Position numbers and translations under genes: made by a program. The notes below the pieces were generated by a model. That model did no database searches, was not told the DNA's origin, and saw nothing but the letters and a program-made list of their open reading frames with translations. A DNA stretch of 64,000 nucleotides from Pseudomonas caspiana (GTDB taxonomy: Bacteria; Pseudomonadota; Gammaproteobacteria; Pseudomonadales; Pseudomonadaceae): contig NZ_LOHF01000001.1 in NCBI RefSeq assembly GCF_002158995.1, positions 330,699-394,698 on the forward strand, given 5' to 3'. This document shows positions 1 through 64,000 of this stretch, one piece after another (the first letter of the stretch is position 1; each line of letters begins with the position of its first letter).

Positions 1-1
1 C

Positions 2-202
2 GGCAAAGGGGTTGCCAATCCGATCGCCACGTTCTGGACTGCCGCGATGATGCTCGAGCACCTGGGTGAAGCCGATGCGGCCAGGCAGTTGATGTCGGCC
101 ATCGAAGCCGTGACCGAGAGCGGTTTGCACACCCCGGATCTGGGTGGCAACGCCACCACCCGGCAGATCACCGACGCGGTGATCGCGCTGATCAACCGCT
201 GA
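2..202 (+). CDS. Tartrate/malate-type beta-decarboxylating dehydrogenase, C-terminal end
   Basis: Only the last 66 residues are present; the 5' part lies before the window. The reading frame opens GKGVANPIATFWTAAMMLEH and ends PDLGGNATTRQITDAVIALI-NR before a TGA. This is the C-terminal pattern of the isocitrate/isopropylmalate dehydrogenase family, especially the tartrate dehydrogenase/D-malate dehydrogenase branch, which decarboxylates hydroxy-diacids with NAD and a divalent metal. A DctA-like dicarboxylate carrier starts 93 bp downstream on the same strand, which fits uptake and oxidation of tartrate or malate. The family call is firm. The exact substrate is inferred from the neighbour. 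Confidence 0.8.
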   Translation, partial: GKGVANPIATFWTAAMMLEHLGEADAARQLMSAIEAVTESGLHTPDLGGNATTRQITDAVIALINR

Positions 203-283
203 TTCAAAGTAGTACTGCGGCACAACGCCGAGGGGCTGCTCACTGGAGCTGGCTTCTCGGCATTTCCTGACAACAATAAAAAT

Positions 284-293
284 CAGGGCCCTG
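284..293. promoter_or_regulatory. 10-bp perfect palindrome over the dctA-like ribosome binding site
   Basis: CAGGGCCCTG lies two bases before the ATG at 296 and contains the only purine-rich stretch (AGGG) that could pair with 16S rRNA. It could be a protein-binding site or a short hairpin that limits initiation. The palindrome is seen; a role is inference. Confidence 0.3.
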
Positions 294-295
294 TC

Positions 296-1603
296 ATGAA
301 AAGAATATTTGGCAAGCTATACGTGCAAGTGCTCATCGCCGTCATCCTCGGCGCGCTGGTTGGCGTACTGGTTCCCGAGACCGGAACCGCGCTCAAACCG
401 TTGGGCGACGCGTTCATCAAATTGATCAAGATGCTCCTGGCCCCGGTGATCTTCCTCACCGTGGTGACGGGCATTGCCAAGATGGAAAACATGAAAGAGC
501 TGGGGCGCGTCGGCTTTCGCGCACTCATCTATTTCGAAGTGGTTTCCACGCTGGCGCTGGTCGTCGGCCTCGTAGTGGTAGACGTGTTCAAGCCCGGCGC
601 AGGCATGAACATCGATGTGGCGACACTGGATGCCTCCAGTCTGGCCAACTACACCACGGCGGCCAAGCATACGACGTTCATGGATTTCTTCATGAACATC
701 ATCCCGGACACCATCGTCGACGCGTTCGCGAAAGGCAACGTCCTGCAGATCCTGCTGTTTTCAATCCTGCTCGGCGTGGCACTGGCTCATGTCGGCCCCA
801 GGGGCAAACCCTTTGTCGACATGCTGGATAGCCTGATGCAGGGCATGTTCCGCATCGTCAACATGGTCATGCGTCTGGCACCGATCGGTGCGTTTGGCGC
901 TATTGCGTTCACCATCGGCAAATACGGCTTCGGTTCGCTGTTTTCGCTGGGCAAATTAATGGCCTGCGTTTACCTGACCTGCATCGTCTTTGTGATCTTT
1001 GTCCTCGGGCCTATCTGTCGCTACAGCGGTTTCAGCCTGTGGAAATTCCTCAAGTTCATCAAGGAGGAGCTGTTCACTGTGCTGGGCACCAGCTCGTCGG
1101 AGTCAGTGCTGCCACAGATGATCTCCAAGATGGAAAAAGCCGGGGTCTCGAAACCCGTGGCAGGCATGATCATCCCGTCCAGTCTGACGTTCAACCCGGA
1201 TGGACAGGCGATCTACTACACCATTGCGGCCATTTTCATCGCCCAGGCGACCAACACGCCACTGACGCTGACCGACCAGTTGATCGTGCTGGCGGTGCTG
1301 ATGTTCACCTCCAAAGGTTCGGCGGGCGTGACCGGTTCGGGCTTCATCATCCTTGCCGCAACGCTTTCCTCGTTGGGCACCATTCCGGTGGCGGGGATGG
1401 TCTTGCTGTTGGGTGTCGACCGCTTCATGTCCGAAGCGCGGGCGATCACCAACACCATCGGTAATGGCGTCGGCACCATGGCCATCGCCAAATGGGTGGG
1501 GGCGCTGGATACCGTCAAGATGCACAAGGCGCTCGATGGTGAAACCGAGCCGGTGTTGCCGGCCAAGGCTGAGTCCGACGCTGCACCGATCCTCTCAAGT
1601 TAA
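296..1603 (+). CDS. dctA: DctA-like C4-dicarboxylate/H+(Na+) symporter with variant TM7 motif
   Basis: A 435-residue inner-membrane carrier of the dicarboxylate/amino acid:cation symporter family (E. coli DctA has 428). Family hallmarks are [17 protein letters not shown] near residue 37, [12 protein letters not shown] at 264-275, [20 protein letters not shown], and [14 protein letters not shown] near the C terminus. The unusual point is TM7. The usual SFNLDGT(S/A)IY reads [10 protein letters not shown] (residues 299-308), altering the NMDGT-type segment that holds a cation site in GltPh relatives. The second DctA of this window (58038-59351) keeps the normal sequence. It follows the tartrate/malate dehydrogenase end, so a hydroxy-dicarboxylate is the likely substrate; altered cation coupling or specificity is inference. 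Confidence 0.85.
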
Positions 1604-1651
1604 ACCCAGCCCTGGAGTCCATGACACCGCGCTTTCGCCAAACAAGCTAGG

Positions 1652-1690
1652 ACCTGTAGGAGCTCACGAGCACCGCGAGCTCCTACAGGT
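1652..1690. repeat. REP-like inverted repeat (14-bp perfect arms)
   Basis: ACCTGTAGGAGCTC (1652-1665) and its exact reverse complement (1677-1690) are separated by 11 bases. The core CCTGTAGGAGC is typical of Pseudomonas intergenic REP palindromes. It lies between the convergent dctA-like gene and the CMD-family gene, whose stop is at 1692, so it may also end transcription from both sides. There is no U-tract. Confidence 0.7.
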
Positions 1691-1691
1691 T

Positions 1692-2087
1692 CTATGCGCG
1701 AGGCGATCCGCCGCGGTCGTGTTGTGAAAACACTTCCCTGGCAGCAAACAACCCGTTCAGCGCAGCAGGGAAGCCGGCATATACAGCCATCTGCATAATA
1801 ACTTCGATAATCTCCTGCTCCTTACACCCAACATTGAGCGCACCGTGGATATGCACCTTGAGTTGCGGTGCGGCGTTGCCCATTGCGGTGAGCGCCGCGA
1901 CGACTGCGAGCTCTCTGCTTTTGAGTTCCAGACCCGGTCTTGAATAGATATCGCCAAACGGGAACTCTATGAGTAACCGTGCGAAATCAGGTGCGATGTC
2001 TTTCAGGCTTTCAATAACGTTTTCGCCCGCTTGGCCATCGATCTCTCTGAGCTTTGCCAGGCCTCTGGCATACCGTTCGTTTTCCAT
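1692..2087 (-). CDS. Carboxymuconolactone decarboxylase-family protein
   Basis: A protein of 131 residues from the ATG at 2087; a GTG five codons upstream is possible. The ATG is preferred because of the GCAGGGA just before it. The motif HIHGALNVGCKEQEIIEVIM followed by YAGFPAALNGL is the standard CMD-domain helix pair, and ELKSRELAVVAALTAMG precedes it. The single Cys (GCKEQE) means it lacks the CxxC of AhpD peroxidases, so it belongs with the decarboxylase-like branch of small cytosolic oligomers. The true PcaC reaction (gamma-carboxymuconolactone to beta-ketoadipate enol-lactone) is not implied, because no other pca gene is near. It is divergent from the LysR gene at 2175, which probably regulates it. 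Confidence 0.8.
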   Translation of the reverse strand: MENERYARGLAKLREIDGQAGENVIESLKDIAPDFARLLIEFPFGDIYSRPGLELKSRELAVVAALTAMGNAAPQLKVHIHGALNVGCKEQEIIEVIMQMAVYAGFPAALNGLFAAREVFSQHDRGGSPRA

Positions 2088-2102
2088 AAATCCCTGCTCC
2101 AC

Positions 2103-2170
2103 TTAGGTGTGTAACCCACCTTAGGACTGCCGTTGTGCTTTGATCCAATACCTTTTGGGTGATACCTTTT
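2103..2170. promoter_or_regulatory. Divergent promoter region with repeated motifs
   Basis: Between the CMD gene and the divergent LysR gene are an inverted repeat AGGTG-N7-CACCT near 2105 and a direct repeat ATACCTTTT at 2148-2156 and 2162-2170. The direct-repeat period is 14 bases. LysR proteins usually bind such shared intergenic regions; which element is the operator cannot be read from sequence alone. Confidence 0.4.
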
Positions 2171-2174
2171 CGGT

Positions 2175-3080
2175 ATGAACGAAGCCATTGATCTGCGACA
2201 GTTCCGTTACTTCCTTGCACTCAGCGAGGAACTCAACTTTGGGCGCGCAGCAACGCGCTTGCACATTTCCCAGCCGCCACTGAGCAGGCAAATCCGTCAG
2301 TTGGAAAATCAACTTGGCGTCGAACTTTTTTTGCGGACGAAAGCAGGGGTAACGCTTACCGCGGCGGGCCTGGCATTTTTGCCTGAGGTCAAGCGAACAC
2401 TGGCACAAGCGGCCAAGGCCGTAGCAATTGCACAGGCAATGCGCGAGGAGGAGAGCGGTCAATTGCGCGTGGGATACACGACGGTGTTTGATCGCAGCGT
2501 AATTCCCGATGTGTCGGGGCTCTTACGGCTGCGCCATCCGGGTTTGATGATCAAGACTACCGGTAAGCACTCGATCAGCCTCGTGCGGGACATCAAGAAC
2601 GGCACGATGGATGTGGCTTTTATCGGCCTGCATACCGAGGCCAAAGGGCTGAAGGTCGAAACGCTCCTGGAGGAGCCGGTACTGATCGCTCTGCCAGCCA
2701 GTCACTCCATCGCGCGTAAGCGCAAGCTAGGCTTTGCTGACCTGAAAAACGAAGCGATATTCCGATTCGAGCGGCGGCTGAACCCGGGATTTTATGACCA
2801 TTGCCAGGCAATCTTTGAGCGTCATAACTTCAGGCCTCGTACGGTGCCTGAACCCGACGACCATCACATATTGCTGGGCTTGATTGCTGAGGGGCAGGGT
2901 ATGGCGTTTGTCTCGGCGTCACTCAAAAATGTCACGCGGCACGGGGTTGTCTATCGTCAGCTCAGGGATGAAGCGAGCCAGCTCTCAAGCGGGATCGCAA
3001 TGGCGTGGTCCGACAGCAATTCCTCTGCAGTTCTGGATTGTTTTCTGGACCTTGTGCGCATCAAGATCCAGTCACAATAA
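2175..3080 (+). CDS. LysR-family transcriptional regulator
   Basis: A 301-residue cytosolic regulator. The N-terminal winged HTH covers about residues 6-65 (RQFRYFLALSEELNFGRAAT, then HISQPPLSRQIRQLENQLG) and is followed by the LysR effector domain (GQLRVGYTTVFDRSVIPDV onward). The ATG at 2175 places the HTH at the usual distance from the start. It is transcribed away from the carboxymuconolactone-decarboxylase-like gene with an 87 bp gap, so it is the probable regulator of that gene. The MHS transporter 177 bp downstream may belong to the same regulon. The effector is unknown; the fold resembles the CatM/BenM group of aromatic-responsive LysR proteins, but that is only an impression. Confidence 0.85.
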   Translation: MNEAIDLRQFRYFLALSEELNFGRAATRLHISQPPLSRQIRQLENQLGVELFLRTKAGVTLTAAGLAFLPEVKRTLAQAAKAVAIAQAMREEESGQLRVGYTTVFDRSVIPDVSGLLRLRHPGLMIKTTGKHSISLVRDIKNGTMDVAFIGLHTEAKGLKVETLLEEPVLIALPASHSIARKRKLGFADLKNEAIFRFERRLNPGFYDHCQAIFERHNFRPRTVPEPDDHHILLGLIAEGQGMAFVSASLKNVTRHGVVYRQLRDEASQLSSGIAMAWSDSNSSAVLDCFLDLVRIKIQSQ

Positions 3081-3257
3081 GCCTTATTTTCCCTGGCATT
3101 TGCGCAGATTGCGCCAGCGTGGTTCATTCACGGCACTTGATTGGTGCGCAGCGTGTTTTCCACAAGAAAAACTGATCGTTGCCGTGTAAAAAACCCGTTT
3201 GTCAGGCATTAACGTGCCGACAGATCATTTCTTCATTGTTGATCAATGGAGAATATG

Positions 3258-4595
3258 ATGAGTACGACGCAAAACACGCAGGCGCTGTCCGACTCCACGC
3301 CTGGCTCCTCGGCACCGGTCGCCTCGGGCAAAAAAATGAGTCGCCTGGCGGCTGCCAGTACCATTGGTACGACGCTGGAGTGGTATGACTTCACGGTCTA
3401 TAACCTGATGGCGGCGTTGGTCTTCAATGCGATTTTCTTCCCGTCGTTCGACCCGCTGACCGGCACCATTCTCGCGTTCTCGACCTATGCCGTTGGCTAC
3501 ATCTCCCGGCCTCTGGGTGGCATCGTTTTTGGCCATCTGGGCGACAAGCTCGGTCGTCGTTTTGTGCTGGTCACTACGCTGGTACTGATGGGTGTGGCCA
3601 CAGGGCTGATGGGCCTGCTGCCTACTTATGCGGCGTGGGGGATCTGGAGTCCGATCTTGCTGGTCGCGTTGCGCTTCGTCCAAGGCGCTGCCATTGGTGG
3701 TGAATGGGCGGGGGCTGTATTGCTCTCCATGGAACACGGTGCGCAGCACCAACGGGGTCGCAACGCTTCATTCACACAAGTCGGTCCGTCGTGTGGCACC
3801 TTGCTCGGCACCGGCTTTATTGCGCTGGTTTCATGGGGGCTGAGCCCGGAAGACTTCCAGTCGTGGGGCTGGCGCATCCCGTTCCTGTCCAGCGTCGCGC
3901 TGGTGATCTTCGGTCTCTGGTTACGCCGCGGAGTGGAAGAGACGCCGGTTTTCAAGGAAATCGAAGCCCACAACGCAACCGCAAAAACACCGATCAAAGA
4001 AGTCTTCAGCAACCACTGGCGTCGACTGCTGCTGGCCGGTGGCGCACGTGTGGGCTCGGATGTTCTTTATGCGCTGGTCGTGGTGTTCACGCTGACGTAC
4101 GTGACGACGGTTTTGCACTTGCCGCGACCTCTGGCGCTCACCGCGACGATGATTGGTGCCGGGTTGAACGCGATCTGCGTGCCGCTGTTCGGCATTCTCT
4201 CGGACAAGATCGGCCGCAGACCGGTATACATCGGTGGCGCGTTGTGTGCGATGGCCTGGGCGTTTGTGTTCTTCAAGCTTATGGATACGGCTCAGCCACT
4301 GTCGATCTGTGTCGCAGTGGTCGTGGGCCTGGTGATTCACGCTGCGATGTACGGTCCGCAAGCGGCCTTCGTCACTGAGCAGTTCCCGACGCGGGTACGT
4401 TATGCCGGCTCGTCGCTGGCCTACACACTGGCCGGTATCATCGGCGGCGGCTTCGCGCCGCTGATCATTGCCAGCTTGTACAAGTCTTATAACTCGACAC
4501 TGGCCGTTTCGCTGTACGTGTGTGCAGCGTTGGGCATCACGTTGATCGCACTGATCTGCGCCAGGGAAACAGCGGGCAAGCCGTTGGAGAAATAG
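3258..4595 (+). CDS. MFS transporter, metabolite:H+ symporter (MHS) family
   Basis: A 445-residue 12-TM carrier. The ATG at 3258 is chosen because GGAGA (3248-3252) lies five bases before it; two in-frame ATGs at 3246 and 3255 fit worse. The MHS signature is clear: TIGTTLEWYDFTVYN at the start of TM1, FGHLGDKLGRRFVLV in loop 2-3, RRGVEETPVFKEIE after TM6, ILSDKIGRRPVYIGG in loop 8-9. This family (ProP, ShiA, KgtP, CitA relatives) imports carboxylates or betaines with protons. The substrate is not evident. The gene ends in a terminator, and its last codons are duplicated downstream. Confidence 0.88.
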   Translation: MSTTQNTQALSDSTPGSSAPVASGKKMSRLAAASTIGTTLEWYDFTVYNLMAALVFNAIFFPSFDPLTGTILAFSTYAVGYISRPLGGIVFGHLGDKLGRRFVLVTTLVLMGVATGLMGLLPTYAAWGIWSPILLVALRFVQGAAIGGEWAGAVLLSMEHGAQHQRGRNASFTQVGPSCGTLLGTGFIALVSWGLSPEDFQSWGWRIPFLSSVALVIFGLWLRRGVEETPVFKEIEAHNATAKTPIKEVFSNHWRRLLLAGGARVGSDVLYALVVVFTLTYVTTVLHLPRPLALTATMIGAGLNAICVPLFGILSDKIGRRPVYIGGALCAMAWAFVFFKLMDTAQPLSICVAVVVGLVIHAAMYGPQAAFVTEQFPTRVRYAGSSLAYTLAGIIGGGFAPLIIASLYKSYNSTLAVSLYVCAALGITLIALICARETAGKPLEK

Positions 4596-4790
4596 GTTAT
4601 AGCTGGATCAGTAAAGAGAAAGCCCCCAACCGGATGGTTTGGGGGCTTTTTTGTGGGCAATTACGCGCAACAGATCAACTCAACCCTGTGGGAACCGGGC
4701 TTGGTCCGGGCGGCATTCCGACGATAAACGATAACGCGCAATGGCTTCTGGTTGCGTCTCATGCATCGCGGGCAAGCCCGGCTCCCACAG
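4549..4790. repeat. Tandem duplication, copy 1 (MFS gene tail + terminator + REP)
   Basis: This 242-base block matches 4814-5055 at a constant offset of 265 bases with only scattered substitutions. It contains the last ~15 codons and stop of the MHS transporter gene, a rho-independent terminator and a REP element (GCGGGCAAGCCCGGCTCCCACAG). The first copy is the functional gene end. Confidence 0.9.
4619..4652 (+). terminator. Rho-independent terminator of the MHS transporter gene
   Basis: The stem AAGCCCCCAA / TTGGGGGCTT (4620-4629 with 4639-4648) is followed by a T run. It lies 24 bases past the stop codon. An identical hairpin recurs 265 bases further on. Confidence 0.9.
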
Positions 4791-4813
4791 ATCAATCCGC
4801 GGCGGCTTAGCTC

Positions 4814-5055
4814 CGCTGATCTGCGCCAGGGAAACAGCGGGCAAGCCGTTGGAGAAATAGGTTACAGCGGGATCAGCAAAGAGAAAGCCCCCAACCGGAT
4901 GGTTTGGGGGCTTTTTTGTGGGCAGTTACGCGCAACAGATCAACTCAACCCTGTGGGCGGCGGGCTTGGTCCGGGGGGCATTCCGACGATAAACGATAAC
5001 GCGGAATGGCTTCCGATTGCGTCTCATGCATCGCGGGCAAGCCCGGCTCCCACAG
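4814..5055. repeat. Tandem duplication, copy 2 (orphan gene tail + terminator + REP)
   Basis: The second copy of the 4549-4790 block. Its gene-tail part (CARETAGKPLEK plus stop) has no start and is not a gene. The block stops two bases short of the stop codon of the minus-strand MFS gene (5057), so the duplicated unit fills the space between two convergent genes. Confidence 0.9.
4884..4917. terminator. Duplicated rho-independent terminator
   Basis: The same hairpin and T-run as 4619-4652, carried in the second tandem copy. It is oriented for plus-strand transcription, though the stem with flanking A and T residues could also work for the convergent gene at 5057-6388. Confidence 0.8.
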
Positions 5056-5056
5056 G

Positions 5057-6388
5057 TCATTTCGTACGGCTGACTTTCACATCCTTGAACAGGCAGAACA
5101 CCAATACTGCTGCGAGAATCTCCAGCGCCGCTACGAAGTACAGGCCAGCCGCAAGGCTGCCGGTCAAGGTGCGCAGCCAGCCGATCATGTAAGGGGCGAT
5201 GAAGCCAGCCAGGTTGCCGATGCAATTGATCAGCGCAATGCCGCCCGCTGCCGCGGTACCCGCCAGGAACGCGCCGGGGATTGACCAGAAGACCGGGAAT
5301 GCCGCCAGAATCCCGGCTGCTGCAATGGTCAGTGCGATCAAGGCCATGGTTGCGTTGCCCAGGCACAGGCCCGTCGCGATGAGGCCCAAGCCTGCGAGCA
5401 ATGCTGCCATTGCGCAGTGGATGCGACGCTCGGCGGTTTTATCGGAATGGTGGCCGTTCCAAAGCATGGCCAGAGTGCCGACGATAAAAGGGATCGCTGC
5501 CAGCAAACCAATACTCATGGTGTCATTGACCCCCAGTGACTTGATCACCGAGGGCGTCCAGAACGCAATGGTCGCGTTACCCGAGACAATGCAGAAATAC
5601 ACCAGCGTACACAACCAGACCTTGGGGTTGCGAACCAGTGCTTTGAGGTCACTGTGCTTTTCCGGCTCCGCATCTTCGCGGGCAATCACCGCGCTGACCA
5701 TCTGCTGTTCAGCAGGGCTCAACCATTTGGCGTTGACCGGTTTTTCCGGCAAATAGCGTAGTACGGCAAAACCGGCCAGCACCGAAGGGATGCCTTCGAG
5801 GATGAACAACCATTGCCAGTTCGCCAGACTCCCGACACCGACCATGCGACTCATGATGAAGCCGGCAATCGGGCCGCCAACCACACCGGCAATGGCGAAC
5901 GAGGTCATGAACATGCCGTTGATGCGTGCCCGTTGCGCTGCCGGAAACCAGTAAGTGAGGTACAGCACCACGCCAGGAAAGAAGCCCGCTTCGAATACCC
6001 CGAGCAGGAAGCGCAGGATGTAGAACGACATCGGGCTGGAGACGTAGGCCATCGCCATCGACGTCAGGCCCCACAGGATGGTGATCCGGGCCAGTGTGCG
6101 GCGCGCACCGATTTTTTCCAGCAGCAGGTTGCTGGGTACTTCGAACAGGAAGTAACCGATGAAAAATATACCGGCTCCGAGTCCATAAACGGCCTCGCTA
6201 AAACCCAGGTCATCAAGCATCGCCAGTTTGGCAAAGCCGACGTTGACCCGGTCGATCCAGGCCAGTACGAACAGGAAAACCAGAAACGGCAGCAGGCGCC
6301 AGGCAATCTTGCGGTAGGTCGCGGCGGTTGCGGCCTGATCGGGCGCGACGTCAGCAGCGCTGCTATTCAGGGCGGGATTGTGGTTCAT
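5057..6388 (-). CDS. MFS transporter, anion:cation symporter (ACS) family
   Basis: A 443-residue 12-TM carrier. The start ATG at 6388 has GGAGA eight bases before it; an open frame continues 55 codons further upstream but without a plausible initiation site or MFS-like sequence. TM1 contains LAWIDRVNVGFAKLAMLDDL, followed by GIFFIGYFLFEVPSNLLLEK and the loop 2-3 pattern IGARRTLARITILWG. These are typical of ACS members that take up organic anions such as phthalate, tartrate, 4-hydroxyphenylacetate or sugar acids. It lies 100 bp downstream of an amidase gene on the same strand, so the substrate may be an amide or acid handled by that enzyme. Confidence 0.85.
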   Translation of the reverse strand: MNHNPALNSSAADVAPDQAATAATYRKIAWRLLPFLVFLFVLAWIDRVNVGFAKLAMLDDLGFSEAVYGLGAGIFFIGYFLFEVPSNLLLEKIGARRTLARITILWGLTSMAMAYVSSPMSFYILRFLLGVFEAGFFPGVVLYLTYWFPAAQRARINGMFMTSFAIAGVVGGPIAGFIMSRMVGVGSLANWQWLFILEGIPSVLAGFAVLRYLPEKPVNAKWLSPAEQQMVSAVIAREDAEPEKHSDLKALVRNPKVWLCTLVYFCIVSGNATIAFWTPSVIKSLGVNDTMSIGLLAAIPFIVGTLAMLWNGHHSDKTAERRIHCAMAALLAGLGLIATGLCLGNATMALIALTIAAAGILAAFPVFWSIPGAFLAGTAAAGGIALINCIGNLAGFIAPYMIGWLRTLTGSLAAGLYFVAALEILAAVLVFCLFKDVKVSRTK

Positions 6389-6488
6389 GTTGCATCTCCA
6401 TCGATCAAGAGATGGCAGCCTGAAGAGGGCCGCCATACCGGTTCGCTCGCGGCAAAGGCCACGAGCGCAACGACAATCACGCTCAGGG

Positions 6489-7835
6489 TTACGGGGTACG
6501 CAGCAGGGCTTCGACACTGCGGGCGATTTGCAGCACCCGGGCGTCCTGACCATTCAGGCCCGCAATGGACAAACCCACCGGCAGCTCGCCGGGCACATGG
6601 CAGGGCAGACCGATCGCACAGCCGTCGAGGAAATTGATCACGCTGGTGTTGCGCAACACCAGGCCGTTGGTGGCGAAGAAGTGCGCATCATCTTGCTCCA
6701 AGGGGGCCAATTCCGGTGGTACGACAGCAACACTTGGCATCAGCCAGGCATCAGCATCTGCCAAACGCTCGCCCGCCAGCGCAATCATCGCCTGCCGTTG
6801 CGTGAGCAAATGCAGGTAATCGGCAGCACTCAAGGCTTCACCCCGACGAATGCGCTGTGCGACGCGTGGGTCGTAATCGGCAGCACGATCCCCGCTGAGC
6901 CACCCCTGATGCAAGTACCACGCCTCGGCGGCCGTCAGGCCACCTGCGGCATTGATCTTCGGCAAGTTGTGCAACTCGGGGAAGTCGAACCAGCGAATCG
7001 CTGCCCCTGCATCACTCAGGCGTTGCAAGCTGCGCTCGAAGGCGGCGGCCACCGTGGCGTCGACATTGTCCATGACAAAATCACGAGTGACGGCCAGACG
7101 CAGGCCTTGTAGCGAAGCCGCGCGGGTATCAAGTGTGTCGCCTGACAGGACGCTGTCCAGCAAGATGCTGTCGTCGACAGTGGCGGTAAGCGCGCCAATC
7201 GAGTCCAGGCTTGTGGCAAGAGGAAATGCCCCTCGGGTGGAGACACGACTGGCGCTGGGCTTGAAGCCCACCAGCGAGCAGAACGCTGCGGGGATTCGCA
7301 GTGAACCACCCGTGTCAGTACCCAGCCCGGCTACCGCCATGCCTTCAGCCACGCTGACTGCGGCACCGGAACTGGATCCGCCAGCTATACGCCCAGCGGC
7401 GACCGGGCTGGTGGGAGAGCCAAAATGCGGGTTCAGACCAAGGCCGGAAAACGCAAACTCGCTCATGTTGGTGCGACCCAGCAGGATAGCCCCAGCTGCT
7501 CTCAAGCGCTGGACGACAGGCGCATCGCTGACCGCCGGGGGAGCATCGGCAAGTACTTTGGAGCCCGCCGCGGTGACCTGCCCGTTCACATCGAACAGGT
7601 CTTTGATCGAAACCGGCAGACCGGCCAGCGGGGAGGGCACATAGCCCGCAGCGCGCGCCATATCACTGGCTCGCGCCGCTTGCAGCGCGCTTTCAGCATC
7701 CACTGACAGGTAAGCGCTGCCGCCTTGGGCGCGGTGCGCATTGATTCGGTCCAGCGCCGCGCTGACCAAGGCCTCGCTGGTAGTAACGCCCTTGGCAAGG
7801 TCCTCAGCCAGTTCTCTGATTGGCTTCATCTGCAT
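6489..7835 (-). CDS. Amidase, amidase-signature family
   Basis: A 448-residue cytosolic amide hydrolase with a Ser-cisSer-Lys triad: catalytic Lys in PVSIKDLFDV (K78), the cis-Ser in GGSSSGAA (154-156) and nucleophile Ser in GTDTGGSLRIPA (S178). The start ATG at 7835 overlaps the stop of the upstream DUF2848 gene by one base (TAATG), implying translational coupling; an ATG two codons later (7829) has a better-spaced GGAG. The order DUF2848-amidase-MFS on one strand suggests an operon that imports and hydrolyses an amide. It is not GatA, because gatB and gatC are absent. The substrate is unknown. Confidence 0.88.
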   Translation of the reverse strand: MQMKPIRELAEDLAKGVTTSEALVSAALDRINAHRAQGGSAYLSVDAESALQAARASDMARAAGYVPSPLAGLPVSIKDLFDVNGQVTAAGSKVLADAPPAVSDAPVVQRLRAAGAILLGRTNMSEFAFSGLGLNPHFGSPTSPVAAGRIAGGSSSGAAVSVAEGMAVAGLGTDTGGSLRIPAAFCSLVGFKPSASRVSTRGAFPLATSLDSIGALTATVDDSILLDSVLSGDTLDTRAASLQGLRLAVTRDFVMDNVDATVAAAFERSLQRLSDAGAAIRWFDFPELHNLPKINAAGGLTAAEAWYLHQGWLSGDRAADYDPRVAQRIRRGEALSAADYLHLLTQRQAMIALAGERLADADAWLMPSVAVVPPELAPLEQDDAHFFATNGLVLRNTSVINFLDGCAIGLPCHVPGELPVGLSIAGLNGQDARVLQIARSVEALLRTP

Positions 7836-8512
7836 TACTCCGCGACAGGCAACGGTTCGACGCTGTAGGCGTGGCGCAGGCTGCGATCAAGTACAGGGTC
7901 AAACAGCTCCATTTCGAACGCTTCGCCATAACCCAACTCACCGATCACCGGTTGTGTGCCGCAGAACATCGCAGTGCCTTGCGCCAGGCTCGCCGTATCG
8001 TTGAGTTTGCTCAGCAAGGTGTCGGGTGCCAGCAGGCTGGTGACCGGGCCTTCCTGGTAAAGCGTGCGAGCACCGTCACGTGTACGCCAGGTGCGCATGA
8101 TCAGTTGATCCCAATGACCCTGCACCTCATCGAAACGCCAGGCAGTGGCGGCAATCGGCTTGTCGCACATTTGCTTGGAAACCGTCACATCGAACGCTTC
8201 AACCTTGCGGTCGGTGTGGTCCGAGCCCAGGCCGACCAGCAGGCCCACGCTGCTAGGGATCAGTACGAATTCAGTTTCCCCTGAAGAGTCTTTGCCCGGA
8301 ACCTGGATAGTTTCGGACGGGTTAAGCAAGCTGGCAGCTACGCGATAGAAGCACGGGATTTGCGTGGGGCGGCGAACGCCGAGGGCTTCCAGTTCCGCAA
8401 TATGGTGCTCCACAGCCTCGCTGTTACGGCCAGCCCAGCCCGCGATGATCAAGTGATCGATGTCTACGGTGACTTCGCCGTGGTTGGCGACCTGAAGATT
8501 AAGCTGAGTCAA
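7835..8512 (-). CDS. DUF2848 family protein
   Basis: A 225-residue cytosolic protein of the DUF2848 family. Recognisable segments are DHLIIAGWAGRN, LGVRRPTQIPCFYRV, VLIPSSVGLLVGLGSDHTDR (carrying a VGSDHTDR-like core), and GTAMFCGTQPVIGELGYGEA. The family resembles fumarylacetoacetate-hydrolase-like folds, but no reaction is established to my knowledge. It is the first gene of the run DUF2848-amidase-ACS transporter and divergent from the GntR gene. A perfect TGATATATCA palindrome lies 54 bp upstream of its start. Start: ATG 8512 at the first plausible codon. Confidence 0.8.
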   Translation of the reverse strand: MTQLNLQVANHGEVTVDIDHLIIAGWAGRNSEAVEHHIAELEALGVRRPTQIPCFYRVAASLLNPSETIQVPGKDSSGETEFVLIPSSVGLLVGLGSDHTDRKVEAFDVTVSKQMCDKPIAATAWRFDEVQGHWDQLIMRTWRTRDGARTLYQEGPVTSLLAPDTLLSKLNDTASLAQGTAMFCGTQPVIGELGYGEAFEMELFDPVLDRSLRHAYSVEPLPVAE

Positions 8513-8565
8513 GGTGTTGCCCTCGTTAAAGATGGAAAGAACACCAGTGCGATCTGAAGTTACAC

Positions 8566-8575
8566 TGATATATCA
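8566..8575. promoter_or_regulatory. Palindromic operator candidate TGATATATCA, copy 1
   Basis: A perfect 10-bp palindrome in the promoter region of the minus-strand DUF2848-amidase operon. An identical copy sits at 8801-8810 at the GntR gene. FCD-type GntR regulators commonly bind short AT-rich palindromes, so this pair is a good operator candidate. Confidence 0.55.
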
Positions 8576-8789
8576 CAGGATTATCAATACGCAATTGGTA
8601 TGCCAGCCACTTGTCTGGAGGATTAATAACTCTATTTATCAAATGGTTATGGGCTTTATCTGTTGTATGGGGATCAGGCCAAAAACGGACCGTGTTACCA
8701 AAGCGCACCACTTTTGCGCAGGCTGTGCATGCTAATGGCGCGTTTCTGTTACCGGTTTGAGAGGCAGTGGAAGCGACAATCGGGATGAG

Positions 8790-9524
8790 ATGAAATACAG
8801 TGATATATCAGCAACGCCATTGAGGATTTTCGTATTGCTCGATTCAACTGACCTGCCCAGCGCCGATCCGGCAGAAAAATCCGCCGTGAAAGGCGGAGCC
8901 AGCCTGCGTGAACTGGCGTACCTGCAGATCAAGCAACGGATCATTTCCTGTCACCTGCGCCCAGGCGAAGCCATTAACGAGGCGCAACTGACGCAGTTGC
9001 TGGGGCTTGGGCGAACACCTGTGCATCAAGCGTTGCACCGCCTGGAAATGGAAGGCATGGTGACGATCCTGCCGCGCAAGGGCGTGATGGTGACGCCCAT
9101 TTCGCTCAACGACATCCTCGACATGATCGAAGTGCGTCGAACCAACGAGGAGTTGTGCGTGAAGCTGGCAGTAGAGCGCGCTCAGGAGGAAGACTTCGTA
9201 CGCATGCGTGAAATCATCGGCCGCACTCAACCGTTGCTGGAGCGGCGCGACGTGAAGGGGCTGATGGAAGTCGACTTGCAGTTTCACCTGGCTATTTCCG
9301 CTGCGGCGCGCAATCGGGTATTGGCTGAACTGCTACGCACGCTGCATGAAAAACAGGCGCGTTTCTGGTTTCTGACGTTGTCTGAAATGCACCACAGTGA
9401 ACGCATCTATGACGAGCATTTGCAGATCCTCACTGCAATGGAAAATCGCGACAGCGAGGCCGCTATCAAGGCTATCCATCACCATATCGATGACTTCCGC
9501 CGGGCCATCATGCGTACCCTCTAG
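8790..9524 (+). CDS. GntR/FadR-type (FCD domain) transcriptional regulator
   Basis: A protein of 244 residues from the ATG at 8790. The winged HTH spans roughly residues 48-110 (AYLQIKQRIISCHLRPGEAI, LTQLLGLGRTPVHQALHRLE, LPRKGVMV), followed by an all-helical FCD effector domain whose His/Asp residues (VDLQFHLAISAAA, IYDEHLQILTAM, HHHIDDFR) suggest metal-assisted ligand binding. The start is uncertain. The TGATATATCA palindrome at 8801-8810 lies inside the first codons, so the true start may be a TTG near 8820 or 8835, leaving the operator upstream. It is divergent from the DUF2848-amidase-MFS operon, which it probably represses. Confidence 0.8.
   Translation: MKYSDISATPLRIFVLLDSTDLPSADPAEKSAVKGGASLRELAYLQIKQRIISCHLRPGEAINEAQLTQLLGLGRTPVHQALHRLEMEGMVTILPRKGVMVTPISLNDILDMIEVRRTNEELCVKLAVERAQEEDFVRMREIIGRTQPLLERRDVKGLMEVDLQFHLAISAAARNRVLAELLRTLHEKQARFWFLTLSEMHHSERIYDEHLQILTAMENRDSEAAIKAIHHHIDDFRRAIMRTL
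8801..8810. promoter_or_regulatory. Palindromic operator candidate TGATATATCA, copy 2
   Basis: Identical to the palindrome at 8566-8575, 235 bases away. It overlaps the first codons of the annotated GntR frame, which either means intragenic autoregulation or a later start codon. Confidence 0.5.
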
Positions 9525-9705
9525 TTGCCATCGGTCCCGTCGTTTTAGAACCTGCAAATCCCGTGGGACGCCAATGCACTCGGCGTTCCGATCAGGGTGC
9601 CTCCTATGAGATGTCGAACACTCTGGCGTGTTACTTGCGTATGCAACCTGCTTGCTGACGCCCTCTGCGTGAGTTGATCAACTATTTTTGTACGGGCAGT
9701 TGTGC

Positions 9706-10650
9706 ATGAACATGAAGTTTCTGGAAACATTTGTATGGGTCGCCAGGCTGAAAAGCTTTCGCCTGACCGCCGAAAAAATGTTCACCACTCAAGCCTCCAT
9801 ATCCAACCGCATTGCCGCTTTGGAGGAGGAGCTAGGCGCAAAGCTGTTTCTTCGCGACTCCAAACGGGTATCGCTGACGCCTGAGGGGGAGCGGGTACTT
9901 GATTATGCCGAGCAAATGATCGATACCCTGCACGCGCTTCAGCAATCCATCAGCGCCACCAGCGACCTCAAGGGATGTATGCGCCTGGGCGTCATGGACA
10001 CCGTGATCCATACATGGTTGAGCCCATTTGTATCAACCTTGATGGAGTGCTATCCCGCGGTTGAAATCGAACTCACGGTCGATACATCGCTCAACCTCTG
10101 CGACCAGCTGCAGAAGGGTTATCTCGATCTGATCGTGCAGACCGATATGGTTCGCAGTGACTCGGTGCGCAACCAGCATTTGGCGGTACTGCCGATTGAG
10201 TGGATTGTCCCGGCCGGGTCGATCTATGAGCGCAGGTATGCATCTATTGAGGAGCTGGCAGGGGAACGCATCATCACGTATTCGCGTAACTCCCGTCCGC
10301 ATCAGGACATTCTCAATCTGCTGCATGCGGGCGGTGTCGAAAGCCCACGCATCAGTTGTGTCAACTCTGTCGCCGCCATGACCCAGTTGGTTTGCGATGG
10401 CTTTGGTATTGGCGCGTTGCCGACCGCACTGGTCAGCAAAGAGCTGGCCGATGGCAAGTTGTTCATTCTAGAGAACGTCGCCCGACCTCAAGCGCTGGAC
10501 ATCATCGCCTGCTGGCGCGCCGGAGTGGGTCTGGAGTTGACTGAGCAAGTAGTCAGCATCGCCAGCCATACGCTGGAGCAATATGCCCGCCAGATGGGGC
10601 CGCAAATGGTGATTCTCAGCCGTCCCGATAGCAGCAGAAAAACACCTTGA
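9706..10650 (+). CDS. LysR-family transcriptional regulator
   Basis: A protein of 314 residues from the ATG at 9706 (MNMKFLETFVWVARLKSF). The HTH comprises RLTAEKMFTTQASISNRIAA and LEEELGAKLF, residues about 3-60, and is followed by the substrate-binding-like domain (MRLGVMDTVIHTWLSPFVST). It lies 181 bp downstream of the GntR gene on the same strand with its own upstream region. It has no divergent partner, so its targets cannot be assigned from context; the amidase operon or a distant locus are both possible. Confidence 0.83.
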   Translation: MNMKFLETFVWVARLKSFRLTAEKMFTTQASISNRIAALEEELGAKLFLRDSKRVSLTPEGERVLDYAEQMIDTLHALQQSISATSDLKGCMRLGVMDTVIHTWLSPFVSTLMECYPAVEIELTVDTSLNLCDQLQKGYLDLIVQTDMVRSDSVRNQHLAVLPIEWIVPAGSIYERRYASIEELAGERIITYSRNSRPHQDILNLLHAGGVESPRISCVNSVAAMTQLVCDGFGIGALPTALVSKELADGKLFILENVARPQALDIIACWRAGVGLELTEQVVSIASHTLEQYARQMGPQMVILSRPDSSRKTP

Positions 10651-10685
10651 ACCATCTGATTAACATCGATTCCGCTGGCGCGAAG

Positions 10686-10750
10686 CTTGCCCGCGGATCA
10701 GACGATGCGGTATCTGACACCACCACGTTTTTTCGCCTTTCGCGGGCAAG
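10686..10750. repeat. REP-type inverted repeat pair
   Basis: CTTGCCCGCG (10686-10695) and its exact reverse complement (10741-10750) are separated by 45 bases, in the space between the convergent LysR and DUF3313 genes. The CGCGGGCAAG core is the same as in the REP copies at 4768-4790 and 5033-5055. Confidence 0.7.
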
Positions 10751-10810
10751 TCGAATGGCTGCCCACTCGTCCCAACAGATCCCCGTGTCTGCAGCCTGAC
10801 GAGTGACGCT

Positions 10811-11488
10811 CTACTTCTTACCCTCCCGAAGTTTTGCGTAACTGAGGCGCATGTCATTGGCCCAGCCATCCAGGACCGGCTTGACGTCATCCACGGTCAA
10901 TTGGGTCTTATTGTTTTCCAGCGGTTTGCCACTGCCTTTGCGCACCACCTGGGCCAGGACCTTTTTGCTTTGTCCGTCGAGAAAAGCCGCTTCGGTGGCG
11001 ATTTCCACGTTCTGGTCACGGCCACCGGCCGCTGTGTTTACTGCTGCTGCCACGAGTGCAATCGGGACAACTTCGTAAGGCCTCAGCCCCTCAGTGCTGG
11101 TCGACACTGCGGTAATCGCCGGACGTACGACGATGGTATTCGGGCCTGGCCCCTGAGCTAACGGCATGTCCTTGCCAAGTTCACGTTTGAGAGCCGCATC
11201 GAAATACCGGGTGATTGATTGCAACGCTTGGGCCGAAATCACGGCGGTCGGCTGCGGCTGAGGGTAAAACTGGCTAGGTTCGATGTACACATGGGTGTAC
11301 TGATTCAGTTTGATGTCTGGATCAATCCAGCGCATGACCGGCGCGCCAGTCGCACTTTTTTCGGGCTTGAGCAAACTGTAATCCTTGAGGAAACCCGAGT
11401 ATTGGCTTGGGTCGACCTGTGAACTGGCGCAGCCGACCAGACCCAGGATGGCGCAGCAAAGCATTGTGTTGAGCTTCGGCGTTTTCAT
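10811..11488 (-). CDS. DUF3313-family lipoprotein
   Basis: A 225-residue protein with a lipoprotein signal: charged N terminus, hydrophobic stretch and lipobox LVGC, with the acylated Cys at position 20. The mature part carries the DUF3313 pattern (YSGFLKDYSLLKP, HVYIEPSQFYP, ITRYFDAALKRELG, VVRPAITAVST, LLAQ-like and VVRKGSG segments). These are small envelope lipoproteins of unknown function, sometimes induced by stress. It stands alone between REP elements and a long gap, so context gives no role. Confidence 0.85.
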   Translation of the reverse strand: MKTPKLNTMLCCAILGLVGCASSQVDPSQYSGFLKDYSLLKPEKSATGAPVMRWIDPDIKLNQYTHVYIEPSQFYPQPQPTAVISAQALQSITRYFDAALKRELGKDMPLAQGPGPNTIVVRPAITAVSTSTEGLRPYEVVPIALVAAAVNTAAGGRDQNVEIATEAAFLDGQSKKVLAQVVRKGSGKPLENNKTQLTVDDVKPVLDGWANDMRLSYAKLREGKK

Positions 11489-12243
11489 CGCAACTCGTCC
11501 TTTTGTTGTTCACGATCAAGAGCGTGATCTCGTACTCCAGTGGCGTGTGCGAAAGCCGATATTGCCATGCCCGAGCACGAAGCCAAGCGAGCTGTGCCAA
11601 CGGTTCCATGCCATCCGACACCCTGTGTGGGCGGCAGCGAGTGCCGTCATTTCCGGGGGGGGTGGACGAACGATGACCTGTATGACTATAGACGGCGTGA
11701 CCAAAGACTCCACCCGCACGCGACCGCCGTGATGCGGCAAAAGCTCAGGCGATGTCCTCTGTTTATATAAAAACTCTGGCGGGGATAAGCAGATGGTGTC
11801 TCAGGATAAGAAGTAACGTAACGTTCGAGGACCGATACTGAAGAACACTGTTTAAACTTGCGCACTCTTATCATGCGCAATTTATTTGAATGCCCGGCTG
11901 GTATTAGTCAACAGACAGCGATCGTACTGATGCCCGGTTCGTCAGCTAATTTTTAAAGTGTTTTTCCTCGGGTTTTAAAAAAGAACTGAAAAGTCTGCCG
12001 TTGCGCCAGGCTCACGCTGCCGAGTACATATTCCATTTGATTGCCCGATGCAGGGTCGGGCCAACTCAGGTGAATACTGAAATTTTTCCTGTACCGATTA
12101 ACTTTATTTTTTATCAAAGGCCTTTATTGGCCGAAGAGTTAACTCATTTGATCTGCGGTGTTTTGCCCCGCACGCATTTATACGCGCGACATTTTCGGGC
12201 GAAGCGGCATCCGCTTCCTTCATAGCTGACGGGGTAGCTACAC
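11489..12243. other. 755-bp stretch without a convincing gene
   Basis: Between the DUF3313 lipoprotein and the first chemoreceptor I see only short overlapping frames with no family resemblance or ribosome binding site. The second half is AT-rich and probably holds the chemoreceptor promoter. A weak flagellar-sigma-like pair TCAAAG (12114) and GCCGAA (12130) has the wrong spacing. Confidence 0.5.
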
Positions 12244-13869
12244 ATGCTTTTGAGACAATTGAAAATCGCCAGTCGTGTCATTACCTGTTTCGCTTTGATC
12301 GTGCTGATTGTGGGAGGACTGGGTCTTTTCAGTCTTCACCAAATGGCAAGCGTCCGTAACGAAGGACTGATTATTGAAAACAGTTCGCTGCCTGGTATCG
12401 CGTTGGGCGACGACATAGCACTGGCATTTTCCAATACGCGGGTAGAGGCCGTGAAACTGGTGTCCAGCGATGAGCAGCAATTGCAAACCGCGTATAACAA
12501 TCTGCAATCGCAGCTCGAAGCGTTCAATGGAGCGATCGCCGCGTATCGTCCATTGATCGGTTCAAAAAACGAAGCCGACCTTATTGATGGTATCGCCGCG
12601 TCATTTGGACAATACAGCGCAACTGCGGGACGTGCCTTCGAATTATTGAAGAACCATCAGCAAGAGGCCGCCCGTAGTCTGGTGATGGTGGGGATGGCGA
12701 CTACTGCTAAAGAGATTAACCATTATCTGAAGCAATTGGAGGAGTTCAACGACAACGAGAAGTCGACTGCCAGCGATCGCGCAAGTGATGCTTACGATAA
12801 TGCTGAACTAGTGATCTGGTGGGTGCTTGCGTTTGCAGTGCTGGCGACGGTTTTGCTTGCCTGGCGTCTGACCGTCAGTATTGCCGGGCCTATCAGCCAG
12901 GCGCTCAGCGCGTCTGAAAAAGTGTCTTCCGGGGACCTGCGCAGTCAGGCGCAAGATATTACCGGCACGGACGAAGCGGCAAAGTTGCTGCAGTCGATGG
13001 AGCGGATGAGATCCAGCTTGCAGTCCACGCTGGCCCAAGTGGGTGGTGCTTCAGACCAACTCGGCTCGGCGGCGGAGGAGATGGATGCCCTGATGCGCGA
13101 CAGCAACGCGGATCTCAATGTGCAGAACGGCGAAATCGAGATGGCCGCCACTGCTGTGACAGAGATGAGTCAGGCCGTTGAAGAAGTTGCGCGAAATGCA
13201 GTGGCGACTTCCGAGGAGTCACGCTCCTCGACACAAGCTGCACGTGAAGGGCAAGAGGAACTCAACAGAACGGTCAAATCCGTTTCCGAGCTTGCCGAGT
13301 ACGTTGCCAGCGCCTCAACGCAGGCACAACTGCTGTCGTCTCACACCAAAGATATCAGCCGGGTATTGGAAGTCATCCGCGCAGTCTCTGAGCAAACCAA
13401 CCTGCTGGCGCTTAACGCAGCGATCGAGGCCGCGAGGGCAGGGGAAGCCGGTCGTGGCTTCGCGGTGGTGGCTGATGAGGTCAGGGCACTGGCGCACCGT
13501 ACGGGTGAGTCGACACGGGAGATCGAAACGATGATCGGGAAAATCCAGCAGGGTACAGCGGACACCGTAACCGCGCTGTCTTCTAGCACCGAGCAAGCGG
13601 CCCACACACGCAACCAGGCGGAGTCCGCAAGCCAGGCGCTAGCGTTGATCGCATCGTCGGTGGCTGGCATTGATGAGCGCAATCTGGTAATTGCCAGCGC
13701 CTCGGAAGAACAGGCTCAAGTCGCTCGGGAAGTTGATCACAACCTGGTGCGCATTCGTGATCTGTCCGCGCAGTCCGCTGTTCGCTCGGAACAGACCATC
13801 GGCGCAAGTGTGGCGCTTGCGCAACTTGCGAGTGAATTACGGGTGTCGTTGCAGAAGTTTCAGCTTTAA
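12244..13869 (+). CDS. Methyl-accepting chemotaxis protein (4HB sensor)
   Basis: A 541-residue inner-membrane chemoreceptor. TM1 is at about residues 12-32, followed by a ~155-residue periplasmic four-helix-bundle domain, TM2 at about 192-212 ([20 protein letters not shown]), a HAMP region, and the cytoplasmic signalling hairpin with tip [20 protein letters not shown]. It should control CheA through CheW. It has the same length and architecture as the receptor at 23667-25292, and the two flank an ABC uptake/catabolic operon, so it may sense that operon's substrate. The ligand cannot be read from the sequence. Confidence 0.92.
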
Positions 13870-13981
13870 GTCGCTGTGATCCGTAAAGCTGGCGCTCTCG
13901 AGTCACGCGAGGCAGCGATGGCGGTGTATCAGCCTTAATGCTTCGCAGACTTCGGCAGCTCCTACAGAAAAGCGCGTTCAT

Positions 13982-14935
13982 TCAGATAGTCAGGCTTTGT
14001 TTGATCGTCGCTTCCGCCTTCAGGCTCGAAGGTGGAGCGAGCTCGACGGTGCGGCAGTAATCCATGAATAACCGGGTTGCGCGAGTGGGCTGGTTATTAC
14101 GTAAATACGCCATTACCAGGGTCGAAGCGGGCATGTCATCTTCGATATCAAGCTGCGCCAGTAGCTCGCCGTCGTAGGTTATGTTGGTGCAAGGCCGTGT
14201 GACCAGTACCGAAAACCCCAGGCCCTGGCCGACCATGCAGCGCACCATTTCAATCGAGGGTGAGCTGTAAGCCACCACCGGCGCGTAGCCTTTCTCGGTA
14301 AAAATATCCATGAAGTAGGTTCTGCTGGGCACGGCGTCCAGCAGGATCATGGGTTCCTGACTCAACTCGCGCAGTGTCACTGTTTGCCGCTGGGCAAGAG
14401 GATGCGCTGCTGGCAGCAGTGCATAAGGCTTGTGCGGTGCATTCAAGGCTTCTTTGTGGATCGTCGCACCCAGTTCAAGATCGTAAAGAAACGCCAGATC
14501 GAAGCGACCGCGGTGCAGCCCATGCATCAATTCGTGTTGCTCCCCGTCGCAGAGCTGAATAGTCACGTCGGGATAGAGTTGTTTAAAACCGGCAACAAGC
14601 CTGGGCATATACAGCGGTGCGGCTGATTCAAAACAGCCCAGTGCGATAGTGCCGGATACATTTTTGCTCTCTGCGCGAGAGTCCTGTTCCAGTTCTTCGG
14701 AAAGTCTCAGTAACTCTTTGGCCTTTTCGTACACTTTCCCCCCGCCGGAAGTCAGGGACACCCCTTGTGCGTGGTGACGTACAAACAGTGGCTGATTGAA
14801 AGCCTCTTCCAGATTTTTTATCGCCACGGAAATAGATGGCTGCGAGATATGCAGCTGTCGTGAAGCCTCGGCAATACTGTCCATTTCAACGGCAGTGACA
14901 AAGTACTTGAGCTGTTTCAATGTGAAATGCGTCAC
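13982..14935 (-). CDS. LysR-family regulator divergent from the ABC/dioxygenase operon
   Basis: A protein of 317 residues from GTG 14935 (VTHFTLKQLKYF), the point where LysR homology begins; an ATG at 15013 would add 26 non-homologous residues. The HTH is SIAEASRQLHISQPSISVAI, followed by NLEEAFNQPLFVRH; the effector domain starts near GTIALGCFESAAPLYMPRLV. It is transcribed away from the ABC transporter operon starting at 15425 with a ~490 bp gap, the typical layout for a LysR activator. Its resemblance is to regulators of amine, nitrogen or opine catabolism, but that is only inferred. Confidence 0.85.
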   Translation of the reverse strand: MTHFTLKQLKYFVTAVEMDSIAEASRQLHISQPSISVAIKNLEEAFNQPLFVRHHAQGVSLTSGGGKVYEKAKELLRLSEELEQDSRAESKNVSGTIALGCFESAAPLYMPRLVAGFKQLYPDVTIQLCDGEQHELMHGLHRGRFDLAFLYDLELGATIHKEALNAPHKPYALLPAAHPLAQRQTVTLRELSQEPMILLDAVPSRTYFMDIFTEKGYAPVVAYSSPSIEMVRCMVGQGLGFSVLVTRPCTNITYDGELLAQLDIEDDMPASTLVMAYLRNNQPTRATRLFMDYCRTVELAPPSSLKAEATIKQSLTI

Positions 14936-15424
14936 CGCGTACCCCGCCAACAATCGGCCATTAATGGAAGTGCCTGAATAGCTTTTGCCTATGCTCAGCG
15001 AAGAGCGTGCCAAGCGCTACGATTCGTGCTGATTCGGTTATTCGGCTGCCAGGTAATCCTTTAATCAGTGCTAAACGCGCGGCGCCTCAACTAATCCATT
15101 GCTCTGTACGGCCCACAGAATCTGGGGTTTGCACTGAAAGTGAGCAAATCAAAGCGGGTAAAACAGTTACCGCCCTAATAATGTGCGGCATATTCAGCGC
15201 AGGGTGAATAGTTTCGTTGTGCTGTTGCATTGAGCATATATCGCGCCGGTTCTGCTTAGGATTTTCCTACGCTATGAGCAAAAACTTACTATTGGGTCGT
15301 TTGGCGAAACTTCGCTCATGATGGCCTCAGAAGGGAGAGCGGGGCAGCGCTCAATATTCAACTTGCGTTGGATATAACCCGCCATTGTACTTAGCCGAGT
15401 ACTTAGACGAGCGAGCCGACGACG
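14936..15424. promoter_or_regulatory. 489-bp divergent promoter region, LysR / ABC operon
   Basis: No gene is supported here. The stretch separates the LysR regulator from the ABC/dioxygenase operon and should contain both promoters and the LysR site. I could not single out an operator with confidence. Confidence 0.45.
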
Positions 15425-16945
15425 ATGACGTTTGACTGGAAATACATGTTTGGTCTGTTCAGCGATACCGAGTTCTGGATGGCAACGTGGACCGTCATAC
15501 AGCTCAGTACATTGACCTGGCTGATCAGCATTGTTCTGGGTTTCGTCGTAGCGCTGGCCAAACAATCTTCCAGCCCGCTGATCAACTTGCCTGCTCGGGG
15601 CTATATCTGGTTGTTCCGCAGCCTGCCTTTGCTGGTGTTGCTGATATTCGTCTACAACTTGCCACAGGCGCTGCCCGCCACGTCCGCGGTGCTGGCCAAC
15701 CCGTTCTGGGCCGGGTTGATCGCCCTGGTGTTGTGCGAAACCGCTTATGTCGCGGAAATCCATCGCGGCGGGCTGTTGTCGATTGCCAAAGGGCAAAGCG
15801 AAGCAGCCAGAGCATTGGGATTACGCTTTGTCGGTACGCAGTGGCGCATTGTGATTCCACAGGCGCTGCGCGTGGCGTTGCCGTCGCTGACCAACGAATA
15901 CATTTCAATCGTCAAGCTCAGCTCGCTGGTGTCGGTGATCTCGCTGACCGAGATTCTGATGGTGGGTCAGCGCCTGTATTCGCAGAACTTTCTGGTCATG
16001 GAGACCATGGCGGCGGTGGCGTTTTACTACGTGCTGATCGTTACCGTGTTCGACTTCCTGCTCAAGCGGCTGGAGCGTTATCTGGATGTCACTCAACGCA
16101 AAGTGGTGCGTGAGCCTGACGCTGAAATGCTCCAACTCGCCACTCGGGAGCGTGCGGTAATTGATCGTCCTGTCTCCGACTTCACAGGCCCGGCACTTCA
16201 GGCCACCAAATTACACAAGGCCTACAACGACATTGAAGTGCTGGGCGCCGTCAGCCTGCAGATTCATCCGGGCGAAGTGGTGTCGGTGATCGGGCCTTCC
16301 GGCTCGGGCAAGACTACTTTGATCCGTCTGCTCAATGGCCTTGAGCAGATCGATAACGGTGATATCAGGATCAATGGCCAGCCGTTTATTCACCTCGTCC
16401 GTCAAGGTGCGCAACCGCCGCGCTACGTCGAGCATACAGAGCATCGTCTGAACATCGGCATGGTGTTCCAGAGCTTCAATCTGTTTCCGCACCTGACTGT
16501 GCTCAATAACTTGCTGCTGGCTCCGCGTTATCACCGCCTGGCTTCAGCGCAGGAGTTGAAGCAGCAAGCGTATGAGTTGCTGCACAAGGTCGGCATGCTC
16601 GAGCACGCCTGGAAATACCCGCATCAGTTGTCCGGCGGGCAACAGCAGCGTGTAGCGATTGCCCGTGCGTTGATGATGCGTCCGCAAATCATGCTGTTCG
16701 ATGAGCCGACATCAGCACTCGATCCAGAGAAGGTCAACGAGGTGCTGCAGGTGATCGAAACCCTGGCGAAGGAGGGCATCACCATGGTCATCGTGACCCA
16801 TGAGATGAACTTCGCCTTCAAGGTCTCTGACCGAATCGTATTCATGGAGAAAGGCCGGGTGGTCTGCGACGACAGCCCGCAGGCCCTGCGCGATGGACAG
16901 CACCCGCGAGTGGAAGCTTTTCTGAAAGATGTTTCGTTGGCTTGA
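15425..16945 (+). CDS. Fused amino-acid-type ABC permease and ATPase
   Basis: A 506-residue fusion of two subunits that are usually separate. Residues ~1-225 form a polar-amino-acid-family permease with its EAA loop (AEIHRGGLLSIAKGQSEAAR, then ALGLRF and IPQALRVALP). Residues ~255-506 form an ABC ATPase: Walker A GPSGSGKTT, signature LSGGQQQRVAIARAL, Walker B IMLFDEPTSALDP, H-loop VIVTHEMNFA. With the binding protein at 17901 it would form an importer of amino acids, opines or similar zwitterions; two copies of the fusion would supply both TM and ATPase pairs. First gene of the operon divergent from the LysR. Confidence 0.92.
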   Translation: MTFDWKYMFGLFSDTEFWMATWTVIQLSTLTWLISIVLGFVVALAKQSSSPLINLPARGYIWLFRSLPLLVLLIFVYNLPQALPATSAVLANPFWAGLIALVLCETAYVAEIHRGGLLSIAKGQSEAARALGLRFVGTQWRIVIPQALRVALPSLTNEYISIVKLSSLVSVISLTEILMVGQRLYSQNFLVMETMAAVAFYYVLIVTVFDFLLKRLERYLDVTQRKVVREPDAEMLQLATRERAVIDRPVSDFTGPALQATKLHKAYNDIEVLGAVSLQIHPGEVVSVIGPSGSGKTTLIRLLNGLEQIDNGDIRINGQPFIHLVRQGAQPPRYVEHTEHRLNIGMVFQSFNLFPHLTVLNNLLLAPRYHRLASAQELKQQAYELLHKVGMLEHAWKYPHQLSGGQQQRVAIARALMMRPQIMLFDEPTSALDPEKVNEVLQVIETLAKEGITMVIVTHEMNFAFKVSDRIVFMEKGRVVCDDSPQALRDGQHPRVEAFLKDVSLA

Positions 16946-16978
16946 AACCTTAACGTTTTGTTTGCAGGGGAGAAGAAC

Positions 16979-17851
16979 ATGATCGAGCAATGGCAGATCG
17001 ACCAGTTTCACGCGCAGGGTTTTCTGGTCGTTGAGGGCGTGCTGGCAGCCGACGAAGTGGCGGCGTTGCAGCATGACTTCGACCAGTGGGTGGAAGACAG
17101 CCGCACCCAAGACCGTGCGTGGGGGCAGACGCTGGACGGTCGGCCGCGTTTCGATCTTGAAAGCGACCATCGCCCGGATCATCCGTCGTTGCGGCGCGTG
17201 ACCTCGCCGACGGAAATCTCACCGGCTTACCAACAGACTGCCTTCCAGTCGCGCATGGCGGCCATTGCTGCGCAGTTGATCGGAGGCAACGGCACGCGCT
17301 TTCATCACAGCAAGATCAACTCAAAATTGCCGCACACGGCCACCCAGGTGAAGTGGCATCAGGACTTTCTGTTCACGCCGCACAGCAACGACGACCTGGT
17401 GACAGCGCTACTGATGGTCAGTGACGTGACTCCCGAAAATGGCCCGCTGAATGTCGTGCCGGGCAGCCATAAGGGCGAGCTTTGGTCACATTGGCAGAAC
17501 GGACGTTTCACGGGGGCAGTGGAAGACGCGGTTGTTGAAGAGCATTGCCAGCAACCGGTGGCCTGTTATGGGCCTTCGGGCTCCGTGTGCTTCATGCACA
17601 CCCGCTTGCTGCACGCCTCAAGCCCGAATGAAACCGAGTTGCCGCGCACATTGTTCATCAGCGTGTACGCCGCCGAAGACGCGTTGCCCTTTGGCGAAAA
17701 CCCGCTGCCCAGCGAACACACCAGCTTGATGGTGGCGGGACACGAAAGCGGCCTGGTGCGCAGCACCGCGAACCAGATCCGTCTGCCGCAGAAACCCAAG
17801 GGCGCTTCGTTTTTTGTACAACAGGCCGGAAACGACCTGGCCACTGCCTGA
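16979..17851 (+). CDS. Phytanoyl-CoA dioxygenase-family Fe(II)/2-oxoglutarate oxygenase
   Basis: A protein of 290 residues from ATG 16979, with GGGGAGAAG just before. The iron facial triad is visible: H127 and D129 in KWHQDFLF and H212 in RLLHASSPN; R223 (LPRTLFISVY) is placed to bind 2-oxoglutarate. Such enzymes hydroxylate small molecules, releasing succinate and CO2. It sits between the ABC permease/ATPase and the binding protein, so its substrate is probably the imported compound, hydroxylated as the first catabolic step. Members of this family act on ectoine, amino acids and phosphonates; none of those pathways has the remaining genes seen here. Confidence 0.88.
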   Translation: MIEQWQIDQFHAQGFLVVEGVLAADEVAALQHDFDQWVEDSRTQDRAWGQTLDGRPRFDLESDHRPDHPSLRRVTSPTEISPAYQQTAFQSRMAAIAAQLIGGNGTRFHHSKINSKLPHTATQVKWHQDFLFTPHSNDDLVTALLMVSDVTPENGPLNVVPGSHKGELWSHWQNGRFTGAVEDAVVEEHCQQPVACYGPSGSVCFMHTRLLHASSPNETELPRTLFISVYAAEDALPFGENPLPSEHTSLMVAGHESGLVRSTANQIRLPQKPKGASFFVQQAGNDLATA

Positions 17852-17900
17852 TACCTGAATAGCCACTGCCTGAACCTTACTGACTCCACGAGGAATACTT

Positions 17901-18734
17901 ATGAAGCTGACCCGTCTGTTCGTTCGTCCCGCTGCGATGGTTGTACTAGGCGCTGCGGTTGCCATGGCTTCATCGATGGCTTCGGCTTTCCAGCAGCCAG
18001 GCAAGATCATTGCCGGTTCCGACATGACGTTCTATCCGTATGAGTACATGGACAACAACCGTCCGGCCGGCTTCGACATCGAGTTTCTGGATGGTCTGGC
18101 GAAGGTCATGGGGATGAAGGCCGAGAATCTCGACACCCGTTTTCCCAACCTGATCGGCGGGCTGCAAGGCGGCCGGTTTGATATCACCAACTCGTCGATG
18201 TACATCACCGCCGAACGCCTGAAAGTCATCGACATGATCCCTTACCTGAAAAGCGGGGAGTCGATTCTGGCAGTCAAGGGCAGCGCGTATCAGCCAAAGA
18301 CTCCGGAAGATTTCTGTGGCCACAAGATCGGCTCCATGGCCGCCACTTCCTGGCTGCAACAACTGCAGAAACTGTCCACTGACTACTGCGTAAAGAACGG
18401 CCTGCCGCCCATCGCGATCAGTGAATACGGTACTGATCCGCAAACCACTCAAGCGATGCTGGCTCACGCAGTCGAAGCTCAGATCACCGACGCTGCTGTG
18501 GCGCGGGGCGTGGTTGAAAAGCTCGGTAACCGGGTAGTGATTTCATCCGAGACGTTGATCTATCCGGTGCTTAACGGCTTCGGCGTGAAGAAAGGCAACG
18601 ATGTCGTCCGTAATGCGTTGGTTGAAGGGCTTGAGAAGTACAGCAAAACACCTGAATACAAGGCTTTGCTGGACAAGTACAAGTTCCAGGCGCCGACGGC
18701 GGATGACATTGCAGCGCTGATGCCCAAGCCCTGA
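17901..18734 (+). CDS. Periplasmic solute-binding protein, family 3
   Basis: A 277-residue protein with an N-terminal signal peptide (MKLTRLFVRP, then a hydrophobic stretch ending ASSMASAFQ; cleavage near residue 29). The mature part shows the family 3 fold: KIIAGSDMTFYPYEYMDNNR, GFDIEFLDGLAKVMG, NLIGGLQGGRFDITNSSMYI. It captures a polar amino-acid-like ligand and delivers it to the fused permease/ATPase encoded at 15425. The ribosome binding site CGAGG is 8 bases before the ATG. Having the dioxygenase gene between transporter and binding protein supports one operon. Confidence 0.9.
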   Translation: MKLTRLFVRPAAMVVLGAAVAMASSMASAFQQPGKIIAGSDMTFYPYEYMDNNRPAGFDIEFLDGLAKVMGMKAENLDTRFPNLIGGLQGGRFDITNSSMYITAERLKVIDMIPYLKSGESILAVKGSAYQPKTPEDFCGHKIGSMAATSWLQQLQKLSTDYCVKNGLPPIAISEYGTDPQTTQAMLAHAVEAQITDAAVARGVVEKLGNRVVISSETLIYPVLNGFGVKKGNDVVRNALVEGLEKYSKTPEYKALLDKYKFQAPTADDIAALMPKP

Positions 18735-18816
18735 TTGGCACGTTTGCAGACGCGCAGTAAACGCTGACTGGTTTCAACCTGGAATTTTGCCTTTGTTTGG
18801 CAGGAGGATTTTCGAC

Positions 18817-19548
18817 ATGGCCCTTAACTTCGAGGAGCAGACGCGTCTGGATCTGGCGGCGACCTTCCGCATCATTGCTCACCTGGGCATGCATGAGGCG
18901 GTGGCCAACCATTTCAGTGCGGCCGTTTCATCTGACGGAAAGCAGTTTCTGCTGAATCCAAAGTGGAAGCATTTCTCGCGCTTGCGTGCCAGTGATCTGC
19001 TGCTGCTCGATGCCGATGATCAAGACGCCGCGCAGCGACCGGGTGTAGACGCGACAGCCTGGTCCATTCATGGACAGATGCACCAGCGTCTGCCTGAAGC
19101 CCGTGTGGTGCTGCATCTGCATCCCGTTTACACCACTGCGGTAGCGTGCCTGGCGAAGCCGCACATTCCGGCAATCGATCAGAACACGGCGCGCTACTTC
19201 AACCGGGTGGCGATAGACGAGCTTTACGGCGGTATGGCCGACACCACCGCCGAAGGTGCTCGCCTGGTCGGGCTGCTGGATGGGAAAAGCCGTCTGTTAA
19301 TGGGTAACCATGGCGTGATGGTCACTGCGCCGACGATAGGTGAGGCGTTCGATGACATCTGGACCCTGGAAAGGGCCTGCCAGATCCTGGTCACGGCCTG
19401 GTCCACAGGTCAGCCATTGAAGACGCTGCCGGACGATGTCGCAGAAAAGACAGCTCGGGACTGGGAAAAGATCACCGATTTTTCGCAGCAGCATTTCGAA
19501 GAAATGAAGTGGCTGATGCTTCAGGCGGATCCTTCACTGGCCGACTGA
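18817..19548 (+). CDS. Class II aldolase/adducin-family protein
   Basis: A protein of 243 residues from ATG 18817, with CAGGAGG eight bases before. Metal-ligand histidines are visible in VLHLHPVYTTAV and in the distal NHGVMVTAP; the N-terminal part (LDLAATFRIIAHLGMHEAVANH) and WSIHGQMHQRLPEA also match the family. These zinc enzymes cleave or decarboxylate hydroxy-keto compounds. Here it could act on the hydroxylated product of the neighbouring dioxygenase (inference). It lies in line with the ABC-oxygenase operon. The exact reaction is unknown. Confidence 0.87.
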   Translation: MALNFEEQTRLDLAATFRIIAHLGMHEAVANHFSAAVSSDGKQFLLNPKWKHFSRLRASDLLLLDADDQDAAQRPGVDATAWSIHGQMHQRLPEARVVLHLHPVYTTAVACLAKPHIPAIDQNTARYFNRVAIDELYGGMADTTAEGARLVGLLDGKSRLLMGNHGVMVTAPTIGEAFDDIWTLERACQILVTAWSTGQPLKTLPDDVAEKTARDWEKITDFSQQHFEEMKWLMLQADPSLAD

Positions 19549-19674
19549 CCCAAACATTTCACTGACTGTATACGCGTCTGCGGATGCCGTAGGGCTTATC
19601 GCGCCTGCACGCTGACATTTTCGTTATTTTTACTGCGTCAACCCGTCACAAAGGGCGTGTTGAAGGATGCCAGG

Positions 19675-20970
19675 ATGACCGAACACATCACAGAAATTGA
19701 CACGCTCGTCGTAGGGGCAGGGCAGGCCGGTGTCGCCATGAGTGAACACCTGAGCCGACTGGGCATTGCCCATCTGGTACTGGAAAAACACCGCGTTGCC
19801 GAAGCGTGGCGCAGCGGCCGCTGGGATTCGCTGGTCGCCAATGGGCCCGCCTGGCATGACCGGTTTCCGGGCCTCGAATTCGACATGGACCCGGACGGGT
19901 TTGCCGGCAAAGAACAGGTCGCCGACTACTTCGAACGCTACGCACGCAAATTCAACGCGCCGATCAAGACCGGCGTCGAGGTCAAGCGTGTGACCCGCAA
20001 CGTGGAGCGTGCCGGTTTCACTGTGGAGACCAGCGCGGGTACTTACATTGTCAATCATCTTGTGTCTGCGACCGGGCCGTTTCAGAAGCCCGTCATTCCA
20101 CCGATTGCGCCCAAGGATGACGCGCTGCACCAGATCCACTCGGCGCAGTACTTCAACCCTCAGCAATTGCCTGACGGCGCCGTGCTGGTGGTCGGGGCGG
20201 GTTCGTCCGGTGTACAAATCGCCGATGAGCTGCAGCGTTCCGGTCGCCAGGTCTACCTGTCAGTGGGGCCTCATGATCGTCCACCGCGAGCCTACCGCGG
20301 CCGTGATTTCTGCTGGTGGCTTGGCGTCCTCGGGCTGTGGGACAGCGAAACCGTGCAGCCCGGAAAAGAGCACGTCACGATTGCCGTCAGCGGCGCGAGA
20401 GGCGGCCAAACCGTTGATTTTCGCCGCCTTGCTCAAGCGGGCATGACGCTGGTCGGCCTGACTGAAAGCTTCGCCGAGGGCAAGGTGCGCTTCCAGAATG
20501 ACCTCGGCAAAAACCTTGATCGGGGTGACGAGAACTACCTGTCATTGCTGGATGCCGCCGATGCTTACGCCAGACGCAATGGTCTGGATCTACCACTGGA
20601 GCCCTCTGCTCGTGAACGCGTGGCTGATGCTCCGTGCATCACTAGCCCGTTGCGCGAGCTGGATCTGAGCGCAGCCGGTGTCAGCTCCATCATCTGGGCC
20701 ACAGGTTATTCCCAGGACTACAGCTGGCTGCAGGTCGATGCGTTCGACGTCAAGGGCAAGCCGATGCATCAGCGCGGGGTGTCCAGCGAGCAAGGTCTGT
20801 ATTTCGTAGGTCTACCCTGGCTGTCGCGACGCGGCTCGGCATTCATCTGGGGCGTGTGGCATGACGCCAAACATGTCGCTGATCAAATCGCCACACAGCA
20901 CAAGTATCGCTCGTATGACCAAGGCAAGCGTGTTGCCCCCACAGTTCGGTTGCGCAACGTTAAAGGTTGA
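19675..20970 (+). CDS. FAD/NADPH flavin monooxygenase (FMO-like)
   Basis: A protein of 431 residues from ATG 19675. Two Rossmann motifs are clear: VVGAGQAGVAMSEHLSRLG for FAD near the N terminus and VVGAGSSGVQIADELQRSG for NADPH about 165 residues later, with HQIHSAQYF between them in the place of the FMO fingerprint. The class includes N-hydroxylating, Baeyer-Villiger and YUCCA-like enzymes. In this operon it probably oxygenates an amine or imine intermediate. The 126 bp gap to the aldolase gene is larger than others here, so an internal promoter is possible. Confidence 0.88.
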   Translation: MTEHITEIDTLVVGAGQAGVAMSEHLSRLGIAHLVLEKHRVAEAWRSGRWDSLVANGPAWHDRFPGLEFDMDPDGFAGKEQVADYFERYARKFNAPIKTGVEVKRVTRNVERAGFTVETSAGTYIVNHLVSATGPFQKPVIPPIAPKDDALHQIHSAQYFNPQQLPDGAVLVVGAGSSGVQIADELQRSGRQVYLSVGPHDRPPRAYRGRDFCWWLGVLGLWDSETVQPGKEHVTIAVSGARGGQTVDFRRLAQAGMTLVGLTESFAEGKVRFQNDLGKNLDRGDENYLSLLDAADAYARRNGLDLPLEPSARERVADAPCITSPLRELDLSAAGVSSIIWATGYSQDYSWLQVDAFDVKGKPMHQRGVSSEQGLYFVGLPWLSRRGSAFIWGVWHDAKHVADQIATQHKYRSYDQGKRVAPTVRLRNVKG

Positions 20971-21022
20971 GCGTCGTTAATTGGGCGCAGGTCGCGCCCC
21001 CCAGTGTTCACAGGAGTTTTCC

Positions 21023-21439
21023 ATGGCTACCCCGACCCACACGCGTATTCGCATGTTCAACACCAAAGATACCTACCCCAACCAGAGCCTGGACAACGAC
21101 CTCTGCCAGGCGGTGCGTGCCGGCAATACTGTGTATGTGCGCGGCCAGGTCGGCACCGACTTCGATGGCAACCTGATCGGCCTCGGCGACCCCGCAGCTC
21201 AAGCACATCAGGCGATGAAGAACGTCAAACAGTTGCTGGAAGAGGCAGGCAGCGACCTGTCGCACATCGTCAAGACCACGACCTACATCATTGATCCACG
21301 TTATCGCGAGCCGGTTTATCACGAAGTGGGCAAGTGGCTTAAAGGTGTTTTCCCCATTTCCACCGGGCTGGTGGTATCTGCACTGGGCCAGCCGCAGTGG
21401 CTGATGGAAATTGATGTGATCGCTGTTATTCCCGAATAA
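21023..21439 (+). CDS. RidA/YjgF/UK114-family protein, atypical subfamily
   Basis: A protein of 138 residues from ATG 21023, with AGGAG 7 bases before. RidA proteins hydrolyse reactive enamines/imines. The fold marks are present (QAVRAGNTVYVRGQVGTD, HQAMKNVKQLLEEAGSDLSH, TTTYIIDPRYREPVY). The conserved Arg of true RidA (the PARS...ARL region) is missing: the stretch reads ISTGLVVSALGQPQWLMEID. This places it in one of the Rid subfamilies without proven imine deaminase activity. Its position between the flavin monooxygenase and DUF1028 genes suggests handling of an enamine or imine made by the pathway. Confidence 0.88.
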   Translation: MATPTHTRIRMFNTKDTYPNQSLDNDLCQAVRAGNTVYVRGQVGTDFDGNLIGLGDPAAQAHQAMKNVKQLLEEAGSDLSHIVKTTTYIIDPRYREPVYHEVGKWLKGVFPISTGLVVSALGQPQWLMEIDVIAVIPE

Positions 21440-21450
21440 GGACTCTCGTC

Positions 21451-22128
21451 ATGACCTTTTCCATTGCTGCACGTTGCGCCGAAACTGGCCAGTTGGGTAT
21501 TGCCATCAGCTCATCAAGCATTGCCGTGGGCGCCCGTTGCCCCTGGCTGCGCGCCGGTGTTGGCGCTGTGTCTTCGCAAAACATCACACTGCCAGCCTTG
21601 GGCTTGCAAACGCTGGATTTGATGGCGCAGGGCGCGTCATCTGCTCAAGCATTGGAGCGGTTGTTGGTAGACCAATCGTTCATGGAATATCGGCAAATCA
21701 CAGCAATTGATCACTTGGGCCGTGTCGCGCATTTCAGCGGCAGCGAAACGCTCGGGCTCAACAAGGCCGTCAGCGGTGAGCAGTGCGTGGCGGCCGGCAA
21801 TATGCTGGCTAATCCTGATGTGATCAACGTCATGGTGCAGGCTTTTGAGCAGGCCTCAGGGCACCTGGCTGAGCGTCTGTTGCAAGCCATGCGCGCGGGA
21901 CAGACAGCGGGCGGAGAAGCCGGACCGGTACATTCCGCAGCGCTGAAAGTCGTGGCTGATGTGCCTTGGCCTATCGTTGATTTGCGTGTCGATTGGGCCG
22001 AGCACGACCCGATCAATGTATTGGAAGACCTGTGGCAGGCTTATCAGCCGCAAATGCAGGATTATCTGGACCGCGCCCTGAATCCCGCCGGAGCACCAGG
22101 TTACGGCGTACCGGGAGATGATCGATGA
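21451..22128 (+). CDS. DUF1028 family protein (Ntn-hydrolase-like)
   Basis: A 225-residue protein. Start MTFSIAARCAETGQLGIAIS, then VGARCPWLRAGVGAVSSQNI and the GEQCVAAGNMLANPDV and ERLLQAMRAGQTAGGEAGP segments are characteristic of DUF1028, a family with an Ntn-hydrolase-like fold and, to my knowledge, no settled reaction. It starts 11 bp after the RidA gene and overlaps the next gene by 4 bp (ATGA), so RidA, DUF1028 and the deacylase are translationally linked. That linkage hints at an amide or amidine hydrolysis step. Confidence 0.85.
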   Translation: MTFSIAARCAETGQLGIAISSSSIAVGARCPWLRAGVGAVSSQNITLPALGLQTLDLMAQGASSAQALERLLVDQSFMEYRQITAIDHLGRVAHFSGSETLGLNKAVSGEQCVAAGNMLANPDVINVMVQAFEQASGHLAERLLQAMRAGQTAGGEAGPVHSAALKVVADVPWPIVDLRVDWAEHDPINVLEDLWQAYQPQMQDYLDRALNPAGAPGYGVPGDDR

Positions 22129-23276
22129 GCGACAGTCGTGAGTTATTGGCTCGATTGGTCGCATTCGACACGACCAGCCGAGAATCGAATCTGGCGCTGA
22201 TCGATTTTGTGCGTGGTTACCTCGATAGCCATGGCGTTTCCTGTGAACTGATCTACAACGCGCAAAAGACCAAGGCCAATCTGTTCGCGACCATCGGTCC
22301 GGCGCAAGTTCCTGGCATCGTCCTGTCTGGCCATACGGATGTAGTGCCGGTAGACGGCCAGGCCTGGACTTTTCCGCCGTTCGAGTTGAGCGAGGAGGAG
22401 GGTCGGCTATACGGCCGTGGCACCGCCGACATGAAAGGCTACATAGCGTGTGTTCTGGCGATTGTTCCGCAGTTGACGCAGAACACGCTGCGCATGCCAG
22501 TGCACATTGCTCTTTCCTACGATGAAGAAGTGGGATGCCTGGGCGTTCGTTCATTGCTGGAAGTGCTGGGTTCAAGGCCAGTGAAGCCGCTGCTCTGTGT
22601 GATCGGTGAACCCACGGAGTTAAAGCCGGTGCTTGGACACAAGGGCAAAGTAGCCATGCGTTGTGATGTGCATGGCCTGGCTTGCCATTCGGCCCACTCG
22701 CCCAGTGGCGTCAACGCCATTGAGTACGCGGCGCAGTTGATCAGTGAGCTGGGCCGTCTTGGGAAAGCATTGCAGGCTGAAGAGCTGCAGGATGCGCGTT
22801 TTGATCCACCGTTTTCAACCGTACAGGTTGGCGTGATCGGCGGTGGAACAGCGTTAAACATTGTTCCCGAACATTGTCGTTTTGACTTTGAAGTGCGCTC
22901 GCTGCCGGTACAGGATCCGCACGACGTTATCACTGCCATGCAGGCGTACGCACAACATAACCTGCTACCCGCGATGCAGGCCGTCAGCGGGTTGGGTGAC
23001 ATTCGCTTTACCGAGTTGTCGAGTTACCCCGGCCTGGATACTTCGATGCACAGCCAGGCCGCAGAGTTGATCGCGCAGTTCTGTGGTTCTCGGGCATTCG
23101 CAACCGTTGCCTTCGGCACTGAGGGCGGGTTGTTCGATCAATCAGGAATTCCGGCAGTGGTCTGCGGCCCCGGCAGCATGGCGCAGGGACACAAACCGGA
23201 TGAGTTCATCAGCATCGAACAGCTTGAGGCGTGTGATCAGATGCTGAGACAGGTGTTGGCGTTTGTACTGCGCTAA
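22125..23276 (+). CDS. ArgE-like M20 metallo-deacylase
   Basis: A 383-residue protein of the M20 peptidase/deacylase family, closest in pattern to acetylornithine deacetylase. Metal and catalytic motifs are LSGHTDVVPVD, YGRGTADMKGYIA, SYDEEVGCLG and the C-terminal PGSMAQGHKPDEF; the dimerisation domain lies in between. It removes N-acyl groups with two zinc ions. The start overlaps the DUF1028 stop by 4 bp. As a second, catabolic ArgE in an uptake operon it probably deacylates the imported compound or an intermediate, rather than serving arginine synthesis. Confidence 0.88.
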   Translation: MSDSRELLARLVAFDTTSRESNLALIDFVRGYLDSHGVSCELIYNAQKTKANLFATIGPAQVPGIVLSGHTDVVPVDGQAWTFPPFELSEEEGRLYGRGTADMKGYIACVLAIVPQLTQNTLRMPVHIALSYDEEVGCLGVRSLLEVLGSRPVKPLLCVIGEPTELKPVLGHKGKVAMRCDVHGLACHSAHSPSGVNAIEYAAQLISELGRLGKALQAEELQDARFDPPFSTVQVGVIGGGTALNIVPEHCRFDFEVRSLPVQDPHDVITAMQAYAQHNLLPAMQAVSGLGDIRFTELSSYPGLDTSMHSQAAELIAQFCGSRAFATVAFGTEGGLFDQSGIPAVVCGPGSMAQGHKPDEFISIEQLEACDQMLRQVLAFVLR

Positions 23277-23521
23277 CCTTTCAAGCGATCCGCTCAGTGC
23301 TCACAGCGCAAGCCACGGATCACACCCATTCTGGAAGGTGTTTTTGCACTAACTTTGCGCTGGTTAAGCGCTGGTTATGTACTAGCTTGCACTAGAGCCC
23401 AACGTATTAATTAATTAGCAGTAACACAGCACATAAACACAAGTCGCTGTACATCTTTTGGAGTTTTCGACGTGGGTGGCAGCCAGTCTATTGACGTCAG
23501 AAAATAAATTTTAAATTCTCC

Positions 23522-23548
23522 TCAACTTATACGAAATCTCCGCCGATA
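23522..23548 (+). promoter_or_regulatory. Flagellar sigma (FliA/sigma-28) promoter candidate
   Basis: TCAAC at 23522 and GCCGATA at 23542-23548 have sigma-28-like spacing. The -10 element matches the consensus GCCGATAA in seven of eight bases. The promoter lies ~120 bp before the chemoreceptor start, and FliA commonly drives chemoreceptor genes. The stretch 23277-23666 otherwise holds no gene. Confidence 0.6.
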
Positions 23549-23666
23549 GGTGTAACAAGGTGTGTAAAGGCTAAGTCGCTACCGGTTCGTCATGGATTCG
23601 AGTAGGTCGCCTTGTCACAGTTAGAGCATGGAGCGCTATTGCTGTTACTCCAACGAGATTTCGTCT

Positions 23667-25292
23667 ATGTCTATAAGAAACATGAATATCGCTCCCCGGG
23701 CGTTTCTTGGTTTTGCGTTCATTGCTCTCTTGGTTATAGCGCTGGGGTTCTTCGCGTTAAACCGCATGAGCTTGATTCGCCAAGCCACGGTGGACATGGA
23801 GACCAATACGTTGCCCAGTATTACGCTGATAGGCAACGTCAATGAATCCGTGCTCCGCCTGAGAGTGTTTTCACTGCGCATACTGGTCAATCGCGAGCCG
23901 GAAATGCTACAGGAGAGTGATCAGCGGATTGCGGAGATCGTCAGTGAATTACAGACTGCGAAGTCTGCTTACAGTGCATTGCCAGCCGAGGCTGAAGAAA
24001 GGGCTACTTTTCAACAGTTTGACGCAACATTAGGTCAGTATCTGGGGTTGCTTAATCAGGCGGTGCAACTGTCGCGTGATAATAAGGTTGAAGAAACTCG
24101 TGCCATGATCAACACCAGCATGAGACAAACTTCCGACTTGATGACCAAGCAACTCAAGGACCTCGTTAATATCAACAGGGCCAGTGCTATTGCTGGATCC
24201 AAGTTGGCCGGCCAGCAGTATGACGGCGCCACGGTTGCTATTATTGCTGTTGCCGTTATTGCTTCGTTAATGACGGTATTACTGGCCTGGTTACTGACGC
24301 GCAGTATTGTGGCGCCTTTGTCTCGAGCCGTGAGTGCTGCCCAGGAGATCGCTGCGGGCAACCTGACCAAACATATTGAAGTGGATGGCAAGGACGAACC
24401 GGCACGCTTGCTTGAAGCACTGGTCATCATGCAGCAGAACCTTCGTAAAACTATCGAGTTGATCTCAGGATCGGCCACGCAACTGGCCTCCGCAGCTGAA
24501 GAGTTGAGCGCTGTCACTGAAGAGTCGTCGCGTGGATTGCAACAACAGAACGACGAAATTGAACAGGCTGCCACCGCGGTAAATGAAATGACGGCGGCTG
24601 TGGAGGAGGTTGCCCGTAACGCGGTTTCGACATCCCAGGCTTCTGAGCAGTCCACCGACACCGCACGTCAGGGCCGAGACAAAGTCGTGCAGACTGTACA
24701 AGCGATTCAGAACATGACTCAAGACGTACAAACCACCTCGATTCTGGTCGAAGGCCTGGCGGAGCAGGGCCGGGACATCGGCAAGGTGCTGGATGTCATT
24801 CGTTCGATCGCCGAACAAACCAACCTCCTGGCATTGAACGCGGCTATCGAAGCGGCGAGGGCTGGAGAAGCAGGTCGTGGTTTTGCTGTAGTCGCTGATG
24901 AAGTACGGGCTTTGGCACACCGCACTGCGCAATCGACACGCGAGATTGAACAGATGGTCGCTGGCATTCAGAGTGGAACCGGTAATGCCGTTCAGTCGAT
25001 GGCATTGAACACTAGCCGCACGCAAACCACTCTGGAACTGGCCCGCGCTGCCGGAGATGCTCTTGAGCAAATCACCGAAGCCATTTCGCAAATCAATGAG
25101 CGCAACCTGGTGATTGCCAGCGCCTCTGAAGAACAGGCTCAGGTTTCTCGTGAAGTGGATCGCAATCTGGTCAACATCCGCGACCTGGCCACTCAATCAG
25201 CTGCGGGTGCTAATCAGACCAGTGCCGCCAGTCATGAGCTGTCGAGACTGGCAGTGGACCTGAACGGCATGGTGGCGCGTTTTGTAATTTGA
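23667..25292 (+). CDS. Methyl-accepting chemotaxis protein (4HB sensor), second copy
   Basis: A protein of 541 residues from ATG 23667 ([15 protein letters not shown]), exactly the length of the receptor at 12244. TM1 lies near residues 10-30, then a periplasmic four-helix bundle, TM2 near 190-212 ([20 protein letters not shown]), HAMP, and the signalling hairpin with tip [20 protein letters not shown]. The signalling halves of the two are close relatives while the periplasmic halves differ strongly. It follows the ABC/deacylase operon and probably senses a compound linked to it. A sigma-28-like promoter lies upstream. Confidence 0.92.
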
Positions 25293-25479
25293 TGAAAGAT
25301 AGCCCGGGTCGCGGGTACTGCGCTGTCGCACTGCCAACATAGGCCTGTAGGAACTAACTTGTTGGCGAGACGTAGGGCCTGCTAGCCAGGAATTACGCAT
25401 CGCCGACAAGTTGCATTGTGTATGACAGGTGCGGTGCCGGGCATCCTTGGCACCGCGCTTTCGCGTTAATGCACCGATA

Positions 25480-25854
25480 TCAGTGGACAGGGCTTAAGGG
25501 CTGGGCGAGGGCGGACGTACGCCGTTCGCTGATGCGCTCCACGGTTTCCATATGCTCCGTTCCCCACACGCAGAGCGCTCCCAGCGCTGTGGCCAGTGAC
25601 TGCCCGAAAGGTGTCAGCGAATATTCGACCTTCGGCGGTATCTCCTGATAGTCGATGCGGGCAACGATTTCATCGCGCTCCAACTCCTTGAGCTGCTGGA
25701 TCAGGACCTTATCGGTTACGCCACCAATCGCACGTTTCAATTCGCCATAGCGGTGAACATTCCGCGTCAGATTATAAAGAACCAGCGGCTTCCATTTGCC
25801 GCCAAGCACCGCGAGGGCTGCTTCGAGCCCGCATTTAAATGTGTTGTTCGCCAT
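25480..25854 (-). CDS. HxlR-family transcriptional regulator
   Basis: A protein of 124 residues from ATG 25854 (MANNTFKCGLEAALAVLGGK); a longer frame to 25902 lacks family resemblance. The winged-helix pattern GGKWKPLVLYNL, RYGELKRAIGGVTDKVLIQQ, LKELERDEIVAR, VEYSLTPFGQSL is full length. The Cys near residue 8, found in redox- or aldehyde-sensing HxlR proteins, is present. It is divergent from an SDR gene with a 97 bp gap, the usual layout for an HxlR that represses a neighbouring oxidoreductase in response to reactive electrophiles. Confidence 0.88.
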   Translation of the reverse strand: MANNTFKCGLEAALAVLGGKWKPLVLYNLTRNVHRYGELKRAIGGVTDKVLIQQLKELERDEIVARIDYQEIPPKVEYSLTPFGQSLATALGALCVWGTEHMETVERISERRTSALAQPLSPVH

Positions 25855-25951
25855 TATTGTGGTCGCTCCGCTGGTACTTACCAAAAGGTGCATACTATTC
25901 AAATAAATAGCGTCGATCTACAGTAAGTCCTCACATTCTGAGGGCTCCATC

Positions 25952-26701
25952 ATGAGCAGGCTCAACGGGAAAGTAGCAGTAATTACTGGCGGCAATAGTG
26001 GTATCGGCCTTGCCAGCGCAATTCGTTTCGCAGAGGAGGGTGCACAGGTCGTCATCGTGGGTCGACGGCAGGAGCAGCTGGATACGGCGTTGCAACTGAT
26101 CGGCCATAACGCGATAGCGATTCAGGCTGACATATCGAATCTGAACGACCTCGATCGCGTCTACGCCGAGGTCAAAACTAACTTGGGCCGGATTGACGTA
26201 CTGTTCGCAAACGCGGGGTTAGGCGATTTCGAGCCACTTGGATCGATCACCGAGGAATCGTTTGATCGCACGTTTGGCATCAACGTCAAAGGCACGCTGT
26301 TTACTGTGCAGAAGGCGTTGCCGCTGATGAGCGCAGGCGGCTCGGTCATCCTGACCGGTTCGACAACAGGAACCATGGGCACACCGGCATTCAGCGTTTA
26401 CAGCGCAACCAAGGCTGCACTCCGTAATTTCGCCAGAAGCTGGGCGCTGGACCTTAAAGGTACGGGGATTCGCGTCAACGTGATTTCGCCTGGACCGATT
26501 TCTACACCGGGACTCGATCTGGCATTGGCGCCCACTGGCCAGGCAGAGGCCATTGTTGACGGCATGATTGCGCAGTTGCCGGTTGGCCGTATCGGGCAGC
26601 CCGAAGACGTTGCCGCAGCAGCTGTGTTCCTGGCGTCCGATGAGAGCAGTTTCATGACCGGTAGCGAAATGTTCGTGGATGGGGGATTTGCTCAGGTTTG
26701 A
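25952..26701 (+). CDS. Short-chain dehydrogenase/reductase
   Basis: A 249-residue classical SDR. The cofactor motif TGGNSGIGLASAIRF, NAG at the end of beta-4, the catalytic Ser (TGSTTGTMG) and YSATKAALRNFA (Tyr-x3-Lys) are all intact, with C-terminal GSEMFVDGGFAQV. The GRR after beta-2 suggests NADPH preference. It is divergent from the HxlR regulator, and such pairs are often induced by quinones or aldehydes. The substrate is not determinable. Confidence 0.88.
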   Translation: MSRLNGKVAVITGGNSGIGLASAIRFAEEGAQVVIVGRRQEQLDTALQLIGHNAIAIQADISNLNDLDRVYAEVKTNLGRIDVLFANAGLGDFEPLGSITEESFDRTFGINVKGTLFTVQKALPLMSAGGSVILTGSTTGTMGTPAFSVYSATKAALRNFARSWALDLKGTGIRVNVISPGPISTPGLDLALAPTGQAEAIVDGMIAQLPVGRIGQPEDVAAAAVFLASDESSFMTGSEMFVDGGFAQV

Positions 26702-26727
26702 GCTGAGCAGAGGTTCTGCCAATTGAA

Positions 26728-26799
26728 TCTGGCTGGATAACGACCCACCAGCTCAAACGCTCACTTTGGTGGCGGTACCGGGCATCTCATCCAGCCAGA
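26728..26799. terminator. Nested inverted repeat after the SDR gene
   Basis: TCTGGCTGGAT (26728-26738) pairs perfectly with ATCCAGCCAGA (26789-26799). A second pair, CCACC/GGTGG, sits inside it. It begins 27 bases after the SDR stop. It lacks a T-run, so it may be a processing or attenuation structure rather than a strong terminator. The rest of the gap (26800-27227) shows nothing I can name. Confidence 0.5.
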
Positions 26800-27227
26800 T
26801 AATTCGCGGTGCGCAGGCACATTTTTTGGGCTACTCGACGACGGTCTGGGTCAGAGCTGTGGCATCCGCGTGAAAAAAATTACTTTTCTAGATGTTTCAG
26901 ATTGACATTGAGATGTTGCGCTCGCTATAAAGCAGATGTTGTACGACGACAGACGAATTGTCGTCGACCAAAGCTAAAAATAAAAACAGAGTGTCGTCCA
27001 TCATGAACCCAGATCGCTTGAATATCTCGCTGATTGCCGTCGTTGCAGGTTCAGGTTTTATTGCACGCCCACGGGCGCAATCAAGCCCGGCGCTGCCGAA
27101 CCCTCAGAACACCCGATAACCTCAGTTTTAAATCCGACTCCAGCCATCAGGCGTGGAGGGCGTACACCTGCGCTCTCGAAATGTTGTCGAGAGAACCATC
27201 AGCATAATCCAATAATAAAGTGATGCT

Positions 27228-28628
27228 ATGAACGTTAATGAAGCGGTACACGCGCAAAGCGTTAGCCACGCCATAGGCAAATATCGATGGACGATCTGCG
27301 CGCTGTTGTTCTTTGCGACGACGGTCAACTATCTGGATCGTCAGGTTCTTAGCCTATTGGCGCCGGGCCTTTCAACCCAGTTTGGCTGGAGCAATACGGA
27401 CTACGCCAACATCGCCTCGGTCTTCCAGTTCGTCTATGCGATTTCCATGCTTTTCGCGGGTCGCTTCGTCGACAAGATCGGCACCAAAGCAGCCTTCATG
27501 GTCGCAATCGGTGTGTGGTCGACAGGTGCGGTCATGCATGCCTTTGCAGTGCCGCTGGGTGAGGGAATAGCCTCTATATCCGGCGCGTTGGGCCTCGCTG
27601 TTATTCCGGTATCCATTGCAGGGTTCATGCTGGCACGTGCAGTACTGGCGATTGGTGAGTCGGGTAACTTCCCGATTGCGATCAAGGCCACAGCTGAATA
27701 CTTCCCGAAAAAAGAGCGCTCTTTCGCGACGGGTATTTTCAACTCGGGTGCCAACGTGGGCGCGATTCTGGCGCCGATTTCTGTTCCGCTGATCGCGGCT
27801 GCGTGGGGCTGGGAGGCAGCATTCATAGTTATCGGGATGCTGGGCTTCGTCTGGCTCGGTGCATGGATTTTCCTGTATGAAAAGCCGGAGAATCAGACCC
27901 GACTGACGCCTGAGGAATTGGCGTACATCCGCAGTGATGTGGTTGTGCCCGCAGACGCCCGTACCGCGGTGGATACAGGCAAAAAAGTGTCGTGGTTCAA
28001 ATTGCTGACCTACCGTCAAACCTGGGCGTTTGCTTTCGGCAAGTTCATGACTGACGGTGTGTGGTGGTTCTTTCTGTTCTGGTTGCCGACTTACCTTGGC
28101 GCCCAGTACGGCATGAAAGGTCAGGCAATTGTTTTACCGCTGGCCGTGCTCTACAGCATGACCATGGTGGGCAGTATCGGAGGAGGCTGGTTCCCCAGCT
28201 ATTTCATGTCACGCGGGGATAAACCTTACGACGGTCGCATGAAAGCCATGTTCGTGATCGCGCTTTTCCCGCTGCTCGTGCTGCTGGCGCAGCCGTTGGG
28301 CTATATCAGTTTCTGGATACCCGTCTTGCTGATAGGTATCGGGGCATCAGCGCACCAGGCTTGGTCATGCAATATCTTCACCACGGTGTCCGACATGTTT
28401 CCCCAGAAATCCATTGCCTCGGTGGTCGGTATCGGTGGCATGGCGGGTGGATTGGGTGGCGTCGTCATGACCAAGGTCGGCGGATGGGTTTTTGATTACT
28501 ACAAAGCCGTCAACGATATTCACACCGGCTACATGATCATGTTTTCCATCTGTGCACTGGCTTATCTGGTGGCCTGGAGTGTGATGAAGGCATTGGTACC
28601 GCGACACAAAGAGATCACTGATTTGTAA
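27228..28628 (+). CDS. MFS transporter, hexuronate-type (ACS family)
   Basis: A 466-residue carrier with 12 predicted TM helices. TM1 contains TTVNYLDRQVLSLLAPGL; loop 2-3 has GRFVDKIGTKAAF; the centre has GESGNFPIAIKATAEYFPKK, ERSFATGIFNSG and LIFLYEKP-type spacing, all as in ExuT-like hexuronate/glucarate carriers. It stands alone with no uronate catabolic genes beside it; the next region downstream is the mobile element, which may have separated it from partners. The start ATG 27228 has only a weak upstream AAAG. Confidence 0.83.
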   Translation: MNVNEAVHAQSVSHAIGKYRWTICALLFFATTVNYLDRQVLSLLAPGLSTQFGWSNTDYANIASVFQFVYAISMLFAGRFVDKIGTKAAFMVAIGVWSTGAVMHAFAVPLGEGIASISGALGLAVIPVSIAGFMLARAVLAIGESGNFPIAIKATAEYFPKKERSFATGIFNSGANVGAILAPISVPLIAAAWGWEAAFIVIGMLGFVWLGAWIFLYEKPENQTRLTPEELAYIRSDVVVPADARTAVDTGKKVSWFKLLTYRQTWAFAFGKFMTDGVWWFFLFWLPTYLGAQYGMKGQAIVLPLAVLYSMTMVGSIGGGWFPSYFMSRGDKPYDGRMKAMFVIALFPLLVLLAQPLGYISFWIPVLLIGIGASAHQAWSCNIFTTVSDMFPQKSIASVVGIGGMAGGLGGVVMTKVGGWVFDYYKAVNDIHTGYMIMFSICALAYLVAWSVMKALVPRHKEITDL

Positions 28629-29431
28629 ACCTTCGACACAAGCAGGACATGGCGTGCGGTCGATAGTCTTTGAGAGATTGCCATCGAAGAACTGCGACCG
28701 CGTGCTTTCATCATTTAGCACGCCGACCAGGGCCGACCAGGCAGGTTGGATCGCGATTGGCTGGCATCAGGTTTTCAGCTGTGGCCCTCCTTTAAAAATG
28801 GCCAAACGCTGAAGCCCGCGCAATCCGGGGCTCTCAGCGATTTTGACTTCTAAAGATGGCTGAAAACTCACCCGCCAAAGTGGATATAGCCATTTCCAAA
28901 AGAAAACCCCATCACCTAGTAAAACGAAGGTTCAACCGGACGCAGCTTGTTAAAACATTCGTCGCTTCGTCGTCAAGTCATTGATTTGATGTTGCTTTTT
29001 TTAAAAGTTAGGCCGTCTGTGTCTGGTAGATTCGAGCATTTATTGAAGTTTAGGATCGACCCATTTTCGGACGCCACGAGTGTCCGCTCGCCCAAGAGTG
29101 AGACAGGCGTTTTGATGTGATATCCGGAGGACGCAGTGGAGAAAAAACCGGCAGTATGAAGGCGAGCTTGATAACGGGAGTCATTTAAATGCCCTCCGTT
29201 TAGGAGATTTGCGCCGGAGGTTAATCGGCACCATGGTAAACCCGTTATGGCGGGGTTGAGCTCAAGCTAGGCTTGCCTAATGGCAGGTGTACAGCGGTTC
29301 TTGACCGTTCCATGGAGCTAAAAAATGGAGATTAGAGCCCCGTTCAGAGCTCGATACAGGAAATCCAATATATAGCTAAAATCCAATTATTCGTAGGATG
29401 GCTGGAATTCAGTGGCGGTAATCGCGATCAC
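28629..29431. other. ~800-bp non-coding stretch before the transposition module
   Basis: No frame here has family resemblance. It includes an inverted repeat GCGGTCG/CGACCGC (28656-28662 with 28695-28701) past the MFS stop and a stem GCTGA(G)AGCCC near 28809-28840. The remainder could be old chromosome or part of the mobile element. Confidence 0.45.
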
Positions 29432-29449
29432 TGTCATTTTTCTGTCGCG
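29432..29449. mobile_element. Candidate left terminal sequence of the Tn5053/Tn7-like element
   Basis: TGTCATTTTTCTGTCGCG begins with the TGTCATTTT seen at the ends of Tn402/Tn5053-type transposons and lies 377 bases before the transposase start, at the switch to AT-rich DNA. The five bases before it are ATCAC. No matching right end with the same target duplication was found, so the boundary is tentative. Confidence 0.35.
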
Positions 29450-29557
29450 CTTAGCTAATGAAAAAATGTGTAGCTTTTGGGTAAACACATGCAGTGTGGT
29501 TAAAGCACGCAGTTAAGCTGATTTAGTTTCACGTCAACTACCATTGTACATGAGTGA

Positions 29558-29576
29558 AATCGAACGAAATTCGATT
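29558..29576. promoter_or_regulatory. Inverted repeat in the tni promoter region
   Basis: AATCGAA-N5-TTCGATT has perfect 7-base arms, 233 bp before the transposase start in an AT-rich leader. It could be an operator for the transposition operon or a transposase-binding site. Confidence 0.4.
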
Positions 29577-29808
29577 AACACGATAATTGATATCCACTTT
29601 TGAAAAATTATAAACACTAACAAAGAAAAATAATTGGTCAGCATATTCAAGGGGAAATATCAGCTGGCTTGTTTTTTGCTCAAGAGATTCAATCAATTAT
29701 TTGTTAAATCGTAAGTGCAGAGCGACGGTTCTATGGCGGTTGCCAGGAGGGGCATTTTTAGAGGTAAGCTTTTGTGGATTTTTTAAACAACACCAAGGTC
29801 GAATCCAT

Positions 29809-31638
29809 ATGCTCCAACCCATCGTCGAAGGAAGCTTGGTTAGCTTTGAAGAGAAGGTATATCGAGTCGTTGAATGTGCGACTGACGGTACTGTGACTCT
29901 CCAGAGCCTCGAAACCCCACACACGTTTGACGTGCTTTTCACGCAGGTGACACTGGTCGAGACCGATCAGGCCAAACATGACCTGTACAATGACCGTCGC
30001 TTGGTGTGGATGGAGCAAACCGATGTTAACCCAAAGGAGTTGGCAATTGCTTCTGAGCGCGCTACGAATATCAATGACTACTTGAACGGTAAGATCTCTC
30101 GGCCACAACTGGTTGAAAAGTTCGGGTCGTCCGAGACGACTGCAAGGCGGCTACTGAAAAGGTATGACCCGGAACTTGGTGCCGTATCTTTGATTAGGAA
30201 TGTCCGAGGACGGAAGAAGAACTCCAGATTGCTTTCCGATATCCAAGAAAAGATAATAGAGAAGGCAATAACCAAGCGCCTCAAAGATAAAACAAAAAGG
30301 CTGGAAAATTTCACGGCTCTTTGGGAGTATGTTGATTCTCTCTGCCATGTCACGGGTGTGAAGACCCCTAGCGTCAATGCGGTGAAATCTCGCCTCGATT
30401 CTTTTGGGGTAAAAGCAGTCTATTCATTAAAGCACGGCAGGGAGGCCATGCTGCAGAAATTTGAATTGAAGCCAGGGATGATTGATGTTGATACCATACT
30501 GACGATGGTACAAATTGATCACACGCGTGTAGATATAATCATCGTCGATGCTCAAGGAAGAGCACTTATGCGACCCTGGCTCACCGTTGTGATTGACCTT
30601 AAAAGTCGCGTCCTCTTGGGTTACTATCTCGCGCTCCACCCACCCAGTGCGCTAAGTGTAGCGATGGCCATGCTATCAGCGTGCTTCCCGAAGCAAGAAT
30701 TCCCTATAACACTAGGGGGCGGTTTAAACACCCGGCACAGGTTTTGGGGAACGCCTAAAGCATTAGGGATGGACAATGCTGCCGAATTTACGAGTCCAGA
30801 GCTTGAAGCGACGCTTCAGTACTACAAAATCGAACCCCTGTTGCGCCCCATTGGGAAGAAACACTACGGAGGTCACGTCGAACGAATCATCGGTACCCTG
30901 ATGGGTAAGGTACATCTTCTGCCTGGTACAACATACTCTAATGTATTAGCAAAAGGGGACTACGACGCGGCGAAGCACTCTGGTATGACTTTTTCAGCAT
31001 TCTGTGAGTGGTTTGCGGGCGAGGTGGCTGTCTACCACGGACGGTCGCACGAGGGGTTGAACAGGCTCGCTCCATTTGAGGTCTGGGATGCAGAGATGGC
31101 GAAAAAGGGCCCAGACTATGTTCCCCCCATGGCAGGCAACTTCAAAACGTTCGCCTTCGATTTTTTCCCTAGTATCATCAGAACCGTACAGCCTAAAGGT
31201 GTAGAGTTTAGTAGGGCATTCTATTCCTCCGACATATTGCGGAGATATGTAGGTAAGCGGCTTTCCTTTAAATATAATCCATTAAATTTGTCGAAAATAT
31301 GGTTGCGACACGAAGGGCGATATCATGAGGTTCCCTATTCTGACCTTACGAGAACTCATTTCTCTCTGAGTGAATACTGGGCTCTTGGGCGACGCCGTGA
31401 TCGGCGACCAGGTACGTTAGTTGATGAGAGTCTGCATGAAGTTCGCTTAAAAAATTATGAGGTGATTGACGTCTCTGTATCTGAGACCAAACGTATTCGC
31501 CAAGAGGTCGCCAAGAAATCGACTACCGCTGAAACAATGTCGGTTCTATCATACGGCGCAGAGCAGCACTTACTTTCGGGGCCTTGTAAAGAGCCCAGCG
31601 CAGATCAAACTCGTAAAAAATTGTCGTGGGGGGACTGA
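29809..31638 (+). CDS. tniA: TniA/TnsB-type DDE transposase
   Basis: A protein of 609 residues from ATG 29809; a frame from a TTG at 29701 would add an unrelated leader. It is a Mu/Tn7-type integrase-fold transposase: N-terminal DNA-binding region (HTH-like KISRPQLVEKFGSSETTARR near residues 95-114), catalytic D237 (VQIDHTR), D322 (LGMDNAAEF) and E358 (GGHVERIIG), the last two 35 residues apart, and a C-terminal Mu-type beta-barrel (residues ~430-540). It joins the element's ends to target DNA. It is followed two bases later by the TniB gene. AT-rich compared with the flanking chromosome. No TnsA endonuclease is adjacent, so replicative cointegrate-forming transposition is expected. Confidence 0.9.
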   Translation: MLQPIVEGSLVSFEEKVYRVVECATDGTVTLQSLETPHTFDVLFTQVTLVETDQAKHDLYNDRRLVWMEQTDVNPKELAIASERATNINDYLNGKISRPQLVEKFGSSETTARRLLKRYDPELGAVSLIRNVRGRKKNSRLLSDIQEKIIEKAITKRLKDKTKRLENFTALWEYVDSLCHVTGVKTPSVNAVKSRLDSFGVKAVYSLKHGREAMLQKFELKPGMIDVDTILTMVQIDHTRVDIIIVDAQGRALMRPWLTVVIDLKSRVLLGYYLALHPPSALSVAMAMLSACFPKQEFPITLGGGLNTRHRFWGTPKALGMDNAAEFTSPELEATLQYYKIEPLLRPIGKKHYGGHVERIIGTLMGKVHLLPGTTYSNVLAKGDYDAAKHSGMTFSAFCEWFAGEVAVYHGRSHEGLNRLAPFEVWDAEMAKKGPDYVPPMAGNFKTFAFDFFPSIIRTVQPKGVEFSRAFYSSDILRRYVGKRLSFKYNPLNLSKIWLRHEGRYHEVPYSDLTRTHFSLSEYWALGRRRDRRPGTLVDESLHEVRLKNYEVIDVSVSETKRIRQEVAKKSTTAETMSVLSYGAEQHLLSGPCKEPSADQTRKKLSWGD

Positions 31639-31640
31639 TT

Positions 31641-32513
31641 ATGGATGGCGAACATTTGCATGAGAGTCGGCGTTATGCATTGGCTTTGTCAGATGAAGAG
31701 CGGTGCCAGATTATCCGGCAAGATATTAAGGTTGACACTGAGCATTTACTAACCGTTTCTAATATCGTGAATAACATGCTTAGCATAGTCCGAGGCAGCA
31801 TGGAGGCTCCGTGTCTTGTGGTTTCAGCCGCATCTAATCACGGCAAAACCACCATTTGCAACGCGGTAAGAGGTATGAACGAACCATGGCGCCATAAAAT
31901 TAGGTATGTGACGTTTGTCAAGGATACTGAAAAGACGAAGCCAATGGTTAAGCTTCTTACGGCTTTAGGCATGGATCCTGGCAGAGCCGGAATTCCAATT
32001 TCCATGGTGGCAGAATACTGCATTGCCAACGATATTCGTGGCGTGTTTATGGACGAGTTTCACGATGCTATCAAAGGCTTGCCGAAGGGTGAGCAAGACA
32101 CATTTCTCTCCCTCCTACGTGGTTTGTGCGGCCCGCCGGCCTACCTGAGCTTCTTTGCATTCGGAATCGAGGAGGCACTGAACGCACTCGCTTTGGATGC
32201 CCAATATGTCCGAAGGTTTGAGCTTTATGAGCTAACTCCATGGGCTAGGACGGATGCAGAATTCCTGAATTTTTTGGATACTTGGGAAGAAATCATGCCT
32301 CTTGCCCAGCGGTCACATCTTTCATCTAAGCCTATCGCCGATTTTATTTATTCCAACACCGCTGGTGTGATCGGCAATATTTGTAGCACTCTCCGTGCCG
32401 CTGCCTGCTTGGGCGTAATTTGGGGGGATGAGAAGATTACGCTTGAAAGTCTTCAAGCTGCAAAGCAGTCTAAATGGAACACCCGCATACGCCGGCCGGG
32501 TTTTACTGAATGA
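31641..32513 (+). CDS. tniB: TniB/TnsC-type AAA ATPase
   Basis: A protein of 290 residues from ATG 31641, with GGGGGA six bases before; an upstream GTG at 31626 overlaps the transposase stop. Walker A is ASNHGKTT (residues 64-71) and Walker B GVFMDEFHDA (D138, E139), followed by sensor-type residues in SFFAFGIEEALNAL and YVRRFELYEL. TniB/TnsC ATPases assemble on DNA and recruit the transposase to the target. It overlaps the next gene by 4 bp (ATGA). The next gene is a second, different ATPase, an unusual arrangement. Confidence 0.87.
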   Translation: MDGEHLHESRRYALALSDEERCQIIRQDIKVDTEHLLTVSNIVNNMLSIVRGSMEAPCLVVSAASNHGKTTICNAVRGMNEPWRHKIRYVTFVKDTEKTKPMVKLLTALGMDPGRAGIPISMVAEYCIANDIRGVFMDEFHDAIKGLPKGEQDTFLSLLRGLCGPPAYLSFFAFGIEEALNALALDAQYVRRFELYELTPWARTDAEFLNFLDTWEEIMPLAQRSHLSSKPIADFIYSNTAGVIGNICSTLRAAACLGVIWGDEKITLESLQAAKQSKWNTRIRRPGFTE

Positions 32514-33241
32514 AATATCTCTCGTGCCCTAAGCAGTTTCAAGCCAAACAGGCATTGGAATATAGTTTGGTTCGGAATAAGTTTACTGTTCTAGGTGGTG
32601 ATTCTAGGACTGGAAAAACCACGATTGCGAGGAAGTCTATCGTAGAACAGGACAGAACGAAATATTTTTCCGTTTACGTACCCGGTGCGTTCACTAAGTT
32701 ATACAGTGATATTTATGCATCTTTCGCTTCGGCGTTGAAGCTGCCACTGAATAGTCATTTTTTTAAGTTTCGGTGGATAGAGGACGCCCTTGAGGATATG
32801 ATTTGTGGCCGGGAGTTTCGGCTCGTGTTCGACGATGCCGGCATCCACTTCGGTGGGGGTGCAGTGCAGTTTAAAGCCTCCATGAGGCTGATGGAGCAGG
32901 TCATGGACAGATTTCCAAGTACAAAAGTATTATTTGTTGCCAATTTGGGTATTTTGGACAAAGCACTTAAGGGTGTTGGTGGTGATCAGATCTGTTACAT
33001 AAATATTGGAGTCTGGCAGGATGATCAGAAATACAGGGACTTCATGATACAAACAGGAGTTTCCTGTGGCTTTAAGCGCTTTCAGCTCGCTAACGATGAT
33101 TTTGCCAAGGAGCTATTGGTGAGATCGCATGGGGCCAGTGGAGCTATCATTCATATTTTACAAACATTGGCTAGGAATCCTGGCCTTAAGTCTTGCTCGC
33201 TCCTGTCCCGCGATTGCTTGCGTCACATCTGGAAGTTTTAG
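32510..33241 (+). CDS. Second, divergent TniB-like AAA ATPase
   Basis: A 243-residue protein. Walker A is GGDSRTGKTTIA (residues 29-40) and Walker B FRLVFDDAGIH (D108, D109); the second acidic residue is Asp, not the usual catalytic Glu, so hydrolysis may be slow or changed. The C-terminal half (LFVANLGILDKALKGVGGDQ, KRFQLANDDFAKELLVRSHG) is AAA-like. It shares little sequence with the TniB before it. The 4-bp ATGA overlap shows it is made with TniB. Possible roles are a heteromeric partner, a target-immunity factor or a target selector. AbaR/Tn6022-type elements also carry extra tni genes, but I cannot confirm homology by eye. Confidence 0.75.
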   Translation: MKYLSCPKQFQAKQALEYSLVRNKFTVLGGDSRTGKTTIARKSIVEQDRTKYFSVYVPGAFTKLYSDIYASFASALKLPLNSHFFKFRWIEDALEDMICGREFRLVFDDAGIHFGGGAVQFKASMRLMEQVMDRFPSTKVLFVANLGILDKALKGVGGDQICYINIGVWQDDQKYRDFMIQTGVSCGFKRFQLANDDFAKELLVRSHGASGAIIHILQTLARNPGLKSCSLLSRDCLRHIWKF

Positions 33242-33258
33242 GAAAGTGAGGCGCTAGA

Positions 33259-34320
33259 TTGTTTGACGATTTTTCATCAGGCACACCTCCACGCTTCCTT
33301 GTCGGGGAGACACTATATTCATGGGTGGTCAGAGGCCTAGTTCAAAATAAACTACGCAGCCCCCATCTGTTTCGTGCGGAAATTAATCTGGCGTTTAACG
33401 TCGATGACACTCGGTATGCTGGAACAATACAATCCTGGCCTCTGCCAGCATATGCAGATGTTGAATTTGATAGCGGTTCAAAACTTGGCGCATTGATATC
33501 GTCACTTTACGGCTTAGATGAGAAGGTGCTTTTTAGCTTTTTCTCTGCGAGTCAACCTAATTTGATCAATATCCACTTTCGGCATGCATACTGTTCTGCT
33601 TGTATAGTCCAAAGCATGGCCGATTATGGATTTCCTGTTTGGCGTAAAGACTGGTGCTATACAACAAATTCTTATTGTGTTGAGCATAAAAAGCTTTTTT
33701 CAAAGGTTAGATATCTTCAATCACCTGATAGGCGAATATGGGATGCTTATATTCATTCAGCGCGTGAGCGCAAGATGGAGGATTCGTTATTTGACCGACG
33801 ACTAGCCGGGATCATATTACGTGTTCAGAAGTGGATTAATGCGTTGGATGTGGAACACCCTTTTACGAAAGGGGTTCAGGCTCTTTACGGAGTTTTGCTT
33901 GCAAAGCGGACATCTTTTGCAGCGGGTGGGATAGCAGCCGCTGGATTCCATCAAGCGCAGCCGCCACTACTCAAGGAGAATCTCAATCTCGATCAACGTA
34001 TTGAACTAGGATTAAATGATAGTGAACCATCGCAGCGGATGGGGGCTTTGCTTTTGATTGGATGGCTTATCGGTATAGTATGTTCGTCTGAGATTGATTA
34101 TTTGAGTAGATTCGACTATAAAATACGTAGAACGCTGCCGTCGAGACCCGAACAATTTGCGCGGTTATTAATTTCAACTTTGGAGATGGATGAGGTGTCA
34201 GCCGTGCGCCACAAGCTATCCACGCTACATTATACTCCATTTAATAGGGTGTCTATTTTCTTAACCTCGTTGAATGCATCTACATCCAGTCCTTTAAACG
34301 CAGCGAAGAGAAAGCGCTAG
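33259..34320 (+). CDS. tniQ: TniQ-family transposition protein
   Basis: A protein of 353 residues from a TTG at 33259; an in-frame stop at 33247 excludes a longer start. The N terminus FLVGETLYSWVVRGLVQN and a zinc-binding site C112-x2-C115 ... C140-x2-H143 (AYCSACIVQS, SYCVEHKKLF) are the TniQ pattern. TniQ/TnsD proteins bind or recognise the target and link it to the ATPase. The C-terminal ~200 residues show no second zinc finger or HTH that I recognise. It starts 17 bp after the second ATPase and completes the tniA-tniB-ATPase-tniQ operon. Confidence 0.85.
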   Translation: MFDDFSSGTPPRFLVGETLYSWVVRGLVQNKLRSPHLFRAEINLAFNVDDTRYAGTIQSWPLPAYADVEFDSGSKLGALISSLYGLDEKVLFSFFSASQPNLINIHFRHAYCSACIVQSMADYGFPVWRKDWCYTTNSYCVEHKKLFSKVRYLQSPDRRIWDAYIHSARERKMEDSLFDRRLAGIILRVQKWINALDVEHPFTKGVQALYGVLLAKRTSFAAGGIAAAGFHQAQPPLLKENLNLDQRIELGLNDSEPSQRMGALLLIGWLIGIVCSSEIDYLSRFDYKIRRTLPSRPEQFARLLISTLEMDEVSAVRHKLSTLHYTPFNRVSIFLTSLNASTSSPLNAAKRKR

Positions 34321-34379
34321 TTTTATTGGTAGTCGATAAAACGTTTACAAAGGCCAATGACGGTATTACGGAGAAAGCT

Positions 34380-34892
34380 ATGCGGTTGAAAAAAAGTGGT
34401 GTTGTCGTCCCCTTGGTTGTTGGCGTCGTGATCAGCTTTACGTTTCTCATAATCCAAGGTCGTGTATTTGATGTCATCGCTTGGAACTACAACGTCTGTC
34501 ACGCGCTATTTGGATTTACCTTCCCGTTCTTCATGAGCTATTTCTCGTTCGAGCGTTCGGACATCAAGCGACTTGCCTTGACCCAGACGGTTGCTCGATT
34601 TTCGGCCACGCGCTGGTTTTTCTGGCCATTGGCGTTGATCCGCGCCATGGGACGCTCGATCGCACGTGACTTCCGTGAGGGTGTGAGTTGGAAACCTTTC
34701 GTTGGGGTCTGCTTCATCTTGGCAGCCTCGATGGCTAACGAGATGTGGATCGACCCCATTACTAACGGCATCCCATTTAGTCAGGCGTATGGGAATTTTG
34801 TTGCCGATGTGGTCGGCATGTTGGCGTTTCTGGCCGTTACCTATCCGTTCAGCCGCCGCCAGGCGCGACTACGAGCGTTGCATCTCGCTTGA
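34380..34892 (+). CDS. Small four-helix membrane protein of unknown function
   Basis: A protein of 170 residues from ATG 34380 (GGAG ten bases before); a TTG at 34326 is less likely. Hydrophobic segments lie at about residues 8-24, 36-53, 112-125 and 141-155, with an NEMWIDPITNGIPF loop. The spacing and the acidic loop before the last helix recall VanZ-like or related small membrane proteins, without a firm match. It follows tniQ by 59 bp on the same strand and is more GC-rich than the tni genes, so it is best seen as cargo or as the first gene beyond the transposition operon. Confidence 0.6.
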   Translation: MRLKKSGVVVPLVVGVVISFTFLIIQGRVFDVIAWNYNVCHALFGFTFPFFMSYFSFERSDIKRLALTQTVARFSATRWFFWPLALIRAMGRSIARDFREGVSWKPFVGVCFILAASMANEMWIDPITNGIPFSQAYGNFVADVVGMLAFLAVTYPFSRRQARLRALHLA

Positions 34893-34936
34893 GTTGCCCC
34901 TTGTTCTAACGCGTTCAAGAAAGCAGGGAAGGGCAT

Positions 34937-35050
34937 GGCAAGGGGTTATTTGCGTGCCCTTTCGGGTCGGCTGTTGTTAACGAATCTTAGCCGTCTGTGG
35001 CCGCCTTGGCCTGATGACTTCTATCCTCGCACCTGCGCGCTCCGCTTCAG
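34937..35050. repeat. Diverged intergenic repeat, copy A
   Basis: Aligns with 37883-37980: both run GGCAAG, GCGTGCCCTT, CGGG(T/C)CGGCTGT, then a TC(C/T)ATCCTC and GCGCTCCGCTT block, with a ~14-base insertion in this copy. It sits in the 424-bp gap between the membrane protein and the gene at 35317, where no gene is supported. Confidence 0.65.
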
Positions 35051-35316
35051 GAGCGGGCATCGCCCAAAAACTCTCAAGCACATACTGGAGAGGTCAGACA
35101 ACGGCCGGGGCGGCTCGTGGGCGGGTAGTCCTAAAGTGAATTGGGGGAGGCCAATGGCCTCGATGAGTTTCTCGCTGCGGGCAGTGAGGCCATCCTGCAT
35201 TGAATGCATGGCCGGTAGCCATTACTCTGGCTTGATCCGCACAGGAAATGGGTTCGGATGACTTAGGACGTTTGTACGCCAGAACCCGCGCGAAATAATT
35301 CAATAGGGATGACCCC

Positions 35317-35790
35317 ATGGCAAAGCTAACCATCACAGTAGAGGCAGATAAGGCCTCTGGTATCTCTAGCCTGCTTGAGTTGGCACTGGCGGAGTTGAAA
35401 CACAACAGTCACGGGCTCGTTGACTACGACAAGAGTATGGCTGGTCATCAGGCAGGAACTATGGGTAGCTATGATGTGCAGTACGAAGCCCCAGAGCGAG
35501 ATCGAAGCTGGTTTGGTTCGAGGGACAGCTTCGCTTCCAGCACTGCCGACGAGCCACGAACGCCCAAAACCGTGCCTGGATATGAGCACCCAGAGGGTTG
35601 GTTTGAGGACTCGATCCTGCTGATCGATGATCCTGCTCAACCTACGTTGAAAGAAGGTCAGCTGTTGAGCTACATGCGAGAAGTTCGTGGGCATCACATC
35701 TACGTCTTGCTCACAGACCAGGGTGTGACCACTGTCCCGCGCGAGCACCTCCAGCTTAAGCATCCCCGCGAGAACGTTCAAAACGCATAG
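35317..35790 (+). CDS. Hypothetical protein, acidic
   Basis: A 157-residue protein I do not recognise. The start MAKLTITVEADKASGISSLL followed by a Ser/Asp/Glu-rich middle (MGSYDVQYEAPERDRSW, DEPRTPKTVPGYEHPEGWFE) and a compact end (LLSYMREVRGHHIYVLLTDQ) suggests a small soluble protein with a flexible centre. There is no signal peptide and no Cys motif. It is followed after 39 bp by the permuted-papain-fold gene, so the two may be co-expressed. Confidence 0.6.
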   Translation: MAKLTITVEADKASGISSLLELALAELKHNSHGLVDYDKSMAGHQAGTMGSYDVQYEAPERDRSWFGSRDSFASSTADEPRTPKTVPGYEHPEGWFEDSILLIDDPAQPTLKEGQLLSYMREVRGHHIYVLLTDQGVTTVPREHLQLKHPRENVQNA

Positions 35791-35829
35791 ATTCCAGAAT
35801 TCAAAGGCAAAAGGCGGGCGGGGTAGGTG

Positions 35830-36954
35830 ATGGTGAAAACTGAAAGGAAATACATCTTGGAGCGATCACTCCTGCAGCGCGGGGACATCATTCTCACCGC
35901 TGAGAGCGAGGTCGTGAGTAAAGGAGTGCGCCTTTCAACCCTCTCCAAGTACTCCCATGCCGCCTTGTGGATAGGCGGAACATTGATCGAGGCAGTCAGA
36001 CCCGGGGTGTTCTCGAAAAGTGTCCAACGGCTCATTTTCGACAAACCCAGCCACTGTGCGGTCTACAGGAGTAGGGTGCCGCTAAGCGACGAGCAACTGG
36101 ACGTCATATGTCGTTATGCCCGGTCGCAGGTAGGGACTTTGTATGCCTTGGACGAAGCCATGATGGTCGCGCCCCGACGCCTAATGAAGATGGAATCCAC
36201 CAAGCGGCAATTCTGTTCGAGGCTGGTGGCATTGGCTTATGCGCAGATTGAGTACGACTTCATTAATTTGAAATCGCCACATTACTGCACGCCCCAAAAG
36301 CTCGCTCGTTGTAGCGCGTTTGAGCAAGTCAAAGGGCTGGTTCGACCAGCCGACGCGGGCGAGATTGCTTTTGCCCAGAGCTTTGATCCTATCAACAAAA
36401 ATGCGGTTGATACGTTTGAGTGGCTTGGGCTAGTCAGGAGTCTGGTGGAGTCAGATTCAGCGCTTAGGGGCAGCTTTGATATACAGTCAATTAGTGATGT
36501 GAATGGCTTGTTGTTAGCCCACCCCGAGCTTGATGGCGTCATCGTCGAGATGCTTCATCAGAACGATTACCTCACGTTCTATGACCATGATGCTCAGGCG
36601 AACCCTCATCGCTACGATGCAGCTTTATTTGCCGAAAGGCTCGGCATGGCGTTGGATCGTGAGGATTTCATCGCACAAGAACTCCAGAAAGAGTACACCC
36701 TCATCTCTCACCAGTCTGAAAACGTATGGGTATGCATCAATAATTTTTACCTGTCCCACCTAGGATTCACGCTGGAGCATCTGCTCCTCTATCGAAACAT
36801 CCTGGGCGAGTCATGGAAAACGCTTTCCACTCTCGCCGTAGTTTGCGAAGTCGTGGGTATGAACGAGTGGACAGACGAGGCTCGCCAGCTCATGCATAGC
36901 ATTCGGAGTTCCATGGATTCGGCGGATGAGGTTTTTGCCAAACAGTCGCAATAA
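35830..36954 (+). CDS. Permuted papain-fold (YiiX/NlpC-P60-like) hydrolase with extra C-terminal domain
   Basis: A protein of 374 residues from ATG 35830. The N-terminal half has the circularly permuted papain-like order: RGDIILT near residue 17, catalytic His H43 (KYSHAALWIGG) and, C-terminal to it, the nucleophile C129 (QFCSRLVALAYAQ). Such proteins are cysteine hydrolases acting on peptides, lipids or amide bonds. Residues ~170-374 form an extra domain without recognised motif (SIISD-, NGLLLAHPELDG- and LGFTLEHLLLYRNI-like helices). No signal peptide is seen, so action is probably cytosolic unless exported by another system. In an accessory island, an effector or defence role is possible but unproven. 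Confidence 0.72.
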   Translation: MVKTERKYILERSLLQRGDIILTAESEVVSKGVRLSTLSKYSHAALWIGGTLIEAVRPGVFSKSVQRLIFDKPSHCAVYRSRVPLSDEQLDVICRYARSQVGTLYALDEAMMVAPRRLMKMESTKRQFCSRLVALAYAQIEYDFINLKSPHYCTPQKLARCSAFEQVKGLVRPADAGEIAFAQSFDPINKNAVDTFEWLGLVRSLVESDSALRGSFDIQSISDVNGLLLAHPELDGVIVEMLHQNDYLTFYDHDAQANPHRYDAALFAERLGMALDREDFIAQELQKEYTLISHQSENVWVCINNFYLSHLGFTLEHLLLYRNILGESWKTLSTLAVVCEVVGMNEWTDEARQLMHSIRSSMDSADEVFAKQSQ

Positions 36955-37147
36955 GCCTTCACAATGCTCTCCGCGAGCGCCGGTTTCATCTCCGCGCACA
37001 TCAAGGCGGGAGCTGACCAGCCAGATAGCTCAGCACGTCCGAATTTCCCGCTCACTCATCCTTCGCAGAGGTAGGGGGGAGGGGGTATAGCGCTTGGTCT
37101 GCAGCGAATGCCTTAAGTGTCCCCGGGCGTAATCCACGGTTGGGTTG

Positions 37148-37516
37148 TTAAAGAGATTTTAGAAGTCGCTCGAATGTCTGATGCTCCCAGGTCGACATGA
37201 GCTCAACGGGGTCTGTACCAAATCGCTGGCTGCTGTCGAAACTCCACCGGCGACTGTCAGGAGCGATGCACGTTTCAACGTAATCAAGTGAATCACAATC
37301 GTTGTAAATCGACAGTCGCCAACCATCGACCTCCACCTCAAAATGGCTCGCGTAGACCTCGTCCCAGGTCTGACGGCCGATTCGCGTCATGACCCGCGTG
37401 CCCAAGGCGACATCCTTCAGGATCTGATACACCTCTCGCACTGGAAGAGTGTTTGCTGGTACTGGGTCGATGAGGGTATCTACCCATCCTTTGTCTGAAA
37501 GCGAATCGCTGCCCAT
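37148..37516 (-). CDS. Small hypothetical protein (DUF7693-like)
   Basis: A protein of 122 residues from ATG 37516 (AGGTGGAAGG before it); a TTG six codons upstream is possible. The segment LPVREVYQILKDVALGTRVM, then WDEVYASHFEVEVDGWRLSI and YNDCDSLDYVETC with APDSRRWSF, resembles a family of small cytosolic Pseudomonas proteins (from memory DUF7693; not verifiable here). Function unknown. It stands alone between the papain-fold gene and a 680-bp non-coding stretch. Confidence 0.6.
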   Translation of the reverse strand: MGSDSLSDKGWVDTLIDPVPANTLPVREVYQILKDVALGTRVMTRIGRQTWDEVYASHFEVEVDGWRLSIYNDCDSLDYVETCIAPDSRRWSFDSSQRFGTDPVELMSTWEHQTFERLLKSL

Positions 37517-38200
37517 GCCTTCCACCTGCTCCAATAGCGTCCGTTTTTGAGATTACCATCCCACCGTCGTGGTATCACTGAATCAGGTGCAATGGAAGGC
37601 GCTGAGGGCAATCCTCAGTAGTTGTCAGGCGTTGTTCTCTTCAGTGCCTAAAGCGCAGGAAAGGCCAATCAATACTGCATGACGTTCGAAGTCCGAACCG
37701 GGGAGCTACTGTTCCAAGTACGTTACGGTTTGGGTTTGAAGGCGAGCTTGGGCCTCAGGAAGGCATGTACGCATTATCGGGTCGGGCCCGCAGGGGATGT
37801 TTAAGGTGCGTCCTGGGCGGTTGAGCCCACGCGGACAAGCTTAGGTGGCCATATTGGTTTGGGGGGCGGCAACCTAGCTTTCGGCAAGAGATTTCCTCGC
37901 GTGCCCTTAGCGGGCCGGCTGTCGTGAACCAAGCTTGGCCATACGGGCTTCCATCCTCACGCCTGTGCGCTCCGCTTGCCGGGTGAGCGCAACGAAAGCC
38001 TATCCTCCGAGTAGGGCGATGTACGCTTCACCATGACCTCCATTCGTTTTGGCGACTAGGGAAAGGCACAGGTTGATCAGGAGGATGAGGGGTTTCCGAG
38101 GCTGGAGGCGGATCTTCGCGATCGCACAGCTTTGGGATGGAGTGCTGTGTCCAGGGCTGACGTGCGCAGCCGCCGCGCCCTGACTACCAGGGACTGTGTA
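37517..38200. other. 684-bp non-coding stretch
   Basis: No gene is supported. It is GC-rich and contains repeat copy B (37883-37980). The segment 37741-37870 has several short G-rich palindromic words but no frame with coding character. Confidence 0.5.
37883..37980. repeat. Diverged intergenic repeat, copy B
   Basis: The partner of 34937-35050. Roughly 70-75% of aligned positions look identical by eye, and the order of conserved words is the same. The two copies bracket the membrane-protein-to-DUF7693-like block, as a duplicated integration scar or mobile non-coding unit might. Confidence 0.65.
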
Positions 38201-38656
38201 TCAGTCAGCCCTAAAGCGATTCATGCTGTCGCGCAGTTTGCTGATCGACCGCTGCAATTGAATGAACTCCTCATCCGCCAGTCCTGTTGCCTCAGTGATG
38301 CTGAGTTCAGGGCAGGCTTCGCGTAATGATCGCCCTTGGCTGGTGAGGCTGACGAGAACACTCCGCTCATCCTCTAAGTCTCGTCGACGTGTCACATAGC
38401 CGGCCACTTCCAGCTTTTTCAGGATAGGCGTGAGTGTGTTCGATTCCAGAAATAGTCTTTCACCTAGCGCGCTGACAGTCAGTGCGTCGTGCTCCCAGAG
38501 AGCGACGATCGTTATGTACTGGGTATATGTCAGACCGAGTTTATCCAACACGGGCTTGTAGATTTTTCCGAACGCCAGGTTGGTGGAGTACACCGAAAAA
38601 CAAAGAAAATCGGAGAGGCTTTGGACAGGTGGGCCGGCCTTTTTCTTTGCTTTCAT
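38201..38656 (-). CDS. MarR-family regulator, OhrR-like
   Basis: A protein of 151 residues from ATG 38656, with AGAGGA before it. The N-terminal LSDFLCFSVYSTNLAFGKIY carries the single reactive Cys (C19) in the OhrR position, and YTQYITIVALWEHDALTVSA, LFLESNTLTPILKKLEVAGY and the wing RRRDLEDERSVLVSLT complete the winged helix. OhrR-type repressors release DNA when this Cys is oxidised by organic peroxides. The usual target gene ohr is not nearby; the divergent gene encodes a cupin instead. Palindromes ATCGCATGCGAT-like in both promoters are the likely operators. Confidence 0.87.
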   Translation of the reverse strand: MKAKKKAGPPVQSLSDFLCFSVYSTNLAFGKIYKPVLDKLGLTYTQYITIVALWEHDALTVSALGERLFLESNTLTPILKKLEVAGYVTRRRDLEDERSVLVSLTSQGRSLREACPELSITEATGLADEEFIQLQRSISKLRDSMNRFRAD

Positions 38657-38706
38657 GTGAATCCTCTCGATGTGAAGTGATCGATTTGCTAACCGATACT
38701 GTACAC

Positions 38707-38716
38707 CGCATGCGAT
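38707..38716. promoter_or_regulatory. Palindrome CGCATGCGAT in the MarR promoter
   Basis: CGCATGCGAT lies 51 bp before the MarR-type gene's start, within TACACCGCATGCGATCTAA. The same ten bases are at 38936-38945, before the cupin gene. Likely an autoregulatory operator. Confidence 0.6.
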
Positions 38717-38901
38717 CTAATCGGAAGCGTTGCTCCTTGCGCAGGAAGGGAGGCGCTTTGACCAAGGCTACCCCATCGCTCGACACAGTCTCTCCAGCTG
38801 GCCTTACCTGCTATGCAACTAAATCGTGAGGCATAGGTCAGCGCGGCCTTTTCGGATAAGCCTCCTAGGAGATATCTCAAAGGAAGATCCTAAAACTGTC
38901 C

Positions 38902-38960
38902 TTGACACATCGACAGGGATAAATCAGATTTAAATCGCATGCGATTCAAGCGCATGAGAT
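38902..38960 (+). promoter_or_regulatory. Cupin gene promoter with overlapping operator
   Basis: TTGACA at 38902-38907 is a strong -35. About 17 bases later are CAGATT/TAAAT as a -10 region. The perfect 12-bp palindrome ATCGCATGCGAT (38934-38945) starts just at the -10, and a half-site CGCATGAGAT follows at 38951-38960. Binding there would block transcription of the cupin gene. Confidence 0.6.
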
Positions 38961-38998
38961 GAAAAAGTCCGATAATCCAATCCATTAGAGGTATGTCT

Positions 38999-39313
38999 AT
39001 GATCCATCTGACTGAGTCCAAACGTAATTTTGAAAGCACTGAACACCCTGGTGTCAGCTTCCTCAGCATCTGGGGCGAGAACGGCGATGGTTCGGATATC
39101 GTTAAATTCTCAGCTGGCGCTCGTTTCCCACGGCACGATCATGAAGGCCGAGAGGAAATTCTCATGCTCTCGGGCCGTATCCGGTTCGGTGATCTGGTGT
39201 TGTCGGCGGGGGATTATCTGAAGCTCGGGCCTGGCGAAGAGCATGATGCCGTGGCATTGGAGGATTCGACGTTCTTCCTCTCCCATCAAGGCGGTTCGTT
39301 AATCCTTGAGTAG
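38999..39313 (+). CDS. Small cupin-domain protein
   Basis: A protein of 104 residues from ATG 38999, with GAGG seven bases before; the ATG at 38993 is too close to it. The single cupin barrel shows RFPRHDHEGREEILMLSGRI (metal ligands H, H, E) and GDYLKLGPGEEHDAVAL (final H), similar to ChrR-type cupins that react with or sense oxidants. It is divergent from the OhrR-like MarR gene with palindromes in the shared region, so a peroxide- or electrophile-inducible protective role is likely (inference). Confidence 0.83.
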   Translation: MIHLTESKRNFESTEHPGVSFLSIWGENGDGSDIVKFSAGARFPRHDHEGREEILMLSGRIRFGDLVLSAGDYLKLGPGEEHDAVALEDSTFFLSHQGGSLILE

Positions 39314-39375
39314 GGATTTTCATGTGGGAAGGAGGCAAATCGTGACGGAGAAGTGACCTTGCAAGGCAGATACAC

Positions 39376-39398
39376 CGCATGAGATAACATCTTATGCG
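39376..39398. promoter_or_regulatory. Third MarR-type operator candidate
   Basis: CGCATGAGAT-AAC-ATCTTATGCG is an inverted repeat with 9 of 10 arm positions paired. The left arm is identical to 38951-38960, and the flank TACACCGCATG matches the MarR promoter site. It sits at the start of a short frame (39399) after the cupin gene. Confidence 0.55.
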
Positions 39399-39581
39399 AT
39401 GTACCTGCATGGTTCCATTAGTGCGGTTTTGTTCGGAGCAATCGCCTTTTCCCATTGCGAATGCCAGGCCGCTCGGCATGAGATCGTTAAGGGCAGCAGT
39501 GGTTTGGCGACCGTAGACGGAGATCATCCTCAAGATTTGCTGCCGGAGCCGGTTGCGGAGTTTGGATCTTCGCTATTCTGA
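39399..39581 (+). CDS. Possible small exported protein or gene remnant
   Basis: A frame of 60 codons beginning MYLHGSISAVLFGAIAFSHC, whose first 24 residues resemble a signal peptide (ending CECQA). It starts right at the third operator-like palindrome. It has no clear ribosome binding site and no recognised family, so it may be the 5' remnant of a deleted MarR-controlled gene. The rest of 39314-39658 holds nothing else. Confidence 0.3.
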   Translation: MYLHGSISAVLFGAIAFSHCECQAARHEIVKGSSGLATVDGDHPQDLLPEPVAEFGSSLF

Positions 39582-39658
39582 CCTGGCAGGACGTGTGTGA
39601 AGTGCGCGCTTTTGGCGGCCCCTGAGCCCTTGCCGCCCCAGTCGTAGAGGAGATTTCG

Positions 39659-39943
39659 ATGAATGTTCGCGAGATGATTGAACTACTGTCCGCATTCGAC
39701 CCGACTGTCGAGTACGATGGTCAGTACCAAAAAGTCAAAGCTGTGCAAGCTCAGGTGATGTTGACTGACGGTGCATCCTGGGGCGATTACCAAGGCGCCG
39801 AAGCACTCAAAGTTAATCCGCTATACCCAGCGTCTGAAGAGGAGCAAGAGCTGAATGTTGCCAGCCCTCGGGAGGTAGTCGTCGCCATCTGGGGAAGCCT
39901 TCCTCCCAGTGGTTTAGGCGTGGATCCCAAGCGCAAAGGGTAG
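39659..39943 (+). CDS. Small hypothetical protein
   Basis: A 94-residue protein with a good ribosome binding site (GAGGAG six bases before the ATG). The sequence (MNVREMIELLSAFDPTVEYD, YQKVKAVQAQVMLTDGASWG, NVASPREVVVAIWGSLPPSG) is soluble and acidic with no motif I recognise. The opening VREMIELLSAFDP is like small proteins that summarise or scaffold, but this gives no function. It is convergent with the Xre regulator gene. Confidence 0.6.
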   Translation: MNVREMIELLSAFDPTVEYDGQYQKVKAVQAQVMLTDGASWGDYQGAEALKVNPLYPASEEEQELNVASPREVVVAIWGSLPPSGLGVDPKRKG

Positions 39944-40059
39944 TGGTAGCGATATCGCCACCAGCGGGCTAGGTCGAGCCCCTGGCATCGTCGAGTTTCA
40001 ATTTGGGGGATGTTGCGAGTCTGATAACGAGTACGCCCCGTACCCGAAGGTCTCATCAA

Positions 40060-40518
40060 TCAATCTTCTATGCGATGCCAATGCCGTCGAACACTTGACT
40101 CAGCCATGTTCAGGCGTCTCGCGATCTCTGCTTGGGTGTGGCCGGCCTCCTTTAACTCATGGACAGCCTCCCGCGCTTTGGCGGCGCTCGACACGCGTGG
40201 GTGGGGGTGGTTCTGAGGTGCGCTTTCGATGACCTGGTCAATGAGTCCCTGCTGGACGAGCTCTTCTTTAGCCAGGGCCAGGACTTCGGCGGGAGTCAAT
40301 TGCGAATGAGCCGAATACACAAGCGTCATGAATGCTACAGGATGCATTTCGAGGGCTTTGCAGAGGTCGTGCAGAGTGTCGGTGCTGACTGATGTACCTG
40401 CAGATTCGAGCAAGCTGATGTGGGACTGGGTGACGCTGGCACCGAAGGCTGATTGAGACATCCCACGAGCGCGACGGAGCAGCTGCAGCGCTGACGCAAG
40501 AGCTGTGCGTAAAGACAT
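40060..40518 (-). CDS. Xre-type regulator with second C-terminal HTH
   Basis: A protein of 152 residues from ATG 40518 (MSLRTALASALQLLRRARGM), with GGGGA immediately before; ATGs at 40527 and 40569 are weaker. An N-terminal HTH_3 domain (SQSAFGASVTQSHISLLESA, residues ~20-60) is followed by a linker and a C-terminal HTH (HTQAEIARRLNMAESSVRRH) like those of resolvases or sigma region 4. Two DNA-binding modules in one small protein suggest a regulator of an integrated element. No divergent partner gene is adjacent. Confidence 0.8.
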   Translation of the reverse strand: MSLRTALASALQLLRRARGMSQSAFGASVTQSHISLLESAGTSVSTDTLHDLCKALEMHPVAFMTLVYSAHSQLTPAEVLALAKEELVQQGLIDQVIESAPQNHPHPRVSSAAKAREAVHELKEAGHTQAEIARRLNMAESSVRRHWHRIED

Positions 40519-40919
40519 TTTCCCCATCCGTTCAAAACGAAAGGGTATGCCGCGTTTGCCTAACGCCATTCAAACCTATATATTCATTTCAACTGGCGGA
40601 TGCGGATGATTTTTGTGGCGGACACTCCGCTGATCACGTTGCGATGGGGCGTGATTCGTGGGGGCTAGCTGATGAGAGTCGGCTCACGCAATCAATATAG
40701 CCCTAAACCGAGGATAGCCAGGAACGCTTCGTCAAGCTGCCTGGCGAGAGGGGGAGAGGCCGCTTGATTCACAGCAAACCTGTTTGATAAAGGCAGTTAT
40801 CCAAATTGCTATCGGGCTGGCCCACCTCAAATTGATTGAATGACATGTCCTGGGCACCGAGCGTCCCCGGACTCTTAAACAAGTGAGCCCAGCGCACGGC
40901 CTGTGCTGCGGAGACATTG
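40519..40919. other. 401-bp gap between Xre and metallophosphoesterase genes
   Basis: No gene supported. It must contain the Xre promoter (minus strand) and the phosphoesterase promoter (plus strand). I see no clear palindrome shared between the two ends. Confidence 0.45.
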
Positions 40920-41648
40920 ATGAAAGTATTGATTTACTCAGATTTGCATAACGAATTTGATCGTTTTTCTCCTCCACCAGTGGATGTCGACTTGGTGGTG
41001 CTGGCGGGCGATATTGATGTGTTGGCCAGAGGTGTCGGCTGGGCGAACGAGACGTTCAAATCTGAGGTGATCTACTGCGGTGGCAACCATGAATATTACA
41101 AAGGCCACATTGACCGCACATTCGAAAAAATGAAAGCGGCTGCCGCCAGCCACGTGCACGTCCTTGAGAATGAAGTCTTTATAGCCGGCGATGTCCGGTT
41201 CCTCGTGGCGACTGCGTGGACTGACTTTGCGAGCACCGGGGACGTAGTCGCCGCGTCGAATGTTTGCGCGCGTGACATGAACGATTTTCGACAGATACGC
41301 GCAGGTAGCGGATATCGACGTTTGAGGCCCGTGGACATTATTGAGAGAAATCACGCGACGAAAGCATTTTTCACCCAAGAGCTCGCAAAGCCTTTTGACG
41401 GCAAAACCGTAGTCGTAAGTCATCACTGCCCGCTGCGTGAAGCGGCAGGGGACGAATACGATGGGCACATCAGCGCGGCTTACTACAACAATTGGCACAG
41501 CTTGGTTGATCAGGCGGATGCTTGGATTTTTGGACACACCCACAAATCGATCGACGCGGCCTTCGGAAATTGTCGAGTGATCTCCAATCCGAGAGGCTAC
41601 CCGGGTGAAGAAACCGGGTTCGAGCCCACAAAAATTTTGGAGGTTTGA
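40920..41648 (+). CDS. Calcineurin-like metallophosphoesterase
   Basis: A protein of 242 residues from ATG 40920 (GGAG six bases before). All five metal-binding blocks are present: SDLHNEF (D, H), LAGDID (D), GGNHEYY (N, H), VSHHCP (H) and GHTHKS (H, H). It should hydrolyse phosphodiesters or phosphomonoesters with two metal ions in the cytosol. The next gene starts one base past its stop, so it is co-translated with two or three small unknown proteins. That arrangement could be a nucleotide-signal or defence module, but there is no proof. Confidence 0.88.
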   Translation: MKVLIYSDLHNEFDRFSPPPVDVDLVVLAGDIDVLARGVGWANETFKSEVIYCGGNHEYYKGHIDRTFEKMKAAAASHVHVLENEVFIAGDVRFLVATAWTDFASTGDVVAASNVCARDMNDFRQIRAGSGYRRLRPVDIIERNHATKAFFTQELAKPFDGKTVVVSHHCPLREAAGDEYDGHISAAYYNNWHSLVDQADAWIFGHTHKSIDAAFGNCRVISNPRGYPGEETGFEPTKILEV

Positions 41649-41649
41649 T

Positions 41650-41955
41650 GTGTCCAAATTTGGCGAAAAGGTCGTGCAGGAAGCTGGCTCAATACCTCCA
41701 GCTGTTGTTGCGGCGAGTAACGAGCAATGGGGTGTGGCGATTGACGCCTATCTGGTCGATGCTGTCCGAGTGGGAAACCGCTTCGCAGCCACCGCGTACT
41801 TTGACCTTTCAGGCTGTATTGACGATGGGTCAACGGTCGCCACGCCACCGGTGAGAGCCGTTGAGCGTCGAGAGAGCTTTGTTCTGCTCCAGACATTATG
41901 CGGGAGCGATTATTACGTTATCGCCGCGAGTAGGTCGGACGGGACGGAAGTGTGA
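41650..41955 (+). CDS. Small unknown protein 1 of a three-gene set
   Basis: A protein of 101 residues from a GTG at 41650, with TTGGAGG six to seven bases before and overlapping the end of the phosphoesterase gene region. I do not recognise a family. Its C-terminal part (VATPPVRAVERRESFVLLQT, then GSDYYVIAAS) follows the same pattern as the next two small proteins: a [T/S]-x-[V/L] strand, a hydrophobic strand, a T/L-rich segment and GS-x2-YV. It overlaps the following gene by 4 bp (GTGA). Confidence 0.6.
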   Translation: MSKFGEKVVQEAGSIPPAVVAASNEQWGVAIDAYLVDAVRVGNRFAATAYFDLSGCIDDGSTVATPPVRAVERRESFVLLQTLCGSDYYVIAASRSDGTEV

Positions 41956-42266
41956 GCTATCGAGATGAGGTGCCGAGCCCTGTGATAGAAGCCACCCAGG
42001 TCAAGTTTGAGCTACCGATCACCGCGATTCTTTACCTGCCAGAGATCGAGGGATTCAGCTTGGTCGGTAACATTTTCAATGACTCGCTCGGGCAGTTCGC
42101 GGACTGGCGACTCATTCGCACGTCCACTGTCGTCGAGTTTTCTGAATGTTCGGGTTACACCATCGCTTCGACATTTTCGGGGAGTCGTTACGCACTCGTC
42201 TCGGCGACGGGAGCTGACGTTCAGACGCTTTTGGGAGGCAGCCTCTTTGTAGTTAGCAGTGATTGA
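41952..42266 (+). CDS. Small unknown protein 2 of a three-gene set
   Basis: A protein of 104 residues from a GTG at 41952 overlapping the previous stop. The C-terminal half reads DWRLIRTSTVVEFSECSGYT, then FSGSRYALVSATGAD, which aligns by eye with the neighbours at 41650 and 42458. It has an acidic, soluble N terminus. Tight coupling to gene 1 and to the metallophosphoesterase suggests one transcription unit. Confidence 0.6.
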   Translation: MSYRDEVPSPVIEATQVKFELPITAILYLPEIEGFSLVGNIFNDSLGQFADWRLIRTSTVVEFSECSGYTIASTFSGSRYALVSATGADVQTLLGGSLFVVSSD

Positions 42267-42457
42267 TGAAGCCAGTAGCTCATAGGCTTTGGGACAGGCT
42301 GTAAAACGTTGAGAGGTCTGATTACGCCCTATCGAATCCATAAAAACACGGACGAGGGGGGCATGGCTGCACTGTTCAGTAGTGAGGCCGTTGCCTACCT
42401 CTGGCCACGACTTCAGCACAGAAACGCGATCCCGGCCAACCTAGGAGATGTTGCTTC

Positions 42458-42847
42458 ATGCAGGACTTTGACTTCAGGCAAATGATCGGCCCTAGCGAAG
42501 TGATGTGCGGTGCTCAGCTTGGGCTGGAGGAAGCGATTGCGGTCACGGAGGAGCGCTTTCCCGGTATCAGTTTTTGCATCTTGGACGAGTGGGTATGGGT
42601 GGACTTCGATGCGCCTGATCTTGTAATCGATGAGCTGGCTACGCAGGGGAAGAAGCCAACAATGCTGCTCGCTTTTCGGGTGCTATTCGATAGCACAACC
42701 AATGACATTTCTCACTGGTTCCGGTCGACGCCGCTGATGCAATTCTCGGACGGCATGTTTTTTCTAACTGGGAGCAAGCTGTATGTGCTCCTAGGCAATG
42801 GCCGAAAGACATCGATGTCTCTTTCGACTCTGGTACGGATGTTTTGA
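42458..42847 (+). CDS. Small unknown protein 3 of a three-gene set
   Basis: A 129-residue protein with AGGAGA about ten bases before the ATG. N-terminal half: GAQLGLEEAIAVTEERFPGI and WVWVDFDAPDLVIDEL. The C-terminal half (HWFRSTPLMQFSDGMFFLTG, then SKLYVLLGNGRKTSMSLSTL) shows the same strand pattern as the two upstream proteins. From memory it resembles the DUF6957 group of Pseudomonas proteins; that is unverified and no function is implied. A 191-bp gap separates it from gene 2. Confidence 0.6.
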   Translation: MQDFDFRQMIGPSEVMCGAQLGLEEAIAVTEERFPGISFCILDEWVWVDFDAPDLVIDELATQGKKPTMLLAFRVLFDSTTNDISHWFRSTPLMQFSDGMFFLTGSKLYVLLGNGRKTSMSLSTLVRMF

Positions 42848-42945
42848 ATGACTAGCTGCGGCCGGCCATACATTGATGCCTCGCTAACGCAAAGCGCGGG
42901 CATGGGTATGACGTTGAGACAGCAGATTAAGTGGAGACTTTTCCA

Positions 42946-43590
42946 ATGACCAGCCCAGCGGTTGATGGCGTTATTTTCGACGCGTTCGGGACTGTACTGC
43001 GCATTACCCAGCGGACAAATCCATATCGTGAGCTGCTTCGAGAAGGACGTCGTCAAGGCTTGATGCTGGCGTCTGACAGCATCCGAATTGCGATGACGAC
43101 GAACCATTCGTTCGATGAAATTGCTTCGCACCTGGGCGTTGTCCTGTCTCGTAGCAAGCGCCTAGAACTCGATAGCGCATTGAATCGTGAGCTCGCGTCA
43201 ATCCAGGCATTCCCCGATGCCAAAGCGGCTATCAAGCTTCTCCAACAGGCAGGCGTGAAAGTCGGGCTTTGTTCAAATCTTGCCCCTCCTTACGGCCCTG
43301 TTGTCCGAGACCTCTTTCCGCAACTCGACGGTTACGCTTACAGTTTTGAGCTTGGTGTAATGAAGCCAGACCCAGCCATCTACCATTCGATTTGCAACCA
43401 AATTGGGGTGGAGCCCGGGCACCTTTTCAGCGGCGGACGGGGGCGCGTGTGGATGATCGGAGACTCGCCGAGTTGCGATAGAGACGGCCCGCGAGCAGTG
43501 GGCATTCTGGGTCATCACCTAGATCGCACGGGGCGTGGTCAGTTTCGGGATCTCGAACACTTTGCGCGGCTGGTGATTGAGCGCAGGTGA
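42946..43590 (+). CDS. HAD-superfamily hydrolase
   Basis: A protein of 214 residues from ATG 42946, with GGAG eight bases before. Motif I is DAFGTVL (nucleophile Asp; the second Asp of phosphatases is replaced by Phe, as in the haloacid-dehalogenase branch), motif II GLCSNLA, motif III MKPDPAIY, motif IV MIGDSPSCDRDG. It is thus a small-molecule phosphatase or dehalogenase of subfamily IA. Its neighbours do not reveal the substrate. Confidence 0.86.
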   Translation: MTSPAVDGVIFDAFGTVLRITQRTNPYRELLREGRRQGLMLASDSIRIAMTTNHSFDEIASHLGVVLSRSKRLELDSALNRELASIQAFPDAKAAIKLLQQAGVKVGLCSNLAPPYGPVVRDLFPQLDGYAYSFELGVMKPDPAIYHSICNQIGVEPGHLFSGGRGRVWMIGDSPSCDRDGPRAVGILGHHLDRTGRGQFRDLEHFARLVIERR

Positions 43591-43848
43591 GCGGCGCGAT
43601 ACGACTTTCTAGATCAAAGCGAACCCATTTTCAGCAGGCCTGCGGCAATCTTGGTTGGGCACGCAAACGTGCGACCAGTTACGAGTGGCGGTCTTCAACC
43701 CAAATCAGCCACTAACTGCCTCCATCGTCCGTATGGCTGGGCTGGAAGGTCAGGTGATAGGCACGTCGGTTGAGCGCTATTACAACCGCCGACAGGCCAA
43801 CTGTTCACCACCCTGGTGCATCCTTAGAGTTCACGGGCAGTGGCTCAT

Positions 43849-44013
43849 ATGGCAGTGCGAGAAGGCTTTCAGGCTGGAACTTTGAGTGTTGAGCCTTATA
43901 GCCCCGCCAAATTGATTTACCAGAAAGCGGGCTTCGTGCACGGGGCAGAAGCCCATGGTTGCCTGACTTACGAATGCTGCAATGCTCCCAGTGACCTCCT
44001 TGAGCACCGCTAG
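43849..44013 (+). pseudogene. C-terminal remnant of a GNAT acetyltransferase gene
   Basis: The frame from 43849 reads VEPYSPAKLIYQKAGFVHGA and EAHGCLTYEC, the usual last motif of a GNAT N-acetyltransferase (xxSxAxxxYxKxGF). Nothing resembling the upstream acetyl-CoA-binding motif precedes it; a different short frame (43655-43885) covers that place without resemblance. The gene has lost its 5' two thirds. It ends inside the 3' end of the convergent Fic gene. Confidence 0.6.
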
Positions 44014-44753
44014 GGCGTTGAGGTTCGTTCCGCTAGATAGCCTTTGTACTGCGGTTGAGGCTGCGTGCCATCCAGTTTTTGGTAGTCCAGATCTTCGCTG
44101 TCGAGCCCGTCCAGGCCCTGAATGCCCCCTATGAGAGCAGGCCAGTCTTTGCGCTTGGCGGCAGCGACGACGTAAGGCCGCAGGTACTCATCCAGTGGGC
44201 GATGGTTTGGTTCGAGGATTTCTGCGCTGAGAGCCGCCAGATAGCCGTCTTTGGTCGTCTGACTCCAGTCAATGCTAAAACCAGCCCGATAGCAGAGCTC
44301 TGTGAAGATCAAAAGGATCGTTCTGCCGTTCCCATCTAGGAAGGGGTGAGCTAGGGCAAGCAGGCCCATAACCTCACCAGGTCTGTCTCTGAACCGAGCG
44401 TGCTTGTTCGCGGAGGAAATTGCGTATTCGGCGGCGCGGACGATGTCTACAGCATCAGCAAATTCGGTGTAGCCTGGCGTACCTTTTCGGCCTTTGCTGA
44501 TTCGCAGGTCAGGCGTTACCTGCATGCGATCTTGACCAGCCCAAGGATAGATTTCCTGGAAGAGCACTCGATGAACATCGAGGATGGATGGGTAATCGAT
44601 GTTATCGAGACCAGCCAGATAAGCGAGCGCCTGTTCAATGTTGGCTTCAAACGAGGCATGCTCTAGACGCTTTACAGTGTTGAGGTCGGTCAGCTGGAAG
44701 TGGTTGCGGAGATAACCGGCAGTCTCGAAATCACCAAAGGGGTCGAAGCTCAC
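44010..44753 (-). CDS. Fic-domain protein (toxin-like AMPylase)
   Basis: A protein of 247 residues from GTG 44753. The Fic motif HPFLDGNGRTIL lies at residues 136-147; canonical Fic has Arg at the last position (HxFx[D/E]GNGRxxR), here Leu147. The flap region (FADAVDIVRAAEY) and the leading helix are intact. Fic enzymes transfer AMP or other groups from nucleotides to target proteins. The start overlaps the stop of the small upstream gene by 4 bp (GTGA), so the pair is a toxin/antitoxin-type module. The missing second Arg may lower affinity for the nucleotide's phosphates or shift the cofactor used. Confidence 0.88.
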   Translation of the reverse strand: MSFDPFGDFETAGYLRNHFQLTDLNTVKRLEHASFEANIEQALAYLAGLDNIDYPSILDVHRVLFQEIYPWAGQDRMQVTPDLRISKGRKGTPGYTEFADAVDIVRAAEYAISSANKHARFRDRPGEVMGLLALAHPFLDGNGRTILLIFTELCYRAGFSIDWSQTTKDGYLAALSAEILEPNHRPLDEYLRPYVVAAAKRKDWPALIGGIQGLDGLDSEDLDYQKLDGTQPQPQYKGYLAERTSTP

Positions 44754-45025
44754 GCTTGGAGCTTCTTCTTCGATTTGGATTTGCTAGCGCCTTTTTCCTT
44801 CAGGTATCGCACCTGCATCGCAAGCAGATCAGAGGTGCTCATAACGCCTTTTCGCTTCAAATTCACGAGCAACTGCTCGACCGTATCCAGAGCAACACTG
44901 TCGCCGGACAGGGAGGTGATGCACGTAGCCATACGGCTGACGCTATCTCGCTTCGCGGTTACCTTGTGAACCTTAGCCAAATGGCGGACTTCACTGGCAA
45001 CGCTTTTGGTGGCTGATTGAGTCAT
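44750..45025 (-). CDS. Putative antitoxin partner of Fic
   Basis: A 91-residue, helical, Lys-rich protein upstream of and overlapping fic. The segments EVRHLAKVHKVTAKRDSVSR, TVEQLLVNLKRKGVMSTSDL and the C-terminal KSKSKKK tail are distinctive. I do not see the VbhA-type inhibitory motif [S/T]xxxE[G/N], so inhibition, if it occurs, uses another mode, or the protein may bind DNA or partner protein. The function is inferred from gene order only. Confidence 0.6.
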   Translation of the reverse strand: MTQSATKSVASEVRHLAKVHKVTAKRDSVSRMATCITSLSGDSVALDTVEQLLVNLKRKGVMSTSDLLAMQVRYLKEKGASKSKSKKKLQA

Positions 45026-45120
45026 TAAGCGGCCCTCTCACTCGGTACAACGTCATTCTACATCACTCCGAGATTTTTGGTGCCACTACGCTCCTAACGC
45101 GTCTCGGCCGCAGAACGCAT

Positions 45121-45396
45121 CTAATTGCCTGTTCGACCTTGCATATCTGAAAGCTCCCAGCGGGCTTTGTCACACTCACGTCTGACCGCCTCTAGGTCGG
45201 ATGCAAGTAGCGAGTTTATTTGCACCAGCTTCGCTACGTTTGAGCGAGATCGCCTGAGCTCTGACCAAACCTGTCTCAGCTCGCTGTGCAGGATCGTGCA
45301 CTTGTGGCGCGCCATTTCGAGCGGGGATGGCAGTCCAAGTTCGACGCCGTCGTCGTCTATGAGGTCATCATCCATCGTAGGATACCTGGAGAACAT
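45121..45396 (-). CDS. Small coiled-coil hypothetical protein
   Basis: A protein of 91 residues from ATG 45396 with GGAG five bases before; a longer frame to 45438 is less likely. The N terminus is acidic (MDDDLIDDDGVELGLP), then the rest is a heptad-rich helix (LHSELRQVWSELRRSRSNVA, LLASDLEAVRRECDKARWEL). Unknown family. Confidence 0.5.
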   Translation of the reverse strand: MFSRYPTMDDDLIDDDGVELGLPSPLEMARHKCTILHSELRQVWSELRRSRSNVAKLVQINSLLASDLEAVRRECDKARWELSDMQGRTGN

Positions 45397-45549
45397 TTGT
45401 ACTCCGTTAAGGTTATCCCCTGGTGCTGTATGAATCAACAGTGTTTTATGTCATTGATATCGCGCGCCATCCTCGGCTCGTTGAGTTTGTACGGCAAGGA
45501 CGGGGCCATCGGTTGGTGACCTGAGAACAAAGCGCGGTTGGCTTGGGAC

Positions 45550-46002
45550 TTAATACCCCGCATCCGTGGAAACCTTAATCGGAACCTTCAACATCTGAGC
45601 GATGACCTCCATGTTCATCTGCAGGCTGTCCGTCATCTGATCGAAAAACCGCTCTCCTTGCTCTGACTCGAAGTCGGCATTCAGTACCACCTGGATGGAG
45701 GGGTAGCGTGAGTAGCGTTCTCTGAGATGCACCAAAAGGCTGCTGGTCACGACCTCAACACATTGCTCACTCAAGCGCTCGCCAAAGCCCAAGGAGTGGT
45801 AGGTGGGACGGATGAAGACAGCATCCAGGTAAACCCATGCCATGAACGGCTCTCCAGCAGTCAGGGCCTCCTCTTCATCAGGTGCTGAAAGCCTGCAGCG
45901 ACAGAGCCCCGCCAGTTCGTTGTCGATCCAAAGCTCCAGGTTTTCGGCGCCGAGGAAATATTTGCGGTTGAGTGGAGATCCTGCCCGGGTGATCTCATCC
46001 AC
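45550..46002 (-). CDS. GNAT-like N-acetyltransferase, start uncertain
   Basis: A protein of 150 residues from GTG 46002. The core AWVYLDAVFIRPTYHSLGFG with ERLSEQCVEVV fits GNAT beta4-alpha3 and its acyl-CoA pyrophosphate loop (SLGFGE). The frame stays open upstream (..SEWNCYISVGLATDEQKAPL..) exactly antiparallel and in codon register with the RraA-type remnant at 46030-46284, so the real N terminus could be longer or lost. Family call moderate, start call weak. Confidence 0.55.
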   Translation of the reverse strand: MDEITRAGSPLNRKYFLGAENLELWIDNELAGLCRCRLSAPDEEEALTAGEPFMAWVYLDAVFIRPTYHSLGFGERLSEQCVEVVTSSLLVHLRERYSRYPSIQVVLNADFESEQGERFFDQMTDSLQMNMEVIAQMLKVPIKVSTDAGY

Positions 46003-46029
46003 AAGAGGTGCCTTCTGCTCATCGGTAGC

Positions 46030-46284
46030 CAGCCCTACCGAGATGTAGCAGTTCCATTCAGAGCCGCTGTCCGCCTGATGTGGGAAGACGGTGACCTGTT
46101 GATGGGAGATGATGATGGTCTGGTCTGCGTTCCTTTCGCAGACGTTGAAGAGGTATATGGCAAGGCAAAATCCAAATACGACGCTGAGCAGGCGCAGCTA
46201 CAAGCTATTGCAGAAGGCACCAATGATCGGCGTTGGGTGCTCGCTTCGCTAAAGGCCAAAAACTGCCCGATCCCAGGACAATAA
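46030..46284 (+). pseudogene. C-terminal remnant of an RraA/HMG-aldolase-type gene
   Basis: The frame carries MWEDGDLLMGDDDGLVCVPF then ADVEEVYGKAKSKYDAEQAQ, matching the GD-x-VMADDDGVVVVP end of RraA-like 4-hydroxy-4-methyl-2-oxoglutarate aldolases, and ends at a TAA (46282-46284). The N-terminal two thirds are missing. A full relative, at the other end of the window (63304), has VVVADDDGVVIV at the same place. It marks a deleted catabolic gene at the island's edge. Confidence 0.6.
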
Positions 46285-46328
46285 CCGAACGAACACGGCA
46301 CTGAGCCAGTGCACCCTATTCGTAGTGA

Positions 46329-47658
46329 ATGCTGCTCTGCTCTCGTCGCCGTGAAGTAGAGCAGCACCCCGAGGATGTTAATTTAAACACCGAGGTCGCG
46401 AGATCCTGGCCAGCTCCAGTGCGAGTGCTGGCCCATCGGGAATTTCGTTATTATTACATTGCTCAGGCATTTTCGCATTTGGGCAAGTGGATTCAGCAAG
46501 TGGCGCTCGCCTGGCTGGTCTATCACCTTACAGGGTCAGCATCCCTTCTGGGGCTGACCACTTTTTGCGCTCTCATCCCTCAGGTTCTTCTTGGGCCTTT
46601 GGCTGGAGCCTGGGCGGATAAACATGACAAACGCAAGTTGTTGATGGTGATCATGGCGTTGCTCGGGGCCCAATCATTCATTCTGGCTATCCTCACCGCC
46701 ACGCACCTGATCACAGCCGAAATCATTATCGGCATGTCGTTATTGCTGGGCGTATTCAACTCATTAGAAAACCCGTTGCGCCAAGCGATGATCAGCAATT
46801 TCATCCGCGATCGGCGAGATCTTCCCAATGGCCTTGCGTTGAATGCGATGTTGCTCAACGCATCACGTTTCGCAGGCCCTCCGCTCGCGGGGTTGCTGAA
46901 TGCTAGTACTGGCGAGGCAATCTGCTTCCTGATCAATAGCTTGGCTTTTTTTGGCACCGATCTGGGTGCTTTATAAGGTGCCGGGCCGGCCTAGCGTTAA
47001 AAGCAAAAAACCACTGGGTGCAGCTTTCCACGAAGGCATTACCTACAGTTTGGCCAATCCTGCAATTCACATGCTGATGATCAGCGCCATCGCAACAAAC
47101 GTTACTGCGTCTAGCTACGCGACCTTGCTCCCGATACTTGCCAAAAATGTGTTCTCTGGTGACGCGCGGACACTCGGTTGGCTTTGGGGGGCGGCAGGTG
47201 TAGGCGCATTCGCAGCCACCATCGCGCTGTCCCTGCAGAAGGGTACGAAGCATTTGAAAGACATCATTCTTGGATGCATTCTCGCCAGTGCATTAGGGTT
47301 GGTGGGGAGTGCGCTTACGGAAAACATCACTCTTTGCATGGTGTCGTTAGCTGTAGTTGGATTTGGGATCAGCGCCTCCAACGTCAGCTCCAATATCTCA
47401 CTGCAGAGTCTGGCGAGCGACGAATTCAGAGGGCGGATCGTGGCTTTCTACATCGCCATTCGATTTGGTTTCGAAGCAGTTGATGGGGGGATCGCAGGGG
47501 GACTGGCGAGCCTCATGGGAACTAGGAATACATTGGTTGTTGAAGGGGTAGTCTTGGCCATCGTCGGTATCATCCTCCTTATGAACCGCAGTACCTTCGA
47601 CCAGATGGTCGAGATCGAGCCTGCGAATGCCGATTTGAATGAGCGGTCAGTCGCGTAG
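46329..47658 (+). pseudogene. MFS exporter (EntS/MFS_3-like) broken by a T-tract frameshift
   Basis: Two frames together make one ~440-residue drug- or siderophore-exporter-like MFS protein. The first (46329-46975) runs from REFRYYYIAQAFSHLGKWIQ through LGPLAGAWADKHDKRKLLMV to LINSLAF, then leaves frame and stops. The second continues APIWVLYKVPG and GAAGVGAFAATIAL to 47658. The shift falls at a run of seven T (46946-46952). Six T would read NSLAFLAPIWVLYKV straight through. It is either a recent mutation, slippage-based on/off switching, or a sequencing error. Confidence 0.78.
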
Positions 47659-47702
47659 CCATAGGTACAAGACCAATGGGGTGGCCCCTTAAAAAAACAA
47701 AA

Positions 47703-47728
47703 GCCAACACCCGCGTGGAGGTGTTGGC
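47703..47728 (+). terminator. Rho-independent terminator after the MFS exporter
   Basis: GCCAACACC (47703-47711) pairs with GGTGTTGGC (47720-47728) and is followed by CTTT. A-rich bases precede the stem. It lies 45 bases past the MFS stop codon. Confidence 0.75.
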
Positions 47729-47764
47729 CTTTGGCAGTGACCTCCTGCCGGAGAGCACCTATCC

Positions 47765-47814
47765 GATCAAATACTTGGTTTGAATGTCTGAGGGTTTCTA
47801 ACAAGTATTTGATC
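47765..47814. repeat. 13-bp perfect inverted repeat with 24-bp spacer
   Basis: GATCAAATACTTG (47765-47777) and CAAGTATTTGATC (47802-47814). It lies in the gap between the broken MFS gene and the cupin gene at the right margin of the accessory region. It lacks a U-tract, so it could be a recombination or protein-binding site. Confidence 0.6.
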
Positions 47815-47984
47815 AAAACGCTGGCACAAAAAAGCTGCACCAGAGCTGGATTTTCTATGTAGGTGGTTCTGTTTTTAACAAGTTTTCTTCTGAGCCAAAT
47901 GGTCATGATTTCCATTGATGAATGGTTTGCCACTGATTAACCAGTGGCTGCACCATAAATTATAACGATCAAGAAAAATGACGG

Positions 47985-48512
47985 TTATTTTTTAATTTTT
48001 TCCCCGTAGAAGTGTGTCATATCTTCTGGTGGAGTTGTGATGCTGATGTACTCTAAGCTTTCGCTGCCAGTGTTTTTGACGCCATGGATGGTCTTGGGTG
48101 GTGTCCTGACTACGTCCCCTACGTGAATTTCTTGGCTTGTGTCATTCTCAAGAAGCAAGGTGCCCGTTCCTTTCTGTACGATCCAGATCTGCTCGGAGAT
48201 AGGGTGGGAATGCCGCTCAGAGATTGCTCCAGGGGCCATGGTCACTGAAGTTATGGTGACCTGGGACTCTGGTGAGTTATCTACTGACAGTAGTTGTACA
48301 GAGTCCTTTCCTGGATTACGTAAGACGACTGCTTTGGCTGCTGGAAGGATCTGAACTGGCAACGTGGCCTCCTGGTGTTTTGCTGACTCGGCTCGCTCGG
48401 CAGCTGAGCTATTTGAGGACATCGCAGATGTCATTGTATCAAGACTCATATTGGCTGCATGAGCCGGAGCTTGGATCATCAAGGCGGTAAAAAGTAAGGT
48501 ACCGAAACGCAT
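47985..48512 (-). CDS. Exported cupin-domain protein
   Basis: A 175-residue protein with a signal peptide (MRFGTLLFTALMIQAPAHAA, cleavage after about residue 19). A single cupin barrel spans ~85-165: ISERHSHPISEQIWIVQKGT (two His and Glu for metal) and GDVVRTPPKTIHGVKNTG (final His). Such periplasmic cupins can be isomerases, dioxygenases or binding proteins. It precedes, on the same strand and 132 bp downstream of, an MFS gene, so it may belong to the catabolic cluster that follows. Exact role unknown. Confidence 0.8.
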   Translation of the reverse strand: MRFGTLLFTALMIQAPAHAANMSLDTMTSAMSSNSSAAERAESAKHQEATLPVQILPAAKAVVLRNPGKDSVQLLSVDNSPESQVTITSVTMAPGAISERHSHPISEQIWIVQKGTGTLLLENDTSQEIHVGDVVRTPPKTIHGVKNTGSESLEYISITTPPEDMTHFYGEKIKK

Positions 48513-48644
48513 AGAATGTTACTCCTTTTTGTTGTTTTTGTCTGAAGCTGCAGGATCCCACGCCCAGCCTGGGTTATCTCGGCGCAAGATCAGGCGTAAA
48601 TCACGTCTTCAGCGCTAGCGCATTTAACGGAATATAAAATGCTA

Positions 48645-49952
48645 TTAAGGTGCTGATACGGGTTTAGTCATCGCTTTGGCACTAGGTGAGTTTTCTGAAT
48701 ATGAGTCACTGTTAGCCGTTTTTGATTTTTCTTGCGTAAACAGCACTAGGACTGCGCAGACCAAGAGGCAGCCAGCCATTAGGGTAAAGGCCGACTGATA
48801 GCTCCCACCTGTGGCGCTGATCGACAGCCCAATTGCGAGCGGAGCGATAGATCCACCAATCTTCCCTGCACCATTGATAACTGCGCTAAGGACTCCCATT
48901 GCCTGGCTAGGCATACTTTCGGTTACCAGCGCCCAGAATGGCCCTTGAGCCATAAAAATCCCGAACCCCGCCGTCAAGGCCATTAATGCAATACATGCTT
49001 CAGCGCTATCCACTTGAAATGCCGCGAACAAAGAGGCAGCGCCGATAACCCAAATAGCGCTGAGAAAACGCGACTTATTACCACCGAAGATTTTCGTGCC
49101 AATAGTGTTCGCCAGCATCAACCCAACAAAGCCAGCGAGGAATGGTAGGGATGCATAGATTCCCATTTTGACCATCGCGAAATGTCGAACGTCCACCAGA
49201 TAGGATGGCATCCAGGAGAAAAAGCCCCAGTAAGTAATATCGTAAACTAGATATATAATGCAAAGTATTAGCAGCTTTGGAACTTTGAACGCTTGAAGGA
49301 GGGTTAGCTTATCGGTCTGATTGCTGGCAGGTTGCCCCTCCAGGATCTCATTCTGTTCAGCTTGGGTGATATCAGGATGCTCGCTGGGACGTGAATACAG
49401 ATGCCTGTACACCAAAATCGCAACCAGAATTCCCGGTATTGCGAATGCATAAAACATCGTGCGCCAACCAAAGCTCTGTACAAACCAGACGACTATCAAT
49501 GGTGTAACTGCCGGAGCGAGTGCGGTCGCCCCAGACATAAAGGACGTAGCTCGCAACCGTTCCGATTTCGGAAACCATACTGATACAGCTTTGAAAGCAG
49601 CGGGAGGTTGAAATGCTTCGCCGACACCGAATAGGAATCGCACGATGACCATACTGACAAGACCTGTTGCCATGCCGGTAGCCGCAGTGAAGACTGTCCA
49701 CCAGGTTAACGCTATTAACATGGTTTTTCGCGAACCAATCCGATCAGCTAAAAGTCCGCCAATAACTTGGAACCAACCGTAACCAAATATGAAGGCACTC
49801 ATTACGAGGCCGATCTGGCCGGCACTCAAGCCTAGTTCTTTCGCTATGTATGGTGCCGCCACGCTAAAGTTAGCTCGATCAAGAAAGGCCACTATGTATA
49901 TTAGCCAAAGTATCAAAAGCGTACGATTTCTTATTTTCCATTGCTTAGTCAT
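48645..49952 (-). CDS. MFS transporter, ACS family (organic anion)
   Basis: A protein of 435 residues from ATG 49952, with AGGAG seven bases before. TM1 IYIVAFLDRANFSVAAPYIA, TM2 FIFGYGWFQVIGGLLADRIG and the loop SRKTMLIALTWWTVFTAATG are ACS-type; VRFLFGVGEAFQPPAAFKAV is in TM4. It is one of two unequal ACS carriers at the downstream end of the SMP-30/isomerase/CoA-transferase operon. Its substrate is probably the acid or sugar acid that the operon degrades. Confidence 0.85.
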   Translation of the reverse strand: MTKQWKIRNRTLLILWLIYIVAFLDRANFSVAAPYIAKELGLSAGQIGLVMSAFIFGYGWFQVIGGLLADRIGSRKTMLIALTWWTVFTAATGMATGLVSMVIVRFLFGVGEAFQPPAAFKAVSVWFPKSERLRATSFMSGATALAPAVTPLIVVWFVQSFGWRTMFYAFAIPGILVAILVYRHLYSRPSEHPDITQAEQNEILEGQPASNQTDKLTLLQAFKVPKLLILCIIYLVYDITYWGFFSWMPSYLVDVRHFAMVKMGIYASLPFLAGFVGLMLANTIGTKIFGGNKSRFLSAIWVIGAASLFAAFQVDSAEACIALMALTAGFGIFMAQGPFWALVTESMPSQAMGVLSAVINGAGKIGGSIAPLAIGLSISATGGSYQSAFTLMAGCLLVCAVLVLFTQEKSKTANSDSYSENSPSAKAMTKPVSAP

Positions 49953-50146
49953 GTGCTGACTCCTGCAGGGTACGTATTTAGGCTGCAATAATATTGCCTG
50001 AATTTGCGCGCACACCGCGCACGGAGGCTTATGGCAAATAGGTGCATGCTTGCGCCATTTTGCAATAAGACTTATGCGTGGTTATTCGGATAGAACGATG
50101 CCTGTTGCTGTTGTTTAATTTACTTTCGACAGTTCGTGTCCGGTTC

Positions 50147-51478
50147 TTAGTTTATTTGATGTGCTGGATGTACACGGGCGACATCCGAAGTCGTATTCGA
50201 CTTGATCAGCACCAGAATAAGTCCCGTCGCAATAAACAGTGAGTAGCCCAACAGGTAAAAGCTGCTGGCTGGAGACCCTCCTTCAGCAAGGATAGCCACG
50301 GCGAACGGGCCGATAATGCCACCCAGACTTGCGAATATGTTCATCAAACCAATGGCGGGGCCTGCTTGATTTTTGGGAAACATGCTAATGGCCCAATTCC
50401 ACCAAGTCCCTGCACCTGAATACAGCCCCGCTCCCGCGATAGAGAATGTAAGCAATGCCCATCCAAGCGTATCAGGGCCATAATGCTGGGCGAACAACGC
50501 CAGCCCCGCAATCGTAATGGGTATCGCTACGAACCAACCTTTGGAATGACGGGTCTTGTCTGAAAACCTTGCGTTCAAGTACATAGCTATCGCGCCGAAG
50601 ATGAATGGAATAGCAGTCAAGATACCAGCCGTCGAGTAGCCATGAGCTGTGTATTGCTTGATCAACGAAGGCATCCAAAGACCAAAGCTAAAAATGCCCA
50701 TGATCCAGCAATGGGAGGCAAGCCCCAACAGCCAGACCGTGGGGCGCTTTAATACATCCACAAAGCGAGCATTGTTACTGGTGCCTTGATCGCGAGTTTT
50801 CAGAATATAGGCGCGTTCTTCTTCTCCGATACGCTTATCAAATGCAGGATCGTCCGTGACTAGCAGCATGAAAATTACACCGATAGCGATGGCAGGTATT
50901 CCTTGTAATACGAACATATGTTGCCAGCTCATAGTATCCACCATCCATCCAGATAGTGGCGCAATGAATACAGACGACATTGGCAGCGCATATTGAGCAA
51001 CACTGACTGCTCGCCCTCTCTCATTTCCAGGGAACCACCGTATAAAAAGTACCGCGAATGAGGGCCAGATCACGCCCTCAGCGATACCCATCAGCACGCG
51101 GACTGCAATCAGCGCTTCATATTTTGTTACCAGCCCGGTCAGACACGCGCTGATTCCGGTCAAAATCATGGCACCTGCAACCACCTTCACCGGGCCGACT
51201 CTCTGGGCAAGCCATCCCCCTGGTATTTGTGTGAGAATGTAACCACAGAAAAAAGCAGACAATAGTGCACCGACTAGGCGAATACTTAGGTCTAAGTCAT
51301 GTGCCATTTGTGGGGCAGCTACTCCGATGTTCGACCGATCAGCAAAGGCGATGAAGTAGCTAATGAAAATCAGAACGCCTACCCGACTCCAACGGCTTCG
51401 TCCTCCTTTGGAAAGAGTCCTTCCCACTGCAGCTGATACTGGACGTTTCTCTTCTGAGGAAACACTTGGCTCTTGCAT
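50147..51478 (-). CDS. MFS transporter, ACS family (glucarate/phthalate type)
   Basis: A protein of 443 residues from ATG 51478 (GGAG seven bases before). The hydrophilic N terminus (residues 1-33) is followed by TM1 FISYFIAFADRSNIGVAAPQ, TM2 AFFCGYILTQIPGGWLAQRV and TM4 RVLMGIAEGVIWPSFAVLFI with RWFPGNERGRAVS. It is 47 bp downstream of the SMP-30 gene on the same strand, so it should be co-transcribed. It differs clearly from the carrier at 48645, suggesting two substrates or affinities. Confidence 0.85.
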   Translation of the reverse strand: MQEPSVSSEEKRPVSAAVGRTLSKGGRSRWSRVGVLIFISYFIAFADRSNIGVAAPQMAHDLDLSIRLVGALLSAFFCGYILTQIPGGWLAQRVGPVKVVAGAMILTGISACLTGLVTKYEALIAVRVLMGIAEGVIWPSFAVLFIRWFPGNERGRAVSVAQYALPMSSVFIAPLSGWMVDTMSWQHMFVLQGIPAIAIGVIFMLLVTDDPAFDKRIGEEERAYILKTRDQGTSNNARFVDVLKRPTVWLLGLASHCWIMGIFSFGLWMPSLIKQYTAHGYSTAGILTAIPFIFGAIAMYLNARFSDKTRHSKGWFVAIPITIAGLALFAQHYGPDTLGWALLTFSIAGAGLYSGAGTWWNWAISMFPKNQAGPAIGLMNIFASLGGIIGPFAVAILAEGGSPASSFYLLGYSLFIATGLILVLIKSNTTSDVARVHPAHQIN

Positions 51479-51525
51479 GATGTATCTCCGCGTCTAATTT
51501 TTATTGTTACGCTCAAAAATGTGAG

Positions 51526-52539
51526 TCAACAGCCTGTGTTTATTCGTCTTTTCCAGTGAATGGGGGCAAGTCCGGCGACTGGGGAAGTAAATGCTTTGAC
51601 TGATCTATTCAGCAGGCATCCTAAGTAAGCAGTCTTTCGATCTGGCCCGCCGAACGCGAGGCTGGATATGTTCCCCAGTCGAGATCTGCCGGCGGTGCTC
51701 ATGTCCACGGCGCCCAAGGTGCCTTCCAGCACTTTTGCAGCTAGCCTCCGAACGTAGTCTTGGTCAGTGTCCTCTAGAATCACTTGCAGTGACCCGTCAT
51801 CGGGGCGTAGCACCAGGAGCCGGTTGCTACCAATGCAGGTGATCCACAGCCCGCCACACTCATCGAAGGTGAGTCCGTCCGGAAAATCTGCACCATCAAA
51901 CTGGATCACGACTTCCTTAGGCCCTAGTCGACCGCCGTTGTACAAAGGGAATCGACTGGTTTTCTGGTTATACGTCTCATTGACGTACATCCATTGGCCG
52001 CACGGTGAGAAGGCAATCTCATTGGTGTAGCCGATTCCGTCGGCTACGATGCGTGCACCGAGAGTGTCAATGACTCCAATGTAACCATCGGCTACTCGAT
52101 GATTCCACGCAGCTGTACGTGGTTTCAGTCTTGTGCTGACTGTGAACCACAGCCGCCCGTCAGCATCATTCACCAAGTAGTTACTTGGTGGGAGAGGTTG
52201 GCCATTCAAAAGTGTGAGTACAGGCTTCACCTCACCGTTGTGGGAGATGGCAAAGAGACCTCCCTCATCCTTCCCCAAATCGGCAAACATAATTTCACCC
52301 GTTTCGGCCAAAGCAATGCCGTTCGGGAGGAAGGTTCGCTCAGCATGGCTTTTGATCAGTACATGCTCGACTTTGCCTTGGCCGGAGATTACGGAGTAAC
52401 CGGCGCCTCCATGGGCCGCAATCAGAGTGCCGTTATCTAGGGCGAGCAAGCACTCAGGCCGGTTCAGTCCGTCCGCGACGGTCTGCAGATCCTCGAATGA
52501 AACCGCGAACTCTTTACTCATCGGATACTGCATGTTCAT
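51526..52539 (-). CDS. SMP-30/gluconolactonase-family lactonase
   Basis: A 337-residue six-bladed beta-propeller. Metal ligands fit the family: Glu in NRPECLLALDNG, Asn in YTNEIAFSPCG and Asp in DFPDGLTFDECGGLWI. These enzymes hydrolyse lactones such as gluconolactone. The ATG overlaps the stop of the isomerase gene by 4 bp; a second ATG two codons later has better Shine-Dalgarno spacing. In this operon it would open a lactone made upstream, or release a hydroxy acid for CoA activation. No signal peptide, so cytosolic. Confidence 0.85.
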   Translation of the reverse strand: MNMQYPMSKEFAVSFEDLQTVADGLNRPECLLALDNGTLIAAHGGAGYSVISGQGKVEHVLIKSHAERTFLPNGIALAETGEIMFADLGKDEGGLFAISHNGEVKPVLTLLNGQPLPPSNYLVNDADGRLWFTVSTRLKPRTAAWNHRVADGYIGVIDTLGARIVADGIGYTNEIAFSPCGQWMYVNETYNQKTSRFPLYNGGRLGPKEVVIQFDGADFPDGLTFDECGGLWITCIGSNRLLVLRPDDGSLQVILEDTDQDYVRRLAAKVLEGTLGAVDMSTAGRSRLGNISSLAFGGPDRKTAYLGCLLNRSVKAFTSPVAGLAPIHWKRRINTGC

Positions 52540-53357
52540 TCTCCCGCAGACTTCAGGGACTTCAGTTGGCCGCTATGCGTCGACCAAGCCAGGCTCCCTT
52601 GAGTTGAGGCAGTAGGGGAGTATTCGCACCCTATCCAACCCCGATAGCCCGCACTGAGCAGCGCCTTGAACACTGCATCGAAGTTGATTTCCCCCGTGCC
52701 AGGCTCATGCCTCCCTGGGTTATCTGCGATCTGTACATGCGCCGCGTAAGGCAGGCTCAGCAGCATGTTCTCGATCAGATTTCCTTCACCGCGTTGGAGA
52801 TGGAAGAGATCCAACATGATCTTGATGTTTGGTAACCCAAGCCTCTCAATTACCTCACGTGCCTGGGCTTGGGTATTGAGCAAGTAGGTTGGTCGGTCGA
52901 GGATATTCAGTGGCTCAATCATCACTGTTTTTTCAATGGCTGCAGCCGCATGGGCCGCAAACGCGATGTTTTCGATGTAGCACGCCCACGCTTTCTCCTT
53001 CGTGACTTCAGCCAGGACATGGCCCGCCATCACATGGATTTGAGGGCAGCGCATCACTTCTGCGTATTCAAGCGCCTTTCCTACGCTGTCTTGGAAAGCT
53101 CCCCGCCGCTTTGGATCTACGGCTAATCCCCATTCACCAGCATCTACATCGCCAGCAGGTGTGTTCAGGCCAACGCATATCAGCGAATGCTGTTCGATCA
53201 ACTCACCTACCCGATGCAAAGGCAGTTCGTAGGGAAACCATAACTCGATGGCCTCAAATCCCAGGTTGGCGGCGGCGCCAAAACGTTTTTCGAGCTCCAA
53301 ATCCTGGAACAAAATTGACAGGTTTGCTGAGAGTCTCAGTTGTGACGGCGCGCTCAT
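52536..53357 (-). CDS. Hydroxypyruvate isomerase-like TIM-barrel protein
   Basis: A protein of 273 residues from ATG 53357, overlapping the CoA-transferase stop by 4 bp. Family landmarks: RLSANLSILFQDLELEKRF, NTPAGDVDAGEWGLAVDPKR, catalytic Glu in TVMIEPLN, Asp/His in KIMLDLFHLQRGEG, VQIADNPGRHEPGTGEINF and Glu in WIGCEYSP. Hyi interconverts hydroxypyruvate and tartronate semialdehyde; related barrels isomerise other 2-keto acids or sugars. The neighbours suggest a keto acid from aromatic or sugar acid breakdown rather than glyoxylate metabolism. Confidence 0.83.
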   Translation of the reverse strand: MSAPSQLRLSANLSILFQDLELEKRFGAAANLGFEAIELWFPYELPLHRVGELIEQHSLICVGLNTPAGDVDAGEWGLAVDPKRRGAFQDSVGKALEYAEVMRCPQIHVMAGHVLAEVTKEKAWACYIENIAFAAHAAAAIEKTVMIEPLNILDRPTYLLNTQAQAREVIERLGLPNIKIMLDLFHLQRGEGNLIENMLLSLPYAAHVQIADNPGRHEPGTGEINFDAVFKALLSAGYRGWIGCEYSPTASTQGSLAWSTHSGQLKSLKSAGE

Positions 53358-54529
53358 GAAGTAGCCCCCGACGTGTGTGGCAGGTAATCGAGCTGCCAAT
53401 CATCAAAGACTTCAGCATTGTGCTGACCATGTGACGGCGCTGGGTAACGTATCCGGCAGGGGGTAGCAGACAGTTTCACCGGGAAGCCCAACATTTTTAC
53501 GGTGCCATGGTTGCCGTGTGGCACATCAATAACCATCTGCTGATGAACAGTTTGAGGGCTCTGAAAGGCTTCGGACAACGGTTGGACAACTCCGCAAGGC
53601 ACACCTGCATCGTTGAGCAATGTCACCCAATGCGCCTGGGAGTACTGTGCTGTGTACACACTGATAAGAGCATTGAGCTCTGATCGATGCTCCATGCGTT
53701 TCTGATTGGTAGAGAAACGAGGATCGTCAAGTAGGGACGACGCACCAATGACTTTCAAGAAGCGCTGTAATACTCCTTCAGTGCTCGGGGCTACAGCGAT
53801 GGCTCCATCATTCGCAGGGAAGAGCCCATATGGAGCAGTGATTGGATGGTCGTTACCGCTTCGCACGGGAGCGTCTCCGGTGGCCAAGAAGTCCGACGCG
53901 TACCAGGCGAACATGCTCATCAACGAGTCCACCATGGCGGCTTCAACACGTTGGCCTTTACCAGTGGTATCTCTGGCGCGCAACGCGTTGACGATACCGA
54001 ATGCACAATAGAGCCCGGCAACAAGGTCTGAGATAGGTATTCCAGTCCGCAGCGGACTATCTGAAGCCGTGCCGTTCAGGCTCATAAATCCACTCATCGC
54101 TTGCGCGATGAAATCAAACGCCGGTCTCTGGCTGTTTGGCCCTGTAGATCCATAGCCATTGATTGATGCAACAATAAGCTTGGGATTGATGGCCTCTAGA
54201 CGCTCGGCACTTAACCCCATTTTATCCAGTACACCGGGTCGGAAATTCTCAACCAGTACATCGGCTTTGCTCAGCAACTGGTTCAATTGGCGAAGGCCAT
54301 CTTGAGTGCGTAGATCCAGACATACTGAGCGCTTATTGCGATTGAACCCCGCGAAATAGGTGCTCAGTCCGTTCTGGATCGTCCCCTGACCACGTATTGG
54401 ATCGCCTTCCCCAGGAGCTTCAATCTTCACCACGTCTGCACCCATGTCGCCAAGCAACATGGTGCAGAAAGGGCCTGACAAAATCCGCGTGAGGTCGACC
54501 ACCTTGATACCGCTTAATGGAAGGCTCAT
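53354..54529 (-). CDS. CaiB/BaiF-type CoA transferase (class III)
   Basis: A 391-residue protein. N-terminal VVDLTRILSGPFCTMLLGDM and GADVVKIEAPGEGDPIRG form the CoA-binding Rossmann part; the catalytic Asp is in GIPISDLVAGLYCAFG, followed by GKGQRVEAAMVDSLMSMF. It moves CoA from a donor thioester to a carboxylic acid. It lies 4 bp after the HMG-CoA-lyase-type gene. Transferase and lyase together can activate and split a 3-hydroxy-3-methyl(carboxy)glutarate- or citramalate-type acid. Confidence 0.88.
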   Translation of the reverse strand: MSLPLSGIKVVDLTRILSGPFCTMLLGDMGADVVKIEAPGEGDPIRGQGTIQNGLSTYFAGFNRNKRSVCLDLRTQDGLRQLNQLLSKADVLVENFRPGVLDKMGLSAERLEAINPKLIVASINGYGSTGPNSQRPAFDFIAQAMSGFMSLNGTASDSPLRTGIPISDLVAGLYCAFGIVNALRARDTTGKGQRVEAAMVDSLMSMFAWYASDFLATGDAPVRSGNDHPITAPYGLFPANDGAIAVAPSTEGVLQRFLKVIGASSLLDDPRFSTNQKRMEHRSELNALISVYTAQYSQAHWVTLLNDAGVPCGVVQPLSEAFQSPQTVHQQMVIDVPHGNHGTVKMLGFPVKLSATPCRIRYPAPSHGQHNAEVFDDWQLDYLPHTSGATS

Positions 54530-54533
54530 GAGA

Positions 54534-55514
54534 TCACCCTGCTGCCGTAGCGGTAGCTTCCGCTGAGTGAAGCCGTAAGCGCGGGCCCGCTTTCATGACT
54601 TGGCCAGCTAGAGTCTTTCCAAGGAACCTTTCCATTTTTTTGGCGACACTAATGGCACGTTCCAGGTCGATACCGGTCTCGTAACCCGCTTCGTGCAGAA
54701 GGTAAATCAGATCTTCTGTGCAGATGTTGCCGGTTGCTCCTGCTGCGAATGGGCATCCACCCAAGCCGGCTACGGAAGAGTCAAAGCGTGTAATGCCTTC
54801 TTCAAGACCGACCAGCACGTTGGCCAGTCCAATCCCTCGGGTGTTGTGAAGATGCAGCGCGAGATCCACGCCTGGCACCGCTGCACGCACAGCGCGCACT
54901 AGAGCTCTGATGTTCTGCGGGGTTGCCATGCCGGTGGTGTCACTGAGGGTGATTTCAGTCACGCCAACGCGGACGTAACGACGGGCAATTTCTTGGACTT
55001 TTTCTACCGGGATATCGCCCTCAAACGGGCAACCAAAGGCTGTGGCCACTGCTCCAATAATCTTCATTGGCCTAGGGCGGCTGCGCAGGCTGAATGCAAC
55101 CTCAGAGAGTCCGTCGAGCGTTTCCTGAAGGCTTCGGTTGAGATTCTTGCGGTTGTGGGTATTGGAGGCAGAACAAAGCAATACGGCGGCGTCCAGATCG
55201 GTCTGGATCGCGCGCTGCGCGGCTCGAAGGTTTGGCACCAAAGCAGATAGGCGGGTGTCTGAGCGACGGTTGATCCCAGCGAGAACGACTTCGGCATCGG
55301 CCAACTGCGGTACGGCTTTGGGGGATACAAAGGAGGTGACTTCGATATTCTTCAGACCAGCGTCAAGCATATCGTTGATAAGCTCGATTTTTCTCTGCGT
55401 AGGGATGAATGTGTGTTCGATTTGCAAGCCATCCCGGGTGCCGACCTCGGTGACTTCGATGATAGGCTTGCTAGAGCTTGCCAGCGTTGCGCCTTCGTTT
55501 TGACTGTTCGTCAT
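54534..55514 (-). CDS. Hydroxymethylglutaryl-CoA lyase-family protein
   Basis: A protein of 326 residues from ATG 55514 (AGGAGAAG eight bases before). EVGTRDGLQ near the N terminus (catalytic Asp), DTTGMATP, LHLHNTRGIG (metal His pair) and the signature GLGGCPFAAGATGNICTED with the active-site Cys are present. The family splits HMG-CoA to acetyl-CoA and acetoacetate; close relatives split citramalyl-CoA or other 3-hydroxyacyl-CoA. It is the first gene of the operon lyase-transferase-isomerase-lactonase-MFS, divergent from the LysR at 55653. Confidence 0.87.
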   Translation of the reverse strand: MTNSQNEGATLASSSKPIIEVTEVGTRDGLQIEHTFIPTQRKIELINDMLDAGLKNIEVTSFVSPKAVPQLADAEVVLAGINRRSDTRLSALVPNLRAAQRAIQTDLDAAVLLCSASNTHNRKNLNRSLQETLDGLSEVAFSLRSRPRPMKIIGAVATAFGCPFEGDIPVEKVQEIARRYVRVGVTEITLSDTTGMATPQNIRALVRAVRAAVPGVDLALHLHNTRGIGLANVLVGLEEGITRFDSSVAGLGGCPFAAGATGNICTEDLIYLLHEAGYETGIDLERAISVAKKMERFLGKTLAGQVMKAGPRLRLHSAEATATAAG

Positions 55515-55652
55515 CTTGTCTTCTCCTGCTGTGTGCCCTGGTACGATCAGGCCGCCCAGGTTGCGATTGTTTTTTTGTATCCTTCCTCCAATTACCTGCC
55601 CCGAAAAGCGATCATTAAAGCTTCCCCCCCTCTCCAAATGAGATGGCTATAG

Positions 55653-56540
55653 ATGCGTGACCTTGATACCCGTACCGCCCGCATTTTTCTCGCCGTGGCC
55701 GAGGAGGGCAGCATTGCGAAAGCTGCTGTCCGTGAGCACATCGTGGCTTCCGCTGTGAGCAAGCGGCTGAAGGAGCTTGAACAGGCTCTGGATGTCACCT
55801 TGGTCGAGCGGAGTCAGCAGGGAATCCGTTTAACGCCCGCAGGCGAAGCTATGGCTCACCACGCACGTCAGGTGATTCGGGCGCTGGACTTGATGCGTGT
55901 GGAAATGTCGGAATACGGGCAGGGCATTCGTGGAGTGGTGCGAGTTCGGGTCAGCGCGTCAGCGCTATCGGTAGGCTTGCCTCAACAAATACAAGAATTC
56001 CTGAAGCAACATCAGGACATCAGGCTCGATCTTGAAGAACTGGAGACTCCTCTGATCGTCAGGGAAGTAGCAGAAGGGCGTGCCGATGTCGGCGTTTGCC
56101 CTGGCCTGTTTTTTGACGATCGACTGGAGGTTTTTCCTTTCGCTGATTATCAATTGTCGATAGTTGTACCGGAGGGGCACGCCCTTAGTCATGAAGCCAG
56201 CGTGTATTATGAACAGACGTTGATGTACGACCATGTAGAACAGCCTCGCACCACCGCTCTCGCTCAGTTAGTGGACTACGCGGCCAAGCAGAGTTCGTTA
56301 CTCAAGACTGTCCGCATAAGGGTTCGGGGATTTGATGCTGTATGCCGAATGATCGGCCTCGGCATGGGAGTGGGTATCGTGCCGTCATTTCTCGCCGAGG
56401 CCTACGGAGCGACATACGGGCTCGCATTCGTACCGCTGCTTGACTCGTGGGCAAAGCCAAAAATCTGCGTGATCTGTCATCAACACGAAACCCTTTCACC
56501 AGCGGCGTCCGCGTTTTTGCAGTACCTCAAGCTGATCTGA
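55653..56540 (+). CDS. LysR-family regulator of the lyase/CoA-transferase operon
   Basis: A 295-residue regulator. The HTH is FLAVAEEGSIAKAAVREHIV, ASAVSKRLKELEQALDVTLV (residues ~11-50), with effector domain from VVRVRVSASALSVGLPQQIQ. It is transcribed away from the HMG-CoA-lyase operon with a 138 bp gap, so direct control of that operon is likely. The ATG at 55653 follows the CTCCAAATGAG stretch, with no strong ribosome binding site. Confidence 0.86.
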   Translation: MRDLDTRTARIFLAVAEEGSIAKAAVREHIVASAVSKRLKELEQALDVTLVERSQQGIRLTPAGEAMAHHARQVIRALDLMRVEMSEYGQGIRGVVRVRVSASALSVGLPQQIQEFLKQHQDIRLDLEELETPLIVREVAEGRADVGVCPGLFFDDRLEVFPFADYQLSIVVPEGHALSHEASVYYEQTLMYDHVEQPRTTALAQLVDYAAKQSSLLKTVRIRVRGFDAVCRMIGLGMGVGIVPSFLAEAYGATYGLAFVPLLDSWAKPKICVICHQHETLSPAASAFLQYLKLI

Positions 56541-56592
56541 TCTGTAGCGTTTGGATGTCCACCTCTCTTCACCCCGTGTTTGAGACTCCCGT

Positions 56593-56632
56593 GGCCTCCT
56601 GGTAGTAGATGATCATCCAATACCAGGGAGCC
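56593..56632. terminator. Hairpin between convergent LysR and OprD genes
   Basis: GGCCTCCTGGTA (56593-56604) pairs, with one mismatch-type shift, with TACCAGGGAGCC (56621-56632). It lies between two genes that converge, so a bidirectional terminator is plausible. It has no T-run. Confidence 0.4.
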
Positions 56633-56729
56633 TATACCTAGCCCATCAGAGGTGACCATCGAGAATTCAAGTCACTACTGCACACATAGGCATCGATAAT
56701 CTTATGGCGTGTCCTGGACAGGGTGGTTC

Positions 56730-57956
56730 TCAGAATGAGGTGAAAAGATAGCTCGCAATCAATCTCGTCTCGTCGATGTCGCGCAAGTCATCACTTCGGA
56801 AGGTCGCATTTCTGAGTCTGAGGGAGAGGCCTTTGAGCTTTCCTTGAAACGCATAACTCACGTCCACATCACGCTCCCACTCTCTGTCAGCGCCGGCTTT
56901 CTTCAATCCGTCTCCATGAATATAGGCGGTGAAGAAGCTGAGTCCGGGAACTCCTAGCGCAGCAAAATCATAGCCGTAACGAAGCTGCCAGCTACGCTCG
57001 CCTGCACTCCCGAAGTCGTGATACTGCACATAGTTGGGAAGGTAAGGGTTGTTGACGTAGGCAAAGCCGGTCGATCCCTGCATGACCTGGTACGTCGCCA
57101 TCACGCTGTGGCCATTATTCATTGAGTAGTTGAACGAGGCCGCATAGGCTCGGTTATCGACATCACCAGCCTTGGCGGCTCCGATGTCGCTGCTGGCAAA
57201 GGCACGCAGATCGGTCGTGAGGTTGCCGTTCCCTAGCGGCATGCTGTGAACCAAGCCCACATACTGTTGACGATATACGTCATCCAGCTCGCCATAGAAA
57301 TAACTGGCGCTCAACTTAGGGGTGATTCTATATGTGGCTCCCCCGAGTCGGTAAAAGTCACCGATCCCAGTCGCACGATAGCGGCCATCTTTCACAGCGA
57401 TGGTGATGTCCTTCAAGTCCGTAGAATCGGGGGTAATGGTCTGGTCGAACTGCGCGAGGTTGATTGTCAATCGATCAATATCTGTCGAAGTGACTTGGAA
57501 TCCCTGGAATGTCTGCGGCGTCAATCTACTATTGTTGTACTGGAGAACAGGGTATTTCGGTAGTGACATACCGTACCGAACAGTTGTATCGAATACCTTG
57601 GCTTTGACGCCGTACCCGGCCTTTGAATATTCATCTACTGCTTCGCCAGAAGCGCGTTTTGGAAGCAGTCCACTACCTGATCGATCTGGGCTAGAGTCCA
57701 GTTTGTACCCTGCAAAGATCAACGCGTCTGCCCCGAAGCCAACTGGGCCTGATGTGTAACCAGACTCATAATTGAGCAAAAGGCCTTGGGCCCACTCTTC
57801 TCGTTTAGATACGCCTGTGCCTTGGCGAAAGTCACCATTGTAATAAAAGTTTCGGGCTTCAAGGCGGATTTTACTGTCCTCTATAAAGCCTTCCGAGAAC
57901 GCGCTGTTAGCGATGAGCGTAAGAGGGATGATGACATTTGAGAGGGAGCGATTCAT
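56730..57956 (-). CDS. OprD-family outer-membrane porin
   Basis: A 408-residue protein with an N-terminal signal (MNRSLSNVIIPLTLIANSAF; mature start near SEGFIEDSKI). The mature barrel begins IEDSKIRLEARNFYYNGDFR, the usual OprD opening, and ends in LIASYLFTSF with the C-terminal Phe that directs outer-membrane insertion. OprD-type porins take up specific carboxylates or basic amino acids. Set next to DctA and LigI genes, it is the probable outer-membrane entry for an aromatic or pyrone carboxylate. Confidence 0.9.
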   Translation of the reverse strand: MNRSLSNVIIPLTLIANSAFSEGFIEDSKIRLEARNFYYNGDFRQGTGVSKREEWAQGLLLNYESGYTSGPVGFGADALIFAGYKLDSSPDRSGSGLLPKRASGEAVDEYSKAGYGVKAKVFDTTVRYGMSLPKYPVLQYNNSRLTPQTFQGFQVTSTDIDRLTINLAQFDQTITPDSTDLKDITIAVKDGRYRATGIGDFYRLGGATYRITPKLSASYFYGELDDVYRQQYVGLVHSMPLGNGNLTTDLRAFASSDIGAAKAGDVDNRAYAASFNYSMNNGHSVMATYQVMQGSTGFAYVNNPYLPNYVQYHDFGSAGERSWQLRYGYDFAALGVPGLSFFTAYIHGDGLKKAGADREWERDVDVSYAFQGKLKGLSLRLRNATFRSDDLRDIDETRLIASYLFTSF

Positions 57957-58037
57957 TTTTATTATTTTCCTGACGCAGAGTGTCGCTGCTCGGCGCTAGG
58001 CCGAACAGGACATACTTTTATTATTGAGGTTGAAGCT

Positions 58038-59351
58038 TTAGTGTTTGACGCTGAGTTCTTTAGCGAGCTTGTCGCGATCCAGCTCTTTTTCCCAAGCTGA
58101 GACGACCAGGGCAGCTACACCATTACCAACAAGATTGGTCATTGCCAATCCAGTCCCCATGAAACGGTGAATGCCGAGGATTAGCACCATGCCTGCCACA
58201 GGAACAAGAGGCACAACCATCAGCGTACTGGTCAGCATCACAAAGGCGGCGCCGGAGATACCGCTGGCACCTTTGGATGTCAGCATTGCGACCACCACGA
58301 GCGTCAGCTGTTGGGTGAGTGACAGTTCGATGTTTAAAGCTTGCGCGATGAACAGAACGGCCATGGTCAGGTAGATATTGGTACCGTCCAGGTTGAACGA
58401 GTAACCGGTCGGAATCACCAAGCCTACTACCGGCTTCGAGCAACCCAATCGCTCCATCTTCTCCATGATTTGCGGAAGTACAACTTCAGACGAACTGGTA
58501 CCCAGCACCACCAACAGTTCTTCTTTAATGTAAGCCACGAACCGGAGGATGTTGAAGCCGCAAAGCTTAGCCACAGCGCCAAGCACAACAATCACGAATA
58601 GCGCGCAGAGGATGTAGAAGCTGCCCACCAGTTTCATGAGTGGCAGCAGAGCTGCGACGCCATAGGTGCCTACCGTGAAGGCAATCGCACCAAACGCGCC
58701 GACTGCGGAGAGCTTGGCAATGATATGAACGATCCGGAAGAAAACCGCCGAGAGACCTTCAATCATGTCGTAGACCGGCTTGCCCTTGTCGCCCATTGAC
58801 GAGAGTGCGCATCCGAAGAGGATGGAGACCAAGAGGATGCACAGCACATTGCCCTCGGCAAAAGCTTGGGCGAATGTTGAAGGGATGATTCCCATCAGAA
58901 ACTCGACCATGTGCATGTGTTGGGCTTTTTCTGCAAAACCCGTGACCGCTGATGCATCCAGCGAATTCACATCCACATTGAATCCCCCTCCCGGATTGAA
59001 GAGATGGCCTCCAATCAGGCCGATGAGGAGAGAGACTGTAGAAATGACCTCGAAATAGAGAAGTGCTTTACCACCGACACGACCTACTTTCTTCAAATCG
59101 CGCATCCCTGCGATGCCGGTTACCACTGTGCAGAAAACAACTGGGCCAATGATCATTTTGATCAGCTTGATGAAGGCATCACCCAGCGGTTTGAGATCAG
59201 CGGCAAAGGTAGGCCAGAAGTGACCGACGACTACACCTACGATGATTCCCAGTAGCACCTGGAAGTACATTGCTTTGTAGAAGGGTGGCTTTGTCTTCAC
59301 TACAGAGGGTGAAGTAGCTTCGGCCTGAGCAGACGCAGGGCTGGAGTTCAT
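58038..59351 (-). CDS. dctA: DctA-type dicarboxylate symporter, second copy
   Basis: A protein of 437 residues from ATG 59351, with an extra hydrophilic N-terminal leader. All DctA motifs are canonical: [34 protein letters not shown], the TM7 stretch [30 protein letters not shown] and [17 protein letters not shown]. It imports C4-dicarboxylates or similar acids with protons or sodium. It sits between ligI and oprD on the same strand, so a pyrone-dicarboxylate or tricarboxylate intermediate is a candidate cargo. Confidence 0.88.
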
Positions 59352-59402
59352 GGCTAGTCTCACTAAATCTTATTTTTGGAGGAATGGTCGAGCTTGTCTT
59401 GC

Positions 59403-60266
59403 TTAGCGTCCGTATAGCTTCAGAGGGTTCTCCACCAGAAGCTTCTGACGCTTCTCTGGATCTGCGCAGAATTGAAACATCAGATCCACCAGCCCTCCGT
59501 CGTTTGGCATGTCCTTAGAGATGTTTGGATGTGGCCAGTCGGTACCCCACAAAACTCTTTCCGGAGCGATCTCAATAAGTCGCTCTGCGAAAGGTATCGC
59601 ATCCTCGAACGGTCGACGACCAGCGGAGACGCGTTCTGCACCGCAGACCTTCACCCAAGCCAATGGGTTTTCCATCAGTTGTTGCAGTGCGTGGAATGGT
59701 TTCTGGTCGATGCCATCCTGGGCTTTGACTCGGCCCATGTGGTCGATGATGAAAGGTACCGGGATCCGCGCAAGCCGATCTGCGTAGGTGAGGATGTCTT
59801 GGGCATCAAGGTGCAAAACCACGTGCCATCCCAAATCTGCAAGACGATCTACGGTGCTATCGAAAACATCAAGATCGGGGGCTCCGCCCAAGTGAGCAAC
59901 GAAGTTGAAACGAACCCCACGAACACCGCCGGCATCAAGGGCTGCCAGCTGCTCATCAGATTCGGAGCCATCGACGATGGCTACACCCCGATAGCGCCCC
60001 TCGCTGCGAGCGATGGTGTCGAGCATGGCGCGATTGTCGGTACCGTGACAGCTGGCCTGGACTATTACGCCACGGCTGAAACCGAGGTGATCGTGCAAAG
60101 ACCGCAGAGCTTCGAAAGGTGCATCTGGAGGCGTATAGCTGCGGTCTTCTGCGTAGGGAAAAACCGAGGCGGGCCCAAACACATGGCAATGTGCGTCCCA
60201 CGCGCCTTCTGGCAGCTTTTGCAGAGGAATGGTGGGGTGTGGATCTGGAGCGAGGCAGGATTTCAT
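59403..60266 (-). CDS. ligI: 2-pyrone-4,6-dicarboxylate lactonase (LigI)
   Basis: A 287-residue amidohydrolase-superfamily enzyme. It hydrolyses 2-pyrone-4,6-dicarboxylate to 4-oxalomesaconate, a step of the protocatechuate 4,5-cleavage (and 3-O-methylgallate/syringate) route. Landmark segments: WDAHCHVFGPASVFPYAEDR, SYTPPDAPFEALRSLHDHLG, VQASCHGTDN, GVRFNFVAHLGG, VVLHLDAQD, FIIDHMGR and WGTDWPHPN with the catalytic Asp. The product is the substrate of the GalD-type tautomerase encoded at 62211, so the two belong to one pathway. Its gene is followed by dctA and oprD. Confidence 0.87.
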   Translation of the reverse strand: MKSCLAPDPHPTIPLQKLPEGAWDAHCHVFGPASVFPYAEDRSYTPPDAPFEALRSLHDHLGFSRGVIVQASCHGTDNRAMLDTIARSEGRYRGVAIVDGSESDEQLAALDAGGVRGVRFNFVAHLGGAPDLDVFDSTVDRLADLGWHVVLHLDAQDILTYADRLARIPVPFIIDHMGRVKAQDGIDQKPFHALQQLMENPLAWVKVCGAERVSAGRRPFEDAIPFAERLIEIAPERVLWGTDWPHPNISKDMPNDGGLVDLMFQFCADPEKRQKLLVENPLKLYGR

Positions 60267-60381
60267 CTCGTATCCTATTAGTCGTTGTTAGTGGAATCGA
60301 TAGCCCGATGGTGGGCGTCTTCCGGCCTATCAACAACTCGACCCGAGTTCTAGCAGTTATGCTGTTTTTGCATGTGTCAGG

Positions 60382-61266
60382 CTAAGGTATGCAAATCTCA
60401 CGCACGAGTGCCATCGTTTGTTCTGCGAGACGAGAGAGAGGCCTCTGCTCGAATGTGGCGACGAATATATGGGTCTGAATTGTGGGATCGACTATCTGCG
60501 CGGCTTTGAGACCTTCCAATTGGCCGTTGCTGTTGACCAGCGCGGAACGAAACAGCACTCCATAGCCCATGTCGAGATCAATCAGCTCCAGAAGGGACGG
60601 GATGCTGTCTACCTCCAGAGATATGTTGAGCTGAACCTCGTGGCGTGTTGCTTCAGTCTCGATCAAGCGCCGAATTGAATGAGGCTCACTCGGGGTGATG
60701 AGCGGAAAATTGCCCAAGTCCTTCATCTGGACAGTGGCTGGGAGCTCGGAATGCTGGCTCCCGATGAGCATCAATGGCTCAGAATGTAGGTGCTCGTATT
60801 GGAGCTGCGCATTTTGACCAGGATTGAAAAGCAGCGCGAAATCAAGTCGGCCCAAGAGCAACCACTCGCGCACCGAGTGAGTAAGGCCTTCTTTGATGCC
60901 TAAGATGCAATTCGGGAAGCGCTTGCGAAATGCCGTTACCAACGCCACGGTATGGCGCCGGGAAATGCTGGGAGGAAGGCCGATGACGACTTTGCCGGAC
61001 AGGGTATCGCGTTGTTCCCGTAGGTCTTCCCGCGCTACCTGAACCTGTCTGAGAATGCCCTTACCGTGTTCAAAGAGTCGCTGCCCAGAACCGGTTAGTA
61101 ATACCCCACGTCCATTGCGCATCAGTAGATGCTCCTGGAGTTCAACCTCAAGCTGGCGAACCTGCCGACTGACGACAGACTGCGAGATGTTCAGGACAGC
61201 TGCGGCTTTGGTGAAACTGCCAAATTCCGCCACCCGTACAAAGCATTCCAGTTGCTTGAGATCCAT
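60382..61266 (-). CDS. LysR-family regulator within the galC/galD-ligI cluster
   Basis: A 294-residue protein. HTH LECFVRVAEFGSFTKAAAVL, NISQSVVSRQVRQLEVELQE (residues ~6-50); effector domain from KVVIGLPPSISRRHTVALVT. It starts 24 bp after the dehydrogenase gene on the same strand, so it is co-transcribed with galC-galD and autoregulated rather than divergent, an uncommon arrangement for LysR. The likely inducer is a pathway intermediate such as gallate, oxalomesaconate or pyrone dicarboxylate (inference). Confidence 0.84.
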   Translation of the reverse strand: MDLKQLECFVRVAEFGSFTKAAAVLNISQSVVSRQVRQLEVELQEHLLMRNGRGVLLTGSGQRLFEHGKGILRQVQVAREDLREQRDTLSGKVVIGLPPSISRRHTVALVTAFRKRFPNCILGIKEGLTHSVREWLLLGRLDFALLFNPGQNAQLQYEHLHSEPLMLIGSQHSELPATVQMKDLGNFPLITPSEPHSIRRLIETEATRHEVQLNISLEVDSIPSLLELIDLDMGYGVLFRSALVNSNGQLEGLKAAQIVDPTIQTHIFVATFEQRPLSRLAEQTMALVREICIP

Positions 61267-61290
61267 GGGGCTCGACTCAAAGACCTTATC

Positions 61291-62214
61291 TTACCCTTTT
61301 TCTAGGGCTTCACTTTGCTTGGCGGCTGAGCTGCCATAGAGGGTGTCGACCAATACACTCCAACTGAAGGGTTCCAGCGTCGAATATTCGATGTCCGCTT
61401 CAGCCATTGAGTCTATAAGCCCTCGTTGTGAGCTCACTATCGCCCGACTCATGTAAGCGGCAACACCGACATCGCTAACTGTCTTCGCTACCTCTTTCAT
61501 CTCCTCTGATCGGCGTAGCCCGTGCTCTGCCACGCGACTGATCAGATAGTGCGGGAGATCACTGTTCCATCCCATACTTGGAAAGCTTTTGTGCAGCGAC
61601 GTGAGAACTTCATCCTCCGCATCGTACTGGCGAGCAGCGCTCAAACACTCCGTCGTGAGGGCCTCTAAGCCTTTGATCATGATGCTTCGACACATCTTGA
61701 TCGCTGAGGCCACGCCAATGGTGTTGGCGACCACGCGGGTGTTCATGCCAAGAGCGTTGAGTTGAGAGCAGACCTCATCAGAACGAGTGCCGCCGAGCAG
61801 TATGGGCGTGAGCAGTCGCTGCGGAGGAACGGGCGCCATGACAGCGGCGTCAATGTAATCAATTCCGTACTGGGCCATCACGGCTTCTACCACCCGCTTG
61901 GTTGCAGGTGCAACGGAGTTGATATCTATGAACAACTGCCCCTTCAGCATCAGTGGAGCCGCATCCTGTGCGACCCTCAGGGCACTGTCGGCGGTCACGG
62001 CAGAAATCACCCACTCGCCGCGCGATAGGGCAAGGGCAGCGCTATCGCAGACGGTCACGCCGCAACGTCGCCCTTTTTCGAGCAGGGCTGGTCGTTTTTT
62101 CGGGTCGTCGTGCAATCGATCATAGGTGAAAACTTCTACGCCAGCGGCAGCAAGGTCTTGCCCTAGGATGCCACCAGCTTCACCGAAGCCGATCAAGGTA
62201 AGGGTTTTGATCAT
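61291..62214 (-). CDS. 6-phosphogluconate/beta-hydroxyacid dehydrogenase-like protein
   Basis: A 307-residue protein. The N-terminal Rossmann motif is LIGFGEAGGILGQDLAAAGV, then SAVTADSALRVAQDAAP and DINSVAPATKR as in 3-hydroxyisobutyrate-type dehydrogenases; the C-terminal helical part (IGVASAIKMCRSIMIKGLEA) has a Lys in the catalytic position. It overlaps galD by 4 bp (GATGA-type overlap). Related genes occur with PrpF/GalD-type tautomerases in gallate and protocatechuate clusters. An oxidoreductase step on 4-carboxy-4-hydroxy-2-oxoadipate or a related acid is possible; not proven. Confidence 0.8.
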   Translation of the reverse strand: MIKTLTLIGFGEAGGILGQDLAAAGVEVFTYDRLHDDPKKRPALLEKGRRCGVTVCDSAALALSRGEWVISAVTADSALRVAQDAAPLMLKGQLFIDINSVAPATKRVVEAVMAQYGIDYIDAAVMAPVPPQRLLTPILLGGTRSDEVCSQLNALGMNTRVVANTIGVASAIKMCRSIMIKGLEALTTECLSAARQYDAEDEVLTSLHKSFPSMGWNSDLPHYLISRVAEHGLRRSEEMKEVAKTVSDVGVAAYMSRAIVSSQRGLIDSMAEADIEYSTLEPFSWSVLVDTLYGSSAAKQSEALEKG

Positions 62215-63299
62215 TTTGTAGTTACCGATGGCCAGATTGAGGCAGGGATTAGCACATGTCCGTCAAAGAGCAATCGAGCCGTACGCACCAGGCCACAGCC
62301 TGCGATCTTGTCTTCTCGCATGCGAAGCTCAACGGAGAATTCTCCAGTTGGATGTTCCACGGATATTCGTAAGTGATCACCGGGCTCGACTCGAGCGACA
62401 CCTGAAGCAACCGTGCCCTCAAGGCGACAGGCTGTCGCGACACTGACCGCGCCGAATACACCGATGGATGTGTGGCAGCGGTGGGGAATGAATGTGCGGC
62501 TGCTGATCGCGCCGCCATCACGCGCAGCCGCGACCAAAGACATCTTGGGTACGGTTCGGCTGCTAACGTCACCCAGATTCATCAGCTTCCCGGCTTGTAG
62601 TCTGATGGCCTCAAGCTTCGATTTAAGCTGGGTATCGGCATCGAGCTCCTCAGGGCTTTCGTATCCTGTGCGGCCCAGATCGGCTGCTCTTATCAGGACT
62701 ACGGGCATACCGTTATCAATGCATGTCACCTCAACACCATCGACTTGGTCGACTGCGTTGCCTGTGGGAAGTAGAGCCCCACAGCTGGAGCCAGCGATGT
62801 CCTGGAATTCGACAATCAAAGGAGCACTGGTACCCGGAACACCATCGATTCTGGCCTCTCCGTCATACTCAACTCGACCGTCAACCGTCTGGACATGAGC
62901 GATTGCGGTCTGGCCCGTATTGGCCATGAAGATGCGTACGGGTGTGATCGAATCATGTGCTTTTATTAAGCCCCGCTCGATGGCGAACGGGCCTACACCT
63001 GCCAGGATATTTCCGCAGTTTTGGCCGTAATCTACCTTGGCTTCCTCAACTGAAACCTGGGCGAACAAGTAGTCCACATCAGCGTCGGGACGATTTGAAG
63101 GGCTGATGATCGCAACCTTGCTAGTGAGCGAGTTAGCGCCACCAATGCCATCAATCTGGCGTGGATCGGGGGAGCCCATGGCAGCAAGTAATACCTGGTC
63201 TCGCGCCTCGCCTTCAGGAGGCAGCTCACTCGCCAAGAAGAATGCGCCTTTAGAGGTGCCGCCGCGAATCAACAGACAAGGAATTCGAGTCTGGCTCAT
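62211..63299 (-). CDS. galD: 4-Oxalomesaconate tautomerase (GalD/PrpF family)
   Basis: A protein of 362 residues from ATG 63299 (MSQTRIPCLLIRGGTSKGAF); a start four codons upstream would overlap galC. PrpF-fold landmarks: GSPDPRQIDGIGGANSLTSK, VDYGQNCGNILAGVGPFAIE, ALLPTGN, VEVTCIDNGMPVVLI, RTFIPHRCHTSIGVFGAVSV, GCGLVRTARLLFDG. The pattern matches Pseudomonas GalD, which converts the keto form of 4-oxalomesaconate to the enol form. GalC, encoded just upstream, acts one hydration later. The cys in NCGN is the usual catalytic residue. Confidence 0.88.
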   Translation of the reverse strand: MSQTRIPCLLIRGGTSKGAFFLASELPPEGEARDQVLLAAMGSPDPRQIDGIGGANSLTSKVAIISPSNRPDADVDYLFAQVSVEEAKVDYGQNCGNILAGVGPFAIERGLIKAHDSITPVRIFMANTGQTAIAHVQTVDGRVEYDGEARIDGVPGTSAPLIVEFQDIAGSSCGALLPTGNAVDQVDGVEVTCIDNGMPVVLIRAADLGRTGYESPEELDADTQLKSKLEAIRLQAGKLMNLGDVSSRTVPKMSLVAAARDGGAISSRTFIPHRCHTSIGVFGAVSVATACRLEGTVASGVARVEPGDHLRISVEHPTGEFSVELRMREDKIAGCGLVRTARLLFDGHVLIPASIWPSVTTK

Positions 63300-63303
63300 G
63301 GCG

Positions 63304-64000
63304 TCATCCATCCAGATCGCTGAGAGTGTTGTAGTAGACCAAGCCGCGATCAGCGAGCTTCTGGCGCATGGTGTAAATATCGAGGCCTAATTCACCTGCG
63401 GCGAGACGCAGTCGCTTTTGTTCCTCTAGGTCAGCACGTTTGCGACTGCTATCGACCACTGCCCGAACCTCCTGCCGTCTGACGATCACAACGCCGTCAT
63501 CATCTGCAACCACCACGTCTCCAGGTTCAACCAACTGGCCGGCGCAGACTACCGGAGTGTTCACCGAGCCAATCGTCTCTTTCACTGTGCCTTGGGCATG
63601 CACGGCTCGTGACCAGACCTTGAAACCCATTTCCCTGAGCGTTCGTGTGTCCCTTACGCCTGCATCGATGATCAGTCCTCTTACTCCCCGAGCTTGTAGG
63701 GAAGTTGCGAGTAGGTCACCGAAGTAGCCGTCAGTGCATGGGGAGGAAGTCGCCACGACCAAGACATCTCCTGGCCGACACTGTTCTACCGCGACGTGAA
63801 ACATCCAGTTGTCGCCGGGGGCAACCAGTGCCGTCACGGCGGAACCACTAATGCCATGATCTTGCTGGATGGGACGGATCGCGTTATCGAGCAGCCCTTT
63901 GCGGCCTTGGGCCTCGTGCACCGTTGCGACGCCGAACTCGTTCAGCGCGTCTATCAGGTTGCCGTCAGCTCGGGGAATATTGCGAATCACAATGCCTGTC
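63304..64000 (-). CDS. galC: 4-Carboxy-4-hydroxy-2-oxoadipate aldolase (GalC/RraA family), 5' end open
   Basis: At least 228 residues from GTG 63990; the frame stays open to the window end (TGIVIRNIPRAD), so the true start probably lies a few codons to the right. Family motifs: GVATVHEAQGRKGLL, GDNWMFHVAVEQCRPGDVLV, GYFGDLLATSLQARGVRG with IIDAGVRDTRTL (metal and substrate Arg/Asp), VVADDDGVVIV. The enzyme cleaves 4-carboxy-4-hydroxy-2-oxoadipate to pyruvate and oxaloacetate and also 4-hydroxy-4-methyl-2-oxoglutarate. Four bases separate it from galD. Confidence 0.85.
   Translation of the reverse strand, partial: TGIVIRNIPRADGNLIDALNEFGVATVHEAQGRKGLLDNAIRPIQQDHGISGSAVTALVAPGDNWMFHVAVEQCRPGDVLVVATSSPCTDGYFGDLLATSLQARGVRGLIIDAGVRDTRTLREMGFKVWSRAVHAQGTVKETIGSVNTPVVCAGQLVEPGDVVVADDDGVVIVRRQEVRAVVDSSRKRADLEEQKRLRLAAGELGLDIYTMRQKLADRGLVYYNTLSDLDG

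Follow-up and report, generated by a model that had tools for sequence, protein, structure and literature searches.

A Pseudomonas Tn7-like transposon family that inserts beside chromosomal dif and encodes a second ATPase that may help decide where it lands

A four-gene tni operon in Pseudomonas caspiana

The window analyzed here, 64,000 nucleotides of the Pseudomonas caspiana contig NZ_LOHF01000001.1, contains the tni operon, one end and part of the cargo of a Tn7-like transposon. Its features are as follows:

28775..28779, no strand: proximal copy of the 5-bp target site duplication (TSD) TCAGC; the partner copy follows window coordinate 89112, beyond the window
28780..28867, + strand: tni-proximal transposon end, 5'-TGTGGCCCTCCTTTAAAA, with two TnsB-type repeats (28788-28810 and 28845-28867)
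29809..31638, + strand: tniA, TnsB-like DDE transposase, 609 aa
31641..32513, + strand: tniB, TnsC-like AAA+ ATPase, 290 aa, with Walker A, a DE Walker B and an RRF motif
32510..33241, + strand: ATPase2, second AAA+ protein of predicted TnsC/Orc type, 243 aa, with Walker A GDSRTGKT and Walker B FDD, lacking RR[FY]
33259..34320, + strand: tniQ, short target-selection protein, 353 aa, TTG start
34321..64000, no strand: cargo, continuing for 25.1 kb beyond the window to the dif-facing end at window coordinate 89112

The operon comprises tniA, tniB, ATPase2 and tniQ, packed exactly as the initial annotation had claimed (a 2-bp gap, a 4-bp overlap and a 17-bp gap). An identical layout is seen in five further genomes, which places the operon beyond chance. 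The product of tniA matches the Pfam models Mu-transpos_C (E 4e-10) and rve (E 1e-4), giving a TnsB-like DDE transposase with a Mu C-terminal domain, and the operon also provides a TnsC/TniB AAA+ regulator (Pfam TniB, E 3e-12) together with TniQ (Pfam TniQ, E 2e-8). The sole Pfam match of ATPase2 is AAA_22 (E 3e-4), under the Pfam cut-off. That TnsA is missing, as had been proposed, holds for the operon itself; the genome-wide search for PF08722 was also without a match in the window genome, a weak result given that the model matched 0/14 control genomes.

Element ends, size and cargo

On the tni side the element begins at 28780, reading 5'-TGTGGCCCTCC. The sequence common to 6/6 aligned elements starts with TGTGG at the equivalent position, and the sequences immediately outside differ. 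The element has the TGT...ACA ends, subterminal repeats and 5-bp target duplication of a Tn7-like transposon. It measures 60,333 bp (60.3 kb; C1:359478-419810) and extends out of the window; 11 of its cargo genes could be named by Pfam. Five measured elements of the ATPase2 family span 36-92 kb. A serine resolvase was searched for with PF00239 and none lies in the element; the three matches in the genome are on C8 and C24, the model matching 10/14 control genomes.

Position 29432 (TGTCATTTTTC), previously taken as the left boundary, is not a transposon end: it has no partner within the window and is not shared as an end among the elements, whose six-fold common end lies at the equivalent of 28780. 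The initial annotation had also overlooked the dif target, along with the true ends and the size of the element.

Insertion beside dif

Most circular bacterial chromosomes have a single dif site, to which host recombinases bind. The Pseudomonas family of Tn7-like transposons described here inserts beside it. In all six ATPase2 elements, 72-130 bp separate the far end from chromosomal dif (96, 120, 123, 72, 104 and 130 bp). The far end is always on the XerC-arm side, the orientation is the same throughout, and a matching 5-bp TSD particular to each element is present. Each TSD-plus-end sequence was found once in its own 3-kb dif locus, mismatched pairs of TSD and locus gave 0/30, and 9-19 of 1000 shuffled loci matched. 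The near-identical elements of G725 and G781 have unlike TSDs and spacings of 120 and 72 bp, respectively. An empty site is available for the G779 element, the joined flanks of which align with the G783 dif locus unbroken through the junction to dif. No empty site emerged for the other five elements: in the available dif loci, matches of their joined flanks were confined to the surroundings of the dif core. The one exception was a 377-bp stretch of the G780 left flank, which matched L061 at about 0.47 kb from the dif of that locus.

Two alternative explanations of this placement fit the data poorly. Elements that exploit XerC/D at dif are well known, and the window element carries an XerC-like recombinase; the islands might then have reached dif by site-specific integration, with the nearby tni genes as passengers. 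Xer integration would, however, recombine within dif, whereas these elements stand 72-130 bp off, with perfect 5-bp TSDs and a TGT/ACA pair of ends at the two borders, and each of 12 genomes holds one dif-like site (≤2 mismatches). This explanation is very improbable and already largely refuted. Slightly less credible still is random insertion, with the terminus merely a tolerant place where survivors appear. The surroundings of dif are indeed variable and contain pieces of recombinase genes of other origin, but all six elements share side and orientation and are no more than 130 bp from dif, and the chance of an end falling that close is estimated at roughly 1 in 10,000 per element for a 6-Mb genome.

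A second, divergent AAA+ ATPase

TniB and ATPase2 differ in their catalytic motifs. TniB is related to ShTnsC by sequence (E 2.6e-4), and by manual count the second arginine of its RR[FY] motif aligns with ShTnsC R189; we read this motif as a putative arginine finger. DE and RR[FY] are kept in 13/13 TniBs examined. The D-D Walker B reported earlier for the second ATPase is borne out in all six elements compared (FDD versus FMDE in TniB). In these six ATPase2 proteins Walker A is kept and RR[FY] is absent, so that the catalytic Walker B glutamate and the putative arginine-finger motif of TnsC are both lacking. Judged from these residues, ATPase2 would be without hydrolysis and without an arginine finger.

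The AlphaFold2 model of ATPase2 (pLDDT 84; 33 for the TniB model) predicts a TnsC/Orc-type AAA+ fold. TnsC chains are among its tied best structural matches (Z 15.8 for ShTnsC and 15.6), alongside Cdc6/Orc (15.5), and the first Foldseek match is p97; identity to ShTnsC in the structural alignment is 15%. The initial annotation had considered that the second ATPase might prove to be a plain tniB duplicate. Profile comparison rejects this, detecting no link between the two (probability 0.6%). The 281-282-aa AAA protein found in three relatives (L011, L025 and L026) is a weak profile match to ATPase2 (probability 3.4%, E 0.013). No match to ATPase2 was found in 72,556 plasmid records, in a first scan of genome contigs or in PADLOC; PDB sequences gave two matches at E 0.37 only, and none by profile. 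A class-wide single-protein search returned 1/369, the window's own genome, and TniA had no match in viral contigs.

ATPase2 directly precedes tniQ in 6/6 elements and diverges at the pace of TniQ, not at that of TniA and TniB. Across 14 pairs, a set that excludes the near-identical pair L010/G725, identities are 80-96% for TniA, 82-94% for TniB, 47-75% for ATPase2 and 49-75% for TniQ. Relaxed constraint could account for the quick divergence of ATPase2.

Relatives without ATPase2 and the choice of target

Of 20 loci, three (L008-L010) are among the six ATPase2 elements, and the non-Pseudomonadaceae loci (L019-L023 and L027) were set aside. The test for insertion at dif spanned the 4 kb upstream of tniA and the 1.4 kb to either side of dif. 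More distant Pseudomonadaceae relatives without ATPase2 also lie at dif in 6/10 cases, at 28-44 bp. The TniB+TniQ-only relatives with both ends readable are on the XerD side (5/5, 28-44 bp), and L013, which has dual TniQ, is on the XerC side, 40 bp from dif. The spacing ranges of the six elements with ATPase2 (72-130 bp) and the six without (28-44 bp) are disjoint. The uncounted loci among the ten are L018, whose contig begins inside tniA, and the three with the different second AAA protein, which gave no accepted dif insertion: L011 (best score 10/25) and L026 (11/25) fell inside their nulls and L025 gave none. L024 has no dif-like match at 3 mismatches. In the TniA tree, the ATPase2 elements form one clade, five rows at 100/100; G725, near-identical to L010, was omitted, as were L017, L026 and L027. 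The C-terminal reading frame of L025 was used as is, and the tree carries a long-branch warning.

We consider it probable that the four genes constitute a dif-side transposition module, in which ATPase2 and TniQ form a target module that, joined to TniB, sets side and spacing. TniA would join the element ends to the target and TniB would act as a hydrolyzing TnsC-like activator. By analogy with Tn5053, which reads resolvase-occupied res, TniQ would read the target, most likely Xer-occupied dif. ATPase2 may be an ATP-binding, poorly hydrolyzing subunit of TnsC fold that belongs to the target module with TniQ; it is best read as an adaptor that would connect the TniB complex with TniQ and with dif, to which Xer may be bound. 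This connection would determine on which side of dif insertion occurs and would account for the longer spacing. Because no TnsA was found, transposition is probably replicative. A more specific and more tentative version is that two unlike AAA+ proteins are at work and that the finger-less subunit and TniQ read XerC/XerD on dif and so fix side and distance. The related core with TniQ alone lands on the other side of dif, and in this version side plus spacing would amount to a swappable module. The initial annotation had suggested that the second ATPase may form mixed filaments or govern target choice or immunity; its position beside tniQ, its TniQ-like divergence and its tracking of dif side and spacing favor target choice, mixed filaments being a further possibility, and ATPase2, encoded next to the target-choosing gene, may help decide the landing place.

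Because the role of ATPase2 is drawn from a correlation within clades, TniQ or TniA alone could account for side and spacing. TniQ, or TniA, would then target dif by itself. ATPase2 would be an accessory with no influence on the target, for instance one that confers immunity, caps filaments or acts as a regulator, and its association with the XerC side and long spacing would be a phylogenetic coincidence. Five TniB+TniQ-only relatives and one dual-TniQ relative at dif are compatible with this, as is the single TniA clade of the six elements, owing to which side and spacing are not independent observations. The fixed place of ATPase2 before tniQ, its divergence at TniQ's rather than the core's pace, and the absence of overlap between the two spacing ranges argue against it, and we regard it as unlikely, though the most serious competitor to a targeting role of ATPase2.

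The element-borne XerC-like tyrosine recombinase is a less probable candidate for the dif-binding selector in place of TniQ and ATPase2. All 6/6 ATPase2 elements, and 3/3 others tested, have a homologue no more than about 1.7 kb from the dif-facing end, and the window element's copy matches XerC models (TIGR02224, E 3e-11, 43 bits, far short of the equivalog cut-off of 335). TnsF of Tn6022, which would be the precedent, resembles tyrosine recombinases (PMC10293859, available in part). The gene is, however, distant from the tni operon, and by visual inspection recombinase motifs are retained in the 474-aa copy, as would befit a cointegrate resolvase. According to the accessible part of PMC8649781, systems that lack tnsA are expected to have resolvases. 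Just inside the dif-facing end, this gene probably serves to resolve cointegrates.

Comparison with known systems

The elements share with the res site hunters Tn5053/Tn402 a transposase, TniB, TniQ, a 5-bp TSD and subterminal repeats. The ends of Tn5053/Tn402 begin TGTCA, whereas those of the Pseudomonas elements begin TGTGG. The Pseudomonas elements further differ in the extra ATPase, in their size (36-92 kb) and in inserting at chromosomal dif, not res (6/6); insertion at res sites and an element-borne TniR serine resolvase with res, both typical of Tn5053/Tn402 proper, were not found. Both groups insert at recombination sites and do so in a typical orientation (PMC7765201 and PMC8649781, as far as available), and the Tn5053/Tn402 clade includes tnsA-less branches (PMC8649781, same extent).

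The dif site hunters IS1202/ISAjo2 also have a TnsB-like transposase, TGT/ACA ends, a 5-bp TSD and a fixed orientation on the XerC side of dif, but the available text of PMC10132070 describes them as single-gene 1.5-kb insertion sequences, 5 bp from the XerC site, without TniB, ATPase2 or TniQ. The present elements have a four-gene operon, span 36-92 kb (five elements) and lie 72-130 bp from dif. A large Tn7-like element that leaves the adjacent dif undamaged would represent a novel type of landing site, both safe and widely available. The principle of res-hunting (Tn5053) and of single-gene dif hunting (IS1202) would thereby reach multi-gene transposons that carry tens of kilobases of cargo.

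TnsC of the type V-K CRISPR-associated transposon (ShTnsC) and other TnsC/MuB proteins resemble the predicted fold of ATPase2, which differs in lacking RR[FY]. Through the extra ATPase, one could ask directly what determines insertion side and spacing in Tn7-like systems, a question also relevant to CRISPR-associated transposons.

Tn6022/AbaR elements, to which the second ATPase had been provisionally linked, are likewise Tn7-like and combine a short TniQ with an extra operonic target gene. In the available part of PMC10293859, TnsA is present in them and the target is comM; their extra gene, tniE, corresponds to TnsF, which is not an ATPase but a selector resembling tyrosine recombinases. In the Pseudomonas elements an AAA+ gene lies between tniB and tniQ, and the target is dif. 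The link is set aside, and ATPase2 as an AbaR tni gene ruled out, on this published description rather than on an alignment of the proteins.

A four-gene tni operon with two ATPases

The transposition operon encodes a second, 243-residue AAA+ protein (ATPase2) between tniB and tniQ, as the initial annotation proposed, and both its genes and its junction spacings (in order, 2 bp apart, overlapping by 4 bp, and 17 bp apart) match that description:

29809-31638, tniA, transposase (Pfam Mu-transpos_C)
31641-32513, tniB (Pfam TniB)
32510-33241, ATPase2, 243 aa (AAA_22 alone, under the Pfam cut-off)
33259-34320, tniQ (Pfam TniQ)

The same four genes are found in five further genomes: G182 (locus L005), G725 (L036) and the records of Pseudomonas sp. 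GM79 (L008), Pseudomonas Au-Pse12 (L009) and P. bubulae (L010). The family is rare: an ATPase2 profile matches 3 of the 398 genomes searched in the genus, the window's own among them, and the single protein matches 1 of 369 in the class (again the window's own); a plasmid search with ATPase2 gave no match.

Comparison of the six elements defines their ends. The block upstream of tniA common to all of them starts abruptly at 5'-TGTGG, with unlike sequences immediately outside, which places the tni-proximal end in the window at 28780 and makes 29432, initially taken as the element start, an internal position. Two 23-bp repeats at +8 and +65 of this end resemble the arrayed transposase sites of Tn7 relatives described in passages of PMC8649781. 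Further outside, matches among the six are only short (28-35 bp), except between L010 and G725, whose chromosomal neighborhoods are alike again from 0.7-0.9 kb outward of the end. The chromosome read past the window contains the inverted partner end at window-coordinate 89112; the 5-bp target-site duplication (TSD) TCAGC flanks both ends of this 60,333-bp element, and the window genes from 34.3 kb onward are cargo. Eleven cargo genes scanned with Pfam encode a metallophosphatase, HAD, Fic, SMP-30, CoA-transferase and OprD proteins, transporters and others. In PADLOC, the Fic-domain protein (44010-44753) hits PDC-S04, a candidate defence family (E 2e-28), and a transporter-like gene (46329-47658, MFS by eye) is broken over two overlapping frames.

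The element sits at dif

The Tn7-like element lies at dif, on a fixed side and in a fixed orientation. The DNA outside its far end matches 88 of the 119 genomes searched in the genus, in most cases through a short motif (roughly 24-45 bases). This motif is the dif site, GGTACGCATAATGTATATTATGTTAAAT, with its XerC and XerD arms. The dif sites printed in PMC10132070 agree with this assignment. A pattern scan allowing up to 2 mismatches found one dif-like site per genome in 12 of 12 genomes. When the five bases outside each tni-proximal end were sought beside an inverted end near the same genome's dif, all six ATPase2 elements gave a match.

Insertion of the six ATPase2 elements at dif (distance counted from the element's final base to the 28-base dif; TSD; side; element length). 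The lengths given for G781 and G780 hold if L010 and L009 are contigs G781:C1 and G780:C11, respectively; the G779 element lies on two contigs and hence has no length.
Window genome; 96 bp; TCAGC; XerC arm; 60,333 bp
G725; 120 bp; GCATG; XerC arm; 92,250 bp
G182; 123 bp; CTGTG; XerC arm; 88,794 bp
G781/L010; 72 bp; TGGTC; XerC arm; 62,624 bp
G780/L009; 104 bp; CCGGG; XerC arm; 35,983 bp
G779/L008; 130 bp; TCGGC; XerC arm

Each TSD-plus-end combination is present a single time in the 3-kb dif locus of its own genome and in 0 of 30 mismatched pairs, and shuffled dif loci give a match in 9-19 of 1000. As supporting evidence only, the consensus being built from these same ends, the far ends agree with it at 31-37 of 38 positions and 18 other dif loci at 17-21. 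The dif loci of G786 and G787 (L070, L072) share an element-like end, TGTCAGCAACC, on the XerC side and ~28-48 bp away from dif, for which a search for a partner end with matching duplication found none.

With the element removed and one TSD kept, the joined G779 flanks align through the junction, dif included, with the G783 dif locus (69% over 591 columns, E 6e-67). G783 is uninterrupted at that point; thus, the site adjoined dif before insertion. For the other five, no empty site was found in the dif loci compared. At 99.9% identity over 9.9 kb, with the four proteins rounding to 100%, the elements of G725 and G781 are nearly the same and share a chromosomal region, yet their unlike duplications and spacings point to separate recent insertions. 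In G182, stacked insertions at dif are suggested by an XerC-like recombinase gene (L005:15674-16978) that lies 764 bp beyond the tni-proximal end. In locus L039, a third recombinase gene survives as fragments on the opposite side of dif (5629-6310), likely the remnant of an earlier insertion.

dif targeting does not depend on ATPase2

Ten further Pseudomonadaceae loci (TniA identity 34-40%) are without this ATPase2. The test looked for an identical 5-bp duplication adjoining TGT upstream of tniA and again near dif, and scored the two ends by how many of 25 bases agreed; the dif loci of the other genomes served as null. Insertion at dif was accepted in 6 of the 10. Five (L012, L014, L015, L016 and L017) are on the XerD side, 28-44 bp from dif, and score 16-21 of 25 where the null does not exceed 15; L013 is on the XerC side, 40 bp from dif, and scores 21 of 25 against a null maximum of 13. 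That L015 and L017 have no gene separating tniB from tniQ is taken from match spacing; L016 and L017 score alike in the match listing, yet carry unlike duplications. L013 has two tandem tniQ genes (12452-14484) and no second ATPase, and adjoins dif. Since relatives without ATPase2 sit at dif, dif targeting does not depend on this protein and is probably older. The spacing ranges do not overlap (72-130 bp on the XerC side for ATPase2 elements versus 28-44 bp for relatives). These groups are clades in the tree, so the link of ATPase2 to side and spacing could be inherited rather than causal.

L011, L025 and L026 had no accepted match, and L018 fell outside the test. Between tniB and tniQ, the former three encode an unlike second AAA-like protein (281-282 aa; L011:12524-13372, L025 and L026:12735-13580), in which the Walker A lysine is replaced by C or V and RR[FY] is absent. 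In L025 and L026, tniA is broken over two frames at the same place.

ATPase2 is a divergent AAA+ protein

A profile comparison with TniB was negative, and ATPase2 is not a detectable tniB duplicate. An AlphaFold2 model from five sequences (pLDDT 84, pTM 0.73) predicts an AAA+ core plus lid; a sequence search for solved relatives found none. The best structural matches from VIA-align are a tie between ShTnsC (7plh; Z 15.8, rmsd 4.6, 223 residues), type I-B TnsC (Z 15.6) and archaeal Cdc6/Orc1 (Z 15.5), and the first Foldseek matches are p97 and MuB; the modeled fold is thus of the TnsC/initiator type, which does not amount to proof of TnsC descent.

All six ATPase2 copies keep Walker A, carry FDD as Walker B and are missing the RR[FY] after the fourth strand. 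In contrast, Walker A, DE and RR[FY] are kept in 13 of 13 TniB proteins (six of the ATPase2 family, seven of relatives). The second R of RR[FY], which aligns with ShTnsC R189 (manual count), is presumably the arginine finger. For IstB, PMC11208146 describes what a residue of this kind does in general. ATPase2 and TniQ diverge in step, faster than TniA and TniB: pairwise identities are 47-75% for ATPase2, 49-75% for TniQ, 80-96% for TniA and 82-94% for TniB (14 of 15 pairs, omitting near-identical L010/G725; 10 are free of repeats of that pair).

Proposed mechanism and relation to known elements

By the title of a 1999 paper cited in PMC8649781, res hunters sense resolvase-bound res. Passages of PMC7765201 describe the same, and contact with XerC is proposed for IS1202 elements in part of PMC10132070. 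By analogy with both, TniQ would read dif, probably with Xer bound. ATPase2 may act as a static AAA+ adaptor between TniQ and a TniB oligomer that would hydrolyse ATP and recruit TniA.

All six ATPase2 elements, and likewise 3 of 3 others tested (L013, L016, L014), encode an XerC-like tyrosine recombinase homologue no more than about 1.7 kb from the dif-facing end; the window genome's copy matches an XerC model. A weak test found no TnsA for the element, and cointegrate resolution, argued for tnsA-less branches in passages of PMC8649781, is by analogy the recombinase's likely job. A role of this protein, encoded near the dif-facing end, in choosing the target is a competing explanation that still stands. 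L039 carries two adjoining tyrosine recombinase-like genes just inside its dif-facing end (1570-2808 and 2837-4261); the 412-aa protein of this pair is without Pfam or NCBIfam match and may be degenerate.

Known systems include dif hunters with a single gene and res hunters with several. The accessible portions of the open-licence literature, a scope outside most subscription papers and preprints, yielded neither a multi-gene Tn7-like transposon at dif nor a second AAA+ gene of the ATPase2 kind, and the passages covered of PMC8373256, PMC3056050, PMC12907356 and PMC8987985 describe no such element. In the survey PMC10293859 (80,028 loci), a figure legend marks 'an additional distinct tnsC', so ATPase2-like loci may be in its data, undiscussed in the portions of its text covered here.

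The window's genome also carries a second, unrelated Tn7-like module on contig G000:C16 around 37-44 kb (L006:5614-12077), whose TniQ protein, at 830 aa, is the size of TnsD. It also encodes a 630-aa transposase, a 400-aa ATPase-like protein (by eye) and a preceding 293-aa protein (by eye), possibly TnsA; downstream is a DNA methyltransferase-like gene (by eye).
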